Positions 1 through 58,085 of a stretch of 58,085 nucleotides of DNA are shown one piece after another. The notes below the pieces were generated by a model. The model did not search any database and had not been told where the DNA came from. It saw only the letters and a program-made list of their open reading frames with translations. This DNA comes from a virus. Position 1 is the stretch's first letter, and each line of letters starts with the position of its first letter. The translations under genes were made by a program, and so were the position numbers. The stretch covers positions 1-58,085 of IMG/VR virus record IMGVR_UViG_3300047199_000067. The stretch is one strand, 5' to 3'.

Positions 1-8
1 ATACGACT

Positions 9-449
9 ATGATACCACAGCAGGACGAGAAAAGGCATAAAGGATACGTGGTATGTATCTGTACTGACAGGGGTTCAGAGCCGACTAATATAGGGTTGGT
101 ATCAAAGGACGGAGAGAATTGGGTGGGGAACGCTTTTACGAAAACGCAATATGCGGAACACTTTGTCAAGTCGCATTTAACGGTCGTGGCAATTCTGGAC
201 GCTTGTAAGCAGTTCGGGATATTGGCGAGCGTATCTGACGAAGGGGAATATTGGGAGACTCGTGATGTTAAAGTGCTCGGTGAAAACATTAATGAATCAA
301 CGGCGTTTATCAAACAGATGGGAGGTATGATAGCAGGGCTTGGATTTGATAAGGTAGATAGCTCTATAAAAGAGTCAGAGAATTATGTAAAGACGGAGGG
401 AGTCAATGGACGAACCAAAAAAGAACATATTAAGAACCGCAGGTTTTAA
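9..449 (+). CDS. Hypothetical protein, start possibly upstream of window
   Basis: A 146-residue ORF opens 8 bases into the window, so the true start may lie outside it. I recognise no domain. The mixed hydrophobic/charged composition and its position as first of a tight co-directional run support a real gene. Its last 44 bases overlap the next gene, which has its own good ribosome binding site. Function unknown. Confidence 0.6.
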   Translation: MIPQQDEKRHKGYVVCICTDRGSEPTNIGLVSKDGENWVGNAFTKTQYAEHFVKSHLTVVAILDACKQFGILASVSDEGEYWETRDVKVLGENINESTAFIKQMGGMIAGLGFDKVDSSIKESENYVKTEGVNGRTKKEHIKNRRF

Positions 450-603
450 GGAACAGATAGATAGAATCGAACACGGGTTCTGCCCGCTCTGCGGCAAGCC
501 GATATGTATGGAGGACTTCAAAGACGAGTTGAGCAAGAAAGAGTTCACCATATCAGGCACTTGTCAAGAGTGTCAAAACGGAGTGTTTAAAGGAGGCGAG
601 TGA
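406..603 (+). CDS. Small zinc-ribbon-like protein
   Basis: 65 residues with two CxxC pairs (CPLC near residue 26, CQEC near 54), the arrangement of a zinc ribbon. A purine-rich ribosome binding site (GGAGGGAG) precedes the ATG. It overlaps the upstream gene and is followed two bases later by the next start, so it is probably co-transcribed. Such proteins are common in phage early regions; no specific role can be assigned. Confidence 0.7.
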   Translation: MDEPKKNILRTAGFKEQIDRIEHGFCPLCGKPICMEDFKDELSKKEFTISGTCQECQNGVFKGGE

Positions 604-604
604 T

Positions 605-817
605 ATGAACGATAAAATAAAGAAGTCGCAACGGTTGCGCCATACCCTTGAGATAGCGGAGAAGTGCGGGTTTGTTTATGAGGAGGGGAAATATATCTAT
701 GGAGGATTTTTCGACTCATACCAAACAGAAAGGATACTCCAAAGGCTCAAGGAATTGGAATTGAAAATCGCAGGGCTGACCGATAAACAGATAAAGAAGA
801 TAGGAGGCGGGGTATGA
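605..817 (+). CDS. Hypothetical protein
   Basis: 70 residues, Lys/Glu-rich, with a probable C-terminal helix (ILQRLKELELKIAG). The ribosome binding site GGAGGCGAG lies just upstream and the stop overlaps the next start (ATGA). No family recognised. Confidence 0.6.
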   Translation: MNDKIKKSQRLRHTLEIAEKCGFVYEEGKYIYGGFFDSYQTERILQRLKELELKIAGLTDKQIKKIGGGV

Positions 818-960
818 GTAGTTCAGATACCCGTTGGGAGAACGAAAGGTTACGTCGTAAATCTTTTGGGCTACCATTGGTCAGCAAAAAAGAATACGAA
901 AGGAAGGTGCGTAGAGATGAACCTGGACAAACTGACAAAGGGAGAAAGGTTTATAGTTGA
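814..960 (+). CDS. Very small hypothetical protein
   Basis: A 48-residue ORF starting in an ATGA overlap with the preceding gene, behind the ribosome binding site AGGAGGCGGGGT. Strongly basic, ending GRKVYS. The downstream gene starts inside it in another frame (917), which is unusual but consistent with the overlapping style here. No domain recognised; could be non-functional. Confidence 0.45.
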   Translation: MSSSDTRWENERLRRKSFGLPLVSKKEYERKVRRDEPGQTDKGRKVYS

Positions 961-1156
961 TTGGCAGTATAAGCTGGCAGGAGATTTTAAGACAGCACTT
1001 AGCCACGCCATAATGACGGCTGACTCTATCAACATTGAAAAATTGAGGATGGGCTTCCCAGAAGAAGTAGAGGCGTATCTAAAATTCAGCAGAGAGGACG
1101 GCTGGTGGCAAAAGGTGCTAAAGAAAATGGGGGTAAAAGATGAGCAAGTATCCTGA
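917..1156 (+). CDS. Hypothetical phage protein
   Basis: 79 residues starting MNLDKLTKGERF. An in-frame upstream ATG at 866 exists, but AGGAAGGTG sits correctly for 917, so I chose that. The sequence resembles small phage proteins beginning with a GERFIVDWQY-type segment and a central helix; function unknown. It overlaps the next gene by 17 bases. Confidence 0.6.
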   Translation: MNLDKLTKGERFIVDWQYKLAGDFKTALSHAIMTADSINIEKLRMGFPEEVEAYLKFSREDGWWQKVLKKMGVKDEQVS

Positions 1157-1370
1157 ACACGAAAAGATGAAAAAGATAGCAGATGAATCGCAGGCGTGTG
1201 GAGATTTTATCCATTGGGCGACTCATAAAGGATATATAGACATCAAATCGCGGAAACGGACGGAAGAACTCCTTGCTGAATACTTTAAGATTGACCTGAA
1301 TAAAATCGAGCAAGAAAAGCGGGCTATGCTCGCGTTGATACGGAGGAAGATAAGGAGGGATAAGATATGA
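1140..1370 (+). CDS. Conserved phage protein, MSKYPEHEK type
   Basis: 76 residues. The opening MSKYPEHEKMKKIADESQA is one I recognise from many uncharacterised phage and prophage proteins in which residues about 20-30 form a helix (GDFIHWATHKG). Function unknown. A GGGGG box precedes the ATG and the stop overlaps the next start (ATGA). Confidence 0.7.
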   Translation: MSKYPEHEKMKKIADESQACGDFIHWATHKGYIDIKSRKRTEELLAEYFKIDLNKIEQEKRAMLALIRRKIRRDKI

Positions 1371-1642
1371 GTAAATATACACCAGGCCCTTGGGGAGTTG
1401 AAAGAGACAGTATGTTAGATTGGCATATTCTCTGTAAAAGTAATGTGCCTAATGTCCCTGGGGTAGTAGCAAGAGTAGGGTTTGAGCCTAATGCCCGCCT
1501 TATCGCTTCTGCCCCTGAATTATTAGAAGCGTGTAAGGAAGCAATAGGAAGAATAGCCGACCACGATAAAGATTGCCCTTTATGGCTATTAGAAAAGTGG
1601 CAACGAATTGTTTCTAAAGCGGAAGGAGGTAGCAACTGCTGA
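1367..1642 (+). CDS. Conserved phage protein, KYTPGPW type
   Basis: 91 residues starting MSKYTPGPWGVE and containing ARLIASAPELLEACKEA. This KYTPGPW...NARLIAAAPELLEAL pattern is widely distributed in phage early regions and has no experimentally known role that I can name. Ribosome binding site AGGAGGGATAAG; it is translationally coupled to both neighbours. Confidence 0.75.
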   Translation: MSKYTPGPWGVERDSMLDWHILCKSNVPNVPGVVARVGFEPNARLIASAPELLEACKEAIGRIADHDKDCPLWLLEKWQRIVSKAEGGSNC

Positions 1643-1710
1643 TGATAACCACACAAAACGCATTAGAAACGATTAAAAACAATGGGTATTTTGAGGTAAA
1701 AACGCCATGA
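1642..1710 (+). CDS. Possible 22-residue peptide
   Basis: A 22-codon ORF sharing one base with the upstream stop and ending in an ATGA overlap with the next gene. AAGGAGGT lies about 11 bases upstream. It may be a real small protein, a coupling peptide, or only a bridge that lets ribosomes reach the next start. Confidence 0.35.
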   Translation: MITTQNALETIKNNGYFEVKTP

Positions 1711-1877
1711 AAATCACTAAAGTTACGAAAACCTATTTTGAAACCGAAGGCGAAAGAGTCTACTTTTTCGAGCCTTTGGATGAGGAAATGACCCTCACCG
1801 AGTTGCAGGAAATGATGGATGAGAACGAGAAGTTTTTGCTTAATGAAATTCAGAAAATGAGGAAGGAGAAGATATGA
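1707..1877 (+). CDS. Hypothetical protein
   Basis: 56 residues, starting MKITKVTKTYFETEGER and followed by an acidic helix rich in Met/Glu (EEMTLTELQEMMDENEKF). Starts and stops in ATGA overlaps. From here to about 3.8 kb the DNA is visibly more AT-rich than the flanks. No domain recognised. Confidence 0.55.
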   Translation: MKITKVTKTYFETEGERVYFFEPLDEEMTLTELQEMMDENEKFLLNEIQKMRKEKI

Positions 1878-2041
1878 AAATTTGTCCAATAATGAGCAAG
1901 GCTGTGCTTCTGACTTCTGAATATAGAAAACCAGAAGAAGATTTAATAAGGATAAAATGTCAACAGAAAGAATGCGCCTTTTGGATTATCGAACAAGGCG
2001 AAAGTAAAATACCGATAGAAAGGTGTGGGTTAATAAAATGA
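1874..2041 (+). CDS. Small Cys-containing phage protein
   Basis: 55 residues starting MKICPIMSKAV, with Cys at residues 4, 31, 36 and about 51. The spacing looks like the Cys pattern of many tiny phage zinc-binding proteins. Preceded by AAGGAGAAG and ends in an ATGA overlap with the next gene. Confidence 0.6.
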   Translation: MKICPIMSKAVLLTSEYRKPEEDLIRIKCQQKECAFWIIEQGESKIPIERCGLIK

Positions 2042-2313
2042 TATTAACAGTTCGCAAAAAACCAGTAGTTGTTGAGGCAATTTTTTGGGACGGGAAAGTA
2101 TCTACCATGCAAGAATTAGAATCTATGGGTATGAAATACGGTGCTTGTATGCAACAGGGCTCTAAAGTCCACTGTCTTACAATAACAACCCTTGAAGGTG
2201 AGATGAAAGCAGAAATTGGCGATTGGATAATAAAAGGCATAAAGGGAGAATTTTACCCATGTAAGCCAGATATATTTCATCAGAGTTACGAAGTAGTAAC
2301 CGATAGGAGATAA
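2038..2313 (+). CDS. Conserved phage protein, KKPVVVEA type
   Basis: 91 residues. The MILTVRKKPVVVEAIFW opening and GDWIIKGIKGEFYPCKPDI ending match a very widespread family of small phage proteins of unknown function. The ATG at 2038, overlapping the upstream stop, is preferred over the in-frame 2023 start. Confidence 0.75.
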   Translation: MILTVRKKPVVVEAIFWDGKVSTMQELESMGMKYGACMQQGSKVHCLTITTLEGEMKAEIGDWIIKGIKGEFYPCKPDIFHQSYEVVTDRR

Positions 2314-2315
2314 AT

Positions 2316-2474
2316 ATGCCATCAGAATACGACAGGATAAACGAGATACTTATTAAATTAACAAACGTATTTGGATATGACTCGGCTGATGTGAAACACG
2401 TTAAGGCATTTCTTAATGCACGTGGAGAGCTTGAAGATTTAATAGACGAAATAGACAATGCAGAGCGATGTTAA
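2316..2474 (+). CDS. Hypothetical protein
   Basis: 52 residues, beginning MPSEYDRINEILIKLTN and ending with an acidic helix (ELEDLIDEIDNAE). Ribosome binding site AGGAGATAA. It abuts the next start at 2475. No recognised family. Confidence 0.55.
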   Translation: MPSEYDRINEILIKLTNVFGYDSADVKHVKAFLNARGELEDLIDEIDNAERC

Positions 2475-2639
2475 ATGAAAACAAAAATTCATACCCACAA
2501 ATGGATAGAAAGCGTAAACGAACAATGTCCTTTCTGTGGTGCAGATATGAAACTATGTAAAAGTCCAGACTGTTATTTGTATATGTGTAAAAACATTTAT
2601 TGCAGACAGGTTATACAGATTAAAAAGGAGATGAAATAA
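2475..2639 (+). CDS. Small zinc-ribbon-like protein
   Basis: 54 residues with CPFC near residue 20 and further Cys at about 29, 34, 39 and 44, consistent with one or two zinc sites. The start directly follows the upstream stop and the stop overlaps the next ATG. Role unknown. Confidence 0.6.
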   Translation: MKTKIHTHKWIESVNEQCPFCGADMKLCKSPDCYLYMCKNIYCRQVIQIKKEMK

Positions 2640-2836
2640 TGGACAATTTAAATACGGTAAAAAAAGAAGATTTATATGAGATATATAAAAATGAAACTTG
2701 TCCTGTATGTGGTTATTATTGCAATGGTAATGGCGGAATTGGGTGCATAGACAAGCCTGCGTTGTGTGGGTTAGACAGAGAAACCCTCGCCGACAAGTTA
2801 TATATATCTAAGCGTATTCAAGGAGAGAAGCGATGA
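2639..2836 (+). CDS. Small Cys-rich protein
   Basis: 65 residues, with CPVC near residue 21 followed by Cys at about 27, 35 and 42; probable metal-binding fold. AAAGGAG precedes the ATG. Tightly packed between coupled neighbours. Unknown function. Confidence 0.6.
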   Translation: MDNLNTVKKEDLYEIYKNETCPVCGYYCNGNGGIGCIDKPALCGLDRETLADKLYISKRIQGEKR

Positions 2837-3036
2837 CCGAACTATTAGCAAAATCAGGAGATAAAATATTTATCCGAGTATTCAATCCTAAAAACAAAGA
2901 AGAATACAGCGTTTATCGGATAACGGTAGATAAGGACGCCTATAAAGGCGATGATGGATTAGGTGATGTTTTTCTATTTGAAACAACAGGGTATGAGCCA
3001 GAGCCAAAGAAGGCGATTTCTTACATGAAGTATTAA
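2833..3036 (+). CDS. Hypothetical protein
   Basis: 67 residues, probably a small beta-rich fold (KIFIRVFNPKNKEEYSVYRI). Starts in an ATGA overlap behind AGGAGAGAAGCG. No family recognised. Confidence 0.55.
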   Translation: MTELLAKSGDKIFIRVFNPKNKEEYSVYRITVDKDAYKGDDGLGDVFLFETTGYEPEPKKAISYMKY

Positions 3037-3049
3037 GGAGTATTAGTAA

Positions 3050-3211
3050 ATGAAAAAGCAACCCACAAGAATAAACTTTAAATGGCAAATGTGCTGGATT
3101 GAAAACGGAGAAATAGCACATAGACCTATGAAATGGTTTGAATATGTAAGATATTTTCCAAGAATAATAATCCAAGAATGGGTAACGGGATATAAATTCC
3201 CGAAGATATAA
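3050..3211 (+). CDS. Small hypothetical protein
   Basis: 53 residues, starting MKKQPTRINFKWQMC, basic and aromatic-rich (WFEYVRYFP). Ribosome binding site AAGGAGTATTAGTA. One base separates it from the serine recombinase gene. Function unknown. Confidence 0.55.
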   Translation: MKKQPTRINFKWQMCWIENGEIAHRPMKWFEYVRYFPRIIIQEWVTGYKFPKI

Positions 3212-3212
3212 G

Positions 3213-3815
3213 ATGATACTCAAAACAAAAGAAGCAAGTAAGTATATCGGCGTAAGCATAAATACGATTAAGACGCTCGCCAATAATGGAAAGATAAAAT
3301 CGTTCAAGACCAGTGGCGGTCACAGGCGTTTTATGCAAGAGGACTTGGATTGTTTCACTGGAAAAGTCACAGAAAAACAGGACAAAGTTACCGTTGTTTA
3401 TGCCAGATGTTCTACCGCAAAACAGAAAGAGAATCTTGAACGCCAGAAAGAACGCCTCATGCGTCACGCTGAATCACAGGGTTATAAATACATTGTGATT
3501 GATGAAATAGCCAGCGGGATAAACGAGAAAAGAAAAGGTCTGCATAAACTTCTTAATCTTGCGTTTCAAGGAAAAGTTGAAAGAGTTTTGATTGAGTATA
3601 AAGACCGCATAGCAAGATTTGGCTATGAATATCTTGATTCTATCTTTAGAAACTTGGGCGTTAAGGTAGAGATTATGGACACGAAAGAGCGTAAATATGA
3701 GGAAGAATTAGCAGAGGATATTATGAAGATTTTGACCTGTTATTCAGCCAGATATTACGGTGCAAGGGGCGGTAGAAAGAAGAAAATTGAGGTTGTCGAA
3801 TCTAATGCAATTTAA
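3213..3815 (+). CDS. IS607-family serine recombinase (TnpA-like)
   Basis: 200 residues, close to the usual length of IS607 TnpA. Residues 1-50 form a MerR-type winged HTH (GVSINTIKTLANNGKIKS followed by GGHRRF). The serine recombinase domain follows, with YARCSTAKQ placing the likely catalytic Ser at residue 67 and a DRIARFGYEYL segment typical of the family. IS607 elements usually carry tnpB next to tnpA; there is none here, and the flanks are ordinary small phage genes. It could be a stranded transposase, a MITE-mobilising enzyme or a domesticated recombinase. The surrounding DNA is AT-rich. Confidence 0.88.
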   Translation: MILKTKEASKYIGVSINTIKTLANNGKIKSFKTSGGHRRFMQEDLDCFTGKVTEKQDKVTVVYARCSTAKQKENLERQKERLMRHAESQGYKYIVIDEIASGINEKRKGLHKLLNLAFQGKVERVLIEYKDRIARFGYEYLDSIFRNLGVKVEIMDTKERKYEEELAEDIMKILTCYSARYYGARGGRKKKIEVVESNAI

Positions 3816-3832
3816 AAAGGAGGAAAGTGAGT

Positions 3833-4027
3833 ATGAAGATACAGCGCAGAACTTTTGAGGCGAATAAATATCCTAAAGGAAGTCCTGAACGTAATCGGCT
3901 CAATGAAGACCCTTTGACGAGCGAGTATATGCCAAGCTATCGGTATATCGAATTTATAGGCCCAGAAAAACATAAGGTCTTGTTCAGGACAAAGAAGGAG
4001 GCGATTGATAATGGAAGGCATAATTAG
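3833..4027 (+). CDS. Hypothetical protein
   Basis: 64 residues from ATG 3833. An in-frame GTG at 3827 is too close to AGGAGG to be the likely start. The C-terminal YIEFIGPEKHKVLFRTKKEA looks like a short beta unit and helix. Its end overlaps the next gene. Unknown function. Confidence 0.55.
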   Translation: MKIQRRTFEANKYPKGSPERNRLNEDPLTSEYMPSYRYIEFIGPEKHKVLFRTKKEAIDNGRHN

Positions 4028-4313
4028 AGGAGAGCTATCTACCAGGACAGTATATCTGAACGGCATACCCATTGACCCTGAACCAAGCCAAAGGGCTTTT
4101 AACCATAGCCCCAATGGCTACAATTGGGGTTATTCTGGAAGCGGCCCCGCTCAATTGGCATTGGCTATCCTGATGAAGTTCACAGGAGTAGAGGTGGCTA
4201 TATCCTTGCACCAAGATTTTAAGTGGGATGTTATAGCGGGTCTGCACGGAGATTTTGAATTGCCCGTAAAGGCAGTCGAGGAGTGGCTTATTAAAAAGGG
4301 GGTGATGAAATAA
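4011..4313 (+). CDS. DUF6166-like protein
   Basis: 100 residues. The core RTVYLNGIPIDPEPSQRA followed by NHSPNGYNWGYSGSGPAQL and ALAIL matches the pattern I recall for DUF6166, a family in phages and plasmids with no known function. ATG 4011 is spaced correctly behind AAGGAGGCG; the listed upstream alternatives are poorer. Its stop overlaps the next start. Confidence 0.7.
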   Translation: MEGIIRGELSTRTVYLNGIPIDPEPSQRAFNHSPNGYNWGYSGSGPAQLALAILMKFTGVEVAISLHQDFKWDVIAGLHGDFELPVKAVEEWLIKKGVMK

Positions 4314-4711
4314 TGGACGAAGAATTGGACAAGATACCTAAACCGATAAGTAAGGAATATAGATTAAAGAGCATAGAACACGTTAACCATAAACCGCACC
4401 CGTATATGATAACTCCAAGCCACGTTGCGTTTGCGAGCGACCACTATTGCGGTAGGTTAGGACAGTTAGCAATAGAAGAAGCAGAGAAGACAGGTAGAGC
4501 GAAGTGCGGATGGCAAGGTTGTAATCTGGCTTGTAATGAACATACCAGCGACAAGGTATTGTTTATTAAAGCATTAGTGGATAAACCGATAAAGGAGTTA
4601 AAGGGCTTGAAGAAGTATCTATTGAGTATCAAACAGACGTTAATCGTTTTAAAGATTGACGGCGTAGCATTTATTGAACCCGATAAGAAAGGGGTGAGTA
4701 AAGATGAGTAA
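4313..4711 (+). CDS. Hypothetical phage protein
   Basis: 132 residues. The central part holds HVNHKPHPYMITPSHVAFA and a C-x4-C-x3-C cluster (CGWQGCNLAC) that may bind metal. No domain recognised. It shares bases with the preceding stop and overlaps the following start. Confidence 0.6.
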   Translation: MDEELDKIPKPISKEYRLKSIEHVNHKPHPYMITPSHVAFASDHYCGRLGQLAIEEAEKTGRAKCGWQGCNLACNEHTSDKVLFIKALVDKPIKELKGLKKYLLSIKQTLIVLKIDGVAFIEPDKKGVSKDE

Positions 4712-4967
4712 GAAAGGCGACCTGGAAGTATGGCATATACCACAAGTCCCGATGAAGGCGTTCAGAGTCAAAGTCCAAGACGTAAAGGAGGCGATTAAAA
4801 TACTCAACGTGCTGGCTGACTATGATATTTTTCAGTTCGAGAATCATATCAAGCCAGATTATACCAATGCCGCAGGTCTGGAGGAATTTGATGGCAAGGA
4901 GTGGAGCGAGTATTACAACGAAGAAGGTATGGACATTGATGAGATTATGAAAGAGGAGGTGAATTGA
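4704..4967 (+). CDS. Conserved phage protein, IPQVPMKAFRV type
   Basis: 87 residues containing LEVWHIPQVPMKAFRV, a LADYDIFQFENHIKPDY segment and a C-terminal acidic EGMDIDEI. I recognise this as a family common in phages of Gram-negative bacteria; some database entries call members superinfection exclusion proteins, but I know of no firm basis for that. The start overlaps the upstream gene and uses the ribosome binding site AAAGGGGTG. Confidence 0.72.
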   Translation: MSKKGDLEVWHIPQVPMKAFRVKVQDVKEAIKILNVLADYDIFQFENHIKPDYTNAAGLEEFDGKEWSEYYNEEGMDIDEIMKEEVN

Positions 4968-4968
4968 T

Positions 4969-5826
4969 ATGTATAAATGGTTATCGCCCTTACATATCCC
5001 CGAAGGCAGGTCAGGCAAGTTCCAGGTTCAGCATAAGATAGAAAAGGCAGGGACAGAAATTCCTTTGGTCAATATGAGAACAGCTTTGTTTGGTAGAGAC
5101 GGGCAAAGGCATACCATTACTTATGACAGCGACGTTAGGTATCACTATTTGATGGAGAAGAATAAGGATGGTAGCGGCGGCTGTTGGATGTCCGATGTCC
5201 CACAAGAACAAGAGCAGGCAGACAGGCTTATCAAAGGTATGAGAGGAAAGATACTCATAGGCGGGCTTGGGCTTGGCTACATAGCCACACGGCTTGCCCG
5301 AAGACCTACGGTCGAGTCTATCACGGTAGTAGAAAAAGAAAAGGACGTGATAAAGCTCGTATGGGGGTATCTCAATTTAAGGAGTAAGGGTCAGGTTGTC
5401 AATGGAGATATATTCGATTACCTGGAACACGCAAAGAAGAAGTCGTTTGATTATATCTACCTTGATGTATGGACAAGCGACGGAGAGAGGACTTTGAGCG
5501 AATATATCCTACCATTAAGGAAGTTGGCACGCCCATTGGTCAGGTCAGACCAAAGGATTAAGTGCTGGAACGAAGACGTGATGAAAGGACAGATGTTGAT
5601 GGGGCTTATAACGTCTATACAGGTTAGGTATAAGGAATATCTGAACCCAAGCAAACAGATGGTAGAGATAATAGATAAATGGCACAAGCTCGAAGCACCG
5701 TTTTGGGCTTGGGTAATGGTAAACAAACCAGAGCCAGATATTGCCTTATCACGGGCGCAGGAATATGTAGCCCTGCTCGGCTCAACAGAGTGGCTAAGGA
5801 GGTGGAGAAGATATGAAAAAAGTTGA
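4969..5826 (+). CDS. SAM-dependent methyltransferase / spermidine synthase-fold protein
   Basis: 285 residues. Residues about 95-109 (ILIGGLGLGYIATRL) form a Gly-rich Rossmann motif I, VTVVEKEKDVIKLV is the acidic motif II strand, VVNGDIFDYL is the acidic loop, and FDYIYLDVW is the motif IV strand. This order resembles the spermidine synthase branch of class I methyltransferases. The substrate cannot be told; in phage such proteins could modify a small molecule, DNA or protein. It is coupled to its neighbours by overlaps. Confidence 0.7.
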   Translation: MYKWLSPLHIPEGRSGKFQVQHKIEKAGTEIPLVNMRTALFGRDGQRHTITYDSDVRYHYLMEKNKDGSGGCWMSDVPQEQEQADRLIKGMRGKILIGGLGLGYIATRLARRPTVESITVVEKEKDVIKLVWGYLNLRSKGQVVNGDIFDYLEHAKKKSFDYIYLDVWTSDGERTLSEYILPLRKLARPLVRSDQRIKCWNEDVMKGQMLMGLITSIQVRYKEYLNPSKQMVEIIDKWHKLEAPFWAWVMVNKPEPDIALSRAQEYVALLGSTEWLRRWRRYEKS

Positions 5827-6289
5827 TACGAGTATGTATCTCACAGACGCACAGTATCTTGACTTGATGAAAAGGATACGCGCAGACCTGGGTAAAGTCA
5901 AGAAGATTATAGCGATAGACTGTAACGAAATCGGCTGTAAACATACCTTGACAAACGTAGGGCTATGTGCTGGAGAAGAAACGGAAGGAGGCTGGTCAAA
6001 AGATAAATATACGACACGGGCAACAGCTATGTGGGTCAAGGAGTTCGACAGGATAGGCAAGAGTAGGTATGAGCACCCGCAGATGTTTACTATGAAATAC
6101 AGACAGGACAGGCATAGATGTCCATTGGACAAAAGGAGGACAGCAGACGGGTTAGGATACGGATGTAGTTGCTTCTATCATTGTCGGGCATTCAAGGATA
6201 AGAAACTGACCATAGCAGAGGTAAAGAAGCTCTATGACGAGCAGATTGCTCTGGTCGAGAAAGGAGATAAAGCCAATGAAAAAAGATAA
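5813..6289 (+). CDS. Cys/His-rich hypothetical protein
   Basis: 158 residues with many Cys (C38, C43, C53, and a GYGCSCFYHC cluster near the end of the conserved part), suggesting structural metal binding. The ribosome binding site AAGGAGGTGGAGAAG lies inside the preceding gene. No family named. Confidence 0.6.
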   Translation: MKKVDTSMYLTDAQYLDLMKRIRADLGKVKKIIAIDCNEIGCKHTLTNVGLCAGEETEGGWSKDKYTTRATAMWVKEFDRIGKSRYEHPQMFTMKYRQDRHRCPLDKRRTADGLGYGCSCFYHCRAFKDKKLTIAEVKKLYDEQIALVEKGDKANEKR

Positions 6290-6554
6290 CAAGACAATAG
6301 GTGTTGTATTAAGGTTTTGGACGAATGATTTTACGGTCAAGCACGGGGACAGAACCGCTACGGCTTGTTGGGAGCAGGGTGTTATGAAGCTTGAGGCTAA
6401 TGCTACAAAAGGCATAAAGAACGTCAACCCTGAACCGTTCAATTGTTTAGAGGATATTGTACCATTGATAAAAGAGTTGTTCCGTAACCAAGGAATATTG
6501 ATGGTAAGTGCCAATAAACGCCCACGGATAATGAACCCTAAAAGAAGAAGTTAG
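6276..6554 (+). CDS. Conserved phage protein, VVLRFWTND type
   Basis: 92 residues from ATG 6276, chosen over an upstream in-frame start because AAAGGAGATAAAG is well spaced. The TIGVVLRFWTNDFTV segment is one I recognise from small phage proteins of unknown function. Last gene before a strong terminator. Confidence 0.65.
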   Translation: MKKDNKTIGVVLRFWTNDFTVKHGDRTATACWEQGVMKLEANATKGIKNVNPEPFNCLEDIVPLIKELFRNQGILMVSANKRPRIMNPKRRS

Positions 6555-6650
6555 GACTTTCGCCCCTCGTATACCCTATAAAGCCCCCAGTAAAACCTTA
6601 CGAGTTTGGGTTCTGCTGGGCTATTCCAGCATACCCTATATAAAGACACT
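6555..6650 (+). other. Intergenic region with short hairpin
   Basis: Non-coding. It contains a CCCAG...CTGGG inverted repeat and two near-copies of ATACCCTATA (6569 region and 6631 region). This could be a regulatory or transcript-end element; nothing more can be said. Confidence 0.4.
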
Positions 6651-6685
6651 CCCCAAGAGGCGGCTCTGCCTCTTGGGGATTTTTT
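6651..6685 (+). terminator. Rho-independent terminator
   Basis: A perfect 11-bp inverted repeat (CCCCAAGAGGC / GCCTCTTGGGG, 6-base loop) is followed by TTTTTT. It closes the first operon. Confidence 0.93.
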
Positions 6686-6712
6686 GTGGCTGAAATGGTT
6701 GAAAAATTTTTC

Positions 6713-6741
6713 TTGACAAAGTCGGTAATATCTTATAATAT
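6713..6741 (+). promoter_or_regulatory. Sigma70-type promoter
   Basis: A consensus TTGACA, a 17-bp spacer and TAATAT are visible; an overlapping TATAAT lies 2 bases upstream of the assigned -10. It sits just after the terminator and about 30 bases before the RHH-like gene, so it probably starts the replication operon. Confidence 0.85.
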
Positions 6742-6770
6742 ATCATAACACAGTTTGAAAGGAGGCGATT

Positions 6771-6968
6771 ATGCAGAAGACAGTATACTTTCCTGACGAT
6801 ACCGTTACTAATGGCATTATGGAGCGGTCTGGTTTTCTGATGAAGGAGTACAGGGTTAGTTTTTCTGAAATTGTTTATCAAGCCCTGAAAGATTTTGTAT
6901 CCGTCAAAAGACCTAAACCTAAAAATGGAGATTTCCGTAATGCTAAATTTGCAAATCTGCGAGGATAA
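6771..6968 (+). CDS. Possible ribbon-helix-helix regulator
   Basis: 65 residues. A beta strand (KTVYFPDD) followed by helices including YRVSFSEIVYQALKDFV resembles CopG/Arc-type ribbon-helix-helix proteins. First gene behind the promoter, behind AAAGGAGGCG. It may autoregulate the replication operon; this is inference from fold resemblance and position. Confidence 0.5.
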   Translation: MQKTVYFPDDTVTNGIMERSGFLMKEYRVSFSEIVYQALKDFVSVKRPKPKNGDFRNAKFANLRG

Positions 6969-8619
6969 TCGTGGTCTGATACTTGCCGAAGTATTCGGAC
7001 AAGAATTTCGCTCTTACGTCAGCGTTTTAAAGAACCTGCCCACAAGCAAATATAATCCAACCTACCGTAATTGGTCGTTCAGTATTTATGACCTGTCTTT
7101 ATTATTCAAAGGATTAGAAAAACAAGGGCTGAACTCTGTCCATTACAGCGACGGTTGTGGTGAGCTGATTCAGTCATACAAAGAGTGGTGTGGGAAGACA
7201 CGGAAGCTATTGACAGAAACGGACGTGCAGGTCGAGGAGGTAGAAGAATTGCTCAAGTACCCGTTAATGCAACATCAAAGAGTAGCCGTCAAGGCATTCT
7301 TGGAATTGAAACGGTTATTGCTCGCTGACCAGATGGGCGTTGGGAAAACCCTGCCCGCATTAGCTACGGCACAGTATTTAAGGAAGACAGGAACAGTCAA
7401 CAGTTGCCTTGTGGTCTGTATAGCGTCGGTCAAAAGAAATTGGGTAAAGGAGATTGAGAAATTTTTAAAAGAACCTGATTACATCGTCATCGAAGGAGCG
7501 GCGTCTGAAAGAGAGGCGATGTACGGGGGTAAAGAATTTTTTAAGATAGTGAATTATGAAGTCCTGCGAAATGATGTGCAGGACTTTTTATTTGATAGTG
7601 CCTATGATATTATTATCGTGGATGAAATCCACAGGATAAGGACTCATAATACAAAGCAAACCAAGGCGGTCGTTAGATTAGGTAAGAAGGCACAGTATAG
7701 GTGGGGGCTGACAGGTACGCCGATACATAATAAGCTGGAAGACCTATATTCCATAATGAAATTTATTGATGAAGGTATTCTCGGCAATTGGTGGAAGTTT
7801 GACCAGAGGTATATTGAACACGGGTATTTCGGAGAGGTAGTCGGTTATACTAATACAGATGAGGTCAAGGAGAAGCTCGGATATTTTATGTTGAGGAGAA
7901 AGAAAGAGGATGTGTTAAAGGACCTGCCCCCGAAGATTTATAATGTAATCCACGTTGAGTTGTCAAAGGAGCAGAGGAAGTTTTATGAGAACTGCAAAAA
8001 ACAGATTGTCGAAATGGCGGATGAGGAAAAGGAGGAGAAGGTCAACCAAGCCAATGTATTAGCCAAGACAACCTATATCAGAGAAGTATGCGACTCGGCT
8101 GAACTCGTAGACCCTGAAAGGAAAGTATCTACGAAGATGAAAGAGCTACAAGAGGTCGTTACGGAGTTCGTATCAGAAGGCAGGAAGGTTGTTATTTTTA
8201 CTCAATTCGCTAAGATGGCTATGATAATCGGGAGAGATTTAAAGGAAAGGTCTATAATACTGCACGGTGGAATAAGTACAAGCGGTACTGCAAGACAGGA
8301 TTTGATAGACAGGTTTGAGAAGGATGAGGCAATCCCCGTATTTATTACTACGACTGCTGGAGGTGAAGGTATTAATTTACAGTTCGCTAATGTGGTTATA
8401 TTTTTTGATTTGCCTTTTAACCCGCAAGTGGTTGCTCAAATGGAAGATAGACTGCACAGAGCAGGTCAGACTAACTCGGTCAATGTAATAAAGCTCGTTG
8501 CTAAGGATACTATCGAAGAAAGGGTTTGTGAGATATTGGAAAGGAAGATAGAGCTTTTCGAGAGGGTCGTAGAGGGAGTGAGAGGGCTATCAACCAGAGA
8601 GCTTTTAAAGCTTTTGTAG
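6940..8619 (+). CDS. SNF2-family DNA helicase/translocase
   Basis: 559 residues from ATG 6940 (TGGAG upstream; an earlier in-frame start at 6895 has no site). Superfamily 2 motifs in order: Walker A GVGKT near residue 133, DEIH (motif II) near 228, LTGTPIHN (III), a helicase C lobe with ITTTAGGEGINLQFA (V) and QMEDRLHRAGQT (VI). The N-terminal ~100 residues (YNPTYRNWSFSIYDL) resemble the HARP-like DNA-annealing region of SMARCAL1-type enzymes. Expected role: ATP-driven DNA translocation or fork remodelling during phage replication. It overlaps the upstream gene by 29 bases. Confidence 0.93.
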   Translation: MLNLQICEDNRGLILAEVFGQEFRSYVSVLKNLPTSKYNPTYRNWSFSIYDLSLLFKGLEKQGLNSVHYSDGCGELIQSYKEWCGKTRKLLTETDVQVEEVEELLKYPLMQHQRVAVKAFLELKRLLLADQMGVGKTLPALATAQYLRKTGTVNSCLVVCIASVKRNWVKEIEKFLKEPDYIVIEGAASEREAMYGGKEFFKIVNYEVLRNDVQDFLFDSAYDIIIVDEIHRIRTHNTKQTKAVVRLGKKAQYRWGLTGTPIHNKLEDLYSIMKFIDEGILGNWWKFDQRYIEHGYFGEVVGYTNTDEVKEKLGYFMLRRKKEDVLKDLPPKIYNVIHVELSKEQRKFYENCKKQIVEMADEEKEEKVNQANVLAKTTYIREVCDSAELVDPERKVSTKMKELQEVVTEFVSEGRKVVIFTQFAKMAMIIGRDLKERSIILHGGISTSGTARQDLIDRFEKDEAIPVFITTTAGGEGINLQFANVVIFFDLPFNPQVVAQMEDRLHRAGQTNSVNVIKLVAKDTIEERVCEILERKIELFERVVEGVRGLSTRELLKLL

Positions 8620-8631
8620 CTTCGACAATAT

Positions 8632-8675
8632 AGATATAACGTATACCCGTAGGGTATAAAGTTATATCTTATTTA
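8632..8675 (+). terminator. Probable intrinsic terminator
   Basis: Long inverted repeat: AGATATAAC and TATACCC pair with GGGTATA and GTTATATCT around a GTA loop, followed by a T-rich run interrupted by A. It lies directly after the helicase gene. The lack of a clean T tract lowers confidence. Confidence 0.6.
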
Positions 8676-8695
8676 TTAACTCTATTATAAGATAT

Positions 8696-8749
8696 AAGTA
8701 AAATTATTCAGTATTAAGTAATAAGTAAACTATACTCAGTACTAAAACA
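8696..8749 (+). repeat. Imperfect direct repeat in AT-rich non-coding DNA
   Basis: Two related ~23-bp units, AAGTAAA..TATTCAGTATTAA (from 8696) and AAGTAAACTATACTCAGTACTAA (from 8723), lie in a very AT-rich 110-bp gap just before the replication genes. They could be operator half-sites or iterons of an origin. Confidence 0.5.
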
Positions 8750-8786
8750 TAAAGACTTAATAACAGTATCAATAATACTAATAGCG

Positions 8787-9242
8787 ATGGCACAGTATAA
8801 AGTCATACCAGAGGAACATAAAGCAAAACCAGTCGAGGAGTGGGGGACGGCGGAGCTTATCGAGTATTTTAGGGAGAAGCATAAAGAGGTAATGAGGGTA
8901 AAATCCCATAAGCCAGAAGGCTTATTGAAAATACATATCAACAGTAAGAACGTAAGGTTTTTATATGAACAGGGTAAAGAGGACTTCGGCAATATCCCAG
9001 CCAGTCAGTTGTATAAGGAGTATATGGATTGGCTGTTTGAATATAAGAGAGGGAAGGACGGCCTGATAAGATTGTGGAGTTTCAGCAATAAGGATATGAT
9101 GACGGATTTCCTGGACTATAAGAGTATGGCGGTTCAGGAGAAGGCGTTGGGAAGCCTTGACGACTTCAAGAAGGAAGAAGAAGAAAGAAAGCAGCGGGCT
9201 AAGGCGTATTTTGAAAGAGACAGAGGAGGAGAGGTCAAATGA
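8787..9242 (+). CDS. Hypothetical protein of the replication block
   Basis: 151 residues, Lys/Glu-rich with a helical C-terminus (FKKEEEERKQRAKAYFERD). The ATG lacks a clear ribosome binding site, in contrast to nearly all neighbours. Its place ahead of the loader/helicase/primase genes suggests an accessory replication role, but no domain is recognised. Confidence 0.6.
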   Translation: MAQYKVIPEEHKAKPVEEWGTAELIEYFREKHKEVMRVKSHKPEGLLKIHINSKNVRFLYEQGKEDFGNIPASQLYKEYMDWLFEYKRGKDGLIRLWSFSNKDMMTDFLDYKSMAVQEKALGSLDDFKKEEEERKQRAKAYFERDRGGEVK

Positions 9243-9439
9243 AAAGGAAGGTCAGTCATACGTTTCCAATTATGATTTATTACAATAAGGTCAGTAAGCA
9301 GTTAATCGGTCCATTAAACAGTAAGGATTATGTGGTTATCGCGGACAGGGGACAGAAACTACCGCCTCCCATAAATGGATTGCCAGAGGGGGTGGAGGTA
9401 AGAGAGGCAGACATCGTCGTTTACGAAAAGGAGAAATGA
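9239..9439 (+). CDS. Hypothetical protein
   Basis: 66 residues with probable beta strands (HTFPIMIYYNKVSKQLIGPL, IVVYEKEK). The start overlaps the previous stop behind GAGGAGAGGTC. Unknown function. Confidence 0.55.
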   Translation: MKRKVSHTFPIMIYYNKVSKQLIGPLNSKDYVVIADRGQKLPPPINGLPEGVEVREADIVVYEKEK

Positions 9440-9441
9440 CA

Positions 9442-9645
9442 ATGGCAGGGATAATCGAAAAGGAAGTCATTATTAATTGTACTGATTGTAACAAAGATTT
9501 TACCTTGTCCGTAAAAGACCAGGAGTTTTATAAAAGGATAGGGTATGTCTTACCCAAAAGATGTTTGGAGTGCAGGAAAAAGAGAAGGTTGAAAAGGGAG
9601 GACAAAAGAGGAGAGAAGAAGTCGGAGAGCGGGAACAGGAGATAA
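9442..9645 (+). CDS. Zinc-ribbon protein (zf-trcl-like)
   Basis: 67 residues with CTDC near residue 14 and CLEC near 42, plus an F-Y-K-R-x-G-Y-V-LPKRC segment, which matches the short treble-clef ribbon (CxxC...FY..G...PKRC..CR) called probable zinc-ribbon. The C-terminus is a basic tail. The second ATG (9442) is better spaced from GGAG than 9436. May bind nucleic acid. Confidence 0.7.
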   Translation: MAGIIEKEVIINCTDCNKDFTLSVKDQEFYKRIGYVLPKRCLECRKKRRLKREDKRGEKKSESGNRR

Positions 9646-9653
9646 AGCAGGAC

Positions 9654-9709
9654 GGGGCGTAGGTTTGGGCAAATGCAGGTATCCCTAAAGACGCTCAAGT
9701 TTGCGCCCC
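9654..9709 (+). promoter_or_regulatory. Candidate switching hairpin upstream of helicase loader
   Basis: GGGGCG (9654) can pair with CGCCCC (9704), while GGGCAAA (9667) can alternatively pair with the overlapping TTTGC..CCC (9700). The two folds exclude each other, as in an attenuator or translation switch. It lies in the only gap between early replication genes and the loader. Confidence 0.4.
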
Positions 9710-9729
9710 ATATTTAAGCAGGAGTGAAA

Positions 9730-10473
9730 ATGGAAAAGGATTATTCGAAAGAGTTGAGAGGCGTAGTTGAAATGACTCCGTGGCAGGTCGCAGAGATTAG
9801 AGAGTTGAAGAAACGTATTATGGCGCAGGAAGGAGGGGCGGGAGAGAAGGAGAAAGAGTTTCAATGGCAGGTCAGGTTATTGGCGTCTAATATGCCTCAT
9901 ATATATTGGGGGTTAGAATTAAAGGATTTCGGGGGAGATATAAAGTCGGCTACCATAGTACAAAAATATATCGGTATAATGAAAGAAGCATACGAGGCAG
10001 GACAGGGGATATTATTTTTAGGGCGGCACGGGACGGGTAAGACAATGCTCGCCTGTATCATAGGCAAAGAGGCGATGAGGAAGGGATATACGGTATATTA
10101 TATCGGCATACCAAGTTTGATTGACGGCATTATGTCGGGGTTTAGGAATGAGGAGGCTAAGGAGAGGTTGAGTACTATCGTAACAAGGACCGAGTTTCTT
10201 ATCATAGACGACCTCGGCAAGGAGTATAGGGGCATAGGTCAGAAGCTCGACCCTTTAGTAATGTTAGAGATGGATAGGATATTAAGAGAGAGGATTAACA
10301 GAGGCAAGGTTACTATCGCAACGACTAATTATGATATGAAAGCGGTTACAAAGGCATACGGGGATAGTGTACTTTCGGTATTAAGAGGATACGTCCAATT
10401 CATAGAGGTAAGCGGAGAGGACTTTCGAGGATATTTAGGGGACAAGTTTAAGGAGAGGCTCGAAAAGAAATGA
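9730..10473 (+). CDS. DnaC-like helicase loader, AAA+ ATPase
   Basis: 247 residues from ATG 9730 (AGGAG five bases upstream). Walker A GRHGTGKT lies at about 98-105, Walker B FLIIDDLGKEY near 156, and sensor-type ATTNYD near 197. This layout is that of DnaC/DnaI/IstB-like proteins, which load the replicative helicase onto DNA. The following gene is the helicase, overlapping by 4 bases, which supports the role. Confidence 0.88.
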   Translation: MEKDYSKELRGVVEMTPWQVAEIRELKKRIMAQEGGAGEKEKEFQWQVRLLASNMPHIYWGLELKDFGGDIKSATIVQKYIGIMKEAYEAGQGILFLGRHGTGKTMLACIIGKEAMRKGYTVYYIGIPSLIDGIMSGFRNEEAKERLSTIVTRTEFLIIDDLGKEYRGIGQKLDPLVMLEMDRILRERINRGKVTIATTNYDMKAVTKAYGDSVLSVLRGYVQFIEVSGEDFRGYLGDKFKERLEKK

Positions 10474-11804
10474 ATGACGCTGGAAATTTTGAAAGAGATA
10501 TTATAACGGGTATGCTCAAGGGGTATAGTCCGAAGAAGGTGCTTGTCCAATTCACGCAGGAATATTTTACCACGAAAGAGATGAGGGCGATATATATTAT
10601 CTCAAAGGAGTATTATGAGAAGTTCGGAGAAATGCCTGATTTGGATATCATAGTAAATGAAACCGCCAAGCGTACAACCGCTAACGCTGATGAACTTACT
10701 AAGATGAGGATGTTTATAGAAAAGGCGATGACGTCAAGTATGGATGAAGGCAAGTATGTATATGCGGTTGAGGAGATGCAGAAGTTTTATATTTCGAGAA
10801 GGCTCAAGGATACAATACGGGAAGCCCTTGTTTATGTGGAGAAGGGACAGCCAGCACAGGCACAGGATTATATGTTGAGTAATCTTATTGACTTGTCCAC
10901 GTCGGGCAGGGATGTGGTGATGATTGATTTCGTGGACGGGTTTGAGGAGAGGAAAAAGAGTCTTTTAAGGAGGGCGGAGAACCCCGATATATTAAAGGAG
11001 TTCTGTATACCGACAGGCATACCAGAGATTGATGAGGAGTTGGACGGAGGGTTAAGGAAGGGAGAGTTCGGGCTATGGCTTGCCGCCCCCGAAGGAGGAA
11101 AGAGCATATCCTTACAGAATATCGCCGTCAATGTCGCATTGGCGGGGTATAATGTCGCATTGATTACTATTGAAATGACACCAGAGCAGACCGCTTACAG
11201 GCTTGACTCGTCATTGACGGGCATAAAATATAAAGGGTTTAGGAGAGCGAAGATAACCGCAGACGAATTACAGCATTGGGCGGATAGTGTAAAAAGGTTG
11301 CCGAAGAACAGGCTTAAAATCATAGGCGTGCCAGAAGGATGTACCTGCCGTCTTATCGAAGCGGAGTTGCAAAAGATAAAAGGTATGTTTAATCCTGATA
11401 TAATTCTTGTTGATTATGCGGGGATAATGAGCCCCAACGAAGGGAAGTACCAAAGCAGTATGGATTGGAAATACGTTGGCGAGATAGTAAGGAATTTAAA
11501 GGGGCTGGCATTGAAACTCAATATCCCTATATGGAGTGCGTCGCAGTTATTGGTAGGCTCAAAAGAGAAGGAGAGTGTGTCTTTCGGAGATATAGGATTA
11601 GCAAGACAGCAGATTGCGGCTCACGCTGACGTATGTATCGCTATCGTAAGGACTCAACAGATGATTGAAATGGAGCAGGCGAGGTTGCAGTTTGTCAAGG
11701 CAAGAGAGGGAGTATTAAAGAGGATAGTGGACGTCATAACTGATTTCGATAAGATAAGGTTAAGCGTAACAGGCAAGAAAGAGGAGGAGGTCGTTCCGTT
11801 TTGA
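10470..11804 (+). CDS. Replicative DNA helicase, DnaB-like
   Basis: 444 residues. The N-terminal ~150 residues are helical, as in the DnaB N domain. The RecA-type core begins with GIPEIDEELDGGLRKGEFGL and Walker A APEGGKS (about 206-212), with DIILVDYAGIM as Walker B near 308 and SASQL near 347. Acts as ring helicase at the phage replication fork. Start overlaps the loader gene, stop overlaps the primase start. Confidence 0.9.
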   Translation: MNDAGNFERDIITGMLKGYSPKKVLVQFTQEYFTTKEMRAIYIISKEYYEKFGEMPDLDIIVNETAKRTTANADELTKMRMFIEKAMTSSMDEGKYVYAVEEMQKFYISRRLKDTIREALVYVEKGQPAQAQDYMLSNLIDLSTSGRDVVMIDFVDGFEERKKSLLRRAENPDILKEFCIPTGIPEIDEELDGGLRKGEFGLWLAAPEGGKSISLQNIAVNVALAGYNVALITIEMTPEQTAYRLDSSLTGIKYKGFRRAKITADELQHWADSVKRLPKNRLKIIGVPEGCTCRLIEAELQKIKGMFNPDIILVDYAGIMSPNEGKYQSSMDWKYVGEIVRNLKGLALKLNIPIWSASQLLVGSKEKESVSFGDIGLARQQIAAHADVCIAIVRTQQMIEMEQARLQFVKAREGVLKRIVDVITDFDKIRLSVTGKKEEEVVPF

Positions 11805-12751
11805 AGTATAAAGTAATATCGGATAATATAGATGTCTTGAAATTATTGGAAGTGCTCAAGATAGAAGGCAAGGTCATAGGGGATGATTTTATGGCAAGCT
11901 GTCCCGTCAATCCTGACCACGAAGATAAGAACCCGTCGTGGGGAATACGGATAGAGGGCGACGCCAAAGGAGTGTGGCATTGTTACGGGTGCGGGATGAA
12001 AGGCAATGCTATACATCTGGTTATGAGTATAAAAGGCGTGAGCAGGGAGGAGGCGGAAAAGCTCTTATGCGAGTGGTTCGATATACAGGATATTACGCCC
12101 GATATTAGTGTGCAGGAGATATTAAAGATGATGGATAGGAAAGAGGCGGTAGAGGAGGAGGAGATACTCATAATCCCTTTGCCAAGATTGTCGGACAGTA
12201 AGATAGAAGCAGTAAGATATTTAATGGCTAAAAGGAGATACACGGAATTAGAGGCGTGGGATATAATCAACGCTTATCAGATAGGGTTTTGTGAGAAGGG
12301 GTATTATAAGGGCAGGATTATAATACCTATTTATGACAGCGCAGGAGTCTATATTACTTATGAGGCGCAGGCGACCGACGGCAACGGGAAGAAGAAGCTC
12401 TACCCTAAAGGCTCTATGATAAGTCGGCTTGTGTTTAATGATTATAATATATCAGAGAAAAGGGCGGTCATAGTGGAAGGGATATGGGACGCATTGAGGC
12501 TAAGGTCATACGGCATACCAGCAATAAGTATATTCGGGAGCAGCCTATCTAAACACCAGGCGTGCAGGGTTATAAGGAAGTATGAAGAAGTAGTCCTGTT
12601 CTTTGACGGGGATAAGGCAGGTCAGGGAGCAGAGGAGAAGGCGGTACAAGCCCTGTTCCCGTATGTTAAGGTAAGGAGTATCTCTATTGAGGGGAAAGAC
12701 CCTGATGACCTCAATAGAGAGGAAGTAAGTAACTTGAAGATATTTGGATAA
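11801..12751 (+). CDS. DNA primase, DnaG-like (CHC2 zinc finger and Toprim)
   Basis: 316 residues, initiated at TTG 11801 with GAGGAGGT nine bases upstream; no ATG would keep the zinc domain. Zinc-ligand pattern C34, H40, C61, C64 matches the CHC2 finger. Toprim motifs follow: VIVEGIWDALRL (catalytic Glu near 226) and LFFDGDKAGQGA near 268. It is short because it lacks the helicase-binding C domain of cellular DnaG. Makes RNA primers at the fork; last gene of the loader-helicase-primase trio. Confidence 0.9.
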   Translation: MKYKVISDNIDVLKLLEVLKIEGKVIGDDFMASCPVNPDHEDKNPSWGIRIEGDAKGVWHCYGCGMKGNAIHLVMSIKGVSREEAEKLLCEWFDIQDITPDISVQEILKMMDRKEAVEEEEILIIPLPRLSDSKIEAVRYLMAKRRYTELEAWDIINAYQIGFCEKGYYKGRIIIPIYDSAGVYITYEAQATDGNGKKKLYPKGSMISRLVFNDYNISEKRAVIVEGIWDALRLRSYGIPAISIFGSSLSKHQACRVIRKYEEVVLFFDGDKAGQGAEEKAVQALFPYVKVRSISIEGKDPDDLNREEVSNLKIFG

Positions 12752-12757
12752 TTTTAC

Positions 12758-12786
12758 TTGACAGGAATTTTATATTATAATATACT
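12758..12786 (+). promoter_or_regulatory. Sigma70-type promoter
   Basis: TTGACA, 17-bp spacer, TATACT. The expected transcript start near 12793 leaves only about 7 bases before the ATG at 12800, so the following mRNA would be nearly leaderless. An overlapping TATAAT exists at shorter spacing. Confidence 0.85.
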
Positions 12787-12799
12787 ATGAGATACCGAA

Positions 12800-13000
12800 A
12801 TGAATATAAAGTTTAAGGCGTCTTTCGGGTGGGAGATACAGATAGTTGACACGGTAGAAGAAGCAGAGGGAGGCTTCTATATTTTGTATAAATACCTACC
12901 ACAGTTAATTGACACGGTCAAAAGACAGTCAAACGGCAAGGTCGTTGACACAGCACAAGCCAAGAAGTTGATGGCTATAGGCTATATCAGCCTGAAATGA
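12800..13000 (+). CDS. Hypothetical protein
   Basis: 66 residues beginning MNIKFKASFGWEIQIV, probably a small alpha/beta fold. It stands alone behind its own promoter and immediately before the polymerase gene. No Shine-Dalgarno box is evident, fitting the short leader. Unknown role. Confidence 0.6.
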   Translation: MNIKFKASFGWEIQIVDTVEEAEGGFYILYKYLPQLIDTVKRQSNGKVVDTAQAKKLMAIGYISLK

Positions 13001-13006
13001 GGAGCC

Positions 13007-16000
13007 GTGGTCAGATTCAGAATAAAAGATAATCAGGTATTCAAGTTAGAAGATAATAAGCCACCAGTAGCGGTCGGGTCGTTACAGGGTGGTTTTTTTA
13101 TTGCCCAAAGAGATATGATGGAGCACCTGCATTTTGTACACGACGGCTGGGGAGTGGACTGCGGGTTAGTGGAGTGTTTCCTAACCAATAAAGGAACGGG
13201 TAACGTAGAATTATTGCAGGATATAAACGTACATTATGTAAAGATAAACAACAAGACGTTTGATGAGGATTATTACACAGACCTGGGAATCATCAGGCAG
13301 TTCGGCATACGGGAGGAATACGGAGAGCACGGGGAGCAATATATCTTACCAAGGATATATTGGAGTCTTGTCAATGATTATGAGCGAAGGTCGGAAGGGT
13401 TCGTTCACCTGCACGTGCATAGTGATTACTCTTTATTAGACGGTATGGGAAAGATTGAGGAGTATGTCTTCACGGCAAAACGTATGGGGATGAAAGCATT
13501 AGCCCTTACTGACCACGGCAACGTCATAGGTCTTAGCAAGTTCCATAAGGTATGCAAGCAGGCAGGCATTAAGCCCATACTCGGTAGCGAGTTTTATGTG
13601 GTAGGGGACATATCGGTTAAGGAAAGAAAAGACATAAGACATATAGTCTTATTGGCGAAGAATTATACGGGATATAGAAATCTTTTAAGACTATCTACGA
13701 AGTCGTTCCTGGAAGGGTTTTATTATAAACCAAGAATAAGCAAGGCGTCTATTGTTGAACTCGGTGAAGGTCTGATTGTCTTATCGGCGTGCGCAGGAGG
13801 GCAGGTCTGCCGTCTCATTGAGGAGGGGAAGGTTATTGAGGCGGAGCAGGAGATGATGTTCTGGAAGACCCACTTTGGAGAAGATTATTATTTGGAATTA
13901 CAGGCGGACAGCTTGGAGGTATATTGCAAATGTAATCCTACCATAGTTGAGTTAGCGAAGAAGTGCGGAGTCCCATTGGTAGCGAGCGTCGACGTTCATT
14001 ATACCTATCAGAAGGATAGGAGCTGCCACGATATATTATTAGGCATACAGAAAAGGAAAAGCATACACGACAAGCCAGGTTTTGAGGCGGGGACGTATTG
14101 GTTCACGAGTAAAGAAGAAACAGAAAAGATGTATGAACAATACCAAACGAGAGTCCCCTACCAGGCGGTCGATGATGCGATAAAGAATACGGAGGAGGTC
14201 GCAAGGAAGATTGGGGAGTATGAGATAACTACTACATTGAAACTGCCAAGTCCCGTGCGGTCAACATCATTGAGCAAGATATGCTTTGATAGGATGTTTG
14301 AGGCGGGGCTAAAGGGCGATGAATATGTAACCAGGTTGAGTAGGGAGCTTGATGTCATAGCGGAGATGGAGTTCGAAGATTACTTCCTTATGTTGCAAGA
14401 GGTTATTGAGTGGGCGAAAAGTAAAGGTATTAGGGTAGGGGCAGGGAGGGGGAGTGTCGCAGGGAGTCTTGTCGCTTATGTATTAGGCATTACGCAGGTC
14501 GACCCTTTAAGGTTCGGGTTGCTATTCGAGAGGTTTTTAAATATAGGGAGAAAGGTCGCCCCAGATATTGATATAGATTTTGACAGCTTACGGAGGGATG
14601 AGGTCATTGAGTTTATTAAAGGAAGATATAATACTGCGAGAATATCCACAGTTGTAAGGCTCAACGGGAGGGGTATTGTACGGGACGGAGCGAAGGTATG
14701 CGGCGTAGCCCCCTGGTCGGTAGAATTATTGGCAAAGAGTATCCCGTTCAACCACTCCATAGATAAGGCATACGTATATGAGAGTCAATTCCGTGGTATG
14801 TTTGATGACCATAAAGAGGATATGTTAAAGGTCAGGAGGCTCGAAGGAGTAATCAAAACGGTAGGGCTGCACCCTGCGGGAGTCATCATATCGGATGAGG
14901 ATATAGGAAGATACTTTGCTTTAAGATTATCGGACGGCAGTACGGGCGAGGCTGTTGTGCAGGGATGTATGGAGGATGTTGATTATGTGGGGCTCATCAA
15001 GGTAGATTTTTTAGGCTCAAAGACCCAAACCATATTGGATATGTGCTGTAAGGCGGTCGGGATAGAGCTTAATGACATATCGTTAGATAGGGAGGTCTGC
15101 CCAAGAGTTTATGAGGAGTTCAGCAAAGGTAATTGTGAGGATATATTCCAGTTCAATTCGGAGTTGGCAAGAGATACCTTGAAGAAGGTTAAGCCTGATA
15201 ATTTCGAGGACTTGACGGCGGTTACGGCGTTAATCCGCCCTGGGGCGGGAGACTTTATCGATGCTTTCGCTAAAAGGGATTATGACCCCTTGATAGACGA
15301 TATGAAGGGCATTGTCGGCAATACGAGGAATATTATCTTATATCAAGAACAAAGTATGCTCGTAGCTCAAAAGATAGCGGGGTTTAGTTTAGAGAAGGCA
15401 GATGACTTGAGGAAAGCCATAGGCAAGAAAATTCCTAAGTTGATGGCGTCATTAAGACAGGACTTTATCAATGGGGGCGCAGCTAAAGGATATGATAAAA
15501 AAATCGTCAGCGAGGTATTTGATATTATAGAGCGGTCGAGCTGGTATTCGTTCAACAAATCCCACGCAATAGCATATACTCTATCAAGTTATTGGTGTAT
15601 GTGGTTCAAGTGCTATCACCCGATAGCCTATGCGGTAGCAGAGATGACGGTTGAGGGGGAAGGGGATAGGGACAAGCTCAAGAGATATATCGAAACTACC
15701 AAGGCGCAAGGCGTTGTTATGTACCCGCCTGACATTAATAAGTCGGAGTGGGGCTTCACGGCAGAGAAGGACGGAGTAAGGTGCGGGCTGTCAATGGTCA
15801 AAAGGTTCTCGGAGAACGGGTACGACCTTATAAAAGAGAAAAGACCGTTTAAGGGGTTCACGGAGTTTATGGAGGCTATATCAGACAATAAAAGAATGGT
15901 CAATAAGGGTGCGGTAGAGTGCCTTATAAATGCGGGGGCGTTCGATACATTTGGCACAAGAAAAGCACTCGGCGAGGCTTTGGAGAATTGGCAGAAGCTC

Positions 16001-16441
16001 ATTAAACAGTTTAAGGGCAAAGAGATAGTCCTTGTTCTTGATGATAAGGAATTGAGTATAGCGGAGAAGGGGCAGAGAGAGTTTGAGGCATTAGGATTTT
16101 ATCTGACAGTCAATCCTATTGAGCCATATAAGAAGCAGTTCAAGGGCGTTACTCCGTGGGATGACTTCCAGGAATACCAAAGAGGTCAAGGAGTATTGGT
16201 CGCAGGAGTTATTGGCACTATCAAGCCATATAAGTCAAAGAATGGCGAGATGGCTTTTATAGAGATAGGATGTTTTGACCACGAATACTCGCTCAATGTA
16301 TGGGCGGAGGCGTGGAAGACATATAAGAAGGATTTGAATGAAGGTGATATAGTTCTTGTCAAAGGTCAGAAATTAGATGAGGATAAGGTATCGGTAGGGG
16401 AGAAAGATACCATAAAGAGGTTAAATCAGGAGGCGGTATGA
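13007..16441 (+). CDS. DNA polymerase III alpha subunit (DnaE-type)
   Basis: 1144 residues. A 130-residue N-terminal extension of unknown function precedes the PHP domain (HLHVHSDYSLLDG at 134-146, LALTDHGN after it). The C-family palm carries GAGRGSVAGSLVAYVLG and the metal-binding PDIDIDFD at about 519-526. Fingers and helix-hairpin-helix regions follow, and an OB-like fold is near the end (VLVAGVIGTIKPYKSKNG). Replicates the phage genome. GTG start with GGAG only a few bases upstream, so the extension depends on that choice; an internal start just before the PHP domain cannot be excluded. Confidence 0.93.
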   Translation: MVRFRIKDNQVFKLEDNKPPVAVGSLQGGFFIAQRDMMEHLHFVHDGWGVDCGLVECFLTNKGTGNVELLQDINVHYVKINNKTFDEDYYTDLGIIRQFGIREEYGEHGEQYILPRIYWSLVNDYERRSEGFVHLHVHSDYSLLDGMGKIEEYVFTAKRMGMKALALTDHGNVIGLSKFHKVCKQAGIKPILGSEFYVVGDISVKERKDIRHIVLLAKNYTGYRNLLRLSTKSFLEGFYYKPRISKASIVELGEGLIVLSACAGGQVCRLIEEGKVIEAEQEMMFWKTHFGEDYYLELQADSLEVYCKCNPTIVELAKKCGVPLVASVDVHYTYQKDRSCHDILLGIQKRKSIHDKPGFEAGTYWFTSKEETEKMYEQYQTRVPYQAVDDAIKNTEEVARKIGEYEITTTLKLPSPVRSTSLSKICFDRMFEAGLKGDEYVTRLSRELDVIAEMEFEDYFLMLQEVIEWAKSKGIRVGAGRGSVAGSLVAYVLGITQVDPLRFGLLFERFLNIGRKVAPDIDIDFDSLRRDEVIEFIKGRYNTARISTVVRLNGRGIVRDGAKVCGVAPWSVELLAKSIPFNHSIDKAYVYESQFRGMFDDHKEDMLKVRRLEGVIKTVGLHPAGVIISDEDIGRYFALRLSDGSTGEAVVQGCMEDVDYVGLIKVDFLGSKTQTILDMCCKAVGIELNDISLDREVCPRVYEEFSKGNCEDIFQFNSELARDTLKKVKPDNFEDLTAVTALIRPGAGDFIDAFAKRDYDPLIDDMKGIVGNTRNIILYQEQSMLVAQKIAGFSLEKADDLRKAIGKKIPKLMASLRQDFINGGAAKGYDKKIVSEVFDIIERSSWYSFNKSHAIAYTLSSYWCMWFKCYHPIAYAVAEMTVEGEGDRDKLKRYIETTKAQGVVMYPPDINKSEWGFTAEKDGVRCGLSMVKRFSENGYDLIKEKRPFKGFTEFMEAISDNKRMVNKGAVECLINAGAFDTFGTRKALGEALENWQKLIKQFKGKEIVLVLDDKELSIAEKGQREFEALGFYLTVNPIEPYKKQFKGVTPWDDFQEYQRGQGVLVAGVIGTIKPYKSKNGEMAFIEIGCFDHEYSLNVWAEAWKTYKKDLNEGDIVLVKGQKLDEDKVSVGEKDTIKRLNQEAV

Positions 16442-16914
16442 GCATAATCAAGAACGCAAAGAAGGAATTGCAAGAGGCATATAAACAGAGCGGTGTCCTT
16501 ATCATCAATGAAGCACTTGAAATCATAGACAAGTATCAAACCACAGAGGAAGGGTCGTTGCCTGAATTTGGTATTAAGATGATGCAAGAGGACGCAATGG
16601 TTCTTACGGCTTTGAATTTTACTTTGCAATCATATTGGATACAGTATGAGGCGGAGGCAGATAAGGCAAAGGCAAAGATAAAGTTCGAGAAGGCAAGGCA
16701 GTTTAATCTATTGAAGAAGTCCGATACGAAGAAGTCAGACAAGGTGTGCGAGTATGAGGCGGATGAGGCTACCTATCAATTTATATTGGAGGAGATAGAC
16801 AAAAGGAAAGCCTCAAGGTATCTTGATGTTGCCTGGCAACGGACGGTAGACGTAGTCAATATGTTAAAGAAGATGGTAGAGAGGGCGATGTGGCAAGGTC
16901 CGCAACCAACATAA
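16438..16914 (+). CDS. Hypothetical protein
   Basis: 158 residues, Lys-rich and largely helical (KAKAKIKFEKARQFNLLK). Starts in an ATGA overlap with the polymerase gene, behind AGGAGGCGGT, so it is probably part of the same transcript. No recognised domain. Confidence 0.55.
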   Translation: MSIIKNAKKELQEAYKQSGVLIINEALEIIDKYQTTEEGSLPEFGIKMMQEDAMVLTALNFTLQSYWIQYEAEADKAKAKIKFEKARQFNLLKKSDTKKSDKVCEYEADEATYQFILEEIDKRKASRYLDVAWQRTVDVVNMLKKMVERAMWQGPQPT

Positions 16915-16917
16915 GTT

Positions 16918-16979
16918 CCCCGTATAAGCGTGCAAATGAACAGGCTGTCATAAGGAAGTACCTTACAGCCTGTTCGGGG
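16918..16979 (+). promoter_or_regulatory. Long inverted repeat after the polymerase operon
   Basis: GAACAGGCTGT (16938) pairs perfectly with ACAGCCTGTTC (16965); AAGG/CCTT extends it inward and CCCCG/CGGGG closes it outside. No T run follows, so it is not a classical terminator. It may stabilise mRNA ends, be a processing site or bind a protein. Confidence 0.6.
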
Positions 16980-17122
16980 TAATCCATATGAAGATAGGCA
17001 CAAAGACATCGTACAATATGTTAGTATATCTCGTTACCTGGGGTAATCCGAGAGAGAAGAAAGAAGCAAAGGTAGAATTGAGTAGCAGGGCAGGGGACAA
17101 TAACGAGAAAGGAGGTGAAGAT

Positions 17123-17335
17123 ATGGCGAAGAAGACCGTCGCAGAACCAAAGACCCAACCGACGAAGGCAGAAGCAAAGGCAGAACGGCGGCACGAGGTT
17201 TTTAAGGTTAGGAGTAAGGGCGACCTCGGAGTGCCATCGAGAGTGGCACAGGAGGCGGGTATAATAGCAGGGAGTAAGTTTACCTGCAAGGCAACAGGTA
17301 ACGCAGGCGAGATACTTGTGCAATTAGCGCAATAA
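17123..17335 (+). CDS. AbrB/SpoVT-like small protein
   Basis: 70 residues from ATG 17123, chosen because AAAGGAGGTGAAG precedes it perfectly; an upstream in-frame ATG (16988) lacks support. After a Lys/Ala-rich N-terminal tail, GDLGVPSRVAQEAGIIAGSK and ILVQLAQ resemble the swapped-hairpin AbrB fold (DNA-binding transition regulators or antitoxins). Weak resemblance only. Confidence 0.5.
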   Translation: MAKKTVAEPKTQPTKAEAKAERRHEVFKVRSKGDLGVPSRVAQEAGIIAGSKFTCKATGNAGEILVQLAQ

Positions 17336-17351
17336 AGGGGAGGAAGATAAA

Positions 17352-17585
17352 TTGAAAATACTTACAATATCAAAAACGTACGCTCGCAACGTGACAGGAC
17401 CTAAACAGTACCAGTCGAGACGGTTCGAAACCACGTTGACGACAGAAGTGCCGACTGAAGCACAGGCGGAGACCCCTGAAGGAAAGCAGAAATTTATTGA
17501 GCTATCCGACAGGATGAATAAGGCAGTTCAGGCTATCGTAGAAAGGGACGCTGCGCCAGCAGTACAGGAGGCAGAACAGCAATAA
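17352..17585 (+). CDS. Hypothetical protein
   Basis: 77 residues starting at TTG 17352, with GGGGAGG 8 bases upstream. C-terminal half helical and acidic (MNKAVQAIVERDAAP). It lies just before the SSB-like gene; function unknown. Confidence 0.5.
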   Translation: MKILTISKTYARNVTGPKQYQSRRFETTLTTEVPTEAQAETPEGKQKFIELSDRMNKAVQAIVERDAAPAVQEAEQQ

Positions 17586-17616
17586 GGGTAACCAAATTTG
17601 AAAGAAGGAGATACGG

Positions 17617-18141
17617 ATGGCAAAGTATAAGGTAAAGGAAAAAGATTTTGAGACGCCTCCTGAAAATGTTTATGCTATGGATTTGGTCGGCATAGACAGT
17701 ATGGAGGGCAGGAAAGGACCGTTCTTGAGATGGAGATTTGTAATAGCTGATATTTCAGAGCAGGATAAATACGCAGGGGTATTCGTAACAGCTATTACTC
17801 CTATGATGCCGACAATGAATAACAGGTTCGGTAAGTTCCTGCAAGTGCTATACCCTGCAACACAGATTGGGGCAGAGGGCGATACAGAGAAGATAATTGA
17901 TAGTAAGTTCAGGGTCAAGGGCTTTGTTGAGCATAACAAGACCATAGACAAGGGAGAGGAGATTATCTACTGTAACTGCTCGAAGTTCCTTGAAGGTTCT
18001 GCACAGGCAGGCGTAGGGTGCGGGCGTCAGGATTTGGACGCAGACGGGAAGATGAAAAGACCTCAAGAGCAACAACAGGCACAGCCAGCAGGGAAGCAAC
18101 CGCCAGCGGCGGCACCTACGGTTGACGCGATACCTTGGTAA
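17617..18141 (+). CDS. SSB-like single-stranded DNA-binding protein
   Basis: 174 residues. Residues 1-125 look like an OB-type beta domain (FLRWRFVIADI, FRVKGFVEHNK). A Gln/Pro/Ala-rich linker follows, and the protein ends DAIPW, which resembles the acidic IPF tip used by SSB proteins to recruit partners. Position between polymerase and recombination ATPase fits. The assignment rests on architecture rather than a diagnostic motif. Confidence 0.5.
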   Translation: MAKYKVKEKDFETPPENVYAMDLVGIDSMEGRKGPFLRWRFVIADISEQDKYAGVFVTAITPMMPTMNNRFGKFLQVLYPATQIGAEGDTEKIIDSKFRVKGFVEHNKTIDKGEEIIYCNCSKFLEGSAQAGVGCGRQDLDADGKMKRPQEQQQAQPAGKQPPAAAPTVDAIPW

Positions 18142-18145
18142 TAAG

Positions 18146-19255
18146 ATGTGGATACTGAAAGTAGACATAGAAAACTTTCAAAAGCATAGCAAGTTCGTGG
18201 CAGAGTTTACTCCGCACGTTAATTGTATCATAGGTGAAACCGATAAGGGTAAATCCTGCCTCGTTCGTGCTATTAAGTGGGTGCTATTCAACGAACCCAA
18301 AGGAGATATAGTCCGTAAATCGGGGACGAGAGAGACTCGTGTTACTCTCGTCCTTGATAACGGGTACACGGTTACAAGGATAAAGTCTTCAAAGGAGAAC
18401 GCTTATATAATCAATGAAACAAGATATGATAGCTTTGGGAAGGATATACCAGAGGAAGTAACGAGAGTGCTTTCGGCTATCCCTATGGTAGTTGAGAAAG
18501 ACGGAATTATACTTAACATATCAGACCAATTAGCCCCGCCGTTTTTATTAAGTGAAAGCGGAGGGCTACGGATGAAGGTCTTGAACAAGCTCATAGGGAG
18601 CGATATTTTAGACTTTGTAGCGGTAGATTTGAATAAAGATATATTGAGGATAGGGAGAGAGGAGAAGGTTGTAGCAGAGACTCTTGCGAAGAATAGGGTA
18701 GAGCTTAGCGGGACAGAAGCAGACCTCTATGCTAAGTCAAAGGTTTTAAGAGACGTACAAGCCCTTTATGAGAAATTATCTCAAAAAGTGAAGGTATATG
18801 AGCAGGTACAGGGGTTATATGTGGGGGCGAAAGCCAAATCCGAAGAAATAGGCAGGGCAGACAGTGAACTCAAAACTATTGCCCTGCCTGTCGGCATTGA
18901 GGAGCTGTCAACCATAGCCGTCAGGTTTACAAAAGTATTGGAAGTCTTTACAAGGGTTGTAGATACGAAAAAAGAGATAGAGGCAACGGCTATGAGGGCT
19001 GAAAGTATGGTCATACCAGAAGACCTTGAAATCTATATATCCCTGGCAACGGCATTTCAGAGTGCTAAAATCCTGCACCAGAAGGCGTCTGCTGGGCGAA
19101 CGGAGATAAGGGCGACCATAGAGACCCTTGGGGTATTGGGTACGGGAATAGGACAGTTAAAAGGGCGGTATAGCGAAATTTTAAAGCAGTACGGCAAATG
19201 CCCTGTGTGTCATACGGAGGTTACGCAAGAGGTCTTGGATAGGATAGAATTATGA
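18146..19255 (+). CDS. Rad50/SbcC-like ATPase, N-terminal half
   Basis: 369 residues from ATG 18146. It opens like SbcC/Rad50 (MWILKVDIENFQKH) with Walker A GETDKGKS at 30-37, then coiled-coil segments. It stops at a zinc-hook-like CPVC (Cys 352 and 355), exactly where a Rad50 polypeptide would turn back. The C-terminal lobe (ABC signature, Walker B) is missing here and is found in the separate gene at 26999. With the SbcD-like nuclease at 25363 this should form an Mre11-Rad50-like DNA end-processing complex. Confidence 0.8.
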   Translation: MWILKVDIENFQKHSKFVAEFTPHVNCIIGETDKGKSCLVRAIKWVLFNEPKGDIVRKSGTRETRVTLVLDNGYTVTRIKSSKENAYIINETRYDSFGKDIPEEVTRVLSAIPMVVEKDGIILNISDQLAPPFLLSESGGLRMKVLNKLIGSDILDFVAVDLNKDILRIGREEKVVAETLAKNRVELSGTEADLYAKSKVLRDVQALYEKLSQKVKVYEQVQGLYVGAKAKSEEIGRADSELKTIALPVGIEELSTIAVRFTKVLEVFTRVVDTKKEIEATAMRAESMVIPEDLEIYISLATAFQSAKILHQKASAGRTEIRATIETLGVLGTGIGQLKGRYSEILKQYGKCPVCHTEVTQEVLDRIEL

Positions 19256-19407
19256 GCGATGTCTTGGTGGAGCAATTAACATATAAGGGTCAGAAACTAA
19301 CGGAGTTATCACGTGAGGAGTTGATAAAGATAATAGCGGTTATGTTCAATATGTATCAAGAAGAAAGAAAGTGGTTCAAACTATTAGTTGCAAAAAGGGA
19401 CAAATGA
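19252..19407 (+). CDS. Small hypothetical protein
   Basis: 51 residues beginning MSDVLVEQLTYKGQKL, helical. Overlaps the upstream and downstream genes by ATGA junctions. Could be a small partner of the recombination genes; no domain recognised. Confidence 0.5.
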   Translation: MSDVLVEQLTYKGQKLTELSREELIKIIAVMFNMYQEERKWFKLLVAKRDK

Positions 19408-19616
19408 TAAAAGCCATAAAGAAGTATCTGAATCATAGGCGTCTTATGCGGACGTTGACATTGTTAAAGCAGTTGGATAATTTTTTAAAGAATACAGGCG
19501 TATCAAGGCAGGAGAGAAGATACTTCTGGCGGGCTATGGCTAAAGACGAGGATAGGGATAAGACGATAGAGCGGATAGCAAAAGAGGCGAAGGAGGTATT
19601 GGGCGATGGAGGCTAA
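19404..19616 (+). CDS. Hypothetical protein
   Basis: 70 residues from ATG 19404 (ATGA overlap). Strongly basic helical N-terminus (KAIKKYLNHRRLMRT), suggesting nucleic-acid contact. No family identified. Confidence 0.5.
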   Translation: MIKAIKKYLNHRRLMRTLTLLKQLDNFLKNTGVSRQERRYFWRAMAKDEDRDKTIERIAKEAKEVLGDGG

Positions 19617-19830
19617 ACCAGTCAACGGCGTAGTAGTTATTAAGTGCGATTTTTGTGAGGCAGAGATAAATAAGTCTGTCGTCCAAGAACAACAGTTAAG
19701 CGGTTGGACGTGGGGGAGGAGAGGTATGGTGATGAGCCTTTCGGGGTGTTATTTAGATACAGGAGAGTGCAGGCACGCTTGTCCGAAAGAGTTATGCAAG
19801 GCGAGGTTATTAGTATGGGCAAGGAGTTAA
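19606..19830 (+). CDS. Small Cys-rich protein
   Basis: 74 residues with CDFC near residue 14 and later Cys at about 48, 55, 59 and 64, a likely zinc site. Ribosome binding site AAGGAGGT in the preceding gene. Unknown function. Confidence 0.55.
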   Translation: MEAKPVNGVVVIKCDFCEAEINKSVVQEQQLSGWTWGRRGMVMSLSGCYLDTGECRHACPKELCKARLLVWARS

Positions 19831-19831
19831 G

Positions 19832-20146
19832 ATGAAGCAGATGTTAAATGCAGAAGTCAACAGCGAGACATTTAAGACGGTTTTACATAAGGCGAGATTA
19901 TTATGCGTGATGGACGCTATGGAGAAGGGCTTATCGCCGACCGTTCATTTCAAAATGACCATAGACTCTATCGACTTTGCCGCACAAGCCATAGCGGGTG
20001 CTATCGCAATACTCCATAGGGATAAGCAGGAGGAGTGCAAGAAGATGTTATTAGCTGATGTGGAAAAGGCGGTTAATCAATATTTAAAGGTCGCAGAGCG
20101 TTGTGTTGAGGTGGCTAAAAAGATGCACGGGGATTTGGAGATATGA
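19832..20146 (+). CDS. Hypothetical protein
   Basis: 104 residues, mainly helical, with AAQAIAGAIAILHRDKQEE in the centre. Stop overlaps the RmlB start. No recognised domain. Confidence 0.55.
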   Translation: MKQMLNAEVNSETFKTVLHKARLLCVMDAMEKGLSPTVHFKMTIDSIDFAAQAIAGAIAILHRDKQEECKKMLLADVEKAVNQYLKVAERCVEVAKKMHGDLEI

Positions 20147-21096
20147 AGATACTTGTAACGGGCGCATTAGGTTTTATCGGGAGTGCTTTTGTAAAATATA
20201 GTCTTGAGAAGATGAACGATATTAGGGTGGTCGGGTTTGACAAGAACGAAGACCAAAGGGCGGTATCGAGGCTGGCAGAGGTCAATGGTAGCCGTAAGTT
20301 TCAGATGATATATGGAGATTTTTGCGAGGACATATCGGAGCTGATGGAGGACGTAGAGGTAGTGTTCCATTTCGGGGCAAAGACTTTTGTTGACCATAGT
20401 GTAAAATCTCCTGAAAGTTTTGTTCGGAATAACATATACGGCACGTTCAATATACTTGAGGAGGTAAGAAAGGCTCGGAAAAGACCCCTGCTCGTATATA
20501 TCAGCACAGATGAAGTGTATGGGCAGACAGAAGGAGAAGCCCCGTTCACGGAGAAATCGGTATTGAATCCTACCAACCCGTATAGTGCGTCAAAGGCGAG
20601 CGCAGAAATGATGGTAATGGCATACGGGAAGTCGTATAATATAGAATACATCATAACAAGGTGTGAGAACAATTACGGCGCATATCAGAACCCGCAGAAG
20701 GTATTGCCGACTTATGTAAAGTATGGTTTACTTAATAAACCGTTGCCTGTATACAGCCCTGGCACTCATAAAAGGAAGTGGCTTTATGTTGACGACCATT
20801 GTAGGGCTTTATGGGAATTGGTCGAGTCGGGGTTCAGAGGCATAGCTAATATCGCAGGAGGGCACGAGTTACAGAATATAGAATTGGCAAGATTAGTGTT
20901 AACAGAGTTAGGTAAGAAGCCCGATATGATAGAAATGACCGACACGGGCAGGATAAGGCCGTTCCACGACAAGCGGTATCATATAAGGTCAATTATATTG
21001 GACTGTCTCGGATGGCAACCAACGACCAATATACAGGAAGGTATGCACAAAACGATAGGGTGGTTCGTGGATAACCAATGGTGGTTAGGGATATGA
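20143..21096 (+). CDS. rmlB: dTDP-glucose 4,6-dehydratase-like (RmlB)
   Basis: 317 residues of an extended short-chain dehydrogenase. NAD-binding GALGFIGS at residues 7-14, STDEVYG with the RmlB-type Asp-Glu pair, and the catalytic YSASK. RCENNYGAYQNP and HKRKWLYVDDH also match the RmlB branch. The reaction expected is dTDP-glucose to dTDP-4-keto-6-deoxyglucose. RmlA, which makes dTDP-glucose, is 1.7 kb downstream, supporting the pathway; RmlC and RmlD are absent. Related epimerases are hard to separate, so the exact sugar is tentative. Confidence 0.82.
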   Translation: MKILVTGALGFIGSAFVKYSLEKMNDIRVVGFDKNEDQRAVSRLAEVNGSRKFQMIYGDFCEDISELMEDVEVVFHFGAKTFVDHSVKSPESFVRNNIYGTFNILEEVRKARKRPLLVYISTDEVYGQTEGEAPFTEKSVLNPTNPYSASKASAEMMVMAYGKSYNIEYIITRCENNYGAYQNPQKVLPTYVKYGLLNKPLPVYSPGTHKRKWLYVDDHCRALWELVESGFRGIANIAGGHELQNIELARLVLTELGKKPDMIEMTDTGRIRPFHDKRYHIRSIILDCLGWQPTTNIQEGMHKTIGWFVDNQWWLGI

Positions 21097-21105
21097 GGAG
21101 AGGCA

Positions 21106-21663
21106 TTGGATATAGCATTAAAGGGTAAGTTTATAAACCATAATTTATGGGAGGCGATTAAAGCTCAAGGTTATTCAAACATCAATGAGTTTTGTCGGGT
21201 CGCTGGTATGAGCGCGTCATTGATAGGGCGATATATTAACCTGAAAAGTATACCTGTACAGAAAAATGTTTGTAAAAAGCTCGAAGAAAAGTTACATTGT
21301 CCGATTGATTATTTATTCCTTGACGATTTGTGCGCTTTTGTGAAGAAGAAACCTATAACAGAGGTATACGCTCATAAACGGGTCGATTTATTATCATTGG
21401 AAAATATCAAAGGTATAAGCTATGTTCCTGATTTGGATTTTGATAAGGCAGGAGAAATAGATAAAGTGCTGGATACTCTTACGAAAAGGGAAAGAAAAGT
21501 AGTAGAGTTGAGATACGGTCTTGATACGAACCCTAAAACATATCAGGAAGTAGGAGAAGAAATGTCCGTAACCCCTGAAAGAGCACGGCAAATAGAATTG
21601 CGTGCGTTACGGAAATTACGTCATCCTATACGGTCGAGAGAATTGGAAGTATATGTTAATTAA
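21106..21663 (+). CDS. HTH plus sigma70 region 4 regulator
   Basis: 185 residues, TTG start behind GAGGAGAGG. Residues about 12-75 resemble an XRE-like HTH ([20 protein letters not shown]). Residues about 120-175 are a clear sigma70 region 4: [15 protein letters not shown] then [19 protein letters not shown] and [10 protein letters not shown], the -35-recognition helix-turn-helix of RpoD. Regions 2 and 3 are absent, so it is not a complete sigma factor. It could redirect host RNA polymerase to phage promoters. Confidence 0.85.
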
Positions 21664-21678
21664 GAGAGGAGGAAGGCA

Positions 21679-21966
21679 ATGGCAAAGAGAAAGATATATG
21701 CGTTTGACATCACGGAGATAGGTAATATCTTGGTAAACTTAATACAGAATAAGAACGCAGTCAAGGCATTGATAAGGCATAATGACGATAGCCTTATTGA
21801 TGACGGGCTCAATGTTCAGAAGTTGGATATGGCTTTTGAAAAGAACCAGATACAGGTAACGGTTGAACACGATAGTTTTGAGGACGTAAGTGTATATCCG
21901 ATAGTTCCTATGAAATTGGCGGTAGAGACCTTGTCGGATAATTCAACAGGAGTGCAGGTAGAGTGA
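21679..21966 (+). CDS. Hypothetical protein
   Basis: 95 residues, alpha/beta in appearance, beginning MAKRKIYAFDITEIGNIL. Ribosome binding site AGAGGAGGAAGGC. Its stop overlaps a GTG start. Unknown. Confidence 0.55.
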   Translation: MAKRKIYAFDITEIGNILVNLIQNKNAVKALIRHNDDSLIDDGLNVQKLDMAFEKNQIQVTVEHDSFEDVSVYPIVPMKLAVETLSDNSTGVQVE

Positions 21967-22133
21967 AGGTAAAGACAAATAAAGGTTTGGAACTGGAATT
22001 TACTCCCGAAGAACTCCGCCATTTTAAGTTAAATACCCCAGAAGACGTGAGGGGGTTTATAGACAAGATGGAGGAGAAGGGTGAGGTTAAGGTAGGGTTT
22101 GTGAGTCAACCGCAAGCCGAGGGGAGTAAATAG
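21963..22133 (+). CDS. Small hypothetical protein
   Basis: 56 residues, starting at GTG in a GTGA overlap with the previous stop. Contains ELEFTPEELRHFKLNTPED. No domain recognised. Confidence 0.5.
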   Translation: MKVKTNKGLELEFTPEELRHFKLNTPEDVRGFIDKMEEKGEVKVGFVSQPQAEGSK

Positions 22134-22146
22134 AAAGGGGGCTTTG

Positions 22147-22536
22147 ATGGCAAGTCCAAAGGTCAATATATTATGGGCTAAGAAACAGATTAGGCTCATA
22201 ATGGGGAAGGCGTACCTATGCCTGACGTTTGAATTTATCAAGGATATAGTGGATAGGTTCAACCACTACCAATGTTGTATGAAGGATTTGGACAGGAACG
22301 GGATAACTCCTATCAATTGGGAACACGCTTATAGTTATGAGATTGCGCAGCGTATGGGGTATTTGCGGGAGTTCGGAGAAACCAGGAAGATGAAGAAGCT
22401 GGCGAAGATAGCCCGCAAGCGGGGGATGGTCGTCCATTATTTTAAGAGCGGCAGTATAATGGTAATGGATGAAGGAGACTATGAATCGTGGTTATCACAG
22501 AAGGAGGGTTGTAATGGTAAAGCGGTCAGTCAATAA
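22147..22536 (+). CDS. Hypothetical protein
   Basis: 129 residues from ATG 22147 (AAAGGGGGC upstream). Basic, helical, Tyr/His-rich (RFNHYQCCMKDLD, KMKKLAKIARKRG). It overlaps the next gene by 23 bases. Function unknown. Confidence 0.55.
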   Translation: MASPKVNILWAKKQIRLIMGKAYLCLTFEFIKDIVDRFNHYQCCMKDLDRNGITPINWEHAYSYEIAQRMGYLREFGETRKMKKLAKIARKRGMVVHYFKSGSIMVMDEGDYESWLSQKEGCNGKAVSQ

Positions 22537-22801
22537 GAAAGAAAAGGAGATAGCCGATAAGACGGGGCAGTTGTTCGATATTAAGGACACAGACCTCGGC
22601 AAGAGTGCGAAGAAATTTTTAGCACTTCGGGAACAGATAGACAAGGCGAAGGGCGAGCTTGAGAAGGAAGGTATAGCTCTCGTAGAGTTAATGAACAGCG
22701 ACAAGAAGGACAGGATTACCATAGACGGCGTAACCTTATCAATAAAGATTACAATGGCAAGGGTTACAATAGCCATAAAGAAAGCGAAGGATACAGAGTG
22801 A
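22514..22801 (+). CDS. Hypothetical protein
   Basis: 95 residues from ATG 22514, behind AAGGAGGGT. Helical, with FLALREQIDKAKGELEKEGI followed by a short beta part (ITIDGVTLSIKI). Stop overlaps the RmlA GTG start. Confidence 0.55.
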   Translation: MVKRSVNKKEKEIADKTGQLFDIKDTDLGKSAKKFLALREQIDKAKGELEKEGIALVELMNSDKKDRITIDGVTLSIKITMARVTIAIKKAKDTE

Positions 22802-23535
22802 AGACAAAGGGAGTATTGCTCTGTGGAGGGGAAGGAACGAGGCTAAGACCGCTAACTAAAGCCGTCAATAAGCATATGATAAGGATAGGCAATAAACTGA
22901 TGTTGGACTATCCTATCAGTAAGTTTATAGACGCAGGGCTTAGAGATATTCACGTGGTAATCGGCGGCGAGCATTTTGATGCCATAGTAAAGTATCTTGG
23001 GAGTGGCTTTGACAGAGGAGTCAGGTTTACTTATTCAATGCAGGATAGGGCAGGAGGCATAGCAGAGGCGATAGGTCTTGCAGAGCAATTCGCAGACGGG
23101 CATAAGATAGTAGTAATTCTCGGCGATAATATTTTTGAGGCGAGTATATTCCCAGAGGTCGCTGATTTTATAGATTCTAAATGTAAGACAGAGGCAAGGT
23201 TGTTTTATACGCACTCGGATACCCCAGAAAAGTTTGGTTGTCTGGTTTATGGAGACGTGGGCGGTCCTGTTGATATAGTAGAAAAGCCAAAAGCTCCGCC
23301 AAGTAATGATATTGTTACAGGTATATATATGTATACTCCTGATGTATTCGAGGTCATTAAGACATTAAAACCGAGCAACAGAGGCGAGTTAGAGGTTACG
23401 GACTTGAGCCGTTATTATATGCTTAATGACACGTCAGAGTGTGTAATCCACGAATTGAAAGGTTGGTGGTCGGATTGCGGTTCGCTCGAAAGTATAGCGA
23501 AAGCGGAGGTATTAGTCAGGGCTTCAAACTTATAG
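22798..23535 (+). CDS. rmlA: Glucose-1-phosphate thymidylyltransferase-like (RmlA)
   Basis: 245 residues, GTG start in a GTGA overlap. The nucleotide-binding signature GGEGTRLRPLT is at 10-20, ILGDNIFE is the metal-binding Asp strand, and VEKPKAPP is the sugar-phosphate loop. It should join glucose-1-phosphate to dTTP, giving dTDP-glucose for the RmlB gene at 20143. Slightly shorter than cellular RmlA (about 290), lacking part of the C-terminal tetramer region. Confidence 0.85.
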   Translation: MKTKGVLLCGGEGTRLRPLTKAVNKHMIRIGNKLMLDYPISKFIDAGLRDIHVVIGGEHFDAIVKYLGSGFDRGVRFTYSMQDRAGGIAEAIGLAEQFADGHKIVVILGDNIFEASIFPEVADFIDSKCKTEARLFYTHSDTPEKFGCLVYGDVGGPVDIVEKPKAPPSNDIVTGIYMYTPDVFEVIKTLKPSNRGELEVTDLSRYYMLNDTSECVIHELKGWWSDCGSLESIAKAEVLVRASNL

Positions 23536-23564
23536 CAAGCGCAGAGGTTGAGCCTGATGAGGTT

Positions 23565-23750
23565 TTGATTATATCACGCCCTACAGTTGAGCAGGTCAGG
23601 AAGGCAGGAGGTATTAATAATTGGTTGAGGAGGTATCCGCATAAATATACAAAGATTAGGGGGATAAGTGATGGCGACAGACAAAGAGATAAAGTTCTTA
23701 GCAAGAGAGATGGAAAGATACACGGACGCCGAAAAAAGAAAGTTATTTAG
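23565..23750 (+). CDS. Possible small gene, start unclear
   Basis: An open frame runs through the 130-base space between RmlA and the next gene and reads convincingly as protein (EPDEVLIISRPTVEQVRK), but there is no ATG or GTG in place; TTG 23565 is a guess. It would overlap the next gene by about 80 bases. Possibly a remnant. Confidence 0.3.
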   Translation: MIISRPTVEQVRKAGGINNWLRRYPHKYTKIRGISDGDRQRDKVLSKRDGKIHGRRKKKVI

Positions 23751-23859
23751 GAACGTTGATATTATCTGGGCGAGAATAAGGACAATGGCTTTGGACAGGC
23801 ATACTACCATAGAGAATTGTATTATACCTGCCTGTAATGAATACCTGGGGAAAGTCTAA
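23671..23859 (+). CDS. Small hypothetical protein
   Basis: 62 residues from ATG 23671, with AGGGGGATAAG upstream. Basic helical protein (KEIKFLAREMERYTDAEKRK). Stop shares one base with the next ATG. Confidence 0.5.
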   Translation: MATDKEIKFLAREMERYTDAEKRKLFRNVDIIWARIRTMALDRHTTIENCIIPACNEYLGKV

Positions 23860-24224
23860 TGGACGAGAGGCAGTTTGACGAGCTCTATCAACGTATGGTC
23901 GCAGAAGAAAATAAGATAGGGCAGACAAAGGCGAAGGAATATAGCCGTAGTGGTGATAGGCTGGATAATTTTAAACGGCTCGGTAAAGAGTTGGACTTAG
24001 ACCCGAAGAAGGTGCTATGGGTATATCTCAAAAAGCACCTGGATAGTATTGCTTCTTATATCAGGTCAGGGATGGTTCTATCAGAGCCGATTGAGGATAG
24101 GATAAAAGACGCAAGGGTATATCTGGCTTTGTTGAGAGGGTTGGTTGAGGAAGACAAGGGAGCGAAAAAGAAAGTGTCTTTATCCTTGAGTGATTTGAAG
24201 GGTTTAAAGACGGGGAGAATGTAA
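23859..24224 (+). CDS. Nmad1/DUF1599-like protein
   Basis: 121 residues. The core SGDRLDNFKRLGKEL, KKHLDSIASYI and EPIEDRIKDARVYLALLRGL follows the pattern I recall for DUF1599, also called nucleotide modification associated domain 1. The family is linked by comparative genomics to phage nucleotide or base modification, which would fit the 7-deazaguanine genes downstream. Assignment is by remembered pattern only. Confidence 0.55.
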   Translation: MDERQFDELYQRMVAEENKIGQTKAKEYSRSGDRLDNFKRLGKELDLDPKKVLWVYLKKHLDSIASYIRSGMVLSEPIEDRIKDARVYLALLRGLVEEDKGAKKKVSLSLSDLKGLKTGRM

Positions 24225-24225
24225 A

Positions 24226-24366
24226 GTGGCTGTTGGAACAAAAACGAGCTCGTGGCATAAAATTAAGTGTATATTCCTGTGGTTGCTTTTCTGGTATCGA
24301 GATTTAGATTCGGAAAAGCGGCAGGGGTTTTGGTGTCAGAAATGTGGTAGACGATACCCGCAATAA
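24226..24366 (+). CDS. Tiny zinc-finger-like protein
   Basis: 46 residues, GTG start behind GGGGAGAAT. Ends FWCQKCGRRYPQ, a single CxxC knuckle, after a hydrophobic CIFLWLLFWY stretch. Unknown. Confidence 0.45.
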   Translation: MAVGTKTSSWHKIKCIFLWLLFWYRDLDSEKRQGFWCQKCGRRYPQ

Positions 24367-24376
24367 GGAGGGCATT

Positions 24377-24604
24377 ATGGCTGTTACAGGGATAATAGAT
24401 AAGGTCTTACAGATATTGATGTGGATATTTAACCCAACAGCGATGAAGGAACGCAAGCTAAACGAGTTAAGGGCAAAGTTAGCGCAGGTAGAGGACGAAA
24501 GGGAGAAGGCAAGACAGGCTAATGACAATGCCTTGTATATGCAAAAGGAGCAGGAAAGAAATGAGATACTTAAAGAGATTGCTCGTATTAGCGGTAATAA
24601 GTAG
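24377..24604 (+). CDS. Small protein: hydrophobic N-terminus plus coiled coil (possible i-spanin)
   Basis: 75 residues from ATG 24377 (AAGGAGGGC). Residues 3-18 are hydrophobic (VTGIIDKVLQILMWIF), followed by a long charged helix (KLNELRAKLAQVEDEREKA). The following gene, starting inside it, encodes a small lipoprotein. Membrane anchor plus coiled coil overlapping a lipoprotein is the layout of Rz/Rz1 spanins, but no endolysin or holin is adjacent, so this is tentative. Confidence 0.5.
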   Translation: MAVTGIIDKVLQILMWIFNPTAMKERKLNELRAKLAQVEDEREKARQANDNALYMQKEQERNEILKEIARISGNK

Positions 24605-24818
24605 CGTATTACTCGGCTGTGCGTATAAAAGACAGTTTATTTTACTGCCCGTAGAGAAGTACCACTTTATAACCAAAGCGGGCGACGTACTCCAGCGTCA
24701 GACGCAAGACGACCAGGTGTCCTTACCTGTTGATGGGGTGTGGATAAGTATAGGTGAAAAAGAAAAGTATGAACACGCACAGGAGTATGCAGTAGAACAC
24801 GGATACGTACCGCAGTAA
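24561..24818 (+). CDS. Small lipoprotein (possible o-spanin)
   Basis: 85 residues from ATG 24561. A signal peptide (MRYLKRLLVLAVISSVL) ends in lipobox LLGC, with Cys 20 the lipidated residue. The mature part is about 65 residues. It overlaps the upstream coiled-coil gene by 44 bases. Outer-membrane lipoprotein targeting would point to a diderm host. Confidence 0.7.
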   Translation: MRYLKRLLVLAVISSVLLGCAYKRQFILLPVEKYHFITKAGDVLQRQTQDDQVSLPVDGVWISIGEKEKYEHAQEYAVEHGYVPQ

Positions 24819-24931
24819 ACATCGGGAGGGGCGTTCGTCCGTTGACCACGGCTCGGGCATAGTATCCAAGGACGTCTTCAAGATATTGTGTCCTGCGGAC
24901 GCCCTCTCGGCATACAATGGAGGAAATGGAA
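24819..24931 (+). other. Non-coding gap with inverted-repeat segments
   Basis: About 110 bases without a convincing gene. GTCCG/CGGAC, AGGAC/GTCCT and GAGGG/CCCTC segments are nested and could give a branched RNA leader. No promoter or T run seen. Confidence 0.35.
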
Positions 24932-25162
24932 ATGGAAATGGAAAGCCAAGTATTAGGCAACGGTCAATCGAAAGTTTGGATACATTTATCAGAAGGGGCT
25001 TTGAAGAAACTCAAGCAGGACAGGCAGGCGAAGGTAATGTACAAAAGAACTATAATCTATCTTACACCGAAGGCAAAGCATAGTGTACTGTTTAAAGGGA
25101 AGGGCAGGAAGGTTACTAACGACCAGGCAAAACGGATAGAGAAAATATTAAACGAGGGTTGA
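24932..25162 (+). CDS. Hypothetical protein, start ambiguous
   Basis: 76 residues if it starts at 24932. Four in-frame ATGs occur in an ATGGAAATGGAA tract; 24932 is best spaced from GGAGG, but 24917 and 24926 are possible. Basic (KRTIIYLTPKAKHSVLFKGK). Unknown function. Confidence 0.5.
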   Translation: MEMESQVLGNGQSKVWIHLSEGALKKLKQDRQAKVMYKRTIIYLTPKAKHSVLFKGKGRKVTNDQAKRIEKILNEG

Positions 25163-25163
25163 T

Positions 25164-25361
25164 ATGGACACGCCATTTAATATCATATCAGTATGTAGGG
25201 AAGATGTTGCGACTGTCATAAAAGACAAAAAGACGGCAGAGGCGTTGACCGATGATGAGATGAGAAGGATAGCGAATAAGATGTCGGACGCATATCTCAA
25301 CAACGGGTATTGGCAAGATTTGAAAGAGATAACGGAGATGGTATTAAAGGGAAGGGTATGA
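25164..25361 (+). CDS. Hypothetical protein
   Basis: 65 residues, MDTPFNIISVCREDVATVI, with an acidic helix (TDDEMRRIANKMSDAYLNNG). This resembles small phage proteins of unknown role. Immediately upstream of the SbcD-like gene. Confidence 0.55.
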   Translation: MDTPFNIISVCREDVATVIKDKKTAEALTDDEMRRIANKMSDAYLNNGYWQDLKEITEMVLKGRV

Positions 25362-25362
25362 A

Positions 25363-26295
25363 GTGAAGCTACTCTATTTTACAGACAGTCATATAAAGGG
25401 GAAAAATCCTATATCAAGGACAGGGGACTTTGTAGAGGATATGTCTATTAAGTTAGCCGAGATAGGCGGTATGGTCAAGGCGGAAGGGATAGATAAGGTT
25501 CTATTCGGGGGAGATTTATTTGATAGCCCCTCGGTTGCTCTTAACGTAGTGGATATGGTGGTAGACCAGATAGAGAGTTGGGGAGTGGACTTTTGGACTA
25601 TTCGCGGTAACCACGATGAGATAGGTCATAATCCAGGAGCGAGCGGGCAGAGTGTTCTTGACCATATATTCAGGCGGTCAAAGATAATCAAGCATTTGGG
25701 CGGTATGGCTTGTGAGGAGGCGTATATAGAAGGGGTAGATTACTACCACAGTATAGAAGAAGACATTAAAGCGAAAGGTCTTATGAGTGCAATGCCCCAT
25801 TTAGAAGGGAGGAAGATTGCGGTAGTCCACGCTTTTATATTAGATAAGCCCTTTTTAGCAGGAATAGCTCACGTATGCATTAAGGATATAAAGTCGGATT
25901 TTGATTTGGTATTGATAGGTCATACGCACCCAGATATAGGTATCCATAAAAAGGATAAGACTACCTATGTCGGCATAGGGGCATTGGCGAGGATAAGTAT
26001 AGTTGACGCAGACAGGAAACCGCAGGTATTGATTATAGATACAGCTACTCCTACTATGAAGGTCGTGCAGTTACAAAACGTAAGGGCGAGGGATGTAGCT
26101 TTTGATATGGAGAAGGCAAAAGAGGTATTGGCATTACAGGGGCGGTTGGATGAGTTCATAAGTAGTTTGGAGGGTGTAAAGTTCCAGGGCTTGAATTTGA
26201 AAAATATTATTGAGAGTATAGCAGAGAAAGAGAATATCGATAAAGAGGTAGTGCGTATTGTTCTTGAAAGGATAGAAAAGTATGATACGGCATAA
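25363..26295 (+). CDS. SbcD/Mre11-like nuclease
   Basis: 310 residues, GTG start. Calcineurin-type phosphoesterase motifs in order: TDSH (8-10), GGDLFDS near 49, RGNHDE near 83, VVHAF near 154 and GHTHPD near 185; these hold the two-metal active site. It is the expected nuclease partner of the split Rad50-like halves at 18146 and 26999, resembling SbcCD or T4 gp46/47, and would process DNA ends for recombination-dependent replication. Confidence 0.9.
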   Translation: MKLLYFTDSHIKGKNPISRTGDFVEDMSIKLAEIGGMVKAEGIDKVLFGGDLFDSPSVALNVVDMVVDQIESWGVDFWTIRGNHDEIGHNPGASGQSVLDHIFRRSKIIKHLGGMACEEAYIEGVDYYHSIEEDIKAKGLMSAMPHLEGRKIAVVHAFILDKPFLAGIAHVCIKDIKSDFDLVLIGHTHPDIGIHKKDKTTYVGIGALARISIVDADRKPQVLIIDTATPTMKVVQLQNVRARDVAFDMEKAKEVLALQGRLDEFISSLEGVKFQGLNLKNIIESIAEKENIDKEVVRIVLERIEKYDTA

Positions 26296-26578
26296 GCTAT
26301 TCCCTAAACAGATAATGGCATTGAAATCTGCGGTACAAAAAGCCCCGTTCAGTTGGGTAGATATAGATTTTAGTATTGGTAGGGGGAAAAGAGACGACGG
26401 TACGTGGTGTTTTTGGCTATTGGACGGTAAAAGAGTTGATGTCGAGTTCACCGAAAAAGAGTTAATCCTGCGGGTTACGACTATCGCAGACCTTGACAGA
26501 CCGATGGTTAAGATACAGGATTTTAATATTATAGAGCAAAGGATGTGGAGGAAACTGTTAACGGAGGGACGGGGATGA
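26282..26578 (+). CDS. Hypothetical protein
   Basis: 98 residues, overlapping the end of the SbcD gene by 14 bases. Basic N-terminus, then a likely beta domain (WVDIDFSIGRGKRDDGTWCF, VDVEFTEKELILRV). No family recognised. Confidence 0.55.
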   Translation: MIRHKLFPKQIMALKSAVQKAPFSWVDIDFSIGRGKRDDGTWCFWLLDGKRVDVEFTEKELILRVTTIADLDRPMVKIQDFNIIEQRMWRKLLTEGRG

Positions 26579-26754
26579 CGTCAGAGCAAAAAGCCAAGAT
26601 AGATAGTATGACACAGAAAGAACTGTGTTCAAAATGGAGATTTGCGCCCGTCGGCGACCTATTGTTGCAAGGTGATACAGGAGATTATTTCGCAAAAAGG
26701 TTAAAGGAGATGGGTGGTTTTACTCCTGAAATATCAAAAGAGTTAGGGTGGTAA
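26575..26754 (+). CDS. Conserved small phage protein, LCSKWRFAP type
   Basis: 59 residues from ATG 26575. The block KELCSKWRFAPVGDLLLQGD and GDYFAKRLKEMGGFTPEIS is one I recognise from many phages and prophages. Function not known to me. Confidence 0.65.
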   Translation: MTSEQKAKIDSMTQKELCSKWRFAPVGDLLLQGDTGDYFAKRLKEMGGFTPEISKELGW

Positions 26755-26789
26755 AAGATGTCTCAAGGTAACTGTGGAGGGGGAGAGAT

Positions 26790-27026
26790 ATGAATTACAT
26801 AGAAGAATTGAACCAGATACAGAAATCGGTAGAGGTAAAGAAACAGAAAAAGGTAGCATTGGAAGAACGTAAGCGTATGTTGGAAGAAGACCTTGGTAAG
26901 TCAATGGCTGAGCTCAAGGAGCTTGGTATCAATTCCCTTGAGGAAGCAGATGGTTACATTAAAAAGACAGAGGGCGAGTTAAATGAAGGGATTAGCAAAT
27001 GCCGTCAGATATTAGCAGGCAATTAG
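26790..27026 (+). CDS. Coiled-coil protein next to Rad50-like C-terminal half
   Basis: 78 residues, almost wholly charged heptad-like helix (KSVEVKKQKKVALEERKRML). It overlaps the next gene by 28 bases in another frame. It may be the descending coiled coil of the split Rad50, broken off as its own chain, or an independent partner. Confidence 0.6.
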   Translation: MNYIEELNQIQKSVEVKKQKKVALEERKRMLEEDLGKSMAELKELGINSLEEADGYIKKTEGELNEGISKCRQILAGN

Positions 27027-27616
27027 AGGGAGTGTTAAATAGTATAGGCGGTCTTAATAATTCTGTATCCTCATTAAAGGGTAAAGCGGATTTGCTTATT
27101 GAGCAGAATCAGGATTATGAGGATAGGCTCAAGCAATACACGGAAGGTAAAGAGCTTTATAGGAAGGCAATTGTACTCGTAGGGCAGGCGGGAGAGACAG
27201 CAAGGGTCGCTATCAAGAGCGGATTTGAGGGCATAGTTACCCACGCATTAAGGTCTATTGTCGGAGAGGATTATACTTTTGAGATAGTATTCGAAAAAAG
27301 AGGCAACGTCCAGGAGGCGAACTTTAATGTCAAGACAAAAGAGTTGGGAGAACCGTTTGACCCTATTGATAGTCGTGGTGGAGGTATTGTGGATATTGTT
27401 TCTATTGCGCTGCGCGTTTCGTTGCTTGAGTTATTTCAGCCCCGTATTGAAGGTCCAATAATTTTAGATGAGCCATTTAAGCATTTGTCAAAGGAATATA
27501 TCCAAAGCGCAGGCGAGTTTTTGGATGGCGTGGCAACGAAGATGGGCAGGCAGATAATTCTCGTTACGCATATCAGGGAATTGACAAATGAGGCGGATAA
27601 GGTGATAGAGTTATGA
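26999..27616 (+). CDS. Rad50/SMC-like ATPase, C-terminal half
   Basis: 205 residues. After a short coiled segment it shows a degenerate ABC signature (DSRGGGIVD at 124-132), Walker B PIILDEPF (153-160), D-loop KHLS and H-loop ILVTHIREL (His 191). It has no Walker A and no zinc hook, so it must pair with another polypeptide; the obvious partner is the N-half at 18146, which has Walker A but none of these motifs. Located just downstream of SbcD. Confidence 0.82.
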   Translation: MPSDISRQLEGVLNSIGGLNNSVSSLKGKADLLIEQNQDYEDRLKQYTEGKELYRKAIVLVGQAGETARVAIKSGFEGIVTHALRSIVGEDYTFEIVFEKRGNVQEANFNVKTKELGEPFDPIDSRGGGIVDIVSIALRVSLLELFQPRIEGPIILDEPFKHLSKEYIQSAGEFLDGVATKMGRQIILVTHIRELTNEADKVIEL

Positions 27617-28008
27617 GGAATTGTCCATTAGGCGGGGACGCAGACCATTGTGATGAGTGTGCGTACTATCCTGATTATAACTATAACGAACACACAGGAG
27701 AGTGTGAAAGGAGAGATGAGATGGATAAGGAAAAGAAGCCGCAGGATTTAGGAATAAATGTAGGAGACGGAGGCAAGGTAGAGGAGCATACCGCAAGTAA
27801 GAAGACAGAGCCAGCAAAGACTCTGCCTGAATACGAGATAATAGCCGATAAGATGATGCACGGTAAGCTGTTCCAAAGACCTGATATAAAAAGAGAGCTT
27901 AATGTAGTGCATAGGTTGTGCGTTAATGTGGGAGACAGACTCGATGACCCGCAGGTTATCGCTATGATTTTATTCCATAGAGGAATTGAGCCCGACTATT
28001 CATCGTGA
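27613..28008 (+). CDS. Hypothetical protein with N-terminal Cys cluster
   Basis: 131 residues, starting in an ATGA overlap. N-terminal Cys at 4, 13, 16 and 30 with acidic/Tyr residues suggest metal binding; a charged linker (KEKKPQD...) leads to a helical C-terminal part. Unknown. Confidence 0.55.
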   Translation: MRNCPLGGDADHCDECAYYPDYNYNEHTGECERRDEMDKEKKPQDLGINVGDGGKVEEHTASKKTEPAKTLPEYEIIADKMMHGKLFQRPDIKRELNVVHRLCVNVGDRLDDPQVIAMILFHRGIEPDYSS

Positions 28009-28295
28009 GTCGTGGTGAGTTTTCTTATAAGATTAGGTCGTTCTGGTTTAACCATTTCGTAAGATGTTTTATCCGTGGGTGTTTCAAGCATAGGGATTAT
28101 TGGGGACACCATATCATACGTCAGAGCGCAGGCGGTCCTTGGGAGGAGTGGAATAAGCTACCAATATGCAGGGAACATCATACAGAGTTACACGCCATAG
28201 GCGAGGAAGCATTTATGGAGAAGTACCCAGAGACAAGGGCGAAGATAGAAAAGGCTCACGAGATTTGGAGGAAGAAAAGTGCTGGAGAACTGTAA
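28005..28295 (+). CDS. HNH-like nuclease or zinc protein
   Basis: 96 residues, GTG start in a GTGA overlap. DYWGHHIIRQSAGGP then NKLPICREHHTELHAIG matches the HNH pattern (paired His, Asn, and C..H..H), though the first Cys pair of zinc-stabilised HNH proteins is not clear. Such small HNH proteins often lie in phage recombination regions. Confidence 0.65.
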   Translation: MSRGEFSYKIRSFWFNHFVRCFIRGCFKHRDYWGHHIIRQSAGGPWEEWNKLPICREHHTELHAIGEEAFMEKYPETRAKIEKAHEIWRKKSAGEL

Positions 28296-28455
28296 CCATT
28301 GGGAGCGACGGGCTATATTCAAGCGTATCAAAGAGGCGAAAGAGCGTATATGGTATTGTAAGTGCAAAGAACCGATGAGGGATTGCGAATATACCTATAA
28401 TTGTAATAGGTGTGGCGGGATAATCAATGATAGGGTATCACTACACAAGTTTTGA
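28279..28455 (+). CDS. Small Cys-rich protein
   Basis: 58 residues, GTG start, with Cys at 5, 27, 29, 36, 42 and 45 (last two as CNRC). Probable zinc binding. Overlaps both neighbours. Resembles phage proteins opening CxxWxR with a CxCKEP-like segment. Confidence 0.5.
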   Translation: MLENCNHWERRAIFKRIKEAKERIWYCKCKEPMRDCEYTYNCNRCGGIINDRVSLHKF

Positions 28456-28837
28456 TTGTTGGAAGCAGATACAGAAAGAGGGCTTACAGCCCTATATAAT
28501 AGACAGACCTTGTCTGCGTGAACATACGGGCGTAGAGTGGGTAAGAGCGGTTTGGATATGGACAGAGAAGATGGAAGGTATAGCCCACGTAGGGTCGGTC
28601 ATATACCAGATGTCTCATAAAGGGGCAACGGAGGCGGTTCTATTAGAAGTAGAGTATAAGGAACAGTATTGCTTGGGTTCGGTTGATGGTCATAAAATTT
28701 TATTGAATCATAATGGTACTTTGGAAAAATTAATATATCACGATGGGACACAGGAGGCGGTATTGGTCGGTAGGGCTATATCGTCTGATAAGATAAAGTT
28801 ATTAAGGCATTATAATTTATTGGAGTGTTTTAAGTAG
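28427..28837 (+). CDS. Hypothetical protein, ADP-ribosyltransferase-like N-terminus
   Basis: 136 residues. The opening YHYTSFDCWKQIQKEGLQPY has the H-x-T...W..I...GL.P look of ADP-ribosyl/2'-phosphotransferase folds. The downstream catalytic motifs of those families are not evident. It could be a host-directed ART-type effector or an unrelated fold. AT-rich in its second half. Confidence 0.4.
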   Translation: MIGYHYTSFDCWKQIQKEGLQPYIIDRPCLREHTGVEWVRAVWIWTEKMEGIAHVGSVIYQMSHKGATEAVLLEVEYKEQYCLGSVDGHKILLNHNGTLEKLIYHDGTQEAVLVGRAISSDKIKLLRHYNLLECFK

Positions 28838-28993
28838 ATGGCTGATAAAAAATTTATAGCATATTACGATTTTGATTGCGAACATTGCGATAGCACGATT
28901 TCAAAGGATGATGAATTTCACTTTTTTAACGGCGATAAGATTTGCGAGGATTGTTGGCAGAAGTTAGTAGATTATTATGAAGACGAGATGTAA
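28838..28993 (+). CDS. Small zinc-finger-like protein
   Basis: 51 residues with CEHC near residue 14 and CEDC near 37 in an acidic/aromatic context, a classic two-CxxC zinc site. Directly follows the previous stop. Unknown function. Confidence 0.55.
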   Translation: MADKKFIAYYDFDCEHCDSTISKDDEFHFFNGDKICEDCWQKLVDYYEDEM

Positions 28994-29006
28994 GGAGAAA
29001 ATGGAA

Positions 29007-29171
29007 ATGGAAAAGCAGGTGTTTAAAAGCATTAAGGTTGATATGGACAGGTATCAGAAACTACTCAAGGTATCAAAGGGCGATGGGTTATTTATGAGCT
29101 GGCATATGAATCTGGCTATTGATATTTATGTAGCCCTCTATGGAGTAGTAAGGTTTTTCCCAAAAAGGTAG
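29007..29171 (+). CDS. Small hypothetical protein
   Basis: 54 residues if it starts at 29007 (29001 also possible; AAGGAG is upstream of both). KSIKVDMDRYQKLLKVSKGDG resembles the strand-helix start of a ribbon-helix-helix protein, but evidence is thin. Confidence 0.45.
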   Translation: MEKQVFKSIKVDMDRYQKLLKVSKGDGLFMSWHMNLAIDIYVALYGVVRFFPKR

Positions 29172-29178
29172 GTTGTTT

Positions 29179-29442
29179 ATGATAATGGGACAAGAGAGAA
29201 AAACTTTTGTGGTATGTGTTTATCGTAAAGACGAGCATAGCGCAGACGCTAAAGAGGTAAAGTGCTCACAGTGCGGTGCGCCGTTGTGGTGCTCTCCTCA
29301 TAATCTTGGTTTAAGCCCTCTTTGTATTCAATGTTTCGAGAAAATCCCGCCAGCCGAAGCGGTTATAATGGTGAAGATGATAGATTTAATCAAGGCGAGT
29401 ATTGAGATAGTGAAAAGGAAAATGTCAGCGTGGATGAACTAA
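29179..29442 (+). CDS. Zinc-ribbon-like protein
   Basis: 87 residues from ATG 29179. CSQCGAPLWCSP and later CIQC give a two-pair metal site. A C-terminal helix is Met/Lys-rich. Alternative starts lie 6 bases either side. Unknown role. Confidence 0.55.
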   Translation: MIMGQERKTFVVCVYRKDEHSADAKEVKCSQCGAPLWCSPHNLGLSPLCIQCFEKIPPAEAVIMVKMIDLIKASIEIVKRKMSAWMN

Positions 29443-29452
29443 GGAGGGGTTG

Positions 29453-29620
29453 ATGGATAAGATATTAAGTGTTTGTGAGTTTGCTACAATGGGATTTTGT
29501 TTGGCTCAAATAGTCATTATCAGCATACAGAAGAAGGTATCTTTGTTAACCGCAATAATGGGTTGGTTGATTGCTGCGATTTGGGTCGTCATAGCGAGGA
29601 GGGCAAGAAATGCAAGATAA
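29453..29620 (+). CDS. Small two-helix membrane protein
   Basis: 55 residues with two hydrophobic segments (about 9-25 and 33-49) and a basic tail (RRARNAR). Strong AAGGAGGGG ribosome binding site. The topology suits a small holin or membrane stress protein, but no lysis gene is nearby. Confidence 0.55.
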   Translation: MDKILSVCEFATMGFCLAQIVIISIQKKVSLLTAIMGWLIAAIWVVIARRARNAR

Positions 29621-29861
29621 AATTATTGAGGCTCATATTAAAAGGTTTTCTTTATGTGATGGTGAGTTTAGGATTATTGTAGAATTAGAAGACGGCGGAG
29701 GGGTGTCTGTTTTAACGGGTGGAGGCAAGGATGAGTTTCAGTTTAGAGGTTCTAAACCAGAATCCATAGCAAAGATAGCAAAGTTATTGGCGGCTATACC
29801 AGAAGTGGTTGTTGAGATTAAGGAGATGGAGAGGAAGATGGAGGGCATTAATGGCAGTTAA
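29610..29861 (+). CDS. Hypothetical protein
   Basis: 83 residues, beta-rich then helical (IIVELEDGGGVSVLTGGGK, IAKIAKLLAAIPEVV). It overlaps the membrane protein gene by 11 bases. No family recognised. Confidence 0.55.
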   Translation: MQDKIIEAHIKRFSLCDGEFRIIVELEDGGGVSVLTGGGKDEFQFRGSKPESIAKIAKLLAAIPEVVVEIKEMERKMEGINGS

Positions 29862-30201
29862 CGAGAGGACAGAGGCATTAGCAAGAGAGTTATATTTTAC
29901 AGCGTTCAGGCGAGATAATTACGATGAGGATACGGAGGAGACCAAGCAATCATTTATAGCTATGGCTGAATATGTATTGAAGAATTTCGGCACGATAAGA
30001 GACTTCCAGCTAAACCCGCACGCTGTATTTGATGTTCTCAAAGGTAACCATAGGAAGGTAGCGAAGGCAATAGTTGGTGTGAGGGAAATGCCTCTTAACA
30101 TAGACCATATAGGGCAGAATATCAATGATTTGGTGATAGAGATGTTAATAGAGATAATGAATAAACGACCTGATATAGTTCAAAGGAAGCCAAGTGGATG
30201 A
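29851..30201 (+). CDS. Hypothetical protein
   Basis: 116 residues from ATG 29851 (GGAGGGC upstream). Helical, beginning MAVNERTEALARELYFTAF. No diagnostic motif. Confidence 0.55.
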   Translation: MAVNERTEALARELYFTAFRRDNYDEDTEETKQSFIAMAEYVLKNFGTIRDFQLNPHAVFDVLKGNHRKVAKAIVGVREMPLNIDHIGQNINDLVIEMLIEIMNKRPDIVQRKPSG

Positions 30202-30424
30202 GTTCGGTAAGTGGATTAAGTTTGCTTTGGTAGAGAAAAAGGCAAAGACCAATGTTTGGAATATTGAGACAGATGAAGGCATAGTTTTAGGGCAGATAAA
30301 GTGGTTCGGTCGTTGGAGGACGTACGCTCTTTATCCGTCGCCTGATACAGTCTTTGAAGATGATTGTCTTTTGGATATGGCTAATTTTATTAAGAAGCAG
30401 ATGGACGAAAGGAAAAAGAAATGA
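30194..30424 (+). CDS. Conserved phage protein, IKWFGRWRTYA type
   Basis: 76 residues. The VWNIETDEGIVLGQIKWFGR, WRTYALYPSPDTVFEDDCL and DMANFIKK blocks match a very widespread small phage family of unknown function. It overlaps the RuvC-like gene start. Confidence 0.72.
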   Translation: MDEFGKWIKFALVEKKAKTNVWNIETDEGIVLGQIKWFGRWRTYALYPSPDTVFEDDCLLDMANFIKKQMDERKKK

Positions 30425-30972
30425 GGATGATAGGTATAGATATTGGTAAGCACGGGGCAATAGCTACTATTGACGGTGAGGGGTTCTATGCGACATTTGA
30501 TATGCCTATATATATCGAAATAGAGAAGCATAAGCGCAGTAAGGATAAAAGAATAACCAATTTAAACAAAAGGGCGTTGTTCGATTTACTAAAAGGCTTA
30601 AAGACAGAGGATTGCTACTGCTGCGTAGAGCGCAATAGACCATATCCACAAGAGGGGGTAGTCAGTTCGTTTTCTCTTGGAGAGCAGGTTGGGTTGGTCG
30701 AAGGTATGTTAATTGCTTTGCAAATTCCGTTTGAACTGGTAAGCCCCCAAGCGTGGTATAAAGAGTTGAGCATAGTCAGGCAGTATGGTAGTAAGAACGC
30801 TACCTATGAAAAGGCAGGGAATATGTTCCCACGGGCTATATTAAAAACACCACGGGGCAGGATATTAGATGGCAGGGCGGATGCGCTTTTAATATGTGAG
30901 TACGGTAGAAGGAGGATAGCCAATGGTGTCGAGGCAAGAGATAGAGCAGGACATAATCAGGATAGTCAGTAG
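30421..30972 (+). CDS. RuvC-like Holliday-junction resolvase
   Basis: 183 residues in an RNase H-like fold. Acidic residues fit the RuvC active site: Asp 7 (GIDIGKHG), Glu 70 (CVERNRPYP), and Asp 150/154 (DGRADALLICEYGR). Expected to resolve branched DNA before packaging, working with the SbcCD-like system. Its end overlaps the acyl-carrier-like gene by 50 bases. Confidence 0.82.
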   Translation: MRMIGIDIGKHGAIATIDGEGFYATFDMPIYIEIEKHKRSKDKRITNLNKRALFDLLKGLKTEDCYCCVERNRPYPQEGVVSSFSLGEQVGLVEGMLIALQIPFELVSPQAWYKELSIVRQYGSKNATYEKAGNMFPRAILKTPRGRILDGRADALLICEYGRRRIANGVEARDRAGHNQDSQ

Positions 30973-31168
30973 CTATGCGGTTATTGACGCAGGATTGATA
31001 ACAGATACAGCGAGCCTGGCAGGAGACTTGGAATTATCAGAAACAGAGATAGCAGATATTATTTATGAAATTGAAAATAAATATGAAGTGGCGTTGCCTG
31101 GTGATTTTGAGGACTACGAATACGTTACCGAGCTTATTGACGCAGTTTGCGTACAGAAAGGGGTGTAG
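30923..31168 (+). CDS. Acyl-carrier-like protein, altered attachment site
   Basis: 81 residues, helical and acidic, with the four-helix look of acyl carrier proteins (IVSSYAVIDAGLITDTASLA). At the site where ACPs have DSL, this reads DLELSETE; a Ser is present at 39 but the DSL motif is not, so phosphopantetheine loading is uncertain. Good site GGAGGATAG. If functional it could carry acyl or aminoacyl groups for a modification. Confidence 0.55.
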   Translation: MVSRQEIEQDIIRIVSSYAVIDAGLITDTASLAGDLELSETEIADIIYEIENKYEVALPGDFEDYEYVTELIDAVCVQKGV

Positions 31169-31170
31169 TA

Positions 31171-31578
31171 ATGGGTAAAGGTCAGAAGGAATATAAAGTA
31201 GATACTAATATATCGATGGAGGATTTGCAGATGCGTGAAGCACCCGTCGATATTACTCCTACGAAGTTGTTTTATAATTTTGTGTTTTCGATGTTCAAGA
31301 AGTATGACCTAAAGCATAGCGGGTTCAATGGTCATCAGCATAAGTTAATCCGAGACGTCAGATATAAGTTCGAGGAAGCGGTCAAGACAAGCGCAACAGT
31401 TATTGTATTCCTTGATAGAGAATTAAGATTTATCAATGACGTATTCTATGACGCAAGTTCAGGGATAGAGTCGAACGAGATAAGGGAGCGGATACACGAT
31501 AAGATATTAGCGGCGTTCGGCAAGGATAGTGTTGAAGAAGAAAAAGATGATGTGCCAGAAATAAAGATTGACAAGTAA
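31171..31578 (+). CDS. Hypothetical protein
   Basis: 135 residues from ATG 31171 (AAAGGGGTG upstream). Mixed alpha/beta with acidic tail. A promoter for the next operon begins inside its last codons. No family recognised. Confidence 0.55.
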   Translation: MGKGQKEYKVDTNISMEDLQMREAPVDITPTKLFYNFVFSMFKKYDLKHSGFNGHQHKLIRDVRYKFEEAVKTSATVIVFLDRELRFINDVFYDASSGIESNEIRERIHDKILAAFGKDSVEEEKDDVPEIKIDK

Positions 31579-31596
31579 TATAGTATAGTGTAATCT
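31568..31596 (+). promoter_or_regulatory. Promoter of the 7-deazaguanine operon
   Basis: TTGACA, 17-bp spacer, TAATCT. The predicted transcript start (about 31603) lies at the foot of the following terminator-like hairpin, so initiation and termination signals are stacked. Confidence 0.75.
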
Positions 31597-31603
31597 ATTA
31601 GAC

Positions 31604-31653
31604 AGGGATATCTGCATTTGCTCTTAACAGAGGAAAGGCGGATATCCCTTTTT
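31604..31653 (+). terminator. Terminator or attenuator hairpin before queD
   Basis: AGGGATATC.GC pairs with GC.GATATCCCT around an inner TTTGCTCTT/AGAGGAAA hairpin, followed by five T. It ends the upstream transcript and, as a promoter lies just in front, would also attenuate the que operon. Confidence 0.8.
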
Positions 31654-31697
31654 CTTTGTATCCTACCTGCAAGCCCCTCAATTATATAGGAGGTTGT

Positions 31698-32084
31698 ATG
31701 TATCTGATAAAGAGCGAAGGCTCGTTTGATTCGGCTCATAAGCTCAAGGGCTATAAAGGCAAGTGTAGTCGGCTTCACGGCCACCAATGGCGATTTGAAG
31801 CCACTTTTGCTTTTTATGGTAAGCTTGATAAAATAGGGATTAGCATAGACTTTAAAGAGGTTAAGAATTGGCTAAAAGAGGTTGAGGAGAGATACGACCA
31901 TAAGCTATTGGTCTTTAAGCCAAACTCGACGGCAGAGGTTATAGTAAAAAAGATTTATGAGTTGTTGTCAGCGCATAACAAGGAAGGCGTTATAAGAGTC
32001 GCTAAGGTAGCCTTGTGGGAGACTCCGAATAATTGTATAGAGTATTATGAGGGGGTAGAGTCAGGAGGGGTGTTGAAATGTTAA
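31698..32084 (+). CDS. queD: 6-carboxytetrahydropterin synthase (QueD)
   Basis: 128 residues from ATG 31698, with TAGGAGG upstream; an earlier in-frame ATG would begin inside the leader. Zinc ligands His 14, His 27 and His 29 (SAH and LHGHQ), catalytic Cys 23, His 68 (DHKLL) and Glu 108 (WETPNN) match QueD of the 6-PTPS family. Converts the FolE product 7,8-dihydroneopterin triphosphate to 6-carboxy-tetrahydropterin, the QueE substrate. queE follows with a 7-base overlap and folE is two genes further on. Confidence 0.92.
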   Translation: MYLIKSEGSFDSAHKLKGYKGKCSRLHGHQWRFEATFAFYGKLDKIGISIDFKEVKNWLKEVEERYDHKLLVFKPNSTAEVIVKKIYELLSAHNKEGVIRVAKVALWETPNNCIEYYEGVESGGVLKC

Positions 32085-32686
32085 TTAATGAAATGTTTTT
32101 ATCCTTACAGGGCGAAGGATATGAGTCGGGCGAGTTGACCTATTTTATAAGAACGGCTCGTTGTAATCTCCAATGCTCGTGGTGCGATACTAAGTTCCAA
32201 GACCCTGCAACAGAGATGAGGGTGTTAGAGGTTATAGGCAAGGTAAGCAGGTGCGGGATAAAGAATATCTGTATCACAGGCGGAGAGCCGTTGCTTGAGG
32301 AGGACTTCTATCAATTGGAGGAGTGGCTATTTAAGGCAGGGTACAATACAGTCGTAGAGACGAACGGGAGCATATCAATAGAGAATATAAAATCTCAAGT
32401 TGCTATGGATATTAAGCCGCCGAGTAGCGGTATGGCGGAGCAGTTTTTGAGAGAAAATCTTGACCGTTTAAAGCCTAATGACCAGGTCAAGTTTATCATA
32501 CAAGACATCAAGGATTATGATTATGCAAAAGAAATGTTAAAGGATATAAAGCAGGGTAAGGTTATTTTTATGCCTGTGTGGGATGAGAAGTTCAAAGCAG
32601 CAAAGGATTTGGCAAGATGGATAATGGCGGACAGGCTATCGGTTCGATTGAGCCTTCAAATGCACAAGATACTGCATTTAAAGTAA
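32078..32686 (+). CDS. queE: 7-carboxy-7-deazaguanine synthase (QueE), radical SAM
   Basis: 202 residues. The radical SAM cluster is C29-x3-C33-x2-C36 (CNLQCSWC), preceded by MFLSLQGEG, the usual QueE opening; TGGEPLL and VETNGS also fit. Rearranges carboxy-tetrahydropterin to 7-carboxy-7-deazaguanine (CDG). Slightly shorter than E. coli QueE (223). Its end overlaps the phosphoribosyltransferase gene. QueC, which converts CDG to preQ0, is not seen in the window. Confidence 0.92.
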   Translation: MLINEMFLSLQGEGYESGELTYFIRTARCNLQCSWCDTKFQDPATEMRVLEVIGKVSRCGIKNICITGGEPLLEEDFYQLEEWLFKAGYNTVVETNGSISIENIKSQVAMDIKPPSSGMAEQFLRENLDRLKPNDQVKFIIQDIKDYDYAKEMLKDIKQGKVIFMPVWDEKFKAAKDLARWIMADRLSVRLSLQMHKILHLK

Positions 32687-33093
32687 GCTGGCAGGATTTT
32701 GCAGAGATTATGGACCAGCTCGTGCGGAGAGTGCCGAGATATAATACCTATGTCGGGATAGCCCTCGGTGGGCTATTCCCTGCGGCGTTTCTGGCTAAGT
32801 TTTATGACGCCGAGTTTATGTTTATGCAGTTTAAGCATTATAAAGACAGACAGAAATTAGAGAACGTTCGGTGGGGAGGTAATTACGGCAGACCGTACGG
32901 TAGCGTATTGATAGTAGACGACGTATCTGATACGGGAGAGACGCTGATAATGGCTCAAAAGCAAATGCCGTGGGCGGATACGTTAACATTATTCGTTAAG
33001 CCGCAGACAAAGTTTAAACCGACGTATTTTTGGTCTGAAACTGATAGATGGATAGAGTATCCTTGGGAGAGAAGCATTGAAAAGAGACCATAA
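32617..33093 (+). CDS. Phosphoribosyltransferase, purine (Gpt-like) type
   Basis: 158 residues. YVGIALGGLFPAAFLA is the PRTase first loop, and VLIVDDVSDTGETL is the PRPP-binding signature. The overall layout and DRWIEYPWE near the end resemble xanthine/guanine phosphoribosyltransferases. It overlaps QueE by 70 bases, so a shorter start is possible, but no other start is convincing. In this operon it could reclaim the guanine released when DpdA exchanges bases, or charge a deazaguanine; this is inference. Confidence 0.8.
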   Translation: MDNGGQAIGSIEPSNAQDTAFKVSWQDFAEIMDQLVRRVPRYNTYVGIALGGLFPAAFLAKFYDAEFMFMQFKHYKDRQKLENVRWGGNYGRPYGSVLIVDDVSDTGETLIMAQKQMPWADTLTLFVKPQTKFKPTYFWSETDRWIEYPWERSIEKRP

Positions 33094-33610
33094 TTTAATA
33101 AGGAAAGCTATAAGAGATTTTTTGATTGGCTTGGGAGAAGACCCTGAAAGGGATGGTATTAAGGAAACGCCTGATAGGGTAGCCCGTATGTGGATGGGGT
33201 TTAATGGTGAAGAAAAGCCATATCTCAAGACCTTTAAGTGCGAATACAGTGAAATGGTAGTAGTAAAGGAGTTGCCTTTTTACAGTTTTTGTGAACATCA
33301 TCTTGTCCCGTTCTTTGGAGTGGCTAAGATAGGATATTTACCTAAAAAGAAGGTGTTGGGGTTAAGCAAGGTGGCAAGGATTTTAGACTTTTATGCTCTA
33401 CGTCCGCAGATACAAGAACAGTTGACAATGCAGGTTGCGAAAGACCTGATGTCATTATTAAAGCCGAGCGGGGTGGGGGTTATCATAGAAGCGGAGCACC
33501 TTTGTATGTCAATGAGGGGAGTCAAGAAACCAGGTCATAGAACCGTAACAAGTTGCTTATTGGGTAAGTTCCAAGACGCAAAGGTCAGGGAGGAGTTCTT
33601 GAAGCTATGA
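33077..33610 (+). CDS. folE: GTP cyclohydrolase I (FolE)
   Basis: 177 residues from TTG 33077 (GGGAGAG upstream). FolE hallmarks: DGIKETPDRVARMW near 27-39, zinc ligands Cys 72 and His 75 (FCEHHLVPFFG) and Cys 143 (HLCMSMRGV). It opens GTP to 7,8-dihydroneopterin triphosphate, feeding QueD. Length is typical for the type I enzyme core. A phage copy implies demand for deazaguanine beyond the host supply. Confidence 0.93.
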   Translation: MKRDHNLIRKAIRDFLIGLGEDPERDGIKETPDRVARMWMGFNGEEKPYLKTFKCEYSEMVVVKELPFYSFCEHHLVPFFGVAKIGYLPKKKVLGLSKVARILDFYALRPQIQEQLTMQVAKDLMSLLKPSGVGVIIEAEHLCMSMRGVKKPGHRTVTSCLLGKFQDAKVREEFLKL

Positions 33611-33954
33611 ATAGGATATGGGTTTGGTGTACTTTTGAGTTTGAGGGTTTTCATAGATGGGCGGGTGCGCCCGATAGCGTGGAGTATTTAAGAACCAAGC
33701 ACAGGCATTTATTCAAGTGCAAGGTGTGGGTAGAGGTCAGGCACGAGGATAGAGAGATTGAGTTCATAACATTGAAGCACGATTGTCAAAAGGCATTAGG
33801 GGTATTGGATATAGAAAGAGTGGGGTCGTGCGAGGTGGTTGCAGGAACGATATTGATGGAGCTCAAAAAGATATATCCTAAAAGGATGATGATGGCAGAG
33901 GTAAGTGAGGACGGAGAGTGCGGAGCGAGGGTTGAGTTAGATGATAGGGAATAG
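33607..33954 (+). CDS. Second QueD-like (6-PTPS-fold) protein
   Basis: 115 residues, ATGA overlap with folE. FEFEGFHRWAGAP, LRTKHRHLFKCKVWVEV and FITLKHDCQKAL echo the strand and His pattern of QueD, but the canonical C...HGH motif is replaced (RHLF) and the catalytic Cys is not evident. As the operon already has a canonical QueD, this paralogue may act later in the pathway, for example on CDG; a CDG decarboxylase (DpdL) has been predicted in other phages, but I cannot equate the two. Confidence 0.6.
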   Translation: MNRIWVWCTFEFEGFHRWAGAPDSVEYLRTKHRHLFKCKVWVEVRHEDREIEFITLKHDCQKALGVLDIERVGSCEVVAGTILMELKKIYPKRMMMAEVSEDGECGARVELDDRE

Positions 33955-33955
33955 G

Positions 33956-34924
33956 ATGATAGATTTAGAGAAAATCAAAGGCAATATACCAACCTGCATA
34001 CAGGTAGATTGGCAGAGAGAGGTGTATATACATAATCGTATGCTTGCAAACCCGCACGGGGTTGAGTATCCCAGGGTCTATCAGCTTGAGACGACGAGTG
34101 TATGTAACCTGAATTGTGTATTCTGCCCAAGAAAGAATCTCATAAGACCAAGACAAGATATGAGTCAAGATTTATTTAAGACTATTGCTGACAGAGATTT
34201 ACGATGGACAACAGCCATTGAGTTATTCGGGTTTGGAGAGCCATTATGCGACCAGAACTATCCTGCCAGAGTAGAGTATCTCAAGTCATTAGGTAAGTAT
34301 ATCGTGGTCGCTTCAAACTGTCTTTTGGCTGACCGTATGCCTGATAGTTTATGGAAGATGGTTGACTATCTCGTCATCGATGTTGACGCAGTAAATAAAG
34401 AGCATTATGAGGCGGTCAGGGTTGGCGGTAGCTGGGAGAAGATGAAAGAGAACGTACAAAAAGTCCTGGCTATCAGAAAAGCAGCTCAAAAGTACAGCGT
34501 AGTGCAGTATATAGATTATGAATCGGAGGAAGAAGACAAGCAGAAATTTATAGCAGAGTATACAGGTCTGGCTGATGAGATAAGAGTCAAGTTCCTGGAT
34601 ACTTTCGCTGGACAAGTCCTTGAGGGAGAGCCGCAGAAAGAGGTCTGTTGCCTTGAACCTTTATATGGCGTGTCTATATGGAGCAACGGTGATGTGGTGA
34701 TGTGTGATAGAGACTTCAACGCTATCAACAGGCTTGGCAATGTAGGTGAGCATAGCTTAATGGATATATGGGGAAGCGATAAGGTGCAGTTTACCCAGAA
34801 TAGACATAAGGAATACAGGGGAGAAAGTCTGACTCCCTGCGACCAATGTAAGGAGTGGGTGTTAACGAATTTAAGAAACGTGCCTGAACTGACGGTCAAT
34901 ATGTTCAGGGGAGGTTTTGTATGA
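33956..34924 (+). CDS. Radical SAM protein with SPASM-like C-terminus
   Basis: 322 residues from ATG 33956 (33941 is an alternative). Radical SAM cluster C50-x3-C54-x2-C57 (CNLNCVFC); FGFGEPL is the GGE-like motif. C-terminal Cys (VCCLEPLYG, VVMCDRDF and CDQCKEW) suit a SPASM domain holding extra Fe-S clusters. Related enzymes modify peptides, sugars or small molecules. Here it sits between QueD-like and glycosyltransferase genes with ATGA coupling, suggesting action in the same modification; the substrate is unknown. Confidence 0.82.
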   Translation: MIDLEKIKGNIPTCIQVDWQREVYIHNRMLANPHGVEYPRVYQLETTSVCNLNCVFCPRKNLIRPRQDMSQDLFKTIADRDLRWTTAIELFGFGEPLCDQNYPARVEYLKSLGKYIVVASNCLLADRMPDSLWKMVDYLVIDVDAVNKEHYEAVRVGGSWEKMKENVQKVLAIRKAAQKYSVVQYIDYESEEEDKQKFIAEYTGLADEIRVKFLDTFAGQVLEGEPQKEVCCLEPLYGVSIWSNGDVVMCDRDFNAINRLGNVGEHSLMDIWGSDKVQFTQNRHKEYRGESLTPCDQCKEWVLTNLRNVPELTVNMFRGGFV

Positions 34925-35982
34925 TTTGGTTTGTGCCTTTAGAACGGCTTGAGGAACGTTATACCAGTCAGATGTATAATTGGGTGATTGACGGCTTACA
35001 AAGAGCTAATGTCAGGTATAAGGTTATAGAAGGCAAGCCTCTAACAAGAGGAGTAGAAACGGGAGAGGTATTGGACGCAGAAGGCACTAACTATTATAAG
35101 GCGTCGCAGCTTATGGAGATATGCCAGCTATTCAAGTATAATGAGATAAAGAACGGGGACACGTTTTTTATAGCTGACTTGTGGTTTCCTGGGATAGAGA
35201 CGATAAGATATATCGAAGCCCAGAGGCGTATGCAGGTCAATATAGCTGGCGTCCATTATGCTGGAGTATTCGATAAGCACGATTTTGTTCATAAGATGAA
35301 GCATTGGGCTATGTATAATGAGCTTGGCTGGTTAAAGCTGGCGAATTGGATATTCGTAGGGAGCGAATATCATAAGTCTTTAATAGTGCAAGGGATGTAC
35401 GATAATGGCATACAGGACGCACAGTATAAGATATACGCAACGGGGCTGGTGTGGGACGCCGAGTATGTAAAGTCTGACGTGAAGCGTAAGGAGAGGCAGG
35501 TCATATTCCCGCACAGGACAGATATGGAGAAGAACCCGAAGGACTTCTTTACTCTGGCTGACATTATGAGGCAGACAGACGAGGGGGTTAAGTTCGTAAT
35601 CACCAGCTCAAGAAAGCACCTATCAAGCAATATACAGAATTTTGAAATCCCTTATTATATAACCTATAAGTGCGGGCTTACAAAGCAGGAGTATTATGAT
35701 GAGCTTGCAAGGTCAAAGGTCTTGTTCTCAAGCGCACACCAGGAGACGTTTGGTTATGCGTTGAATGAGGGTTTACAGTTAGGGTGTATCCCGATTTGTC
35801 CTAACCGATTGTCTTATCCAGAAGTTGTGGAACACGATGAACGATTATTGTATGACAGCATATCAGAGGCGGTAGTAAAGGTTAAAGCGGCGTTGGAAGC
35901 CGATTGGGACATACGGTATTATACGAACAAGTACTCAAAGAATATAGACAGGATGTTAGAGATAATGGAGGTAGATAAGTAA
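34921..35982 (+). CDS. Glycosyltransferase, GT-B fold (GT4-like)
   Basis: 353 residues. The C-terminal lobe has SSAHQETFGYALNEGLQLGC followed by P-x-C, the E-x7-E type donor-binding motif of GT4-like enzymes, and VIFPHRTDMEKNPKDF is a linker strand. No signal peptide. Located inside the deazaguanine operon directly before dpdA, so it may glycosylate a modified base, as DNA glucosyltransferases do in T-even phages; alternatives are surface or virion glycosylation. Confidence 0.78.
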   Translation: MIWFVPLERLEERYTSQMYNWVIDGLQRANVRYKVIEGKPLTRGVETGEVLDAEGTNYYKASQLMEICQLFKYNEIKNGDTFFIADLWFPGIETIRYIEAQRRMQVNIAGVHYAGVFDKHDFVHKMKHWAMYNELGWLKLANWIFVGSEYHKSLIVQGMYDNGIQDAQYKIYATGLVWDAEYVKSDVKRKERQVIFPHRTDMEKNPKDFFTLADIMRQTDEGVKFVITSSRKHLSSNIQNFEIPYYITYKCGLTKQEYYDELARSKVLFSSAHQETFGYALNEGLQLGCIPICPNRLSYPEVVEHDERLLYDSISEAVVKVKAALEADWDIRYYTNKYSKNIDRMLEIMEVDK

Positions 35983-37835
35983 TGCGCGTTTATCTTGCAG
36001 GAGCAGAGATGCACGGAAGACCTGAATTGCTTTTAGGGCAAAAGGTCAAGTATGTTCTCGGTTCTTATTATTATATGAGGGATAAAAGGGACGGCGGTAT
36101 TGAACGCCTTAAAGGATATAAGGAAGCAGGTTGTGAGATATTTGTAGATTCAGGAGCGCATACGTTCTTTAGTGAGCTTGGTATGGGACACGGGGTCGTG
36201 GTTACGAAGGAGACAAAGACACAGGAGAGTTATGAGGAGTATTTCGAGAAGTACCTTACCTGGCTATTGACAGTAAAGGATATAGTAAGCTGCTATGTAG
36301 AGCTTGACATACAGGAGATAGTAGGGCAGGTGCAGATATGGGAGTGGAGAAGAAGGATGCGAGAGGTAGGGTTAGACCCCATAGTAGTATTGCACCCTAA
36401 AGCAAGCGATAACGTGGACAAGGAGTGGGATAGGTTGACAAGCGAGTTCACTTACTGCGCCATAGAAGGAAGCCTCCCGACCAATAGGTATGTGGGCTGG
36501 CTGACGATGAGCGAGAAGAAGAAGGTCAGGGTACACGGCTTCGCAATGACTAAGGTAGACGAGATGAGGAGATGTAAGTTCTACTCTGTTGACTCTACTT
36601 CTTGGACATCGGGCGGACGCTTCGGAGGAACTTACTTTTACCGTGGTGGTGGGCGTATGGAGGCATTTGGAAAAGATGAGAAGCGAGGCAGGGTACGGTT
36701 CAAGCAATCATTAATAAAGGCAGGCATAGATTGGGAAGCCCTTGAGAGGGACGACAACACAGAGATAGATAGGATGAACTGTTTCGCCTGGAAGCAGTTT
36801 GCAGATTGGGCAGACCGCTACCTCTTAACTAATTATGAGAGGGAAGTAGAGGGCAAAGGTCAGCAACCAAGTCAACCAATCCAACCCATAGGAGAAGGAA
36901 GGATAGCGGAGGGTACGGGAGAGTTCCTAAAGGGAGAGATACCAGCAGAGGCATTGGAGGGAGCAGTAGAGTTACCAGAGAGGAAGGAAAGAGTAGAGGA
37001 AGGTAGTAGCCTTATCAAGGAAGGCAGTAACGGTAGCGTAGAGGGGGGTAATGTAGGAGGGAGTTCTGATTCTGGTTCTTATTCTGGAGTAGTTTCTAAA
37101 GAAGTTTATAAAGAGGATAAAGGAAGCGAGGGGGGCGGAGAGGGGAAACCGAAACTCTTAAATGGGGTAGCCGATACTTTTGTGGAGAACAAGGGCAATA
37201 TACAGCAAATCCTCAAGGAAAACCCTCTTGTTGAGGAGCAGAGGCGTAAAACTTTATCGGTAGTCAAAAAGGGGAATATTGATACGCTCAAGCACGGAAG
37301 GTATGCAAGCGACCCTGTTATTTATTGTAGAGAGAATTGTCCCAAGTTCGATAGTTGCCCTCATAAGATTGGCGTGGGTTCGATATGTTATTTTGATACA
37401 AGATGGCGTCCTATCGTCGAGAGAATACAAAGCACGCAACCAGAAGTAATCCTCGAAGCTCTGGTGATGTTCGTAAGGACACAGCTCCCAAGGTTAGCAA
37501 AGAACCAGGGGTTTGAAAGCATAGATGGAGGTTACATAGATAAGAACGTAACCATATTAGCTGATAGAATATTCCAATGGCTAAAGGACATACACGTACT
37601 AATGACTCCGAAGCAACCATTAGTCCAAGTGGGTGGCGACCTAACCATACAGAAGATTGAGAACATAGTGGATAGGCTACCTGCCGATAAAGCCAAGAAG
37701 ATAGGGGACGCTATATGCGAGGTAGAGTGTATAGATACAGAGGGGGATAAGTTCGGAGGAGAGGAAAGTATTGAGGCAGAGGTAGTAAAGGAAGTCACAG
37801 AGGATAAAGAGAAAGTAGAGGAAGGTAAGCAATAG
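35982..37835 (+). CDS. dpdA: DpdA-like guanine transglycosylase fused to small-terminase-like domain
   Basis: 617 residues in one frame. Residues 1-285 resemble DpdA/TGT TIM barrels: VDSGAH at 55-60 takes the place of the TGT DSGGF motif, VVLHPK at 135-140, VRVHGFAMT at 183-190 and SVDSTSW at 202-208 with an active-site-type Asp. Residues about 290-395 are a Gly/Ser/Glu linker. Residues 396-617 contain a Cys cluster C449-x3-C453-x5-C459-x9-C469 behind LKHGRYASDPVIYCRENC, which resembles Cys-rich small terminase proteins. DpdA inserts 7-deazaguanines in DNA by base exchange. The terminase large subunit follows 620 bases later. Confidence 0.75.
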   Translation: MRVYLAGAEMHGRPELLLGQKVKYVLGSYYYMRDKRDGGIERLKGYKEAGCEIFVDSGAHTFFSELGMGHGVVVTKETKTQESYEEYFEKYLTWLLTVKDIVSCYVELDIQEIVGQVQIWEWRRRMREVGLDPIVVLHPKASDNVDKEWDRLTSEFTYCAIEGSLPTNRYVGWLTMSEKKKVRVHGFAMTKVDEMRRCKFYSVDSTSWTSGGRFGGTYFYRGGGRMEAFGKDEKRGRVRFKQSLIKAGIDWEALERDDNTEIDRMNCFAWKQFADWADRYLLTNYEREVEGKGQQPSQPIQPIGEGRIAEGTGEFLKGEIPAEALEGAVELPERKERVEEGSSLIKEGSNGSVEGGNVGGSSDSGSYSGVVSKEVYKEDKGSEGGGEGKPKLLNGVADTFVENKGNIQQILKENPLVEEQRRKTLSVVKKGNIDTLKHGRYASDPVIYCRENCPKFDSCPHKIGVGSICYFDTRWRPIVERIQSTQPEVILEALVMFVRTQLPRLAKNQGFESIDGGYIDKNVTILADRIFQWLKDIHVLMTPKQPLVQVGGDLTIQKIENIVDRLPADKAKKIGDAICEVECIDTEGDKFGGEESIEAEVVKEVTEDKEKVEEGKQ

Positions 37836-37851
37836 AGAAGCAGAAATTAAC

Positions 37852-37891
37852 TATGACAAAGTATGACAATGACTATGACAAACTATGACAA
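37852..37891 (+). repeat. Four phased TATGACAA repeats
   Basis: Copies start at 37852, 37862, 37874 and 37884, all in one orientation, three of them as CTATGACAA. The 10-12 base spacing puts them on one DNA face, as expected for cooperative protein binding (small terminase or replication initiator). Confidence 0.85.
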
Positions 37892-37980
37892 AGAGAATAA
37901 GCACAGTATAAGCAGAGCCATCATATAGAGGCGAGTGTGCGAGCAAGTGTTAGATGTAAGTGGTTCTGATAAAAGAGGAT

Positions 37981-38235
37981 ATGATAAATGGGGCAAAGGA
38001 AATGTTAGAGAGGTTGAGGCAAAGTGAAATGAGAAGCGGAGAGAGGCAGGCGGAGGAGTCGGTGTTGGAAAAAATCTCCGTTTTTTGGGCGAAAATGGGC
38101 GGAGGAGGCCTCGTCAGAGTTGCCCCAGTTTTTTCAGTTTGGTGCTGTATTTATAAGAGTGTGAGCTGTATAATTCCCTTGCCCGTGCCGTGCCAGTTTT
38201 TTCAGTTTGGTGCTGGCTTTTTAAGCACAGTTTAG
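37981..38235 (+). CDS. Doubtful ORF in the pre-terminase region
   Basis: 84 codons from ATG 37981. The first 40 residues look protein-like (GAKEMLERLRQSEMRSGE), but the rest is encoded by the T-rich direct repeats and looks non-coding. Probably not a gene, or a short gene whose end is eroded. Confidence 0.25.
   Translation: MINGAKEMLERLRQSEMRSGERQAEESVLEKISVFWAKMGGGGLVRVAPVFSVWCCIYKSVSCIIPLPVPCQFFQFGAGFLSTV
38125..38147 (+). repeat. Direct repeat copy 1
   Basis: CCAGTTTTTTCAGTTTGGTGCTG, repeated exactly at 38193. Confidence 0.95.
38150..38174 (+). promoter_or_regulatory. Possible late promoter upstream of terminase
   Basis: TTTATAAGAGTGT (38150) is identical to a 13-mer inside the promoter at 50084, and TATAAT follows at 38169. 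The -35 hexamer is poor, so recognition may need a phage factor. Confidence 0.5.
38193..38215 (+). repeat. Direct repeat copy 2
   Basis: Exact second copy of the 23-bp unit at 38125, 68 bases downstream. Confidence 0.95.
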
Positions 38236-38280
38236 TGTGCATTTCGCCCCTTAACAGAGTAAAGTAAGGTCTGGTAAAGT

Positions 38281-38466
38281 ATGGTAAACGGTCTTAAAGT
38301 GAAAGTAGGTATGGAAGAAGTGATGGAGAAGATGACCCTTGAGGTTGATGTCGTGAGGACAAGGATGTACAGGTTGAGGTTCTGGATAGGTACGCTTTTG
38401 CTGCGGCTGGGTGTTCGTGCCCTTGGCTGTGGCATAAGGTTTAAGGAGAATAAGGATGCCAGATAA
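38281..38466 (+). CDS. Small hypothetical protein before TerL
   Basis: 61 residues with a beta strand (TLEVDVVRTRMYRLRFWIG) and hydrophobic GTLLLRLGVRALGCG. Overlaps the TerL start by 11 bases. No clear ribosome binding site. The region resembles short phage proteins encoded next to terminases; unknown role. Confidence 0.5.
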   Translation: MVNGLKVKVGMEEVMEKMTLEVDVVRTRMYRLRFWIGTLLLRLGVRALGCGIRFKENKDAR

Positions 38467-40060
38467 GGTAACGGCAATAGAGAAGCAGGATGTAGAGCTG
38501 TTGAATGCTGTACTCGGCAGTTCAAGAGTATACAGGCAGAGGCTTGCGGCACGGAACAAGAAGTCGCTGAACTTTGATGAGTACCCTGTGGACATAGTTA
38601 CTTTTATTGAACATCACGAATACCTCAATTTGAAGGGAATTGTATGGGAGAGCGTTAAAGAGGATTTGAAGGAGATATTCAGCATAGAGAAGATGTGCCT
38701 GGGGAATAAGTTTTCGCCGTTTCAGGAAGTGGTATTAGACGAAGCAATCGGGGCGGGAAAGTCGTTCTTTACCTCGTTGGCGATTTCGTATATTGTATAC
38801 AGGCTGCTATGCTTGAAGAACCCGCAGAAGTATTACGGGTTAGCGCCTGGGTCGTTACTTGCGGTTATGAATATGAGTCCTACGGCTACGCAGGCGAAGA
38901 ACGTTGTATTCGGAGAGATTAAGGCAAGGATTGATTGTAGCGAGTGGTTTAAGGAACACGGGGGGCTGGATGATAAGATTAAGAGCGTATTGAGGTTTGA
39001 TAAGGGGATTACGATACTGCCTGGAAATAGTTCAGAGGCATTTCCGTTAGGATATAACTTGATTGCGTGGGTGATGGATGAAGGGGCGTTTTATACGGAT
39101 ACGCCAGAACACGATGTGGCGCAGGAGATTTATTATGCCCTGATGAGGAGGTCGCAGTCAAGGTTCAGGGATAGGTGGTTAGGGGTTATGATAAGTTCTC
39201 CGAGATATGTTGATGATTTTATAGAGAGGAAGATGACGGAGTCAAGGATTTACCCAGAGGTAATATACAGCAAGAGGAGAGCCATTTGGGAAGCCAAGCC
39301 AGAAGACGTTGAGAGCGTCAAGAAGAAGGAGACGTTCGAGCTGGATGGGTCGGAGATACCTTTGGTTTATAAGAAGACCTTTGAAGATAATCCCGATAAG
39401 GCGTGGAGGGATTTAGGGGCAAGACCTTCTTTGGTATTAGAGCCGTACTTTAAGCAGTGGAGGTTGGTTGAGGAGGGGTTGGATAGCAGTATGGCGCACC
39501 CGATGGATGAGAACGGATTGTTCTTTGATTGGTTCAAAGGGAACGCAAGCTATCTATATTATGCCCATATAGACTTGGCGTTGAGGACGGATGCCTGCGG
39601 TGTGGCGGTAGCCCACAAAGAGGACGACACGGTGATAGTAGATTTTATGCTTCGTATCAAGTCGAGGGACGGGAAAGAGATTGATTTGGCGGAGGTAAGA
39701 GGCATTATATATAAAATGATGGAAAATGGGTTCAATTTCGGCAAAGTAACGTATGACCAATTTCAGAGTGCCGAGTCGATACAGGAGTTGAATAAGAAGG
39801 GGATTATATCGGAGCAGCTTTCGGTGGATAAAGATTTGAACGCATACGAGACGCTTAAAGAGATGATATATTCGGGACGGTGCAAATATTATAAGTATGA
39901 GCCGTTTATAATGGAGATGAAAAGGCTCGAATTGGTAAAGGGGAAGAAAGTTGACCACCCCGCGAAAGGCAGCAAAGATGTAACGGATGCAGTAGCAGGC
40001 GCGGTCTTTAACGCAGTAAGCGAAGAAGGCAGCAGGATGATATATTTTAATATCCTATAA
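38456..40060 (+). CDS. terL: Terminase large subunit
   Basis: 534 residues. Variant Walker A DEAIGAGKSFF near 97-107, Walker B LIAWVMDEGAF near 201-211, then an RNase H-like nuclease domain: YAHIDLALRTDACGVA (first Asp), VTYDQFQSAESI and KDVTDAVAGAVF near the end. Drives ATP-dependent packaging and cuts concatemers. AAGGAGAATAAGG precedes ATG 38456. Confidence 0.9.
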   Translation: MPDKVTAIEKQDVELLNAVLGSSRVYRQRLAARNKKSLNFDEYPVDIVTFIEHHEYLNLKGIVWESVKEDLKEIFSIEKMCLGNKFSPFQEVVLDEAIGAGKSFFTSLAISYIVYRLLCLKNPQKYYGLAPGSLLAVMNMSPTATQAKNVVFGEIKARIDCSEWFKEHGGLDDKIKSVLRFDKGITILPGNSSEAFPLGYNLIAWVMDEGAFYTDTPEHDVAQEIYYALMRRSQSRFRDRWLGVMISSPRYVDDFIERKMTESRIYPEVIYSKRRAIWEAKPEDVESVKKKETFELDGSEIPLVYKKTFEDNPDKAWRDLGARPSLVLEPYFKQWRLVEEGLDSSMAHPMDENGLFFDWFKGNASYLYYAHIDLALRTDACGVAVAHKEDDTVIVDFMLRIKSRDGKEIDLAEVRGIIYKMMENGFNFGKVTYDQFQSAESIQELNKKGIISEQLSVDKDLNAYETLKEMIYSGRCKYYKYEPFIMEMKRLELVKGKKVDHPAKGSKDVTDAVAGAVFNAVSEEGSRMIYFNIL

Positions 40061-40073
40061 AGGAGGAGATACG

Positions 40074-41768
40074 ATGTCAGCCAAGAAAAGTTCAACCACG
40101 CTAAAGATGTTCATAACGGACGGGGGAGAGTTGTTTTCGGAGAAGGACTTAGCCCAGTACGCTATCCCGCAAAGCAAGCAGTTAGACCCAACGCCTCAAT
40201 GGGGTACGGATATCATAGCGCCGCCCTATGACCCCGTGAAACTGATGGCGTGGCTGGAGTCTAATGTCATACATAATAGCTGTGTGAGGCAGAAGGTTCA
40301 AGACAGCGTAGGGATAGGCTGGCATTTATCCGATGTCCAAAACGTCGAAAGCAAGAATGAGCATTATCAGATACTATATGGGTTTTTTAATAAGGTCAAT
40401 AATGGAGAGGATATTAATGCTGTATGCAAAAAGGTATTCCTGGACTATGAGGCGAACGGCAACGGGTGTATCGAGGTAGCAAGAGGAGTGGAGACAATAC
40501 CAGGAGTCGAGAAATACATAGCGGCGTTATATCACGTAAACTCGACCACAGTAAGGTGGCATAAAGATAAAGACAAGCTCGTGCAGATAGTCAACCAGAA
40601 GAAGGTCTATTTTAAGCCTTTCGGAGAAGCAAGGGTGCTGAATAAAGAGACGGGGGTATACGGCCCTGTGCCTTCGCCTGAAAAGGTTGCCAACGAGATG
40701 ATATACATTAGGCAGTACACGCATAAGTCGTACTGGTACGGTGCGCCTGAATGGCTGCCTGCCATATTCTCGATGTACGGGCAGATGAAAGAGCAGGAAT
40801 ATAACCTTGATTTTTTTGCCAATTACGGAGTGCCTGCGTATGCGGTTGTCATAACCAATATCGTAGTCAACAAAGACATTGAGAGTATGATAAAGAAGTA
40901 TTTTGAAACGGAAGTGAAGGGTAACCCGCATAAGACAATGGTATTCGGGCTTCCAAAGGGAGGAGAGGTCAAGTTCGAGAGGCTGTCCGTAGAGACTAAA
41001 GAGGCGTCGTTCAGGATATACAGGAGAGACAATAGGGATGACATCTTGACAGCTCATCACGTGCCGCCGTATAGGGTAGGTATTGTGCAACAGGGGCAGT
41101 TGGGCGGGAGCGTATCTGCTGATATGGACAGGATATATCTCGATTCCGTAATCAACCCGAGGCAGAAAGAGTTTGAATGGATAATCAACCAGCTTCTTGT
41201 CAAAGAAGGGTTCGGGATAGAAGGATGGCAGTTCAGGTTCGACGACATAGACATTGAAGATAGGAAGATGCAGGCGGACATAGACAATACGTATTTTAAT
41301 ATGGGGGTGCTGACGCCTAATGAAATGAGAAAGAGGCTTGGTAAGGCTACCTATGAGGGCGGAGACGATTACTATGTAACGGGGGCTATGATACCCGTAG
41401 GCAATGCGGTACAGCCAGAGGACAAAAGTATGCCCGATATAGAGGACTATATCAAGGATTTAGAGAAGGCGTACGAGCTGGGAGAGGAGATTAGCGACTA
41501 TAATCTATTCCTGGCGGAGCTTATTGAGAAGGGGGCTTATCATAGGGCGAGAGTGGTTGACCCTGGTAAGTTCCAGAGCGATTCATTAAGGACGATATGG
41601 ATAAGCCAGAATGAAGGGATAAAGGCTATTGTGGGCAGGCTCAAGAACGCGACAAAGACAACGATACAGGCGTACCTATTTGATAAGACGAAGTGGACAA
41701 CGGCTAAGGCTAAGCAATGGCTAAAAGACCACGACGTTAAAACGGTGGAGTTCGTGGAGGCGAGTTAA
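40074..41768 (+). CDS. Portal protein
   Basis: 564 residues, directly after TerL behind AAAGGAGGAG. QKVQDSVGIGWHLSD near the N-terminus, YIRQYTHKSYWYGAPEWLPA and VPPYRVGIVQQGQLGGS with the long helical region following fit the PBSX/HK97-type portal family. The C-terminal FDKTKWTTAKAKQWLKDH module is also found in the protease gene at 43323. Forms the dodecameric ring through which DNA enters the head. Confidence 0.88.
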   Translation: MSAKKSSTTLKMFITDGGELFSEKDLAQYAIPQSKQLDPTPQWGTDIIAPPYDPVKLMAWLESNVIHNSCVRQKVQDSVGIGWHLSDVQNVESKNEHYQILYGFFNKVNNGEDINAVCKKVFLDYEANGNGCIEVARGVETIPGVEKYIAALYHVNSTTVRWHKDKDKLVQIVNQKKVYFKPFGEARVLNKETGVYGPVPSPEKVANEMIYIRQYTHKSYWYGAPEWLPAIFSMYGQMKEQEYNLDFFANYGVPAYAVVITNIVVNKDIESMIKKYFETEVKGNPHKTMVFGLPKGGEVKFERLSVETKEASFRIYRRDNRDDILTAHHVPPYRVGIVQQGQLGGSVSADMDRIYLDSVINPRQKEFEWIINQLLVKEGFGIEGWQFRFDDIDIEDRKMQADIDNTYFNMGVLTPNEMRKRLGKATYEGGDDYYVTGAMIPVGNAVQPEDKSMPDIEDYIKDLEKAYELGEEISDYNLFLAELIEKGAYHRARVVDPGKFQSDSLRTIWISQNEGIKAIVGRLKNATKTTIQAYLFDKTKWTTAKAKQWLKDHDVKTVEFVEAS

Positions 41769-42628
41769 TGCATTGGCTTGATAAGGGTAAGAGCGTAGCT
41801 GAACTGAAACTCATTAAGGGGTTTCAGAAAGATATGCATAAGGAATTTATGAGGCAATACAGGGCGACGATGAAGATGCTCGCAGGACAGGATGCCTTTA
41901 CTGAATTGTACCAATATGCGCAGGAGAAGCACCCTGATATCTATGAGAAGAAGGCGACCAGGAAAGACGTGAAAAAGGTTGACGCCTATTTTTATGATTG
42001 GGATAAGAAGGTAAAAGCGCAGGAGGGGACGGAGGAAGTTGTAAATAAATGGATACTGAAAGCGGGACAACTCGGCGGGCAGAGAGAGTTAAAGAAACTC
42101 GGAGTAGGGCTGTCTTTCAATTTGAAGAATAAAGAGGTTATAAAGGGATTGCTTGAAAGAGGGAAAAAGATTACGGGAGAGATAGCGGAACGGACTCTCG
42201 ATGATTTCAGGAGGACGATGGTCAATTCCTATATGGAAGTCGGGATGTCGCCTTATGAAGTCAGGGATAGGATTGGGGGTATGTTCGAGGAGACCTACAA
42301 GAACAGGGCGTTTACTATTGCCCGTACGGAGACGGCGGTAGCGCAGGGCGTAGCCGCGAGAGAGACGGACGAGAGGAACGGCATAACGAAGAAGAAGTGG
42401 ATGGCTCATATAGACGGCAGGACAAGATATTCTCATAGAAATTTGGACGGGACAGTTATCCCAATGGATAAAAAATTCAGGGCAGAGGATGAGAAGGGAA
42501 GGGTAGCGTATCTTGATTGGGCGCACGACCCCAGCGCTCCCGCACGGGAAGTCGTTAATTGCAGATGTGATGTGGAGGGGGTAGTAGACTTGAGAAAACC
42601 ATTTGAAGCAAAGTGGACAGGGCAATGA
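41768..42628 (+). CDS. Minor head protein, Mu gpF-like
   Basis: 286 residues, sharing one base with the portal stop. The C-terminal half has ARTETAVAQG, WMAHIDGRTRYSHRNLDG and VVNCRCDV, the defining blocks of the Mu gpF/SPP1 gp7 head morphogenesis family. N-terminal half helical. Probably binds the portal and enters the procapsid. Confidence 0.9.
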   Translation: MHWLDKGKSVAELKLIKGFQKDMHKEFMRQYRATMKMLAGQDAFTELYQYAQEKHPDIYEKKATRKDVKKVDAYFYDWDKKVKAQEGTEEVVNKWILKAGQLGGQRELKKLGVGLSFNLKNKEVIKGLLERGKKITGEIAERTLDDFRRTMVNSYMEVGMSPYEVRDRIGGMFEETYKNRAFTIARTETAVAQGVAARETDERNGITKKKWMAHIDGRTRYSHRNLDGTVIPMDKKFRAEDEKGRVAYLDWAHDPSAPAREVVNCRCDVEGVVDLRKPFEAKWTGQ

Positions 42629-42646
42629 AGATAATTACTAATTTAG

Positions 42647-42652
42647 TATAGT
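42647..42652 (+). promoter_or_regulatory. -10 element for leaderless HNH transcript
   Basis: TATAGT lies 7 bases before the ATG at 42659, placing the likely +1 on the A of the start codon. No good -35 is present. Confidence 0.45.
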
Positions 42653-42658
42653 GTATAT

Positions 42659-42994
42659 ATGGATAAAAGAAAAATGTCTAAAACACAAAAGCACAAGGCT
42701 AAAATAGCGACCGCTTTGTTGAATAATAAGAATGCTTTTAAGGGTGGCAGAAGGATTGGTTATAGTGGTTATGTTGAAATACGGGATAAGGATAGGGGTC
42801 GGAGCTATGTATATGAGCATCGTATTGTGATGTCGAAACATCTTGGTCGAGACTTAGAACCCTGGGAGTTTGTTCATCATAAAAATGGCGTTAGAACGGA
42901 TAATCGTATAGATAATTTAGAAATAGTATTTAGGAATAGACATTATGGGAGGGTAAGATGTCCGTATTGCCTACAAGAATTTTTAGTTCAATAG
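42659..42994 (+). CDS. HNH homing endonuclease
   Basis: 111 residues. [15 protein letters not shown] then [18 protein letters not shown] is the HNH core (His-His, Asn, Asn), and a terminal CPYC adds a zinc pair. Basic N-terminus. It has no ribosome binding site and is inserted between head genes; its base composition is more AT-rich than its neighbours. Typical free-standing phage HNH endonuclease. Confidence 0.85.
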
Positions 42995-43251
42995 TAATGA
43001 TTAGTACTTTATTAGTAATTGTAGGGTGTAAGGACATTGGAACGGAGGAGAGAGACTTAATCGTTGAGCATATCTATAGTTTGGAAAATAAGATAGATGC
43101 ATTGGAGGGTAAGCTCGGTGTTCTTATAAATAAAGAGGTTTTACAGACGGAGAGTAATACGAAACTACACGAGGAGATAGCGAATCTGTGTATTGTTTTA
43201 AAAAGTGTATTGGTAATGGACCAATATAAAAAGGAAGCCATTGAAAAATAA
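42958..43251 (+). CDS. Small lipoprotein with coiled coil
   Basis: 97 residues from ATG 42958 (GGGAGGGTAAG), overlapping the HNH gene. A hydrophobic segment ends in LVIVGC, a lipobox with Cys 24, and [20 protein letters not shown] is a coiled coil. AT-rich like the HNH gene. Role unknown; might alter the host surface. Confidence 0.6.
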
Positions 43252-43254
43252 AGC

Positions 43255-43283
43255 TTTACAAAAAGAAAGTTGTGCTGTATATT
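43255..43283 (+). promoter_or_regulatory. Late-type promoter of the head operon
   Basis: TTTACA, 17-bp spacer, TATATT, followed by CGTGGTG. The 13-mer TATATTCGTGGTG recurs exactly at the promoter before the gene at 50160. It drives protease, scaffold and capsid, ending at the terminator at 46670. Confidence 0.8.
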
Positions 43284-43322
43284 CGTGGTGGAGCTTCCTT
43301 GTATCAAGAAAGGAGGAGGCAA

Positions 43323-44489
43323 ATGCCTGAAGAGACGGCTCGGACTATCCGAATACCAGTCGCAGGAGAAGAAGGGAAACACGAGGGACATCAGATACGG
43401 ACAATAATGGTGTCCAGAGGACAGGGCGTCAAAGCCCTGTATTGTATTGCCTGCAAGAAAATTATCACTTATCTTTTTGCCAAGAATAAAGATTGGACAA
43501 TGTCGACGGCAAAAGATTGGGTGAGCGAACATACCAAACGTCTTGTCGAGACAAAAGAAATCATTATAGACCAGGAGAAAGAATTTATCAAACTTGCCGT
43601 TACATATACCGACGGAGAGACCGCCGTATATGAACCCAACTCGCCTTCGTTCATACTCAAAGAATATAAGATATATAATGAGACCCTTGATGACAGTGAG
43701 CATATTGTCAGGGTTAAGAAAAAAGAGGACTTCATAGACGATGTCTTTAAGAGGAAAGAACTGTCTGATAATGTGTACGGCATATACGGTATGATTGATA
43801 AAGAGAAGTCGGACAGCGCGTTGATGGAGTACCGTCTTGACAGTAAGGCATTTACTGTCGAGGAAGTCAAGCAATGGGTCAAAGACAATAACGTGTCTTT
43901 TATACTTTTTGAGGAGGCAAAGGCGATGGAGGACGATAAAAGAAAAAAGAAAGATGAAAGTAAAATTACCTGCAAAGGCTGCAATAAAGAATTTGATTGG
44001 GGTAAAGAGCCAGAGGTTTCGCAGGGTCTTGTAAAGTGCCCGTCCTGCGGGGCGAAGGTAGACCAGGAAGGGACTGTCGCTAAAGAAAAAGAACAGCAGT
44101 ACGATGTCAGCCAGGATACTCTTGAGATAGTAAAGTTCGATAAGCAGAAGAAACTTGTGTACGGAGTATTCCTTGTACCAGAGAAGGCTGACCACGACGG
44201 AGACGTTATCTCGGCGGAAGATATTGAAAAGGTAGCCCATAGGTTTATGGCTGACTACCGCAATATCGATGAAATGCACAAGGATATTATAGAGGCGGAT
44301 ATTGTAGAGAGCGCAATAGCGTGGGCGGACGATATGGACTTTCACGGAAAGACATTGACCAAAGGAACGTGGTTCGGAGCAGTAAAAGTCCACGACCAAG
44401 CGGTTTGGGATAAGATTGTAAGTGGTGAGTATAAAGGTTTCTCTGTCCGTATATCGGGCGTGAGAGAGCCAATTAAGAAGGAGGACTAA
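43323..44489 (+). CDS. Prohead protease, XkdF-like, with N-terminal extension
   Basis: 388 residues from ATG 43323 (AAAGGAGGAGGC). N-terminal half has two copies of a short module (KDWTMSTAKDWVSEHTK; FTVEEVKQWVKDNN) related to the portal C-terminus, then a zinc-ribbon (CKGC/CPSC near 218-240). The last ~130 residues are XkdF-like: VYGVFLVPEKADHDGDVI, HKDIIEADIVESAIA and KGTWFGAVKV with GEYKGFSV. It should cleave scaffold and capsid precursors. Confidence 0.82.
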   Translation: MPEETARTIRIPVAGEEGKHEGHQIRTIMVSRGQGVKALYCIACKKIITYLFAKNKDWTMSTAKDWVSEHTKRLVETKEIIIDQEKEFIKLAVTYTDGETAVYEPNSPSFILKEYKIYNETLDDSEHIVRVKKKEDFIDDVFKRKELSDNVYGIYGMIDKEKSDSALMEYRLDSKAFTVEEVKQWVKDNNVSFILFEEAKAMEDDKRKKKDESKITCKGCNKEFDWGKEPEVSQGLVKCPSCGAKVDQEGTVAKEKEQQYDVSQDTLEIVKFDKQKKLVYGVFLVPEKADHDGDVISAEDIEKVAHRFMADYRNIDEMHKDIIEADIVESAIAWADDMDFHGKTLTKGTWFGAVKVHDQAVWDKIVSGEYKGFSVRISGVREPIKKED

Positions 44490-44490
44490 G

Positions 44491-45681
44491 ATGAGTCTAC
44501 CAGCTAAGAATAGATTAAGAGCGGATAAGGTTGATAGGCTCGCCATAGTTGACAGACCTGCCGTTCCAGATGCACAGGTAGTTTTATTTAAGAGAAGGAG
44601 CGACGAGGAGAATAAAAAGAAAGATATGGAGTCTTCCGATAAGGCCATTAAAGTCGAAAAGGCTGTGATGGACTTTAATCGGGAGTTCATATATCGTGCC
44701 ACGGCGGCGGCGGTTGGAGTGCTTGAAGAAGGCTACTGGCGCACGGTTTATAGCGATATAGCCGTTGGCGAGAGGAAGAAAGAGTGGAAGACGCTCTTTG
44801 GCGAGTTCAAAAGTGTGATGAGTGATGTGATAGCGGAGATTAGCCCTTCGGAGACTGAAAAAATAGAGAAGGCGGATACTCCCGAAGAACCCACAGTAAA
44901 GGATATGGTAGATGGATTCAAGCGAGGCTTGACGATGTCGGCTATATCTGATTCGTTCGAGTATTTCAGAGGACAGATGGGCTATCTGATGTTATCATTA
45001 CACGCTATGCCGAAAGGCAAGGACTTGTTGAACAAGGTAATAGATATGTTCGAGGAGCACGTGAGTGCGCTCGGAGCTGGAGTATTTTTGAAAAGTAAAG
45101 ACCAAATGACTGTAGAGAAAATCGGAAGGGTTATCTCTTCGGCTCGTTTGGCAAAACTGAAAGCAGCGCTTCATACCTTGTCAGAAATAATTATCGAGGG
45201 AGAGGCGTTTATGCGAGCAGAAAAAGGAAAGGAGGAGGACCAGATGGATATTCAAGAAGTCTTAAAAGCACTTGGAGAGTCCGACCTCTTTAAAAGTATC
45301 CAGAAGCAGTTGGATGCTATTACAGGGGTTTTAAAAGAAAAAGGTCTTCTTCTCACCGATGAAGAAAAAGCTAAAATAGCCGAAGTAGAAAAAGCGAAAA
45401 AGGACGAAGCTGAAAAGGCGAAGGCTGAGATAGAGAAGAAGCAGAAAGAGGAACAGGAAAAAGCCAAGAAAGACGCCGAAGAAGCAGAGAAGAAGGCTAA
45501 GGAAGCTGAGGAGGAGAAGAAGAAAAAGGACGAGGCAGTGAACGCTCGTCTTGAGAAAATGGAAAAGGGCTTTGCGGAGTTCGCAAAGAGGATGGGCTTA
45601 AAGACCTCATTAGAGGTTGAAGGCGACGGAAAATCTAATAAGGGTGGAGAAGACCCTTTCGGTAAAGCAGTCAGAGGATAA
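44491..45681 (+). CDS. Scaffold-like head assembly protein
   Basis: 396 residues, starting 1 base after the protease stop. Opens RLRADKVDRLAIVDRPAVP, seen in phage head protease/scaffold proteins, then helical regions, then a long Lys/Glu/Ala coiled coil (about 285-365, EEQEKAKKDAEEAEKKAKE) typical of scaffolds. Placed between protease and capsid genes as expected. Confidence 0.75.
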   Translation: MSLPAKNRLRADKVDRLAIVDRPAVPDAQVVLFKRRSDEENKKKDMESSDKAIKVEKAVMDFNREFIYRATAAAVGVLEEGYWRTVYSDIAVGERKKEWKTLFGEFKSVMSDVIAEISPSETEKIEKADTPEEPTVKDMVDGFKRGLTMSAISDSFEYFRGQMGYLMLSLHAMPKGKDLLNKVIDMFEEHVSALGAGVFLKSKDQMTVEKIGRVISSARLAKLKAALHTLSEIIIEGEAFMRAEKGKEEDQMDIQEVLKALGESDLFKSIQKQLDAITGVLKEKGLLLTDEEKAKIAEVEKAKKDEAEKAKAEIEKKQKEEQEKAKKDAEEAEKKAKEAEEEKKKKDEAVNARLEKMEKGFAEFAKRMGLKTSLEVEGDGKSNKGGEDPFGKAVRG

Positions 45682-45711
45682 CTAAGTAATTTTTAGGAAG
45701 GAGGAAGGGAA

Positions 45712-46647
45712 ATGAATATAGAGAAAATTCTTGAGAAAGCCTTCACCTCTGGCGACCTTGCATCAGGTGGTTTATTGAATCCTGAGCAGTCGACGAAATT
45801 CGTGCAGGGGATTATCGATAACTCGGTAATCATCAAGGAATGTCGTCGTGAGCCAATGAAGGCAACGAAAAAGCAAATAGACAAGATAACATATACAGCC
45901 GCAATTTTGCAGAAACCGCCAGCTGTCGGGTCAGCACCTTCGAGTACCAGCAAGCCTACTACCACCAAGGTAACACTTGATGCGCAGGAAGCCCTTGTTG
46001 CCATCGATATCGGGTATGATTCACTCGAAGATAGTATCGAGGGAGCGGGTTTGATGGACACCATAATGGGGTTGACAGCAAAGCGTTTAGCGTTTGATAT
46101 GGATAATCTCGTCCTGCGTGGAAGCACAACGGGCGGTACAGGCGATTATCTGGAAATTTTAGATGGTGTCCTTAAACAGATTACCACTAACAAGTTTGAT
46201 GCGACAGGCGTAACTTTAAGCAAGGACGTGTTATTCGCAACATTGAAGAAGATGCCCTCCAAGTATTATGACGTAGAGACAGATTTCAGATTCTACGTAT
46301 CGCACTTGGCAAGATTGGATTATATCCAGTCCTTGGCGGTGTTAGGAGTCAATGAAGCGTTCGTCAGATATTTACTTGAAGCCAACGAACCGACCTATCA
46401 GGGAACACCTGTAAGGAAAGTTCCTGCTCTCGCAACATACGATACAGGCGGCAGCGTACTCGGCTCTGACGGTTTACTCATAAACCCGAAGAACATTATA
46501 TTCGGTATCCATAGGGATATAATGTACGAGTTTGACAGACAACCCAGAAAGAGAATAATCGAAGTAACGATTACGACCAGGGTAGACGTCAAGCTTGAGG
46601 AAGAGCTTGCTTCTGTGAAAATCGAAAAGATTAAGCATACCACTTAA
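45712..46647 (+). CDS. Major capsid protein, HK97 fold
   Basis: 311 residues behind AAGGAGGAAGGG. Typical HK97-type layout: N-terminal helix, EALVAIDIGYDSLEDSIEG (spine/E-loop region), DMDNLVLRGSTTGGTGDYL, FYVSHLARLDYIQSLAV (P domain), and YQGTPVRKVPALATYD. Gene order protease-scaffold-capsid supports it. The transcript ends at a strong terminator 25 bases later. Confidence 0.9.
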   Translation: MNIEKILEKAFTSGDLASGGLLNPEQSTKFVQGIIDNSVIIKECRREPMKATKKQIDKITYTAAILQKPPAVGSAPSSTSKPTTTKVTLDAQEALVAIDIGYDSLEDSIEGAGLMDTIMGLTAKRLAFDMDNLVLRGSTTGGTGDYLEILDGVLKQITTNKFDATGVTLSKDVLFATLKKMPSKYYDVETDFRFYVSHLARLDYIQSLAVLGVNEAFVRYLLEANEPTYQGTPVRKVPALATYDTGGSVLGSDGLLINPKNIIFGIHRDIMYEFDRQPRKRIIEVTITTRVDVKLEEELASVKIEKIKHTT

Positions 46648-46669
46648 TAAGTGTTCGTGCTTTAAATTA

Positions 46670-46700
46670 AAAAAGGGCGGGCTTAATTGCCCGCCTTTTT
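46670..46700 (+). terminator. Rho-independent terminator after capsid
   Basis: GGCGGGC/GCCCGCC stem flanked by A5 and T5 tracts, so it may work in both directions. Confidence 0.93.
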
Positions 46701-46717
46701 AATAAAAGGGGACAAAG

Positions 46718-48289
46718 ATGTTCAGCGGGAATGAAAGCCAGATTAAGATAGCAATGTTGAGGATAGGGGGCATTGGTGATGCATTAAATTTATCAGCACA
46801 AGCAACAGCGGTCAAGAGAAAATATCCTGACGCTCATATAACGCTCTTTGTCAGAGATATGGATTGTAAAGAAGTGGTCGACGGACATCTTGCCGTAGAC
46901 CACGTTGTCGTTATAGGGAGGGTTAAGTGGGAGGACGGGTTAAGCATTATACGACAAAAGAATTTTGACATTGTTTATGATAACAGATACGTAACGAAAG
47001 TTTATTATAAGGACGAAGCTCAATTCGCAGAGGATAAAAGACAGACCGACGAGGCGTTTAAGCCTTATAAAGATTTATATGAAGGGTTTCCGTTAACCAA
47101 TAATCAGGCGGGGAAGACAGGTAAGAGTTCCATAGAGTTGATGTTAGAGACCGCAGTCCTGGTGGGGGGAGAAGGAGATTTAGCCATATCATTATCGTTC
47201 GCTGATTGCAATATGGCGAAATTATTATATCAGGAAAAATATATAACTATACATAACGGAGCAGATGTAGGGCGGCAGACAAAGTGCTGGAGTACAAAAA
47301 AATGGAATGAGTTTAGTAAATGGTTATGTGAAAAAGGATATAAGGTCATACAGCTCGGCAGGAGGCAGGAAGAACCCGTTGATTCTACGACAGATATGCG
47401 TGGTAGAACATCTATAAAAGAAGCGGCAGCCCTTATCGGTGGGGCAAGATTGCATATAGATACGGAAGGTGGATTAGTCCATATTGCCAGAGCGGTAAAG
47501 ACAAGGTCAATAGTCCTGTTCGGTCCTACGCCAGTAAAGTTCTTTGGATATAAATGCAATGTTAATCTGATGGGAGAGAGCGACTGTAAGGAGTGCTGGT
47601 GGGAGAGCGATATATGGTGGCGTGAGTGTCCAAAAGGGTATCCTGCACCAGCGAAATGTATGGAAAGCATAACTCCTTATACAGTAGCCAAAGCGGTAGA
47701 GCAGGCAGAGACGATGCCCCCGCTGGAAGGCGGGTTCAACCCTGTTGATTATAACGAAGAATTTGCTATGGAACTTGCTCTTGACGGCGACCATTACAGA
47801 GGCGAAGCTCATCAGTGGGACAGAATTTATACAATGATGGCGAAGGTCAGGGGTAAAAAAGTTTTAGAAGTAGGGGCAGGAGACGGTTATTGTGTCGAAG
47901 TCCTAAAGAAACAGGGCTATGAGGTTAGTGCGACAGAGGTATCACAGGTAAGACTTGATAGAATGAAAAGGAGGGGTATAGATGCGGTATATGGGGATGT
48001 TAATGGTCTGCCTTACCCTGATAATTATTTCGATTCTGTTATCTGTGGAGAGGTGCTTGAGCATATTGATTCTATGGCGAAAGGTCTAAGTGAATTAGAA
48101 AGGGTTTGTAAAAAAGACGGGATAATAATTATATCGTTGCCTGTATCGCCAGAGATGAGACAGATTAAAATGCACAAGTGGGGCATAGGACACCACGAGA
48201 TTTTACGGGAAGGTAAAATCAGTATGGTGGTTCTTACATTAGAAAGGATAAACCGAGATGAAACGGGTAGTGATAATCGGCAAGGGTAA
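46718..48289 (+). CDS. Fusion: GT9-like glycosyltransferase plus SAM methyltransferase
   Basis: 523 residues. Residues about 1-330 are GT-B/GT9-like (heptosyltransferase type): MLRIGGIGDALNLSAQA at the start, and DTEGGLVHIARAVKTRSIVL with FGPT as the donor loop. Residues about 375-500 are a class I methyltransferase: VLEVGAGDGYCVEVL, YGDVNGLPYPDNYFD and CGEVLEHID. It may add and methylate a sugar. It follows the capsid gene but is separated by the terminator. Confidence 0.8.
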   Translation: MFSGNESQIKIAMLRIGGIGDALNLSAQATAVKRKYPDAHITLFVRDMDCKEVVDGHLAVDHVVVIGRVKWEDGLSIIRQKNFDIVYDNRYVTKVYYKDEAQFAEDKRQTDEAFKPYKDLYEGFPLTNNQAGKTGKSSIELMLETAVLVGGEGDLAISLSFADCNMAKLLYQEKYITIHNGADVGRQTKCWSTKKWNEFSKWLCEKGYKVIQLGRRQEEPVDSTTDMRGRTSIKEAAALIGGARLHIDTEGGLVHIARAVKTRSIVLFGPTPVKFFGYKCNVNLMGESDCKECWWESDIWWRECPKGYPAPAKCMESITPYTVAKAVEQAETMPPLEGGFNPVDYNEEFAMELALDGDHYRGEAHQWDRIYTMMAKVRGKKVLEVGAGDGYCVEVLKKQGYEVSATEVSQVRLDRMKRRGIDAVYGDVNGLPYPDNYFDSVICGEVLEHIDSMAKGLSELERVCKKDGIIIISLPVSPEMRQIKMHKWGIGHHEILREGKISMVVLTLERINRDETGSDNRQG

Positions 48290-48824
48290 TAATTGGGAGA
48301 AGTCCCCGCCGTTATGTACTTCGATGGCTCTTGATGATAGGTATGAGTGCTGGGGAGTGAATAATGTGTGCCTATGGAGACCCGTGGATTTGGTATTCAA
48401 TATGCACGACCTTGAAAAGCATAAAGACCATAAATTATTTAACAAGGTCATAGCCCACGTTAACGAGTATAAAATTCCGATGATATGCCAAGACCATTAT
48501 GAGCATATACCGACGTCAATGCGTTTTCCGATAGAGACTTTAAAGATAAAGTATTTTACGAATAGTATTGATTATATGGTTGCTTATGCCATAGTTAAGC
48601 AGATGAGGATGATAGATATATACGGAGTCGTGATGGGAGCAGATACCGAATACGATAAGCAAAGGTCGAGCCTGCATTTTTGGATTGGGATAGCTATTGG
48701 TATGGGGCTTGGTGTCAGAGTTAATGAGCCGACCTATTTATTAAAAGATACAAAGGGCTTATACGGATATGATTGGGACGACGAGGGAGAGGGGTTTGTA
48801 AAGTCCAGGGAGGAAAATCAATGA
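48258..48824 (+). CDS. Rossmann-like phage protein, possible glycan enzyme
   Basis: 188 residues, overlapping the preceding gene by 32 bases. VVIIGKGNNWEKSPPL at the start, VDLVFNMHDLEKHK and TNSIDYMVAYAIVKQMRMI form a pattern I recall in phage proteins of unknown function with a Rossmann-like fold, often near glycosyltransferases. No catalytic residue can be assigned. Confidence 0.55.
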   Translation: MKRVVIIGKGNNWEKSPPLCTSMALDDRYECWGVNNVCLWRPVDLVFNMHDLEKHKDHKLFNKVIAHVNEYKIPMICQDHYEHIPTSMRFPIETLKIKYFTNSIDYMVAYAIVKQMRMIDIYGVVMGADTEYDKQRSSLHFWIGIAIGMGLGVRVNEPTYLLKDTKGLYGYDWDDEGEGFVKSREENQ

Positions 48825-49021
48825 TGGATAGAATCCCTGTAATAGTTATAAGAGCACCGATAGGCGTGGACATATTAAGTATCTGGCAGGCTAATGATAT
48901 GGACGGCTGGTCGATAGAGGTACTCTATACAGAACACGGCAATATGAAAATGAAAACTATCAAGGTCGACGAGTGCAAACCGTTCGGCGAGGGAGAAGAT
49001 GAATCGAGGTCAAGGTTCTGA
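48821..49021 (+). CDS. Small hypothetical protein
   Basis: 66 residues from ATG 48821 (AGGGAGGAAAATCA); 48824 is equally possible. Beta-rich (IPVIVIRAPIGVDILSIW). Last base shared with the next ATG. Confidence 0.5.
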   Translation: MMDRIPVIVIRAPIGVDILSIWQANDMDGWSIEVLYTEHGNMKMKTIKVDECKPFGEGEDESRSRF

Positions 49022-49728
49022 TGGGTAATGACGGAGTGGACATAGTCGTATTGAATTGTAATAATAAGGGCTATATTGAAAACTGTATCAATTCGATATT
49101 AAGATATACTCAAGGATTGATTAATCTTATAGTCGTTGACCAGGGTTCGACCGACGGTTCAAGAGAGTGGTTAAAGCAGAAAAAGATTTCGCATTTGATA
49201 CTCAATACCAAGAACGCAGGGGTAGGCGAAGGTCGCAATCAAGGGATAAAGGTCGGCAGATATTCGTGGGTATCTTTTATAGACAGCGACATTGAAATTA
49301 AAGACAGCGAGTGGCTGGATAAGTTATGGAATTATACGACGGACAGCGTAGGTTTTATTGAGGGGGCTATGTTCGAGAACAATGAAAAGCGATACGGCAG
49401 TATGGCTTTTAATCTTGTCAGGCGGGAGGTATTTAGGGAGGTCGGCTTATTCGATAAGAAGTTTTTTGTAGGAGAGGATTTGGATTTTTATGTAAGGATG
49501 GAGTGGGCTGGCTGGCAGGTGCAATATTGCCCCGATACAAATGTTATTCATTATGGCGGAGGCACGCTAAGGAAAGTTCTCGGTGATGAATACCAGAAGT
49601 ATGAACAGGAAAGAGATAAGTTATTATCTTATAAGTATTCATACAGTATGCTCAAGGAAATGTTATCAAAGAATATGCAGAGAAGAATAGAAGCAGAAAA
49701 GGTATTAAAGGAGGTGGCGTATGGGTGA
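49021..49728 (+). CDS. Family 2 glycosyltransferase
   Basis: 235 residues of GT-A fold. VDIVVLNCNNKGYIENCIN, VVDQGSTDGSREWL and the metal-binding DSD in WVSFIDSDIEI are GT2 hallmarks; GEDLDFYVRMEWAG is the acceptor-side ED motif. Transfers a sugar from a nucleotide donor; target unknown. Confidence 0.88.
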   Translation: MGNDGVDIVVLNCNNKGYIENCINSILRYTQGLINLIVVDQGSTDGSREWLKQKKISHLILNTKNAGVGEGRNQGIKVGRYSWVSFIDSDIEIKDSEWLDKLWNYTTDSVGFIEGAMFENNEKRYGSMAFNLVRREVFREVGLFDKKFFVGEDLDFYVRMEWAGWQVQYCPDTNVIHYGGGTLRKVLGDEYQKYEQERDKLLSYKYSYSMLKEMLSKNMQRRIEAEKVLKEVAYG

Positions 49729-50071
49729 TATGCCCTACAAAGTAGAAGTAGATATTGACCCGATGGAAATTACGGCAGAGGATTACGGGTACGATATCAA
49801 TTTTACAGTGAAGAAAGCGGATAACACGGCATTGTCATTAACAGGAATAAGTAAGGTCAAGTTTCAAGTCGTATCTGCGGACGATAGCAGAAGTATCCTG
49901 GATGTCGATTGTGTTGTTGTAGAGGCGGGTACAGGAAAGGTTAAGTATACGGTACAGAACGGCAATTTTAATAAAGCAGACCAATTTTTGGGCGCTCTGG
50001 AACTCCAATATACTACGAAGCGTATAACAACGAAGAAATTTTTTATGACTGTCAAGAAAAAATCTGCATAA
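49721..50071 (+). CDS. Probable structural protein (beta-sandwich)
   Basis: 116 residues, AAAGGAGGTGGC upstream. Alternating beta strands (INFTVKKADNTALSLTG, VKFQVVS, VKYTVQN) resemble the N-terminal domain of baseplate upper (BppU-like) proteins or an Ig-like decoration. No enzyme motif. Confidence 0.55.
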   Translation: MGDMPYKVEVDIDPMEITAEDYGYDINFTVKKADNTALSLTGISKVKFQVVSADDSRSILDVDCVVVEAGTGKVKYTVQNGNFNKADQFLGALELQYTTKRITTKKFFMTVKKKSA

Positions 50072-50083
50072 CATAAATTTTTC

Positions 50084-50112
50084 TTGCCTTTTATAAGAGT
50101 GTATGTTATATT
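50084..50112 (+). promoter_or_regulatory. Late-type promoter
   Basis: TTGCCT, 17-bp spacer containing TTTATAAGAGTGT, then TATATT and CGTGGTG. It shares 13-mers with both 38150 and 43278. Confidence 0.8.
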
Positions 50113-50159
50113 CGTGGTGTGGGTTCACGGAGTGTCCAGACAAGAAAGGAGAAAGAGCG

Positions 50160-50618
50160 ATGAAATACAGTGATATTAAAGTCAAAGGGTTTGCTCGCAT
50201 CCAGCTTGTAGACCCCACAAATGGAAAGATTACTGGCGATAGCGGTTGGAGGAAGAATACCGTAGTTAATCTTGGATTCCAAGATTATATCGTCGGTAGC
50301 ATTGGTGCTATAGGTGGCAGCAAGTCCGTAGCATATATGGCTATCGGAACAGGCGGCGCACCAGCGGCAGGCGATACCTCACTTTCGGGTGAGACAGGCG
50401 CAAGAGTTACCACAAGTAACAGTGCCGTTGCATCAAAGACCTTACAGTGTACGGCCCAATTTGCAGGAAGCTCAATGGGTTCAACCTGCACAATACAGAA
50501 CGTCGCATTGGTAAATGTATCAAGCGGCGGAACGATTCTGTGCGGTACGACCTATGCCACTTCACAGTGGGCAAGCAACCAGAATGTAAACGCCACTTAC
50601 CAACTTCGCTTCTCATAA
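50160..50618 (+). CDS. Probable virion structural or decoration protein
   Basis: 152 residues from ATG 50160. Beta-rich, Gly/Ser/Thr-rich (VAYMAIGTGGAPAAGDTSL) ending YQLRFS, like phage head-decoration or fibre-tip proteins. It has its own late promoter and terminator, a one-gene unit, which suggests high late expression. Confidence 0.6.
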   Translation: MKYSDIKVKGFARIQLVDPTNGKITGDSGWRKNTVVNLGFQDYIVGSIGAIGGSKSVAYMAIGTGGAPAAGDTSLSGETGARVTTSNSAVASKTLQCTAQFAGSSMGSTCTIQNVALVNVSSGGTILCGTTYATSQWASNQNVNATYQLRFS

Positions 50619-50680
50619 TCGATATTTTGATTAAGAAGGAGTAGATAAGAGGTAGTTCCTTTCGACTGGACGAACTTAAT

Positions 50681-50716
50681 AAATAGGAGAGAAGAAATTC
50701 TCTCCTATTTATTTTT
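50681..50716 (+). terminator. Rho-independent terminator
   Basis: A perfect 13-bp stem (AAATAGGAGAGAA / TTCTCTCCTATTT, GAAA loop) followed by ATTTTT. Confidence 0.95.
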
Positions 50717-50718
50717 AG

Positions 50719-50747
50719 TTGACATTGATGTTCTGATGATGTATAAT
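50719..50747 (+). promoter_or_regulatory. Consensus promoter for leaderless HNH gene
   Basis: TTGACA, exactly 17 bp, TATAAT. The likely +1 is at 50754, the A of the HNH start codon. Confidence 0.9.
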
Positions 50748-50753
50748 GTCGAT

Positions 50754-51221
50754 ATGCCTAAGGGTTTTTATATTACAAAAGAGGGCTATATTAAGGTCAT
50801 TAAGCCGAAAGACCACCCGAATAAAGGACGTTATATCTTTTTGCATAGACTTGTTATGGAGAAAAAATTAGGAAGATATTTACGTTCAGAGGAAAGAATT
50901 TATCATAGAGACGGCAATAAGCAGAATAATGCAGAAGAGAATTTAGAGTTGTTTGCAAACCAAAGTGCGCACGCACAGAGAGGAGTTATAGAAGGCAGAA
51001 AATATAAATTGTTATGGGATAAAGAGTGGATGATAGAACAATATATAAATAGGCAAAAATCGTGTAGTGAAATCGCAAAACAAGTTGGATGTAGAGAAGG
51101 AACGGTTAGGAACGCTTTAATAATACAAGGATTTAAGCGGCGTAGATATACGTTGACAAAACTCGCACTTGATAGTAGACTAAAAGGGGTTATGGTTAAA
51201 AAATTAAGGTCGAGAAAATAG
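50754..51221 (+). CDS. HNH homing endonuclease with HTH
   Basis: 155 residues from ATG 50754; two ATGs at 50736/50739 lie upstream of or inside the -10 box and are ruled out. YIFLHRLVMEKKLGR then YHRDGNKQNNAEENLEL is an HNH core with Asp-Gly-Asn in the usual place. SCSEIAKQVGCREGTVRNA is a C-terminal HTH for DNA recognition. AT-rich, no ribosome binding site, inserted in a gap between structural genes: a mobile intergenic endonuclease. Confidence 0.85.
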   Translation: MPKGFYITKEGYIKVIKPKDHPNKGRYIFLHRLVMEKKLGRYLRSEERIYHRDGNKQNNAEENLELFANQSAHAQRGVIEGRKYKLLWDKEWMIEQYINRQKSCSEIAKQVGCREGTVRNALIIQGFKRRRYTLTKLALDSRLKGVMVKKLRSRK

Positions 51222-51237
51222 AAAAAGGGGGACAAAG

Positions 51238-51798
51238 ATGAAAACACGTCAGAAAATTCCTGCCAGTATCAGTACAATTCTCAAAAAAAATAATTTAGGT
51301 ATCAAGCTCGATGTCGGTTGCGGCAGTAATAAGCAGCCTGGCTTTGTCGGTATGGATAAGAGGAAGGTCGAGGGAGTAGATATAGTCCACGACGCAGAAG
51401 TGTTCCCTTATCCATTACCAGATAATTGCTGTTCGCAAATATTGATGAGCCATTTAGTAGAGCATATCAAGCCCTGGTTGATGATAGATTTATTCAATGA
51501 ATTATGGAGGGTAATGCAACCAGAGGGGCAGTTATTAATATCTGCGCCCTACGGAGGGAGCTTCGGATTTTGGCAAGACCCGACCCATTGTAACGGATGT
51601 AACGAGGCAACGTGGACTTATTATGACCCCGATTATTTTTTATATAGGATATATCAGCCGAAGCCCTGGAGGATAGCAAGGAATGCCTGGTGGGAGACAG
51701 GCAATATGGAAGTCATAATGGAAAAAAGATTAACGGCAGTAATGTTAGAAAACCCGAAGGGCTTACCTACCAACGAGAATAAGGGGGTGGCAAAGTGA
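51238..51798 (+). CDS. SAM-dependent methyltransferase
   Basis: 186 residues. IKLDVGCGSNKQPGFVGMD is motif I/II of class I methyltransferases, and LMSHLVEHIKPW with MQPEGQLLISAPYGG are the later strands. This short UbiE/SPASM-like type is common in glycan clusters. Coupled to the following GT by a 4-base overlap. Confidence 0.82.
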   Translation: MKTRQKIPASISTILKKNNLGIKLDVGCGSNKQPGFVGMDKRKVEGVDIVHDAEVFPYPLPDNCCSQILMSHLVEHIKPWLMIDLFNELWRVMQPEGQLLISAPYGGSFGFWQDPTHCNGCNEATWTYYDPDYFLYRIYQPKPWRIARNAWWETGNMEVIMEKRLTAVMLENPKGLPTNENKGVAK

Positions 51799-52607
51799 AG
51801 AAGAAAACTATACAGTCAAATATGCAAGCCCCTAAGAGGGACGTATGGCAGGGATGGCAGAAGAAGGTTTGTATCGCAGTACCGACGACAGGGCAGGTTA
51901 GGGTGGAGTGGATGATGGCGAGGTTCAGCCAGGTCATACCAGTCAATTGGGCTAACGGAGATATATTCCAATATTTCGACCAATATTCGCCTATGGGATG
52001 GGCGGTAGCAGACGCAAGGAATTGTTGCGTACATTATTCCGTAACGGGCGGATTTGAGTGGACGCTGTTCATAGACCACGATGTGATATTACCGCCTGAT
52101 TGTTTCTTGAAGATGAACGAATATATGAGAAGCAAAAAGTACCCCGTGGTGTGCGGGCTTTATTATTGCAAAGGGTCGAACCCAGAGCCGTTGTTATTCA
52201 GAGGCAGAGGAACGTCGTATTACGATAAGTGGAAAAGGGGAGACAAGGTTTGGGTAGACGGAATCCCGATGGGGTGTACGTTGATACATAATAGCGTGAT
52301 GAAAGCCATATATGACGTATCAGAGCAATATACTTTAAAAACCCTGGGTGGTCCGCAGGTCAGCAGGAGAGTATTCGAGACTCCAAGAAAGGTATGGTAT
52401 GACCCCGAAGCAGGGACGTACAATACACAGATAGGGACAGAGGATTTATTCTGGTGCGACAGGGTGATGAAAGAAAAGATATTCGAGAAGTCGGGTTGGA
52501 AGAAGTTTCAAAAGATGCAGTATCCGTTTCTTTTAGATACTTCAATATTCTGCCAGCATATTGACGAGAGAGGTTTTATGTATCCTGCCAATGTAGGCAT
52601 ACGATAA
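51795..52607 (+). CDS. GT-A glycosyltransferase-like protein
   Basis: 270 residues, GTG start overlapping the previous stop. VCIAVPTTGQVRVEWMM at the start, WTLFIDHDVILPPD (DxD-type metal site) and GIPMGCTLIHNSVMKAI suit GT2-like enzymes found in phages. Third sugar transferase in this section. Confidence 0.75.
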   Translation: MKKKTIQSNMQAPKRDVWQGWQKKVCIAVPTTGQVRVEWMMARFSQVIPVNWANGDIFQYFDQYSPMGWAVADARNCCVHYSVTGGFEWTLFIDHDVILPPDCFLKMNEYMRSKKYPVVCGLYYCKGSNPEPLLFRGRGTSYYDKWKRGDKVWVDGIPMGCTLIHNSVMKAIYDVSEQYTLKTLGGPQVSRRVFETPRKVWYDPEAGTYNTQIGTEDLFWCDRVMKEKIFEKSGWKKFQKMQYPFLLDTSIFCQHIDERGFMYPANVGIR

Positions 52608-52618
52608 GGAGGATAGGT

Positions 52619-52825
52619 ATGGATGGAGATTTAGGCATAGACGTCAATGAGTCGGTAAGGGCTCAAGAAGCCTTCGGCGATTTAGCGCAGAAGCTCAAAG
52701 CAAAAGGCATAGGCGGTACTCTGCACCTGGTCAATGAGGAAGATAAAATAAAGGTCATAGACTCGGCTTGGCAGTTAAGCAAGACTATGGGTATGCCAGT
52801 AATAATTGTCGTGAGAGCAAGATAA
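52619..52825 (+). CDS. Small hypothetical protein
   Basis: 68 residues behind AAGGAGGATAG. Helix (ESVRAQEAFGDLAQKLKAKG) plus strand (MPVIIVVRAR). Unknown. Its stop lies three bases before the ncRNA promoter. Confidence 0.5.
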   Translation: MDGDLGIDVNESVRAQEAFGDLAQKLKAKGIGGTLHLVNEEDKIKVIDSAWQLSKTMGMPVIIVVRAR

Positions 52826-52828
52826 GGG

Positions 52829-52857
52829 TTGACAAAAAATAGAAGATATGATATGTT
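52829..52857 (+). promoter_or_regulatory. Promoter of the non-coding RNA
   Basis: TTGACA, 17-bp spacer, TATGTT. The predicted +1 near 52863 coincides with the first base pairs of the P1 helix of the downstream RNA. Confidence 0.8.
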
Positions 52858-52862
52858 TATTA

Positions 52863-53072
52863 TGGAGTGAGGAAAGGCTAAGTCAGGCGAAGGGTGCAAA
52901 CCCGATGTAACCGAAGCCACGCCGCCCGCTCCATCGATAGGTCGTCTAATGACAGCAGAAAGGCGACGATTGTATCCTATATAAGGTGCAATTAAGAAGC
53001 CCTGGTTAGGATAATTGGCGACTAATTCGTCTGTATGGAGGGTATTATGACAGAACGAGTTAGTCTTTTTTT
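52863..53072 (+). ncRNA. Structured non-coding RNA, about 210 nt, unknown class
   Basis: Between promoter and a terminator no ORF is credible, while paired segments are dense. P1: ATGGAGTG (52862) with CGCTCCAT (52927). Inside it GGCT/AGCC (52876/52915) and GGCG/CGCC (52886/52920) would cross, giving a pseudoknot, with a GGG/CCC hairpin at 52892. Next a two-part stem: ATAGG/CCTAT (52937/52976) and TCGTC/GACGA (52942/52965). Then CAATTA/TAATTG (52989/53012). Last, GACTAATTCGT/ACGAGTTAGTC (53020/53055) followed by seven T is an intrinsic terminator. No known family is recognised. Confidence 0.72.
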
Positions 53073-53077
53073 GTTTT

Positions 53078-53156
53078 GCGACGCCGTAAAAAAGAGTAGG
53101 TTGGGTGTCCCCTGTCCTGCTTTTCGCCCTTAAACAAGGCGACGGCGTTCTTTTTA
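53078..53156 (+). ncRNA. Second folded element with terminator
   Basis: GACGCCGT (53080) pairs with ACGGCGTT (53142), enclosing an AAAAG..AGG/CCT..CTTTT hairpin and a CGCC/GGCG hairpin: a three-way junction followed by TTTTTATTT. It could be a second RNA, the 3' part of the first, or a leader of the next gene. Confidence 0.5.
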
Positions 53157-53171
53157 TTTGTAGGAGGGTGT

Positions 53172-53351
53172 ATGTATAGTGAGTACCCCGACGACATAAT
53201 CAGACCCGTAGCATTTGTGATAAGCCAAGAGAAAGACAGGCAAGGAATAAGACATACGCCAGACGGGGATTGGCAGGACGCCATAAAGAGATTAGAAACG
53301 CAAGAGAGCGAAAGAATGAATATAATTCACAGAGGGGAAGTTGGCTATTAA
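53172..53351 (+). CDS. Small hypothetical protein
   Basis: 59 residues, MYSEYPDDIIRPVAFVISQE, behind TAGGAGGGTG. It lies between the RNA region and the fibre gene. No domain. Confidence 0.5.
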   Translation: MYSEYPDDIIRPVAFVISQEKDRQGIRHTPDGDWQDAIKRLETQESERMNIIHRGEVGY

Positions 53352-53364
53352 GGAGGCGATATAA

Positions 53365-55350
53365 ATGGCGAATATAGCCCATAAAAATTTAACAGGAACA
53401 GACCTACATAATCCTAAAGGTTTCAATGTATTGACAACGGATACTATATTCGACATTGACGCTTCGGGGAATACTGTTTTTAATAATGTCCAGAACGATA
53501 GGAATTTTACTTTTAAGACTTCTGCAAGCGTAGCTTCTTTATTTGTAGATGGTGGAAATGGATACGTTGGAGTTGGGACTGCTTCGCCTGAAAGACATCT
53601 TGATGTTTATGGGACTGTTCACCCGACGTCAGTAAGAGTAAGAAAAGTAGATGATACAGCAAACGGTGCGTATCTTTCCTTGTGGCACGAAAGAACTAAT
53701 CCTGCTAACGGAGATACGGTAGGGACAGTAGGTTGGAGCGGGACTAATAGCACACCAGCAGTAGTTGATTGCGGAAGAATAGAGGTGGAGTTATCAGCAG
53801 TTTTAGCTGGTGCTGAATATTCAAAGATGCACTTCCAAGTAAGGAGCAATGGTGTTACGGCGAGGGTATTGACCATTTATAACGGTTTAATTGGAATTGG
53901 TAGGGAGACTCCGACCGCTCATATTGACGTTTATGATAATACTACTGGAAGCAAGCAGATTAAGTTTCAGAATAGCTCAAGGACAACGTCATACGGAGTT
54001 GATGATACAGGAGGGTATGCAGAGGTAACAGGAAACTATCCGTTCAGAATATATACAAACAGTCAGCAAAGAGTATATATATCAGGGGCGGGTCAGGTTA
54101 ATATAGGCGGGGCAACGCCTTCGTATGATTTAGACGTTACTACGACAGCGACGACAGGAACAATATTGGGGGTTAGAGGGAGTAGCTTAACAACAGGTTC
54201 GTTAGGTTATTTTTACTCAAATAGTGCTGATGTTTCAGTAAGAAACTTGGTAGATATAATCAATGACAATAGTGCTTCCGTAGAAACAACCTGTTTGGCT
54301 ATAAGACAAGACGCAGGTAAAAGAGCTATATACGTAGAGTGCGTAGGGGACGCACCAGCTTTAAGGGTAACTGGAACAGGTATCGCTACAAGTTCAGCAC
54401 TTCAAATATATGCTGATTCTTTAACTACAGGAAGGGCTGCTTATTTTTATAGCAATAGTGCTGATGTGTCTACTCGTCATTTAGTAGAAATAATTAACAA
54501 CAACGGGGGAGCGACTGGGACTGATTGCTTGAGAATTGGTCAAGGCTCTCCTAATTGGGCGTTGAATATTGTCCCTGCCAATAATGGTGTGATAATTTAT
54601 AGCACGTCTGCTACGACAGGAAACTTGTTGCAGGTAAATGATGTAAGTACTCTTACATCTGGAAGGTTGGCATATTTTTATAGTAATTCCGCAGATGTTA
54701 CAGCAAGAAATCTTGTAGAAATAGTTAATGATAATAGTGCGGCGGTTGGGGCTACTTGCTTGAAAGTAATCCAAGTCGGCGGTGGAGCGAGTTCAGCAAT
54801 CATAGTGACTACCGCAGCTACCACAGGATGCGGAATCTCTATGGCAGGAGACTCTCTGACAACAGGTCAGTTGGCTTCGTTCTATTCTAATGGGACGGAT
54901 GCTAATGCTCGTAATCTCGTTCAGATAATCAATGATAACTCAGCCGCTTCGGGAGCAAAGTGTTTATATGTTCAGCAAGATGCAGACCAACTCGCTTTTT
55001 ATGTAATCGCAGCCGTAACAACTTATTATGGGATATATTCAAGGTGCGATAGCTTGACTACAGGACAGGCTGGGAGATTCGTTTCTAATTCATCGAACAC
55101 GGGAGCGTTTCAGGTCGTAGGCATATATAACGATAATTCTCTGGCAACAGGCGCAGTGTGTTTATACGCTCAACAGGATGCAGCGAACGTAGCTATTGAT
55201 GTGAATAGTACAGGAAACGGTGCTCATATAAGATTTAGAGGAGACCCAACCGTAGCGAGCCCTGTTGATGGTGATATGTGGTTCACAGGAACGGAGTTGA
55301 GATTAAGAATCGGAACGACCACTTATAAAGCTACATTAACCGCAGTTTAA
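53365..55350 (+). CDS. Tail-fibre-like repeat protein
   Basis: 661 residues, AAGGAGGCGA upstream. First half has three GxG(x)...P...LDV units (GVGTASPERHLDV, GIGRETPTAHIDV, NIGGATPSYDLDV), a motif common in phage fibres. Second half has five repeats of about 65-75 residues built on LTTG...FYSNSADV..RNLVEIINDNS and CL..Q, suggesting a trimeric beta-solenoid shaft. The end (SPVDGDMWFTGTELRLRIGT) is a usual fibre C-terminus. Likely host binding. Confidence 0.8.
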   Translation: MANIAHKNLTGTDLHNPKGFNVLTTDTIFDIDASGNTVFNNVQNDRNFTFKTSASVASLFVDGGNGYVGVGTASPERHLDVYGTVHPTSVRVRKVDDTANGAYLSLWHERTNPANGDTVGTVGWSGTNSTPAVVDCGRIEVELSAVLAGAEYSKMHFQVRSNGVTARVLTIYNGLIGIGRETPTAHIDVYDNTTGSKQIKFQNSSRTTSYGVDDTGGYAEVTGNYPFRIYTNSQQRVYISGAGQVNIGGATPSYDLDVTTTATTGTILGVRGSSLTTGSLGYFYSNSADVSVRNLVDIINDNSASVETTCLAIRQDAGKRAIYVECVGDAPALRVTGTGIATSSALQIYADSLTTGRAAYFYSNSADVSTRHLVEIINNNGGATGTDCLRIGQGSPNWALNIVPANNGVIIYSTSATTGNLLQVNDVSTLTSGRLAYFYSNSADVTARNLVEIVNDNSAAVGATCLKVIQVGGGASSAIIVTTAATTGCGISMAGDSLTTGQLASFYSNGTDANARNLVQIINDNSAASGAKCLYVQQDADQLAFYVIAAVTTYYGIYSRCDSLTTGQAGRFVSNSSNTGAFQVVGIYNDNSLATGAVCLYAQQDAANVAIDVNSTGNGAHIRFRGDPTVASPVDGDMWFTGTELRLRIGTTTYKATLTAV

Positions 55351-55430
55351 GGAGGTGAGCGCAAGGAACGTGTATAGTAAAAAGGGGACATTGATATTAA
55401 CCATATAACAAAACAGGGGGCTTGAAGAAG

Positions 55431-55781
55431 ATGAAGGCAAAGAAGATAGACTTAAAGAATTATTTTGTAAAGAATAACGACCCGTTAGGCACGACAGAGT
55501 CCAAAGAGGTCGAGTATAACGTCAAAGAGGCGATGGTCAATATTATAACCAGTCCTCAACAGAAGCATAAAGGGTTTAGGCAGTTATATTATGATGATAT
55601 AGCAAGAGAAATCCTTAATGCCAAAGAGGATTTTATTATCTTAGACCAATCGAAGTATGATGAGGTCTATAAGTGTTTTGACGATATTATAGGGTACTCA
55701 AGGAACGATGCCGAGCTTCTACGCAGGATTAAAGACGCAGAGACGGTAGAGCTTGAGGAGAAGAAAGAGGACAAGAAGTGA
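55431..55781 (+). CDS. Hypothetical protein downstream of fibre
   Basis: 116 residues from ATG 55431; an in-frame TTG at 55422 is too close to the G-rich site. Acidic/basic helical protein (YNVKEAMVNIITSPQQKHKG). Could be a tail assembly or fibre chaperone by position; no motif proves it. Confidence 0.5.
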   Translation: MKAKKIDLKNYFVKNNDPLGTTESKEVEYNVKEAMVNIITSPQQKHKGFRQLYYDDIAREILNAKEDFIILDQSKYDEVYKCFDDIIGYSRNDAELLRRIKDAETVELEEKKEDKK

Positions 55782-56218
55782 TAAGTCTTGTAATCAGAGG
55801 GTTATTGCTCGTAGCCTGTGGATGGCTATGGCGGATGGGCGGTAAGGAAGGCTACACGAAACTATTTCGCAGAGCAGGATGTGTCGCCACAATGGCTATA
55901 AGAATAATTTGGATACAGAACTGGCTTGGTTTGCTTTCTTTACCGCTCCTATTTTTGGCTTTTACTAAAGGATACGGCGAGAGTAGTTGGTTGATGATGA
56001 AGCTAAAGAATAAATGGCTCGTAAGGTTAGCTTGCGGGCTGATGTATTCGGCGGCTTCGGTGTTTATCCTATGGGGTAATTGGTGGTTATTCGGCTTTCA
56101 CGTAGCCGTTGTATCATTAGGGGTAATGCTCGCTGGTAATCAGAAGTTTAAGTTTGATGACCAGGCAGAGGAGTTTTATATAGGGCTACTCGTAGGGTCG
56201 TCTCCAATTTTAGCGTAA
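55778..56218 (+). CDS. Multi-pass membrane protein
   Basis: 146 residues, GTG start overlapping the previous stop. About four hydrophobic spans (4-20, 45-62, 80-97, 100-118), with a C-terminal soluble tail. Similar WRMGG-containing membrane proteins lie near phage tail-fibre genes. Function unknown, possibly superinfection exclusion or lysis-related. Confidence 0.6.
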   Translation: MISLVIRGLLLVACGWLWRMGGKEGYTKLFRRAGCVATMAIRIIWIQNWLGLLSLPLLFLAFTKGYGESSWLMMKLKNKWLVRLACGLMYSAASVFILWGNWWLFGFHVAVVSLGVMLAGNQKFKFDDQAEEFYIGLLVGSSPILA

Positions 56219-56230
56219 GATAGGTGGGTA

Positions 56231-58085
56231 ATGGCGAAATATTGGGTCATAGATGATTTAGGCAACCAGGTCGTTGATGACCTGGGTAATTTGGTTTGGG
56301 CTGGAGACGGTCCGCCAGAGTGGGAGGTCATTACCTATGATGAATCATCTTTAACAGAGGTAGCCACCAATTATCTTGACGTCTTAAATGTAGACACCTA
56401 TGAGCCTGAATATATCGTAATGACCGAGCATACCGACGTCTTGGATTTGGTAGTAGAGGTCGGGGTGCTTGCTGAATATAATTATGTAGTAGAGGATGTC
56501 GTCCCATCGTTGGACGTTCTGTTCGTACCTGTACTCTATGATGAAATCATAGAACAGGAAACAGTTTCAATATACCTCGATGTTCTTGTACCTTACCTAT
56601 ATGAAGTCCTGTCTATTCAGGAAGATACCGTTCTTGATGTCCTGATAGAAATATCTCAATATGACGAAGTAACCATCGAGGAAAGTCTATCAATAGATAA
56701 TCTGATAGATATGAGCTTATATGAGGAGGTTTCTGTAAGCGAGTATCTTGAAAACTATCTTGATGTGCTTGTCCCAGAGGTCTATGAAGGGGTAAGTGTT
56801 CTTGAGGATATTCAGACCTATATAGATGAGCTGTTTACTGATGTTTATGATGTTATCGTAACGACAGAAAATCTGGCTCAATATATTGATGAGTTGTTCG
56901 ATTTGTCTTATGACGAAGTCATAGTCCAGGAAGATATAGCTCTTTATATAAATGAACTGTTTGCGGAGAGGTATGAGGAAATATCTACGCAGGAGGATGT
57001 TCAGACCTATATTGGTATAGATATTGACATCTATGATGAGGTGAGTATTCAAGAGGATATTTATGCTTCTATTGATGTCTTGAATATTGAACTCTATGAC
57101 GAAATCCTCATTACTGAATCTGTCAGTATCCTTGACATAGTAATCGAAGTAGGCATAGTCGAGGAGACGGTAAGTGTAACGGATTATCAAGAGATACTTA
57201 TTACAGAACTGTTTATAGAGTCCTATGATGAGGTATCTATCACAGAGGATAGTGTTAATTCCCTGGACGCTTTATACCAGACGGCTTATGACGAGGTTAT
57301 TGTTGTAGAGTATATCGAGGTCGTGGACTTAGTCATAGAGACAGAGGTCTATGACGGGGTAGCAGTATCAGAATCTCTTGTTGTTCTCTTGCCATTACTC
57401 AATATATCTATATATGATGACATATCCGTTGAAGAATACTCCGAGTGTTATCTGCCAGGTCTTCCTTTAGAGATTGACGAGGCTATATCCGTTCAAGAAA
57501 ATGCCCAGCAATATCTTGACGCTTTATATTCTGATATTTATGATGAAGTCTTAATCACAGAGCATATTGACGTTCTTGATGAAGTGGTAGAGGTTGGGAT
57601 AGTAGAGGACACGGTATCGGTATCAGAGCAGAATAGTCTTTACCTGAACGAGTTATACGCAGAGCTTTATGATGAGATACAAGCGGTTGAAGCGGTATCT
57701 TTATATCTAAACGTATTATATACAGAGGTATACGATGAAGTAACCATAGCTGAATATACGGAGTTGCTCATAGGCGTAGAGTTATCCGTATATGATGAGA
57801 GCATTGTTACAGAATATTCTGTTCAATACTTGACAGAACTTTTCGTTTCTATATTCAGCGAGGTATCTATTCTCGAACAGGCAGACATAGAAGCTCTGAT
57901 TGGCATAGACATTTATGACCAAGTAGGTATTGAGGAGGATATTGCTGTCTATCTCGGTGTCCTCAACGCTGATGTTTACGAGATAATCGCTGTTTCAGAG
58001 TCAGTTAGCGTGCTTGATATAGTGGTCGAGGTAGGTATAGTATTCGATTTAATCAACACCACAGACGCCGTAGAAGGCATTAGTC
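56231..58085 (+). CDS. Highly acidic repeat protein, 3' end outside window
   Basis: Open for at least 618 codons from ATG 56231 to the window edge. It begins MAKYWVIDDLGNQVVDDLGN, then consists of degenerate ~23-28 residue repeats built on Y-D/E-E-V-[ST]-[IV]-x-E-[DES] and YLDVL. Translated by eye it holds one Lys (residue 3) and one Arg in 618 residues, with Asp and Glu throughout, so it is extremely acidic. Likely a long beta-repeat virion or fibre protein, possibly calcium-binding; this is inference. Confidence 0.8.
   Translation, partial: MAKYWVIDDLGNQVVDDLGNLVWAGDGPPEWEVITYDESSLTEVATNYLDVLNVDTYEPEYIVMTEHTDVLDLVVEVGVLAEYNYVVEDVVPSLDVLFVPVLYDEIIEQETVSIYLDVLVPYLYEVLSIQEDTVLDVLIEISQYDEVTIEESLSIDNLIDMSLYEEVSVSEYLENYLDVLVPEVYEGVSVLEDIQTYIDELFTDVYDVIVTTENLAQYIDELFDLSYDEVIVQEDIALYINELFAERYEEISTQEDVQTYIGIDIDIYDEVSIQEDIYASIDVLNIELYDEILITESVSILDIVIEVGIVEETVSVTDYQEILITELFIESYDEVSITEDSVNSLDALYQTAYDEVIVVEYIEVVDLVIETEVYDGVAVSESLVVLLPLLNISIYDDISVEEYSECYLPGLPLEIDEAISVQENAQQYLDALYSDIYDEVLITEHIDVLDEVVEVGIVEDTVSVSEQNSLYLNELYAELYDEIQAVEAVSLYLNVLYTEVYDEVTIAEYTELLIGVELSVYDESIVTEYSVQYLTELFVSIFSEVSILEQADIEALIGIDIYDQVGIEEDIAVYLGVLNADVYEIIAVSESVSVLDIVVEVGIVFDLINTTDAVEGIS

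Follow-up and report, generated by a model that had tools for sequence, protein, structure and literature searches.

What base does a phage place in its DNA when it encodes the early enzymes of 7-deazaguanine synthesis and a DNA transglycosylase, and no QueC? The question arises from a window of 58,085 bases, an IMG/VR contig that has no end repeats and is possibly incomplete, in which eight genes lie head to tail on the + strand in a single run (31698–37835), neighbouring ends overlapping or abutting, in the order QueD, QueE, a phosphoribosyltransferase (PRTase), FolE, a QueD-like protein (QDL), a radical SAM/SPASM protein, a GT4-type glycosyltransferase (GT) and DpdA (Table 1). FolE, QueD and QueE together turn GTP into 7-carboxy-7-deazaguanine (CDG), which is established chemistry of these families, and members of the DpdA family exchange guanine in DNA for a 7-deazaguanine base. 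In phages such as CAjan and 9g, modification with QueC and DpdA yields dPreQ0 and dG+ (Hutinet et al., 2019; PMC6884629). The window has in common with such systems FolE, QueD, QueE and the transglycosylase in the phage genome, but QueC or Gat-QueC is replaced by QDL, GT, the radical SAM/SPASM protein and the PRTase; CAjan, 9g, nt-1 and Dp-1 all lack QDL and GT.

Table 1. Genes of the 7-deazaguanine operon and candidate sugar-donor genes elsewhere in the window
Feature	Coordinates	Strand	Profile matches (E-value)
Nucleotide-sugar epimerase/dehydratase	20143..21096	+	PF16363 6e-58, PF01370 3e-52
Sugar-1-phosphate nucleotidyltransferase	22798..23535	+	PF00483 1.8e-47
QueD, 6-carboxy-tetrahydropterin synthase, 128 aa	31698..32084	+	PF01242 (PTPS) 5e-29
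QueE, 7-carboxy-7-deazaguanine synthase, radical SAM, CxxxCxxC	32078..32686	+	PF04055 3e-10, phrog_2076 1e-35, TIGR04349 1e-51
Type I phosphoribosyltransferase, probable xanthine/guanine type	32617..33093	+	PF00156 (Pribosyltran) 2.6e-6, NF006613 2e-16 (under the model's curated cut-off)
FolE, GTP cyclohydrolase I	33077..33610	+	PF01227 3e-65
QDL, QueD-like T-fold protein, 115 aa	33607..33954	+	phrog_17812 2.5e-20
Radical SAM/SPASM protein	33941..34924	+	PF04055 2.8e-16, PF13186 8.9e-10
GT, GT4-like GT-B glycosyltransferase	34921..35982	+	PF00534 (Glycos_transf_1) 1.9e-11
DpdA, DNA guanine transglycosylase	35982..37835	+	phrog_887 2.4e-41 (residues 1-581)

The original prediction had placed QueD, QueE, FolE and a DpdA-like protein in one operon, and all four were found there; the pathway genes, all within 6.1 kb, matched at 1e-10 to 1e-65, which allows us to exclude chance. 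In alignments QueD retains H14/C23/H27/H29/D67/H68/E108, its catalytic Cys/Asp/His and zinc His residues among them, and DpdA keeps all six columns that are invariant among 30 relatives (D56, G58, D109, H138, H185 and D204), among them the catalytic aspartates D56 and D204, so that the locus holds both the CDG synthesis genes and the transglycosylase expected of DpdA-type phage modification. The C-terminus of DpdA forms a long extension with a Cys-rich domain. At the DNA level the operon matched nothing among the phages searched, and the 58,085-base window contains no Rfam families.

The same prediction held that QueC was missing, and a PF06508 search gave no match anywhere in the 58,085-base record, and on this result we also reject the idea that the window conceals a PP-loop protein resembling QueC; the QueC or Gat-QueC on which the dPreQ0 or dG+ branch depends is not in the record, itself possibly an incomplete contig. 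Because the contig may be incomplete, the absence of QueC from the genome leans on the relatives too. No QueC match was obtained in 24 GT-selected contigs of less than 100 kb; two large relatives have PP-loop matches that are partial yet exceed the QueC cut-off, and X1 has one that falls below it.

QDL has no match in Pfam, and a sequence search against the PDB returned chance thioredoxins only; its likeness to QueD emerged from the fold search. The AlphaFold model (pLDDT 92.5, the input alignment for structure predictions taking its rows from the collection loci only) has E. coli QueD (PDB 4ntk) as its top PDB match (TM 0.79), and hhalign gave 95.7% for QDL against QueD. The two proteins have in common the T-fold, three zinc histidines (H16, H32 and H34 in the QDL alignment) and an aligned Thr/Ser-x-Glu and Glu, whereas the catalytic Cys and Asp–His pair of QueD are lost from QDL, being conserved in none of 46 QDL rows and in 31/31 rows of true QueD, and QDL has new invariant residues of its own (R33, R49, E52, S74-C75-E76, E101-D102 and E104). 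On these residues we reject QDL as a second working QueD.

What QDL may do instead is suggested by the company that it keeps. Relatives number at least 595 in IMG/VR; all ten QDL-positive named phages lack QueC above the cut-off, and all five QueC-positive phages lack QDL. Moreover, Amycolatopsis genomes carry minimal prophage cassettes (DpdA-QDL-QueD-QueE-FolE) and no full-length QueC: in Amycolatopsis, Streptomyces NEAU-Y11 and Aurantimonas, all with QDL, only PP-loop matches of about 60 residues near the cut-off were found (23–25 bits at best), while Magnetospirillum and Bradyrhizobium gave QueC matches of 233–264 bits over the full model. Since QDL excludes QueC in the named phages and occurs in QueC-less cellular cassettes, the pathway appears to be built to run without QueC, and considering in addition the lost catalytic residues, we suggest that QDL takes the place of QueC and acts on CDG, judged by this context most likely as a decarboxylase.

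This assignment bears directly on a rival account of the locus, in which synthesis stops at CDG, which enters DNA as dCDG or is carried on by host QueC to preQ0 and dPreQ0, with QDL, the radical SAM/SPASM protein and GT outside the pathway. FolE, QueD, QueE and DpdA alone would indeed yield CDG, and CDG was suggested in the 2019 survey as the product of Bipper, which has no QueC (PMC6884629); Bipper is also without QDL and GT. Against this account, QDL and GT lie within the pathway and are peculiar to it. The original prediction, which had the pathway end in free CDG if host QueC did not act, sits poorly with the failure of QDL and QueC to occur together in any named phage tested, and its host-QueC clause is weakened by the QDL-bearing cellular genomes without full-length QueC. 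We consider free CDG an unlikely end product, and the account as a whole quite improbable.

A CDG-based pathway without QueC would have company: a 2023 study by Cui and colleagues in NAR reportedly describes dDG and dCDG phages together with a predicted CDG decarboxylase, DpdL, to which QDL may be akin. In Cellulophaga phage phiST, QDL lies close behind FolE and there is no QueC; phiST lacks GT, whereas the window has GT and the radical SAM protein. We know of no solved T-fold CDG decarboxylase. The tubercidin pathway likewise makes CDG through FolE/QueD/QueE homologues without QueC and employs a PRTase, TubE, which uses CDG and PRPP, but the decarboxylase proposed there is of UbiD type, in contrast to the T-fold of QDL, and the product is a free nucleoside, not DNA (PMC6112128).

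TubE raises the question of whether the PRTase of our operon turns CDG, or its product, into a nucleotide that is incorporated by the polymerase, DpdA being secondary. The gene starts 70 nt inside queE, and its PRPP loop (DD-x2-D-x-G-x-T) is invariant in the alignment. Its closest families, however, are xanthine/guanine PRTases (NF006613 is a xanthine PRTase model, and PDB purine/XG PRTases match at 1e-11 to 5e-8), the catalytic residues of DpdA are kept, and although PRTase relatives do occur in other QDL/GT loci, most relatives lack the gene (it is present in 14/64 loci). We therefore regard such a route as very unlikely, and suggest that the PRTase serves to recycle the guanine displaced by DpdA.

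Turning to GT, a sequence search against the PDB gave weak matches, but its AlphaFold model (pLDDT 95.1) matches MshA, BshA, PglA, a tetrahydrobiopterin glucosyltransferase and SenB. With the first four, MshA, BshA and PglA being UDP-sugar transferases of GT4 type, it shares the GT-B fold, the R/K pair (R199, K204) and E-x7-E (E275-x7-E283), and, judged from model and alignment, it is a catalytically intact retaining enzyme of GT4 type; identity to these enzymes is 10–15%, however, and GT has a family-specific N-terminal motif, ExxExRY. Unlike these enzymes, it never occurred apart from 7-deazaguanine genes in the loci that were sampled: such genes lie within 9 kb of GT in 64/64 non-redundant loci, 58 of which also have QDL. 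All 20 GT-positive phage records (E<=1e-5) fall into six lineages, the examined member of each having pathway genes, and relatives in IMG/VR number at least 374. The compact order QueD-QueE-FolE-QDL-slot-GT-DpdA recurs in many contigs, and GT often abuts QDL or DpdA.

The original prediction was right that the additional PRTase, QueD-like, radical SAM and GT genes matter, but not that they leave the final base unpredictable: since every GT sampled has 7-deazaguanine genes as neighbours, the base is constrained to one that is CDG-derived and probably glycosylated. One could object that QDL makes 7-deazaguanine, that dDG is the sole modified base, and that GT is merely co-transcribed and acts on a host glycan or virion component. 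Many QDL loci are without GT (e.g. phiST, RHph_I1_18 and Ahp1_CNU-2021), so that GT is an addition and not a necessity, and further glycosyltransferases are present in the structural region of the window. Against this, GT and the pathway genes recur together across unrelated phages of up to 470 kb, and a GT relative is kept in Xanthomonas phage PhiXhv-12, whose locus has a GATase-QueC fusion instead, with a PIG-L deacetylase and a MocA oxidoreductase. That locus resembles the window in its related GT (E=7e-40, the match spanning only part of the model), FolE and QueE, and differs in having QueC and no QDL; a search that used only the PhiXhv-12 GT as query recovered no relatives. We consider it unlikely that dDG is the only product.

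If QDL leaves C7 unsubstituted, the acceptor for GT is not obvious. The carboxylate of CDG would be a simple one, and GT might form an acyl-sugar ester there, with QDL serving, for instance, as a CDG binder or carrier, or producing some other C7 group; QDL has a possible substrate-anchoring Glu and has gained invariant Arg residues that could hold a carboxylate. Yet QDL also stands in GT-less cassettes, which implies an independent function, CDG being the only upstream product, and we are doubtful of the ester. There is likewise a small chance that QDL, by removing the carboxylate, exposes a nucleophilic C7 which GT then C-glycosylates through a carbon–carbon bond, with interchangeable radical SAM enzymes or dehydrogenases tailoring the sugar, so that hundreds of phages would share a family of hypermodified guanines.

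The locus survey showed that the slot separating QDL from GT is variable, being filled by one of several interchangeable radical SAM enzymes or else by a PP-loop protein or a sugar-type dehydrogenase, and that no single radical SAM family is conserved there; neither the slot enzyme nor the PRTase is universal among relatives. BtrN is the closest solved chain to the radical SAM/SPASM protein, but the match covers only residues 201–304, the SPASM part, and so does not extend to the whole-chain similarity expected of a BtrN-like SPASM dehydrogenase; we propose a tailoring oxidoreductase. Sugar-nucleotide epimerases occur near GT in 14 loci, and loci other than that of the window have a phrog_540 epimerase beside GT. 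In the window, the epimerase/dehydratase is a possible supplier of the sugar donor, its position giving no link, and the nucleotidyltransferase may also contribute to donor supply.

Considered together, we favour, as probable, a phage pathway without QueC that ends in a glycosylated, hypermodified 7-deazaguanine in DNA. FolE, QueD and QueE would turn GTP into CDG, QDL would act next on CDG, most likely decarboxylating it to 7-deazaguanine, and DpdA would swap DNA guanine for the resulting base. GT, given its exclusive linkage, would attach a sugar to the deazaguanine, either once it is in DNA or prior to its insertion; the radical SAM/SPASM enzyme might tailor sugar or base, and the PRTase would probably return displaced guanine to the nucleotide pool.

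Finally, the cassette is widespread and is present in the cultured phages Pseudomonas Paride and PA5oct and Acidovorax ACP17, and the prediction is therefore testable at once. The text of the Paride paper mentions neither deazaguanine nor queuosine, and none of the papers covered by our search reports glycosylated 7-deazaguanine in phage DNA. For phrog_17812, an abundant family with no assigned function, the analysis also supplies a specific assignment target. The route is probably a variant on the known phage 7-deazaguanine modification in which the DNA base is decorated with a sugar. The 7-deazaguanine bases known from phages have small groups at C7 and, to our knowledge, none bears a sugar. 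Sugars on the pyrimidines of phage DNA are a classic defence against nucleases and CRISPR; if the prediction is true, a sugar-bearing purine counterpart would constitute a new class of DNA hypermodification.

The gene content of the window places its system among the DpdA-type 7-deazaguanine DNA modifications, in which DpdA is the DNA guanine transglycosylase. Eight genes lie head to tail on the plus strand, with overlapping or abutting ends, and profile searches identify their products as QueD, QueE, a type I phosphoribosyltransferase (PRTase), FolE, a 115-aa QueD-like protein of phrog_17812 (QDL), a radical SAM/SPASM protein, a glycosyltransferase (GT) and DpdA (phrog_887). QueD and DpdA keep the residues invariant among aligned relatives, and QueC, by which the dPreQ0/dG+ branch is recognized, had no profile match in the entire 58,085-base IMG/VR record. 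Gene order, profile matches, kept residues and the absence of QueC from the record thus bear out the original prediction of a 7-deazaguanine operon without QueC.

Positions of features in the window and in comparison loci
Locus	Feature	Position	Strand
Window	Operon of eight genes	31698-37835	+
Window	PRTase	32617-33093	+
Window	QDL	33607-33954	+
Window	Radical SAM/SPASM protein	33941-34924	+
Window	GT	34921-35982	+
Window	C-terminal DpdA extension with Cys-rich domain, common to L129 and L144	37089-37835	+
Window	Second glycosyltransferase and methyltransferase group (GT9-methyltransferase fusion, GT2, others), downstream of terminase/portal region	46718-52607	
Window	N-terminal helix-turn-helix and C-terminal sigma-70 region 4; possibly a phage transcription regulator	21106-21663	
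L089	dpdA, in two pieces	10025-12036	
L089	Apparent IS5-type transposase gene inserted in dpdA (IS assigned by eye)	10620-11456	-
L089	Hammerhead type II ribozyme	857-923	
L159	~175-aa protein close to QDL	7803-8327	
L002	~175-aa protein close to QDL	4219-4704	

Operons of this type also house QDL relatives in Xanthomonas phage X1, Acidovorax ACP17, Synechococcus BUCT-ZZ01, Sinorhizobium Phosso, Pseudomonas Paride, Cellulophaga phiST and Rhizobium RHph_I1_18, and likewise in Aeromonas Ahp1_CNU-2021, where the sole pathway neighbours are FolE and a radical SAM gene of the QueE type. Across 46 aligned rows QDL has invariant zinc histidines (three), Ser-Cys-Glu and an Asp/Glu-rich end motif, but lacks two features that never vary in the true QueD of those loci, a Cys and an Asp-His pair. 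Considering this residue pattern, an AlphaFold model (pLDDT 92.5) whose best structural match is E. coli QueD (TM 0.79, 20% identity) and a profile comparison with QueD (95.7% probability), we conclude that QDL is a T-fold protein and has departed from QueD chemistry. A conserved ~175-aa protein, not found in the window and with no significant Pfam or PHROG match, lies close to QDL in 67 loci.

Among the named phages tested, QDL and QueC are mutually exclusive: X1 (a single 16-bit QueC match, below cut-off), ACP17, BUCT-ZZ01, Phosso, Paride, phiST, RHph_I1_18, Ahp1_CNU-2021, Roos and Bakedbeans all carry QDL without a QueC match that reaches the cut-off, and the reverse holds for CAjan, 9g, nt-1, Dp-1 and PhiXhv-12, where QueC is present and QDL missing. 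Metagenomic contigs bearing QDL or GT (41 in all) yielded just two partial PP-loop matches over the QueC cut-off, both on contigs >300 kb; the 24 GT-selected contigs <100 kb gave no QueC match of any kind. Nor is QDL restricted to phages of hosts having QueC; in the QDL-bearing genomes of Amycolatopsis, Streptomyces NEAU-Y11 and Aurantimonas the PP-loop matches are all short and a full-length QueC is missing, in contrast to Magnetospirillum and Bradyrhizobium. The Amycolatopsis cassette (DpdA-QDL-QueD-QueE-FolE) adjoins terminase- and portal-like genes, assigned to phage by eye. In Aurantimonas sp. VKM B-3413 QDL and GT are adjacent and the genome has no convincing QueE or QueC; this cassette is perhaps decayed or supplied in another way.

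Given the exclusion, and QDL cassettes in genomes without full-length QueC, QDL is most simply read as acting on 7-carboxy-7-deazaguanine (CDG) in place of QueC. We favour decarboxylation as the reaction, since Cui et al. reportedly described dDG and dCDG in 2023, together with a predicted decarboxylase, DpdL. That work is cited in PMC12783734. The tubercidin pathway likewise decarboxylates a CDG nucleotide, but by a proposed UbiD-type enzyme (PMC6112128). TubE of that pathway is a PRTase using CDG (PMC6112128), and as a rival reading the window PRTase might do the same; its profile and PDB matches are to xanthine/guanine PRTases, and since DpdA frees one guanine per exchanged base, guanine recycling would be its natural role.

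GT is tightly linked to the 7-deazaguanine pathway. A one-sequence tblastn returned 20 phage records in six lineages, each examined through one member: five of these members carry QDL and 7-deazaguanine genes, and the sixth, PhiXhv-12, has a GATase-QueC fusion together with FolE and QueE. At least one of QDL, FolE, QueD, QueE and DpdA lies within 9 kb of GT in all 64 non-redundant loci (from 80 drawn from 374 IMG/VR relatives), and QDL in 58, although, as loci were picked by similarity to seeds from such phages, remoter members of the family with other neighbours may have escaped the search. The AlphaFold model (pLDDT 95.1) shows a GT-B fold of GT4 type, with MshA, BshA and PglA as its nearest matches and tetrahydrobiopterin glucosyltransferase further down; R199, K204, E275 and E283 are conserved. 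A nucleotide-sugar epimerase lies close to GT in 14 loci, and outside its operon the window encodes one epimerase and one sugar nucleotidyltransferase. We suggest that GT probably adds a sugar to the 7-deazaguanine base, the order of steps being likewise predicted. In PhiXhv-12 the fusion and GT cluster with PIG-L deacetylase, MocA-type oxidoreductase, GNAT and Leu/Phe-transferase genes, which looks like another sugar-bearing hypermodification cassette.

The position between QDL and GT is variable: the SPASM protein of the window is replaced elsewhere by SPASM relatives or PAPS-reductase-like PP-loop proteins, in 24 loci by a second radical SAM family (nearest curated models, B12-type methyltransferases), and in the closest relative (L089, IMGVR_UViG_3300017963_003169) by a ThuA protein and a zinc alcohol dehydrogenase. 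The best solved relative of the window protein, over the SPASM part only, is BtrN, an aminocyclitol dehydrogenase. Tentatively, these enzymes may tailor the added sugar.

The window DpdA lies directly upstream of the large terminase, and a separate small terminase was not recognized there. The L144 copy of its Cys-rich domain weakly matches the terminase small subunit family phrog_6902 (E=0.005); a DpdA-terminase link is possible.

Finally, the predicted glycosylated 7-deazaguanine would, to our knowledge, be a new product, and it is directly testable, given that cultured phages exist.

Follow-up and report, generated by a model that had tools for sequence, protein, structure and literature searches.

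A compact RNA core of ~54 nt, whose fold is conserved as RNA structure in eight phage lineages, lies in an RNA-only gene that an uncultured tailed phage carries between two of its structural genes. The source contig is viral and 58,085 bases long (IMGVR_UViG_3300047199_000067; the whole stretch analysed is called the window here), and genes for portal, capsid, helicase, and DNA polymerase were found in it. An earlier note on this DNA had proposed a structured RNA that runs from promoter to terminator and belongs to no known class. This central claim is supported by the absence of an Rfam match, by covariation, and by the flanking signals. Judged from sequence comparison, the core is a new RNA family within an already known kind, the phage-encoded structured RNA. 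The predicted transcript is ~209 nt in the window and ~110 nt without the window's extra 5' hairpin. Its conserved part comprises positions 52951–53006, probably 52941–53022 with an outer helix, and excludes the 5' domain. Table 1 lists the features of the locus.

Table 1 Features of the RNA gene and its surroundings in the window
Feature	Position	Strand	Remarks
Glycosyltransferase-2-like gene	51795–52607	+	Conserved upstream neighbour
68-aa protein gene	52619–52825	+	Directly upstream of RNA; conserved
Promoter	52829–52857	+	-35 TTGACA 52829–52834, 17-nt spacer, extended -10 TATGTT 52852–52857
Window-specific 5' hairpin domain GGAGUG...CGCUCC	52864–52932	+	Between start site and core; single-sequence fold
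Possible outer helix P0, 5' strand GUCGUCUAAU	52941–52950	+	Partner 53014–53022
Conserved core RNA	52951–53006	+	Covariance model R1, covariation
Possible outer helix P0, 3' strand AUUGGCGAC	53014–53022	+	Last three bases also form base of terminator stem
Intrinsic terminator	53020–53072	+	Hairpin 53020–53065 plus T7 53066–53072
Putative 28-codon micro-ORF MTERVSLFLFCDAVKKSRLGVPCPAFRP	53047–53133	+	GGAGGG 53037–53042 in terminator loop; by reading
Second terminator-like hairpin GACGCCGT...ACGGCGTT, then T5	53080–53155	+	Upstream of next gene; by reading
59-aa ORF	53172–53351	+	Downstream of RNA

The core, which is common to eight distinct loci among IMG/VR relatives of the neighbouring genes, forms one long irregular hairpin in which an A-rich 5' bulge separates P1 from a 3-bp P2, and a purine internal loop separates P2 from P3. 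In the window, CAG (52953–52955) pairs with CUG (53002–53004) to form P1, which is followed by a 6-nt 5' bulge, and GGC (52962–52964) pairs with GCC (52999–53001) to form P2. P3 joins 52968–52978 to 52984–52993, with a bulged nucleotide at 52975 and an apical UAUA. Conserved letters fall mostly in the bulges and loops; the helices vary but stay paired, with P2 occurring as GGC/GCC, GGU/ACC, GAC/GUC, and GGG/CCC across the phages.

The earlier note had named a lack of covariation as one refutation of its proposal, and covariation was found. When the eight cores are aligned on the given structure, standard pairs fill 89% of cells, and 13 of the 16 pairs show changes on both sides with pairing kept, which none of 500 shuffles reached. 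The covariation score was 0.690; shuffles gave 0.243, and slid partners no more than 0.158. This analysis covers eight sequences only, and the shuffles ignore their kinship; the slid-partner control retains kinship and did not reproduce the signal. RNAalifold alone returned nearly the same fold, with a different P1 and both-sided changes in 12 of 16 pairs. The given structure contains 17 G-U cells against 2 A-C cells in the RNAalifold alignment, which places the RNA on the plus strand, where the promoter-like sites and U-tracts also lie. Covariance model R1 gives 61.3 bits at the window and 43–69 bits in the seven other lineages; since the model was built from those eight sequences, these scores are not independent evidence, as the covariation is.

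A search of the window with Rfam 15 produced 0 matches at the gathering threshold, in line with the assertion that the RNA resembles no known family. At E <= 10, the window stretch gave two unrelated chance matches and the homologue in L038 gave none. ARAGORN detected no tRNA or tmRNA in the window, and the group I intron model RF00028 did not match at the core RNA. Elsewhere in L038 (7147–7338), RF00028 scores 55 bits at a group I catalytic intron near the end of the gene for a conserved 171-aa protein, and the match of that protein stops early. A non-exhaustive search of the literature found no title or abstract that describes the core motif.

Related loci were collected through the neighbouring genes. 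The glycosyltransferase-like neighbour retrieved eight related contigs, and the RNA pattern and the 68-aa and 171-aa neighbours added more; the 68-aa protein retrieved nothing as a single query and found homologues as an alignment query. Removal of duplicates left the window, L002 (=L003, L029, L030), L016 (=L027, L038), L024 (=L032), L007 (=L039), L005 (=L037), L006 (=L043; near-identical to L008/L040), and L009 (=L042). According to the covariance model, the core is single-copy in each phage record, and 12 related records, several of them fragments, contain no match. One relative without the core, L044, encodes a diverged version of the small protein, and the next gene follows immediately. 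Another, L054, carries a different structured-looking RNA at the equivalent position (GGTTCGCTA...TAGCGAATC, 8770–8900, after TATAAT), for which Rfam gives no match above chance.

A first scan of viral contigs with an RNA pattern yielded one genuine new locus, L016; its eight other matches lie in unrelated sequence, as judged by reading. A further scan of these contigs produced L060, a chance match within a coding gene, and another returned known loci only. Among genome_contigs, which cover bacterial and archaeal species, the RNA pattern had 85 matches, 80 of which were scored and none of which exceeded 19.2 bits; this pattern fixes P2 as GGC/GCC and would therefore miss other P2 variants. The 171-aa neighbour had no match in genome_contigs, and nucleotide similarity had none in phage or plasmid records. 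In the collections searched, the core is confined to one phage clade.

The signals that flank the core are those of a stand-alone small RNA gene at the sequence level, with promoters that are weak in some lineages. The consensus promoter proposed in the earlier note is confirmed by 10 of 12 matches in TTGACA-17-TATGTT, with TG ahead of the -10 element and a predicted start at ~52864. Promoter-grade matches number 39 in the region and 27 in shuffles, and a single match is weak evidence by itself; promoter-like sites recur 5' of the core in relatives at comparable positions. The -10 element precedes the core by 21–25 nt in four loci and by 93 nt in the window. The latter value is close to 23 nt plus the 69-nt extra 5' domain. 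The distance is 21–42 nt in the lineages other than the window, except for L006 and L009 (84 nt), in which the best promoter falls within the upstream small-protein gene. Promoters are weak or distant in these two lineages as well as in L005 and L007. The 7-T terminator also stands: its hairpin has a predicted energy of -18 kcal/mol, and a U-tract terminator lies 3' of the core in 8/8 loci at a distance of 33–124 nt. The full terminator stem of L032 is visible in a whole-transcript fold.

The extent of the structured region differs from the earlier description. Dense pairing holds for a 218-nt stretch of the window (-69.6 kcal/mol, z = -3.0), which was equalled by 0 of 200 shuffles. The weight that the note had placed on a 5' "P1 domain" is not supported, as the seven other lineages lack this domain; in the window it folds at -23.6 kcal/mol (z -1.8). 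The possibility that it repeats the core was rejected when the covariance model, with filters off, gave no score. Extra domains sit outside the core, at the 5' side in the window and at the 3' side in L016, L006, and L009. Single-sequence folds of six other loci contain an outer helix comparable to the P0 that the window can form, and a comparison of cognate with swapped flanks between loci gave p values of 0.03–0.12, which makes P0 no more than suggestive. The possible pseudoknot of the note is not supported. We examined a version that joins the P3 loop to the 3' flank, and the UAUCCUA/UAGGAUA match of the window is not conserved in other loci. Likenesses to a kink-turn and an anticodon loop, seen by eye, were set aside, since the letters essential to them show no conservation.

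The core lies directly 3' of the 68-aa protein gene in 7/8 lineages; short reading frames intervene in L024. The 68-aa protein shares 34–59% identity with its counterparts from the seven other lineages that carry the RNA and has no significant match in PHROGs, Pfam, or PDB. From one lineage to another, the first gene downstream of the RNA is in most cases unrelated. L005 and L007 have the same one, and a weak match links nearby downstream genes of L032 and L043. The large repetitive proteins encoded farther downstream of the RNA are related. A long repetitive ORF at 56465–58084, open at the end of the window, is related to those of L003, L027, and L043. The next ATG follows the end of the core by 77–78 nt in L037 and L039, and inspection of the tightest loci disclosed no obvious promoter between terminator and next gene. 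With the next gene so close behind the terminator, polymerase read-through must occur in several loci.

The earlier note had stated that the RNA has no ORF. No long ORF crosses it, but GGAGGG-tatt-ATG at 53037–53049 opens a 28-codon ORF that starts within the terminator and ends at 53133. An RBS-ATG in or next to the 3' hairpin is also found in L006/L043, L009/L042, and L016/L027; in L043 (8788–8860) and L042 (8719–8790), AGGAG-ATG in or beside the hairpin begins similar micro-ORFs, MQRLSVY... and MQRLPVY.... The putative micro-ORF could be translated only from read-through RNA.

Other genes of the window deserve mention. An HNH endonuclease gene (50619–51221) lies between the 171-aa gene and a methyltransferase gene, and has a perfect promoter (12/12 matches, at 50719) with a terminator just ahead of the gene. 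QueE-like radical SAM and GTP cyclohydrolase genes (32078–33610) suggest 7-deazaguanine synthesis by the phage. The product of 21106–21663 combines an N-terminal helix-turn-helix-like part with a C terminus like sigma-factor region 4 and is a possible phage transcription factor. A serine transposase gene within the phage (3213–3815) matches a PHROG transposase and is presumably IS607-like.

What might the RNA do? Our preference, with about even confidence, is for a discrete late phage RNA that probably binds a protein, ahead of a leader that works in cis by antitermination or attenuation, because lineages that keep the small-protein gene upstream mostly have unrelated first genes downstream. 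This turnover downstream suggests that the function lies in the RNA itself. Moreover, the combination of conserved loops with freely varying helices suggests a protein ligand or a tertiary fold, and not an antisense RNA built around a conserved seed. We envision a dedicated phage RNA gene whose own host-type promoter and U-tract terminator would give rise to an RNA of ~110 nt (~209 nt in the window), with most transcripts presumably ending at the terminator. The product would act in trans as a discrete molecule and might bind a phage or host protein, purely conjectural at this stage, late in infection. Several observations fit this proposal less well. Read-through into close next genes is explained at least equally by a cis-acting leader, promoters are weak or distant in the four lineages named above, the 3' strand of the core falls within the terminator stem in L032/L024, and in the window the conserved fold (-19.4 kcal/mol) is less stable than an alternative, which has the lowest energy (-22.4 kcal/mol).

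It is possible, if somewhat less probable, that the core belongs to a cis-acting 5' leader that follows a late promoter and sets the passage of polymerase through the terminator into distal tail or host-interaction genes. Such a leader might bind polymerase or an antitermination factor, like HK022 put and lambda nut, or might compete with the terminator. The order of promoter, core, terminator, and gene would suit this role, as would the position of the core near the predicted start and the absence of a visible promoter between terminator and gene. So would the L032/L024 overlap and the 3 nt that the possible outer helix of the window shares with the base of its terminator stem. HK022 put, a ~70-nt two-stem bulged RNA with putL just 3' of PL (PMC9378689), lends further plausibility. 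On the other hand, the RNA is conserved among lineages in which the gene that comes first downstream is mostly an unrelated one, the distance from core to U-tract varies widely, and core and terminator are both able to form in most loci. By our reading, relatives without the RNA also have a terminator just 5' of the tail gene; this feature is thus not tied to the RNA. A bolder proposal, which we regard as doubtful, is that these uncultured phages encode a new class of RNA, which would bind either host RNA polymerase or a phage protein and thereby allow late transcription to continue through terminators into host-interaction genes that can be swapped. Such an RNA-only late antiterminator would be comparable to HK022 put in mode and unrelated to it in fold.

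The core could instead serve the late mRNA from upstream as its 3'-end module, in which a stabiliser or processing site is joined to the terminator and the promoter is incidental. The same small-protein gene is upstream in all lineages and adjoins the core in all except L024, and the location of the best promoter of L006/L009 inside that gene would be expected. We nevertheless consider this improbable: several lineages have promoter-like sites about equally far from the core, and a plain protective hairpin needs no conserved loop letters. A compact fold with conserved loop letters ahead of a terminator and gene start, together with two window folds of similar energy, is compatible with a metabolite-sensing riboswitch for the next gene. 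This is very improbable, since no Rfam riboswitch matched, the downstream genes differ among lineages, and no conserved competition between core and terminator was found. Chance folding of the intergenic region into no functional RNA would accord with modest single-sequence folding scores (z -1 to -3) and is scarcely credible in view of the covariation in eight lineages, the shuffles, and the failure of slid pairings.

The family, supported by covariation, joins a short list of structured RNAs of tailed phages, and its core is a defined compact unit that can be used for synthesis, probing, and as bait. Should it act on transcription, the RNA would be a rare example of phage late genes under RNA-only control; should it act in trans, it would point to an unrecognised RNA-protein step of infection.

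Among known systems, the late leader (6S, pR'-tR') RNA of lambda has a similar layout, in which a promoter, a short RNA, and a terminator precede the late genes. The window locus has this same promoter-RNA-terminator order. Lambda Q works through a DNA site; unlike that site, the RNA described here has undergone compensatory changes that show selection on RNA structure. Like putL and putR of HK022, the core is an irregular RNA hairpin that a phage encodes and that yields no protein, and putL also lies near a promoter and before terminators. Put is a ~70-nt RNA with two stems and multiple bulges, and putL is located just downstream of PL (PMC9378689). Put occurs twice, in early operons, whereas the core is one compound hairpin found once per record among late genes; two stem-loops just after an early promoter were not found here. 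Put binds the beta' zinc-binding domain of RNA polymerase and suppresses termination, and the mode of action of the core may resemble this.

GOLLD and ROOL are linked to phages or prophages. These RNAs are several hundred nt long, in contrast to ~110–210 nt for the present family, which lacks an Rfam match; the two groups share only a broad description. In one report, GOLLD and ROOL are described as structured noncoding RNAs discovered by comparative genomics (PMC12286853). With phage-encoded small RNAs in general, the family shares the layout of a small promoter-to-terminator transcript, which is predicted here. It differs from them in its conserved three-helix fold and loop consensus, with no conserved single-stranded seed seen.
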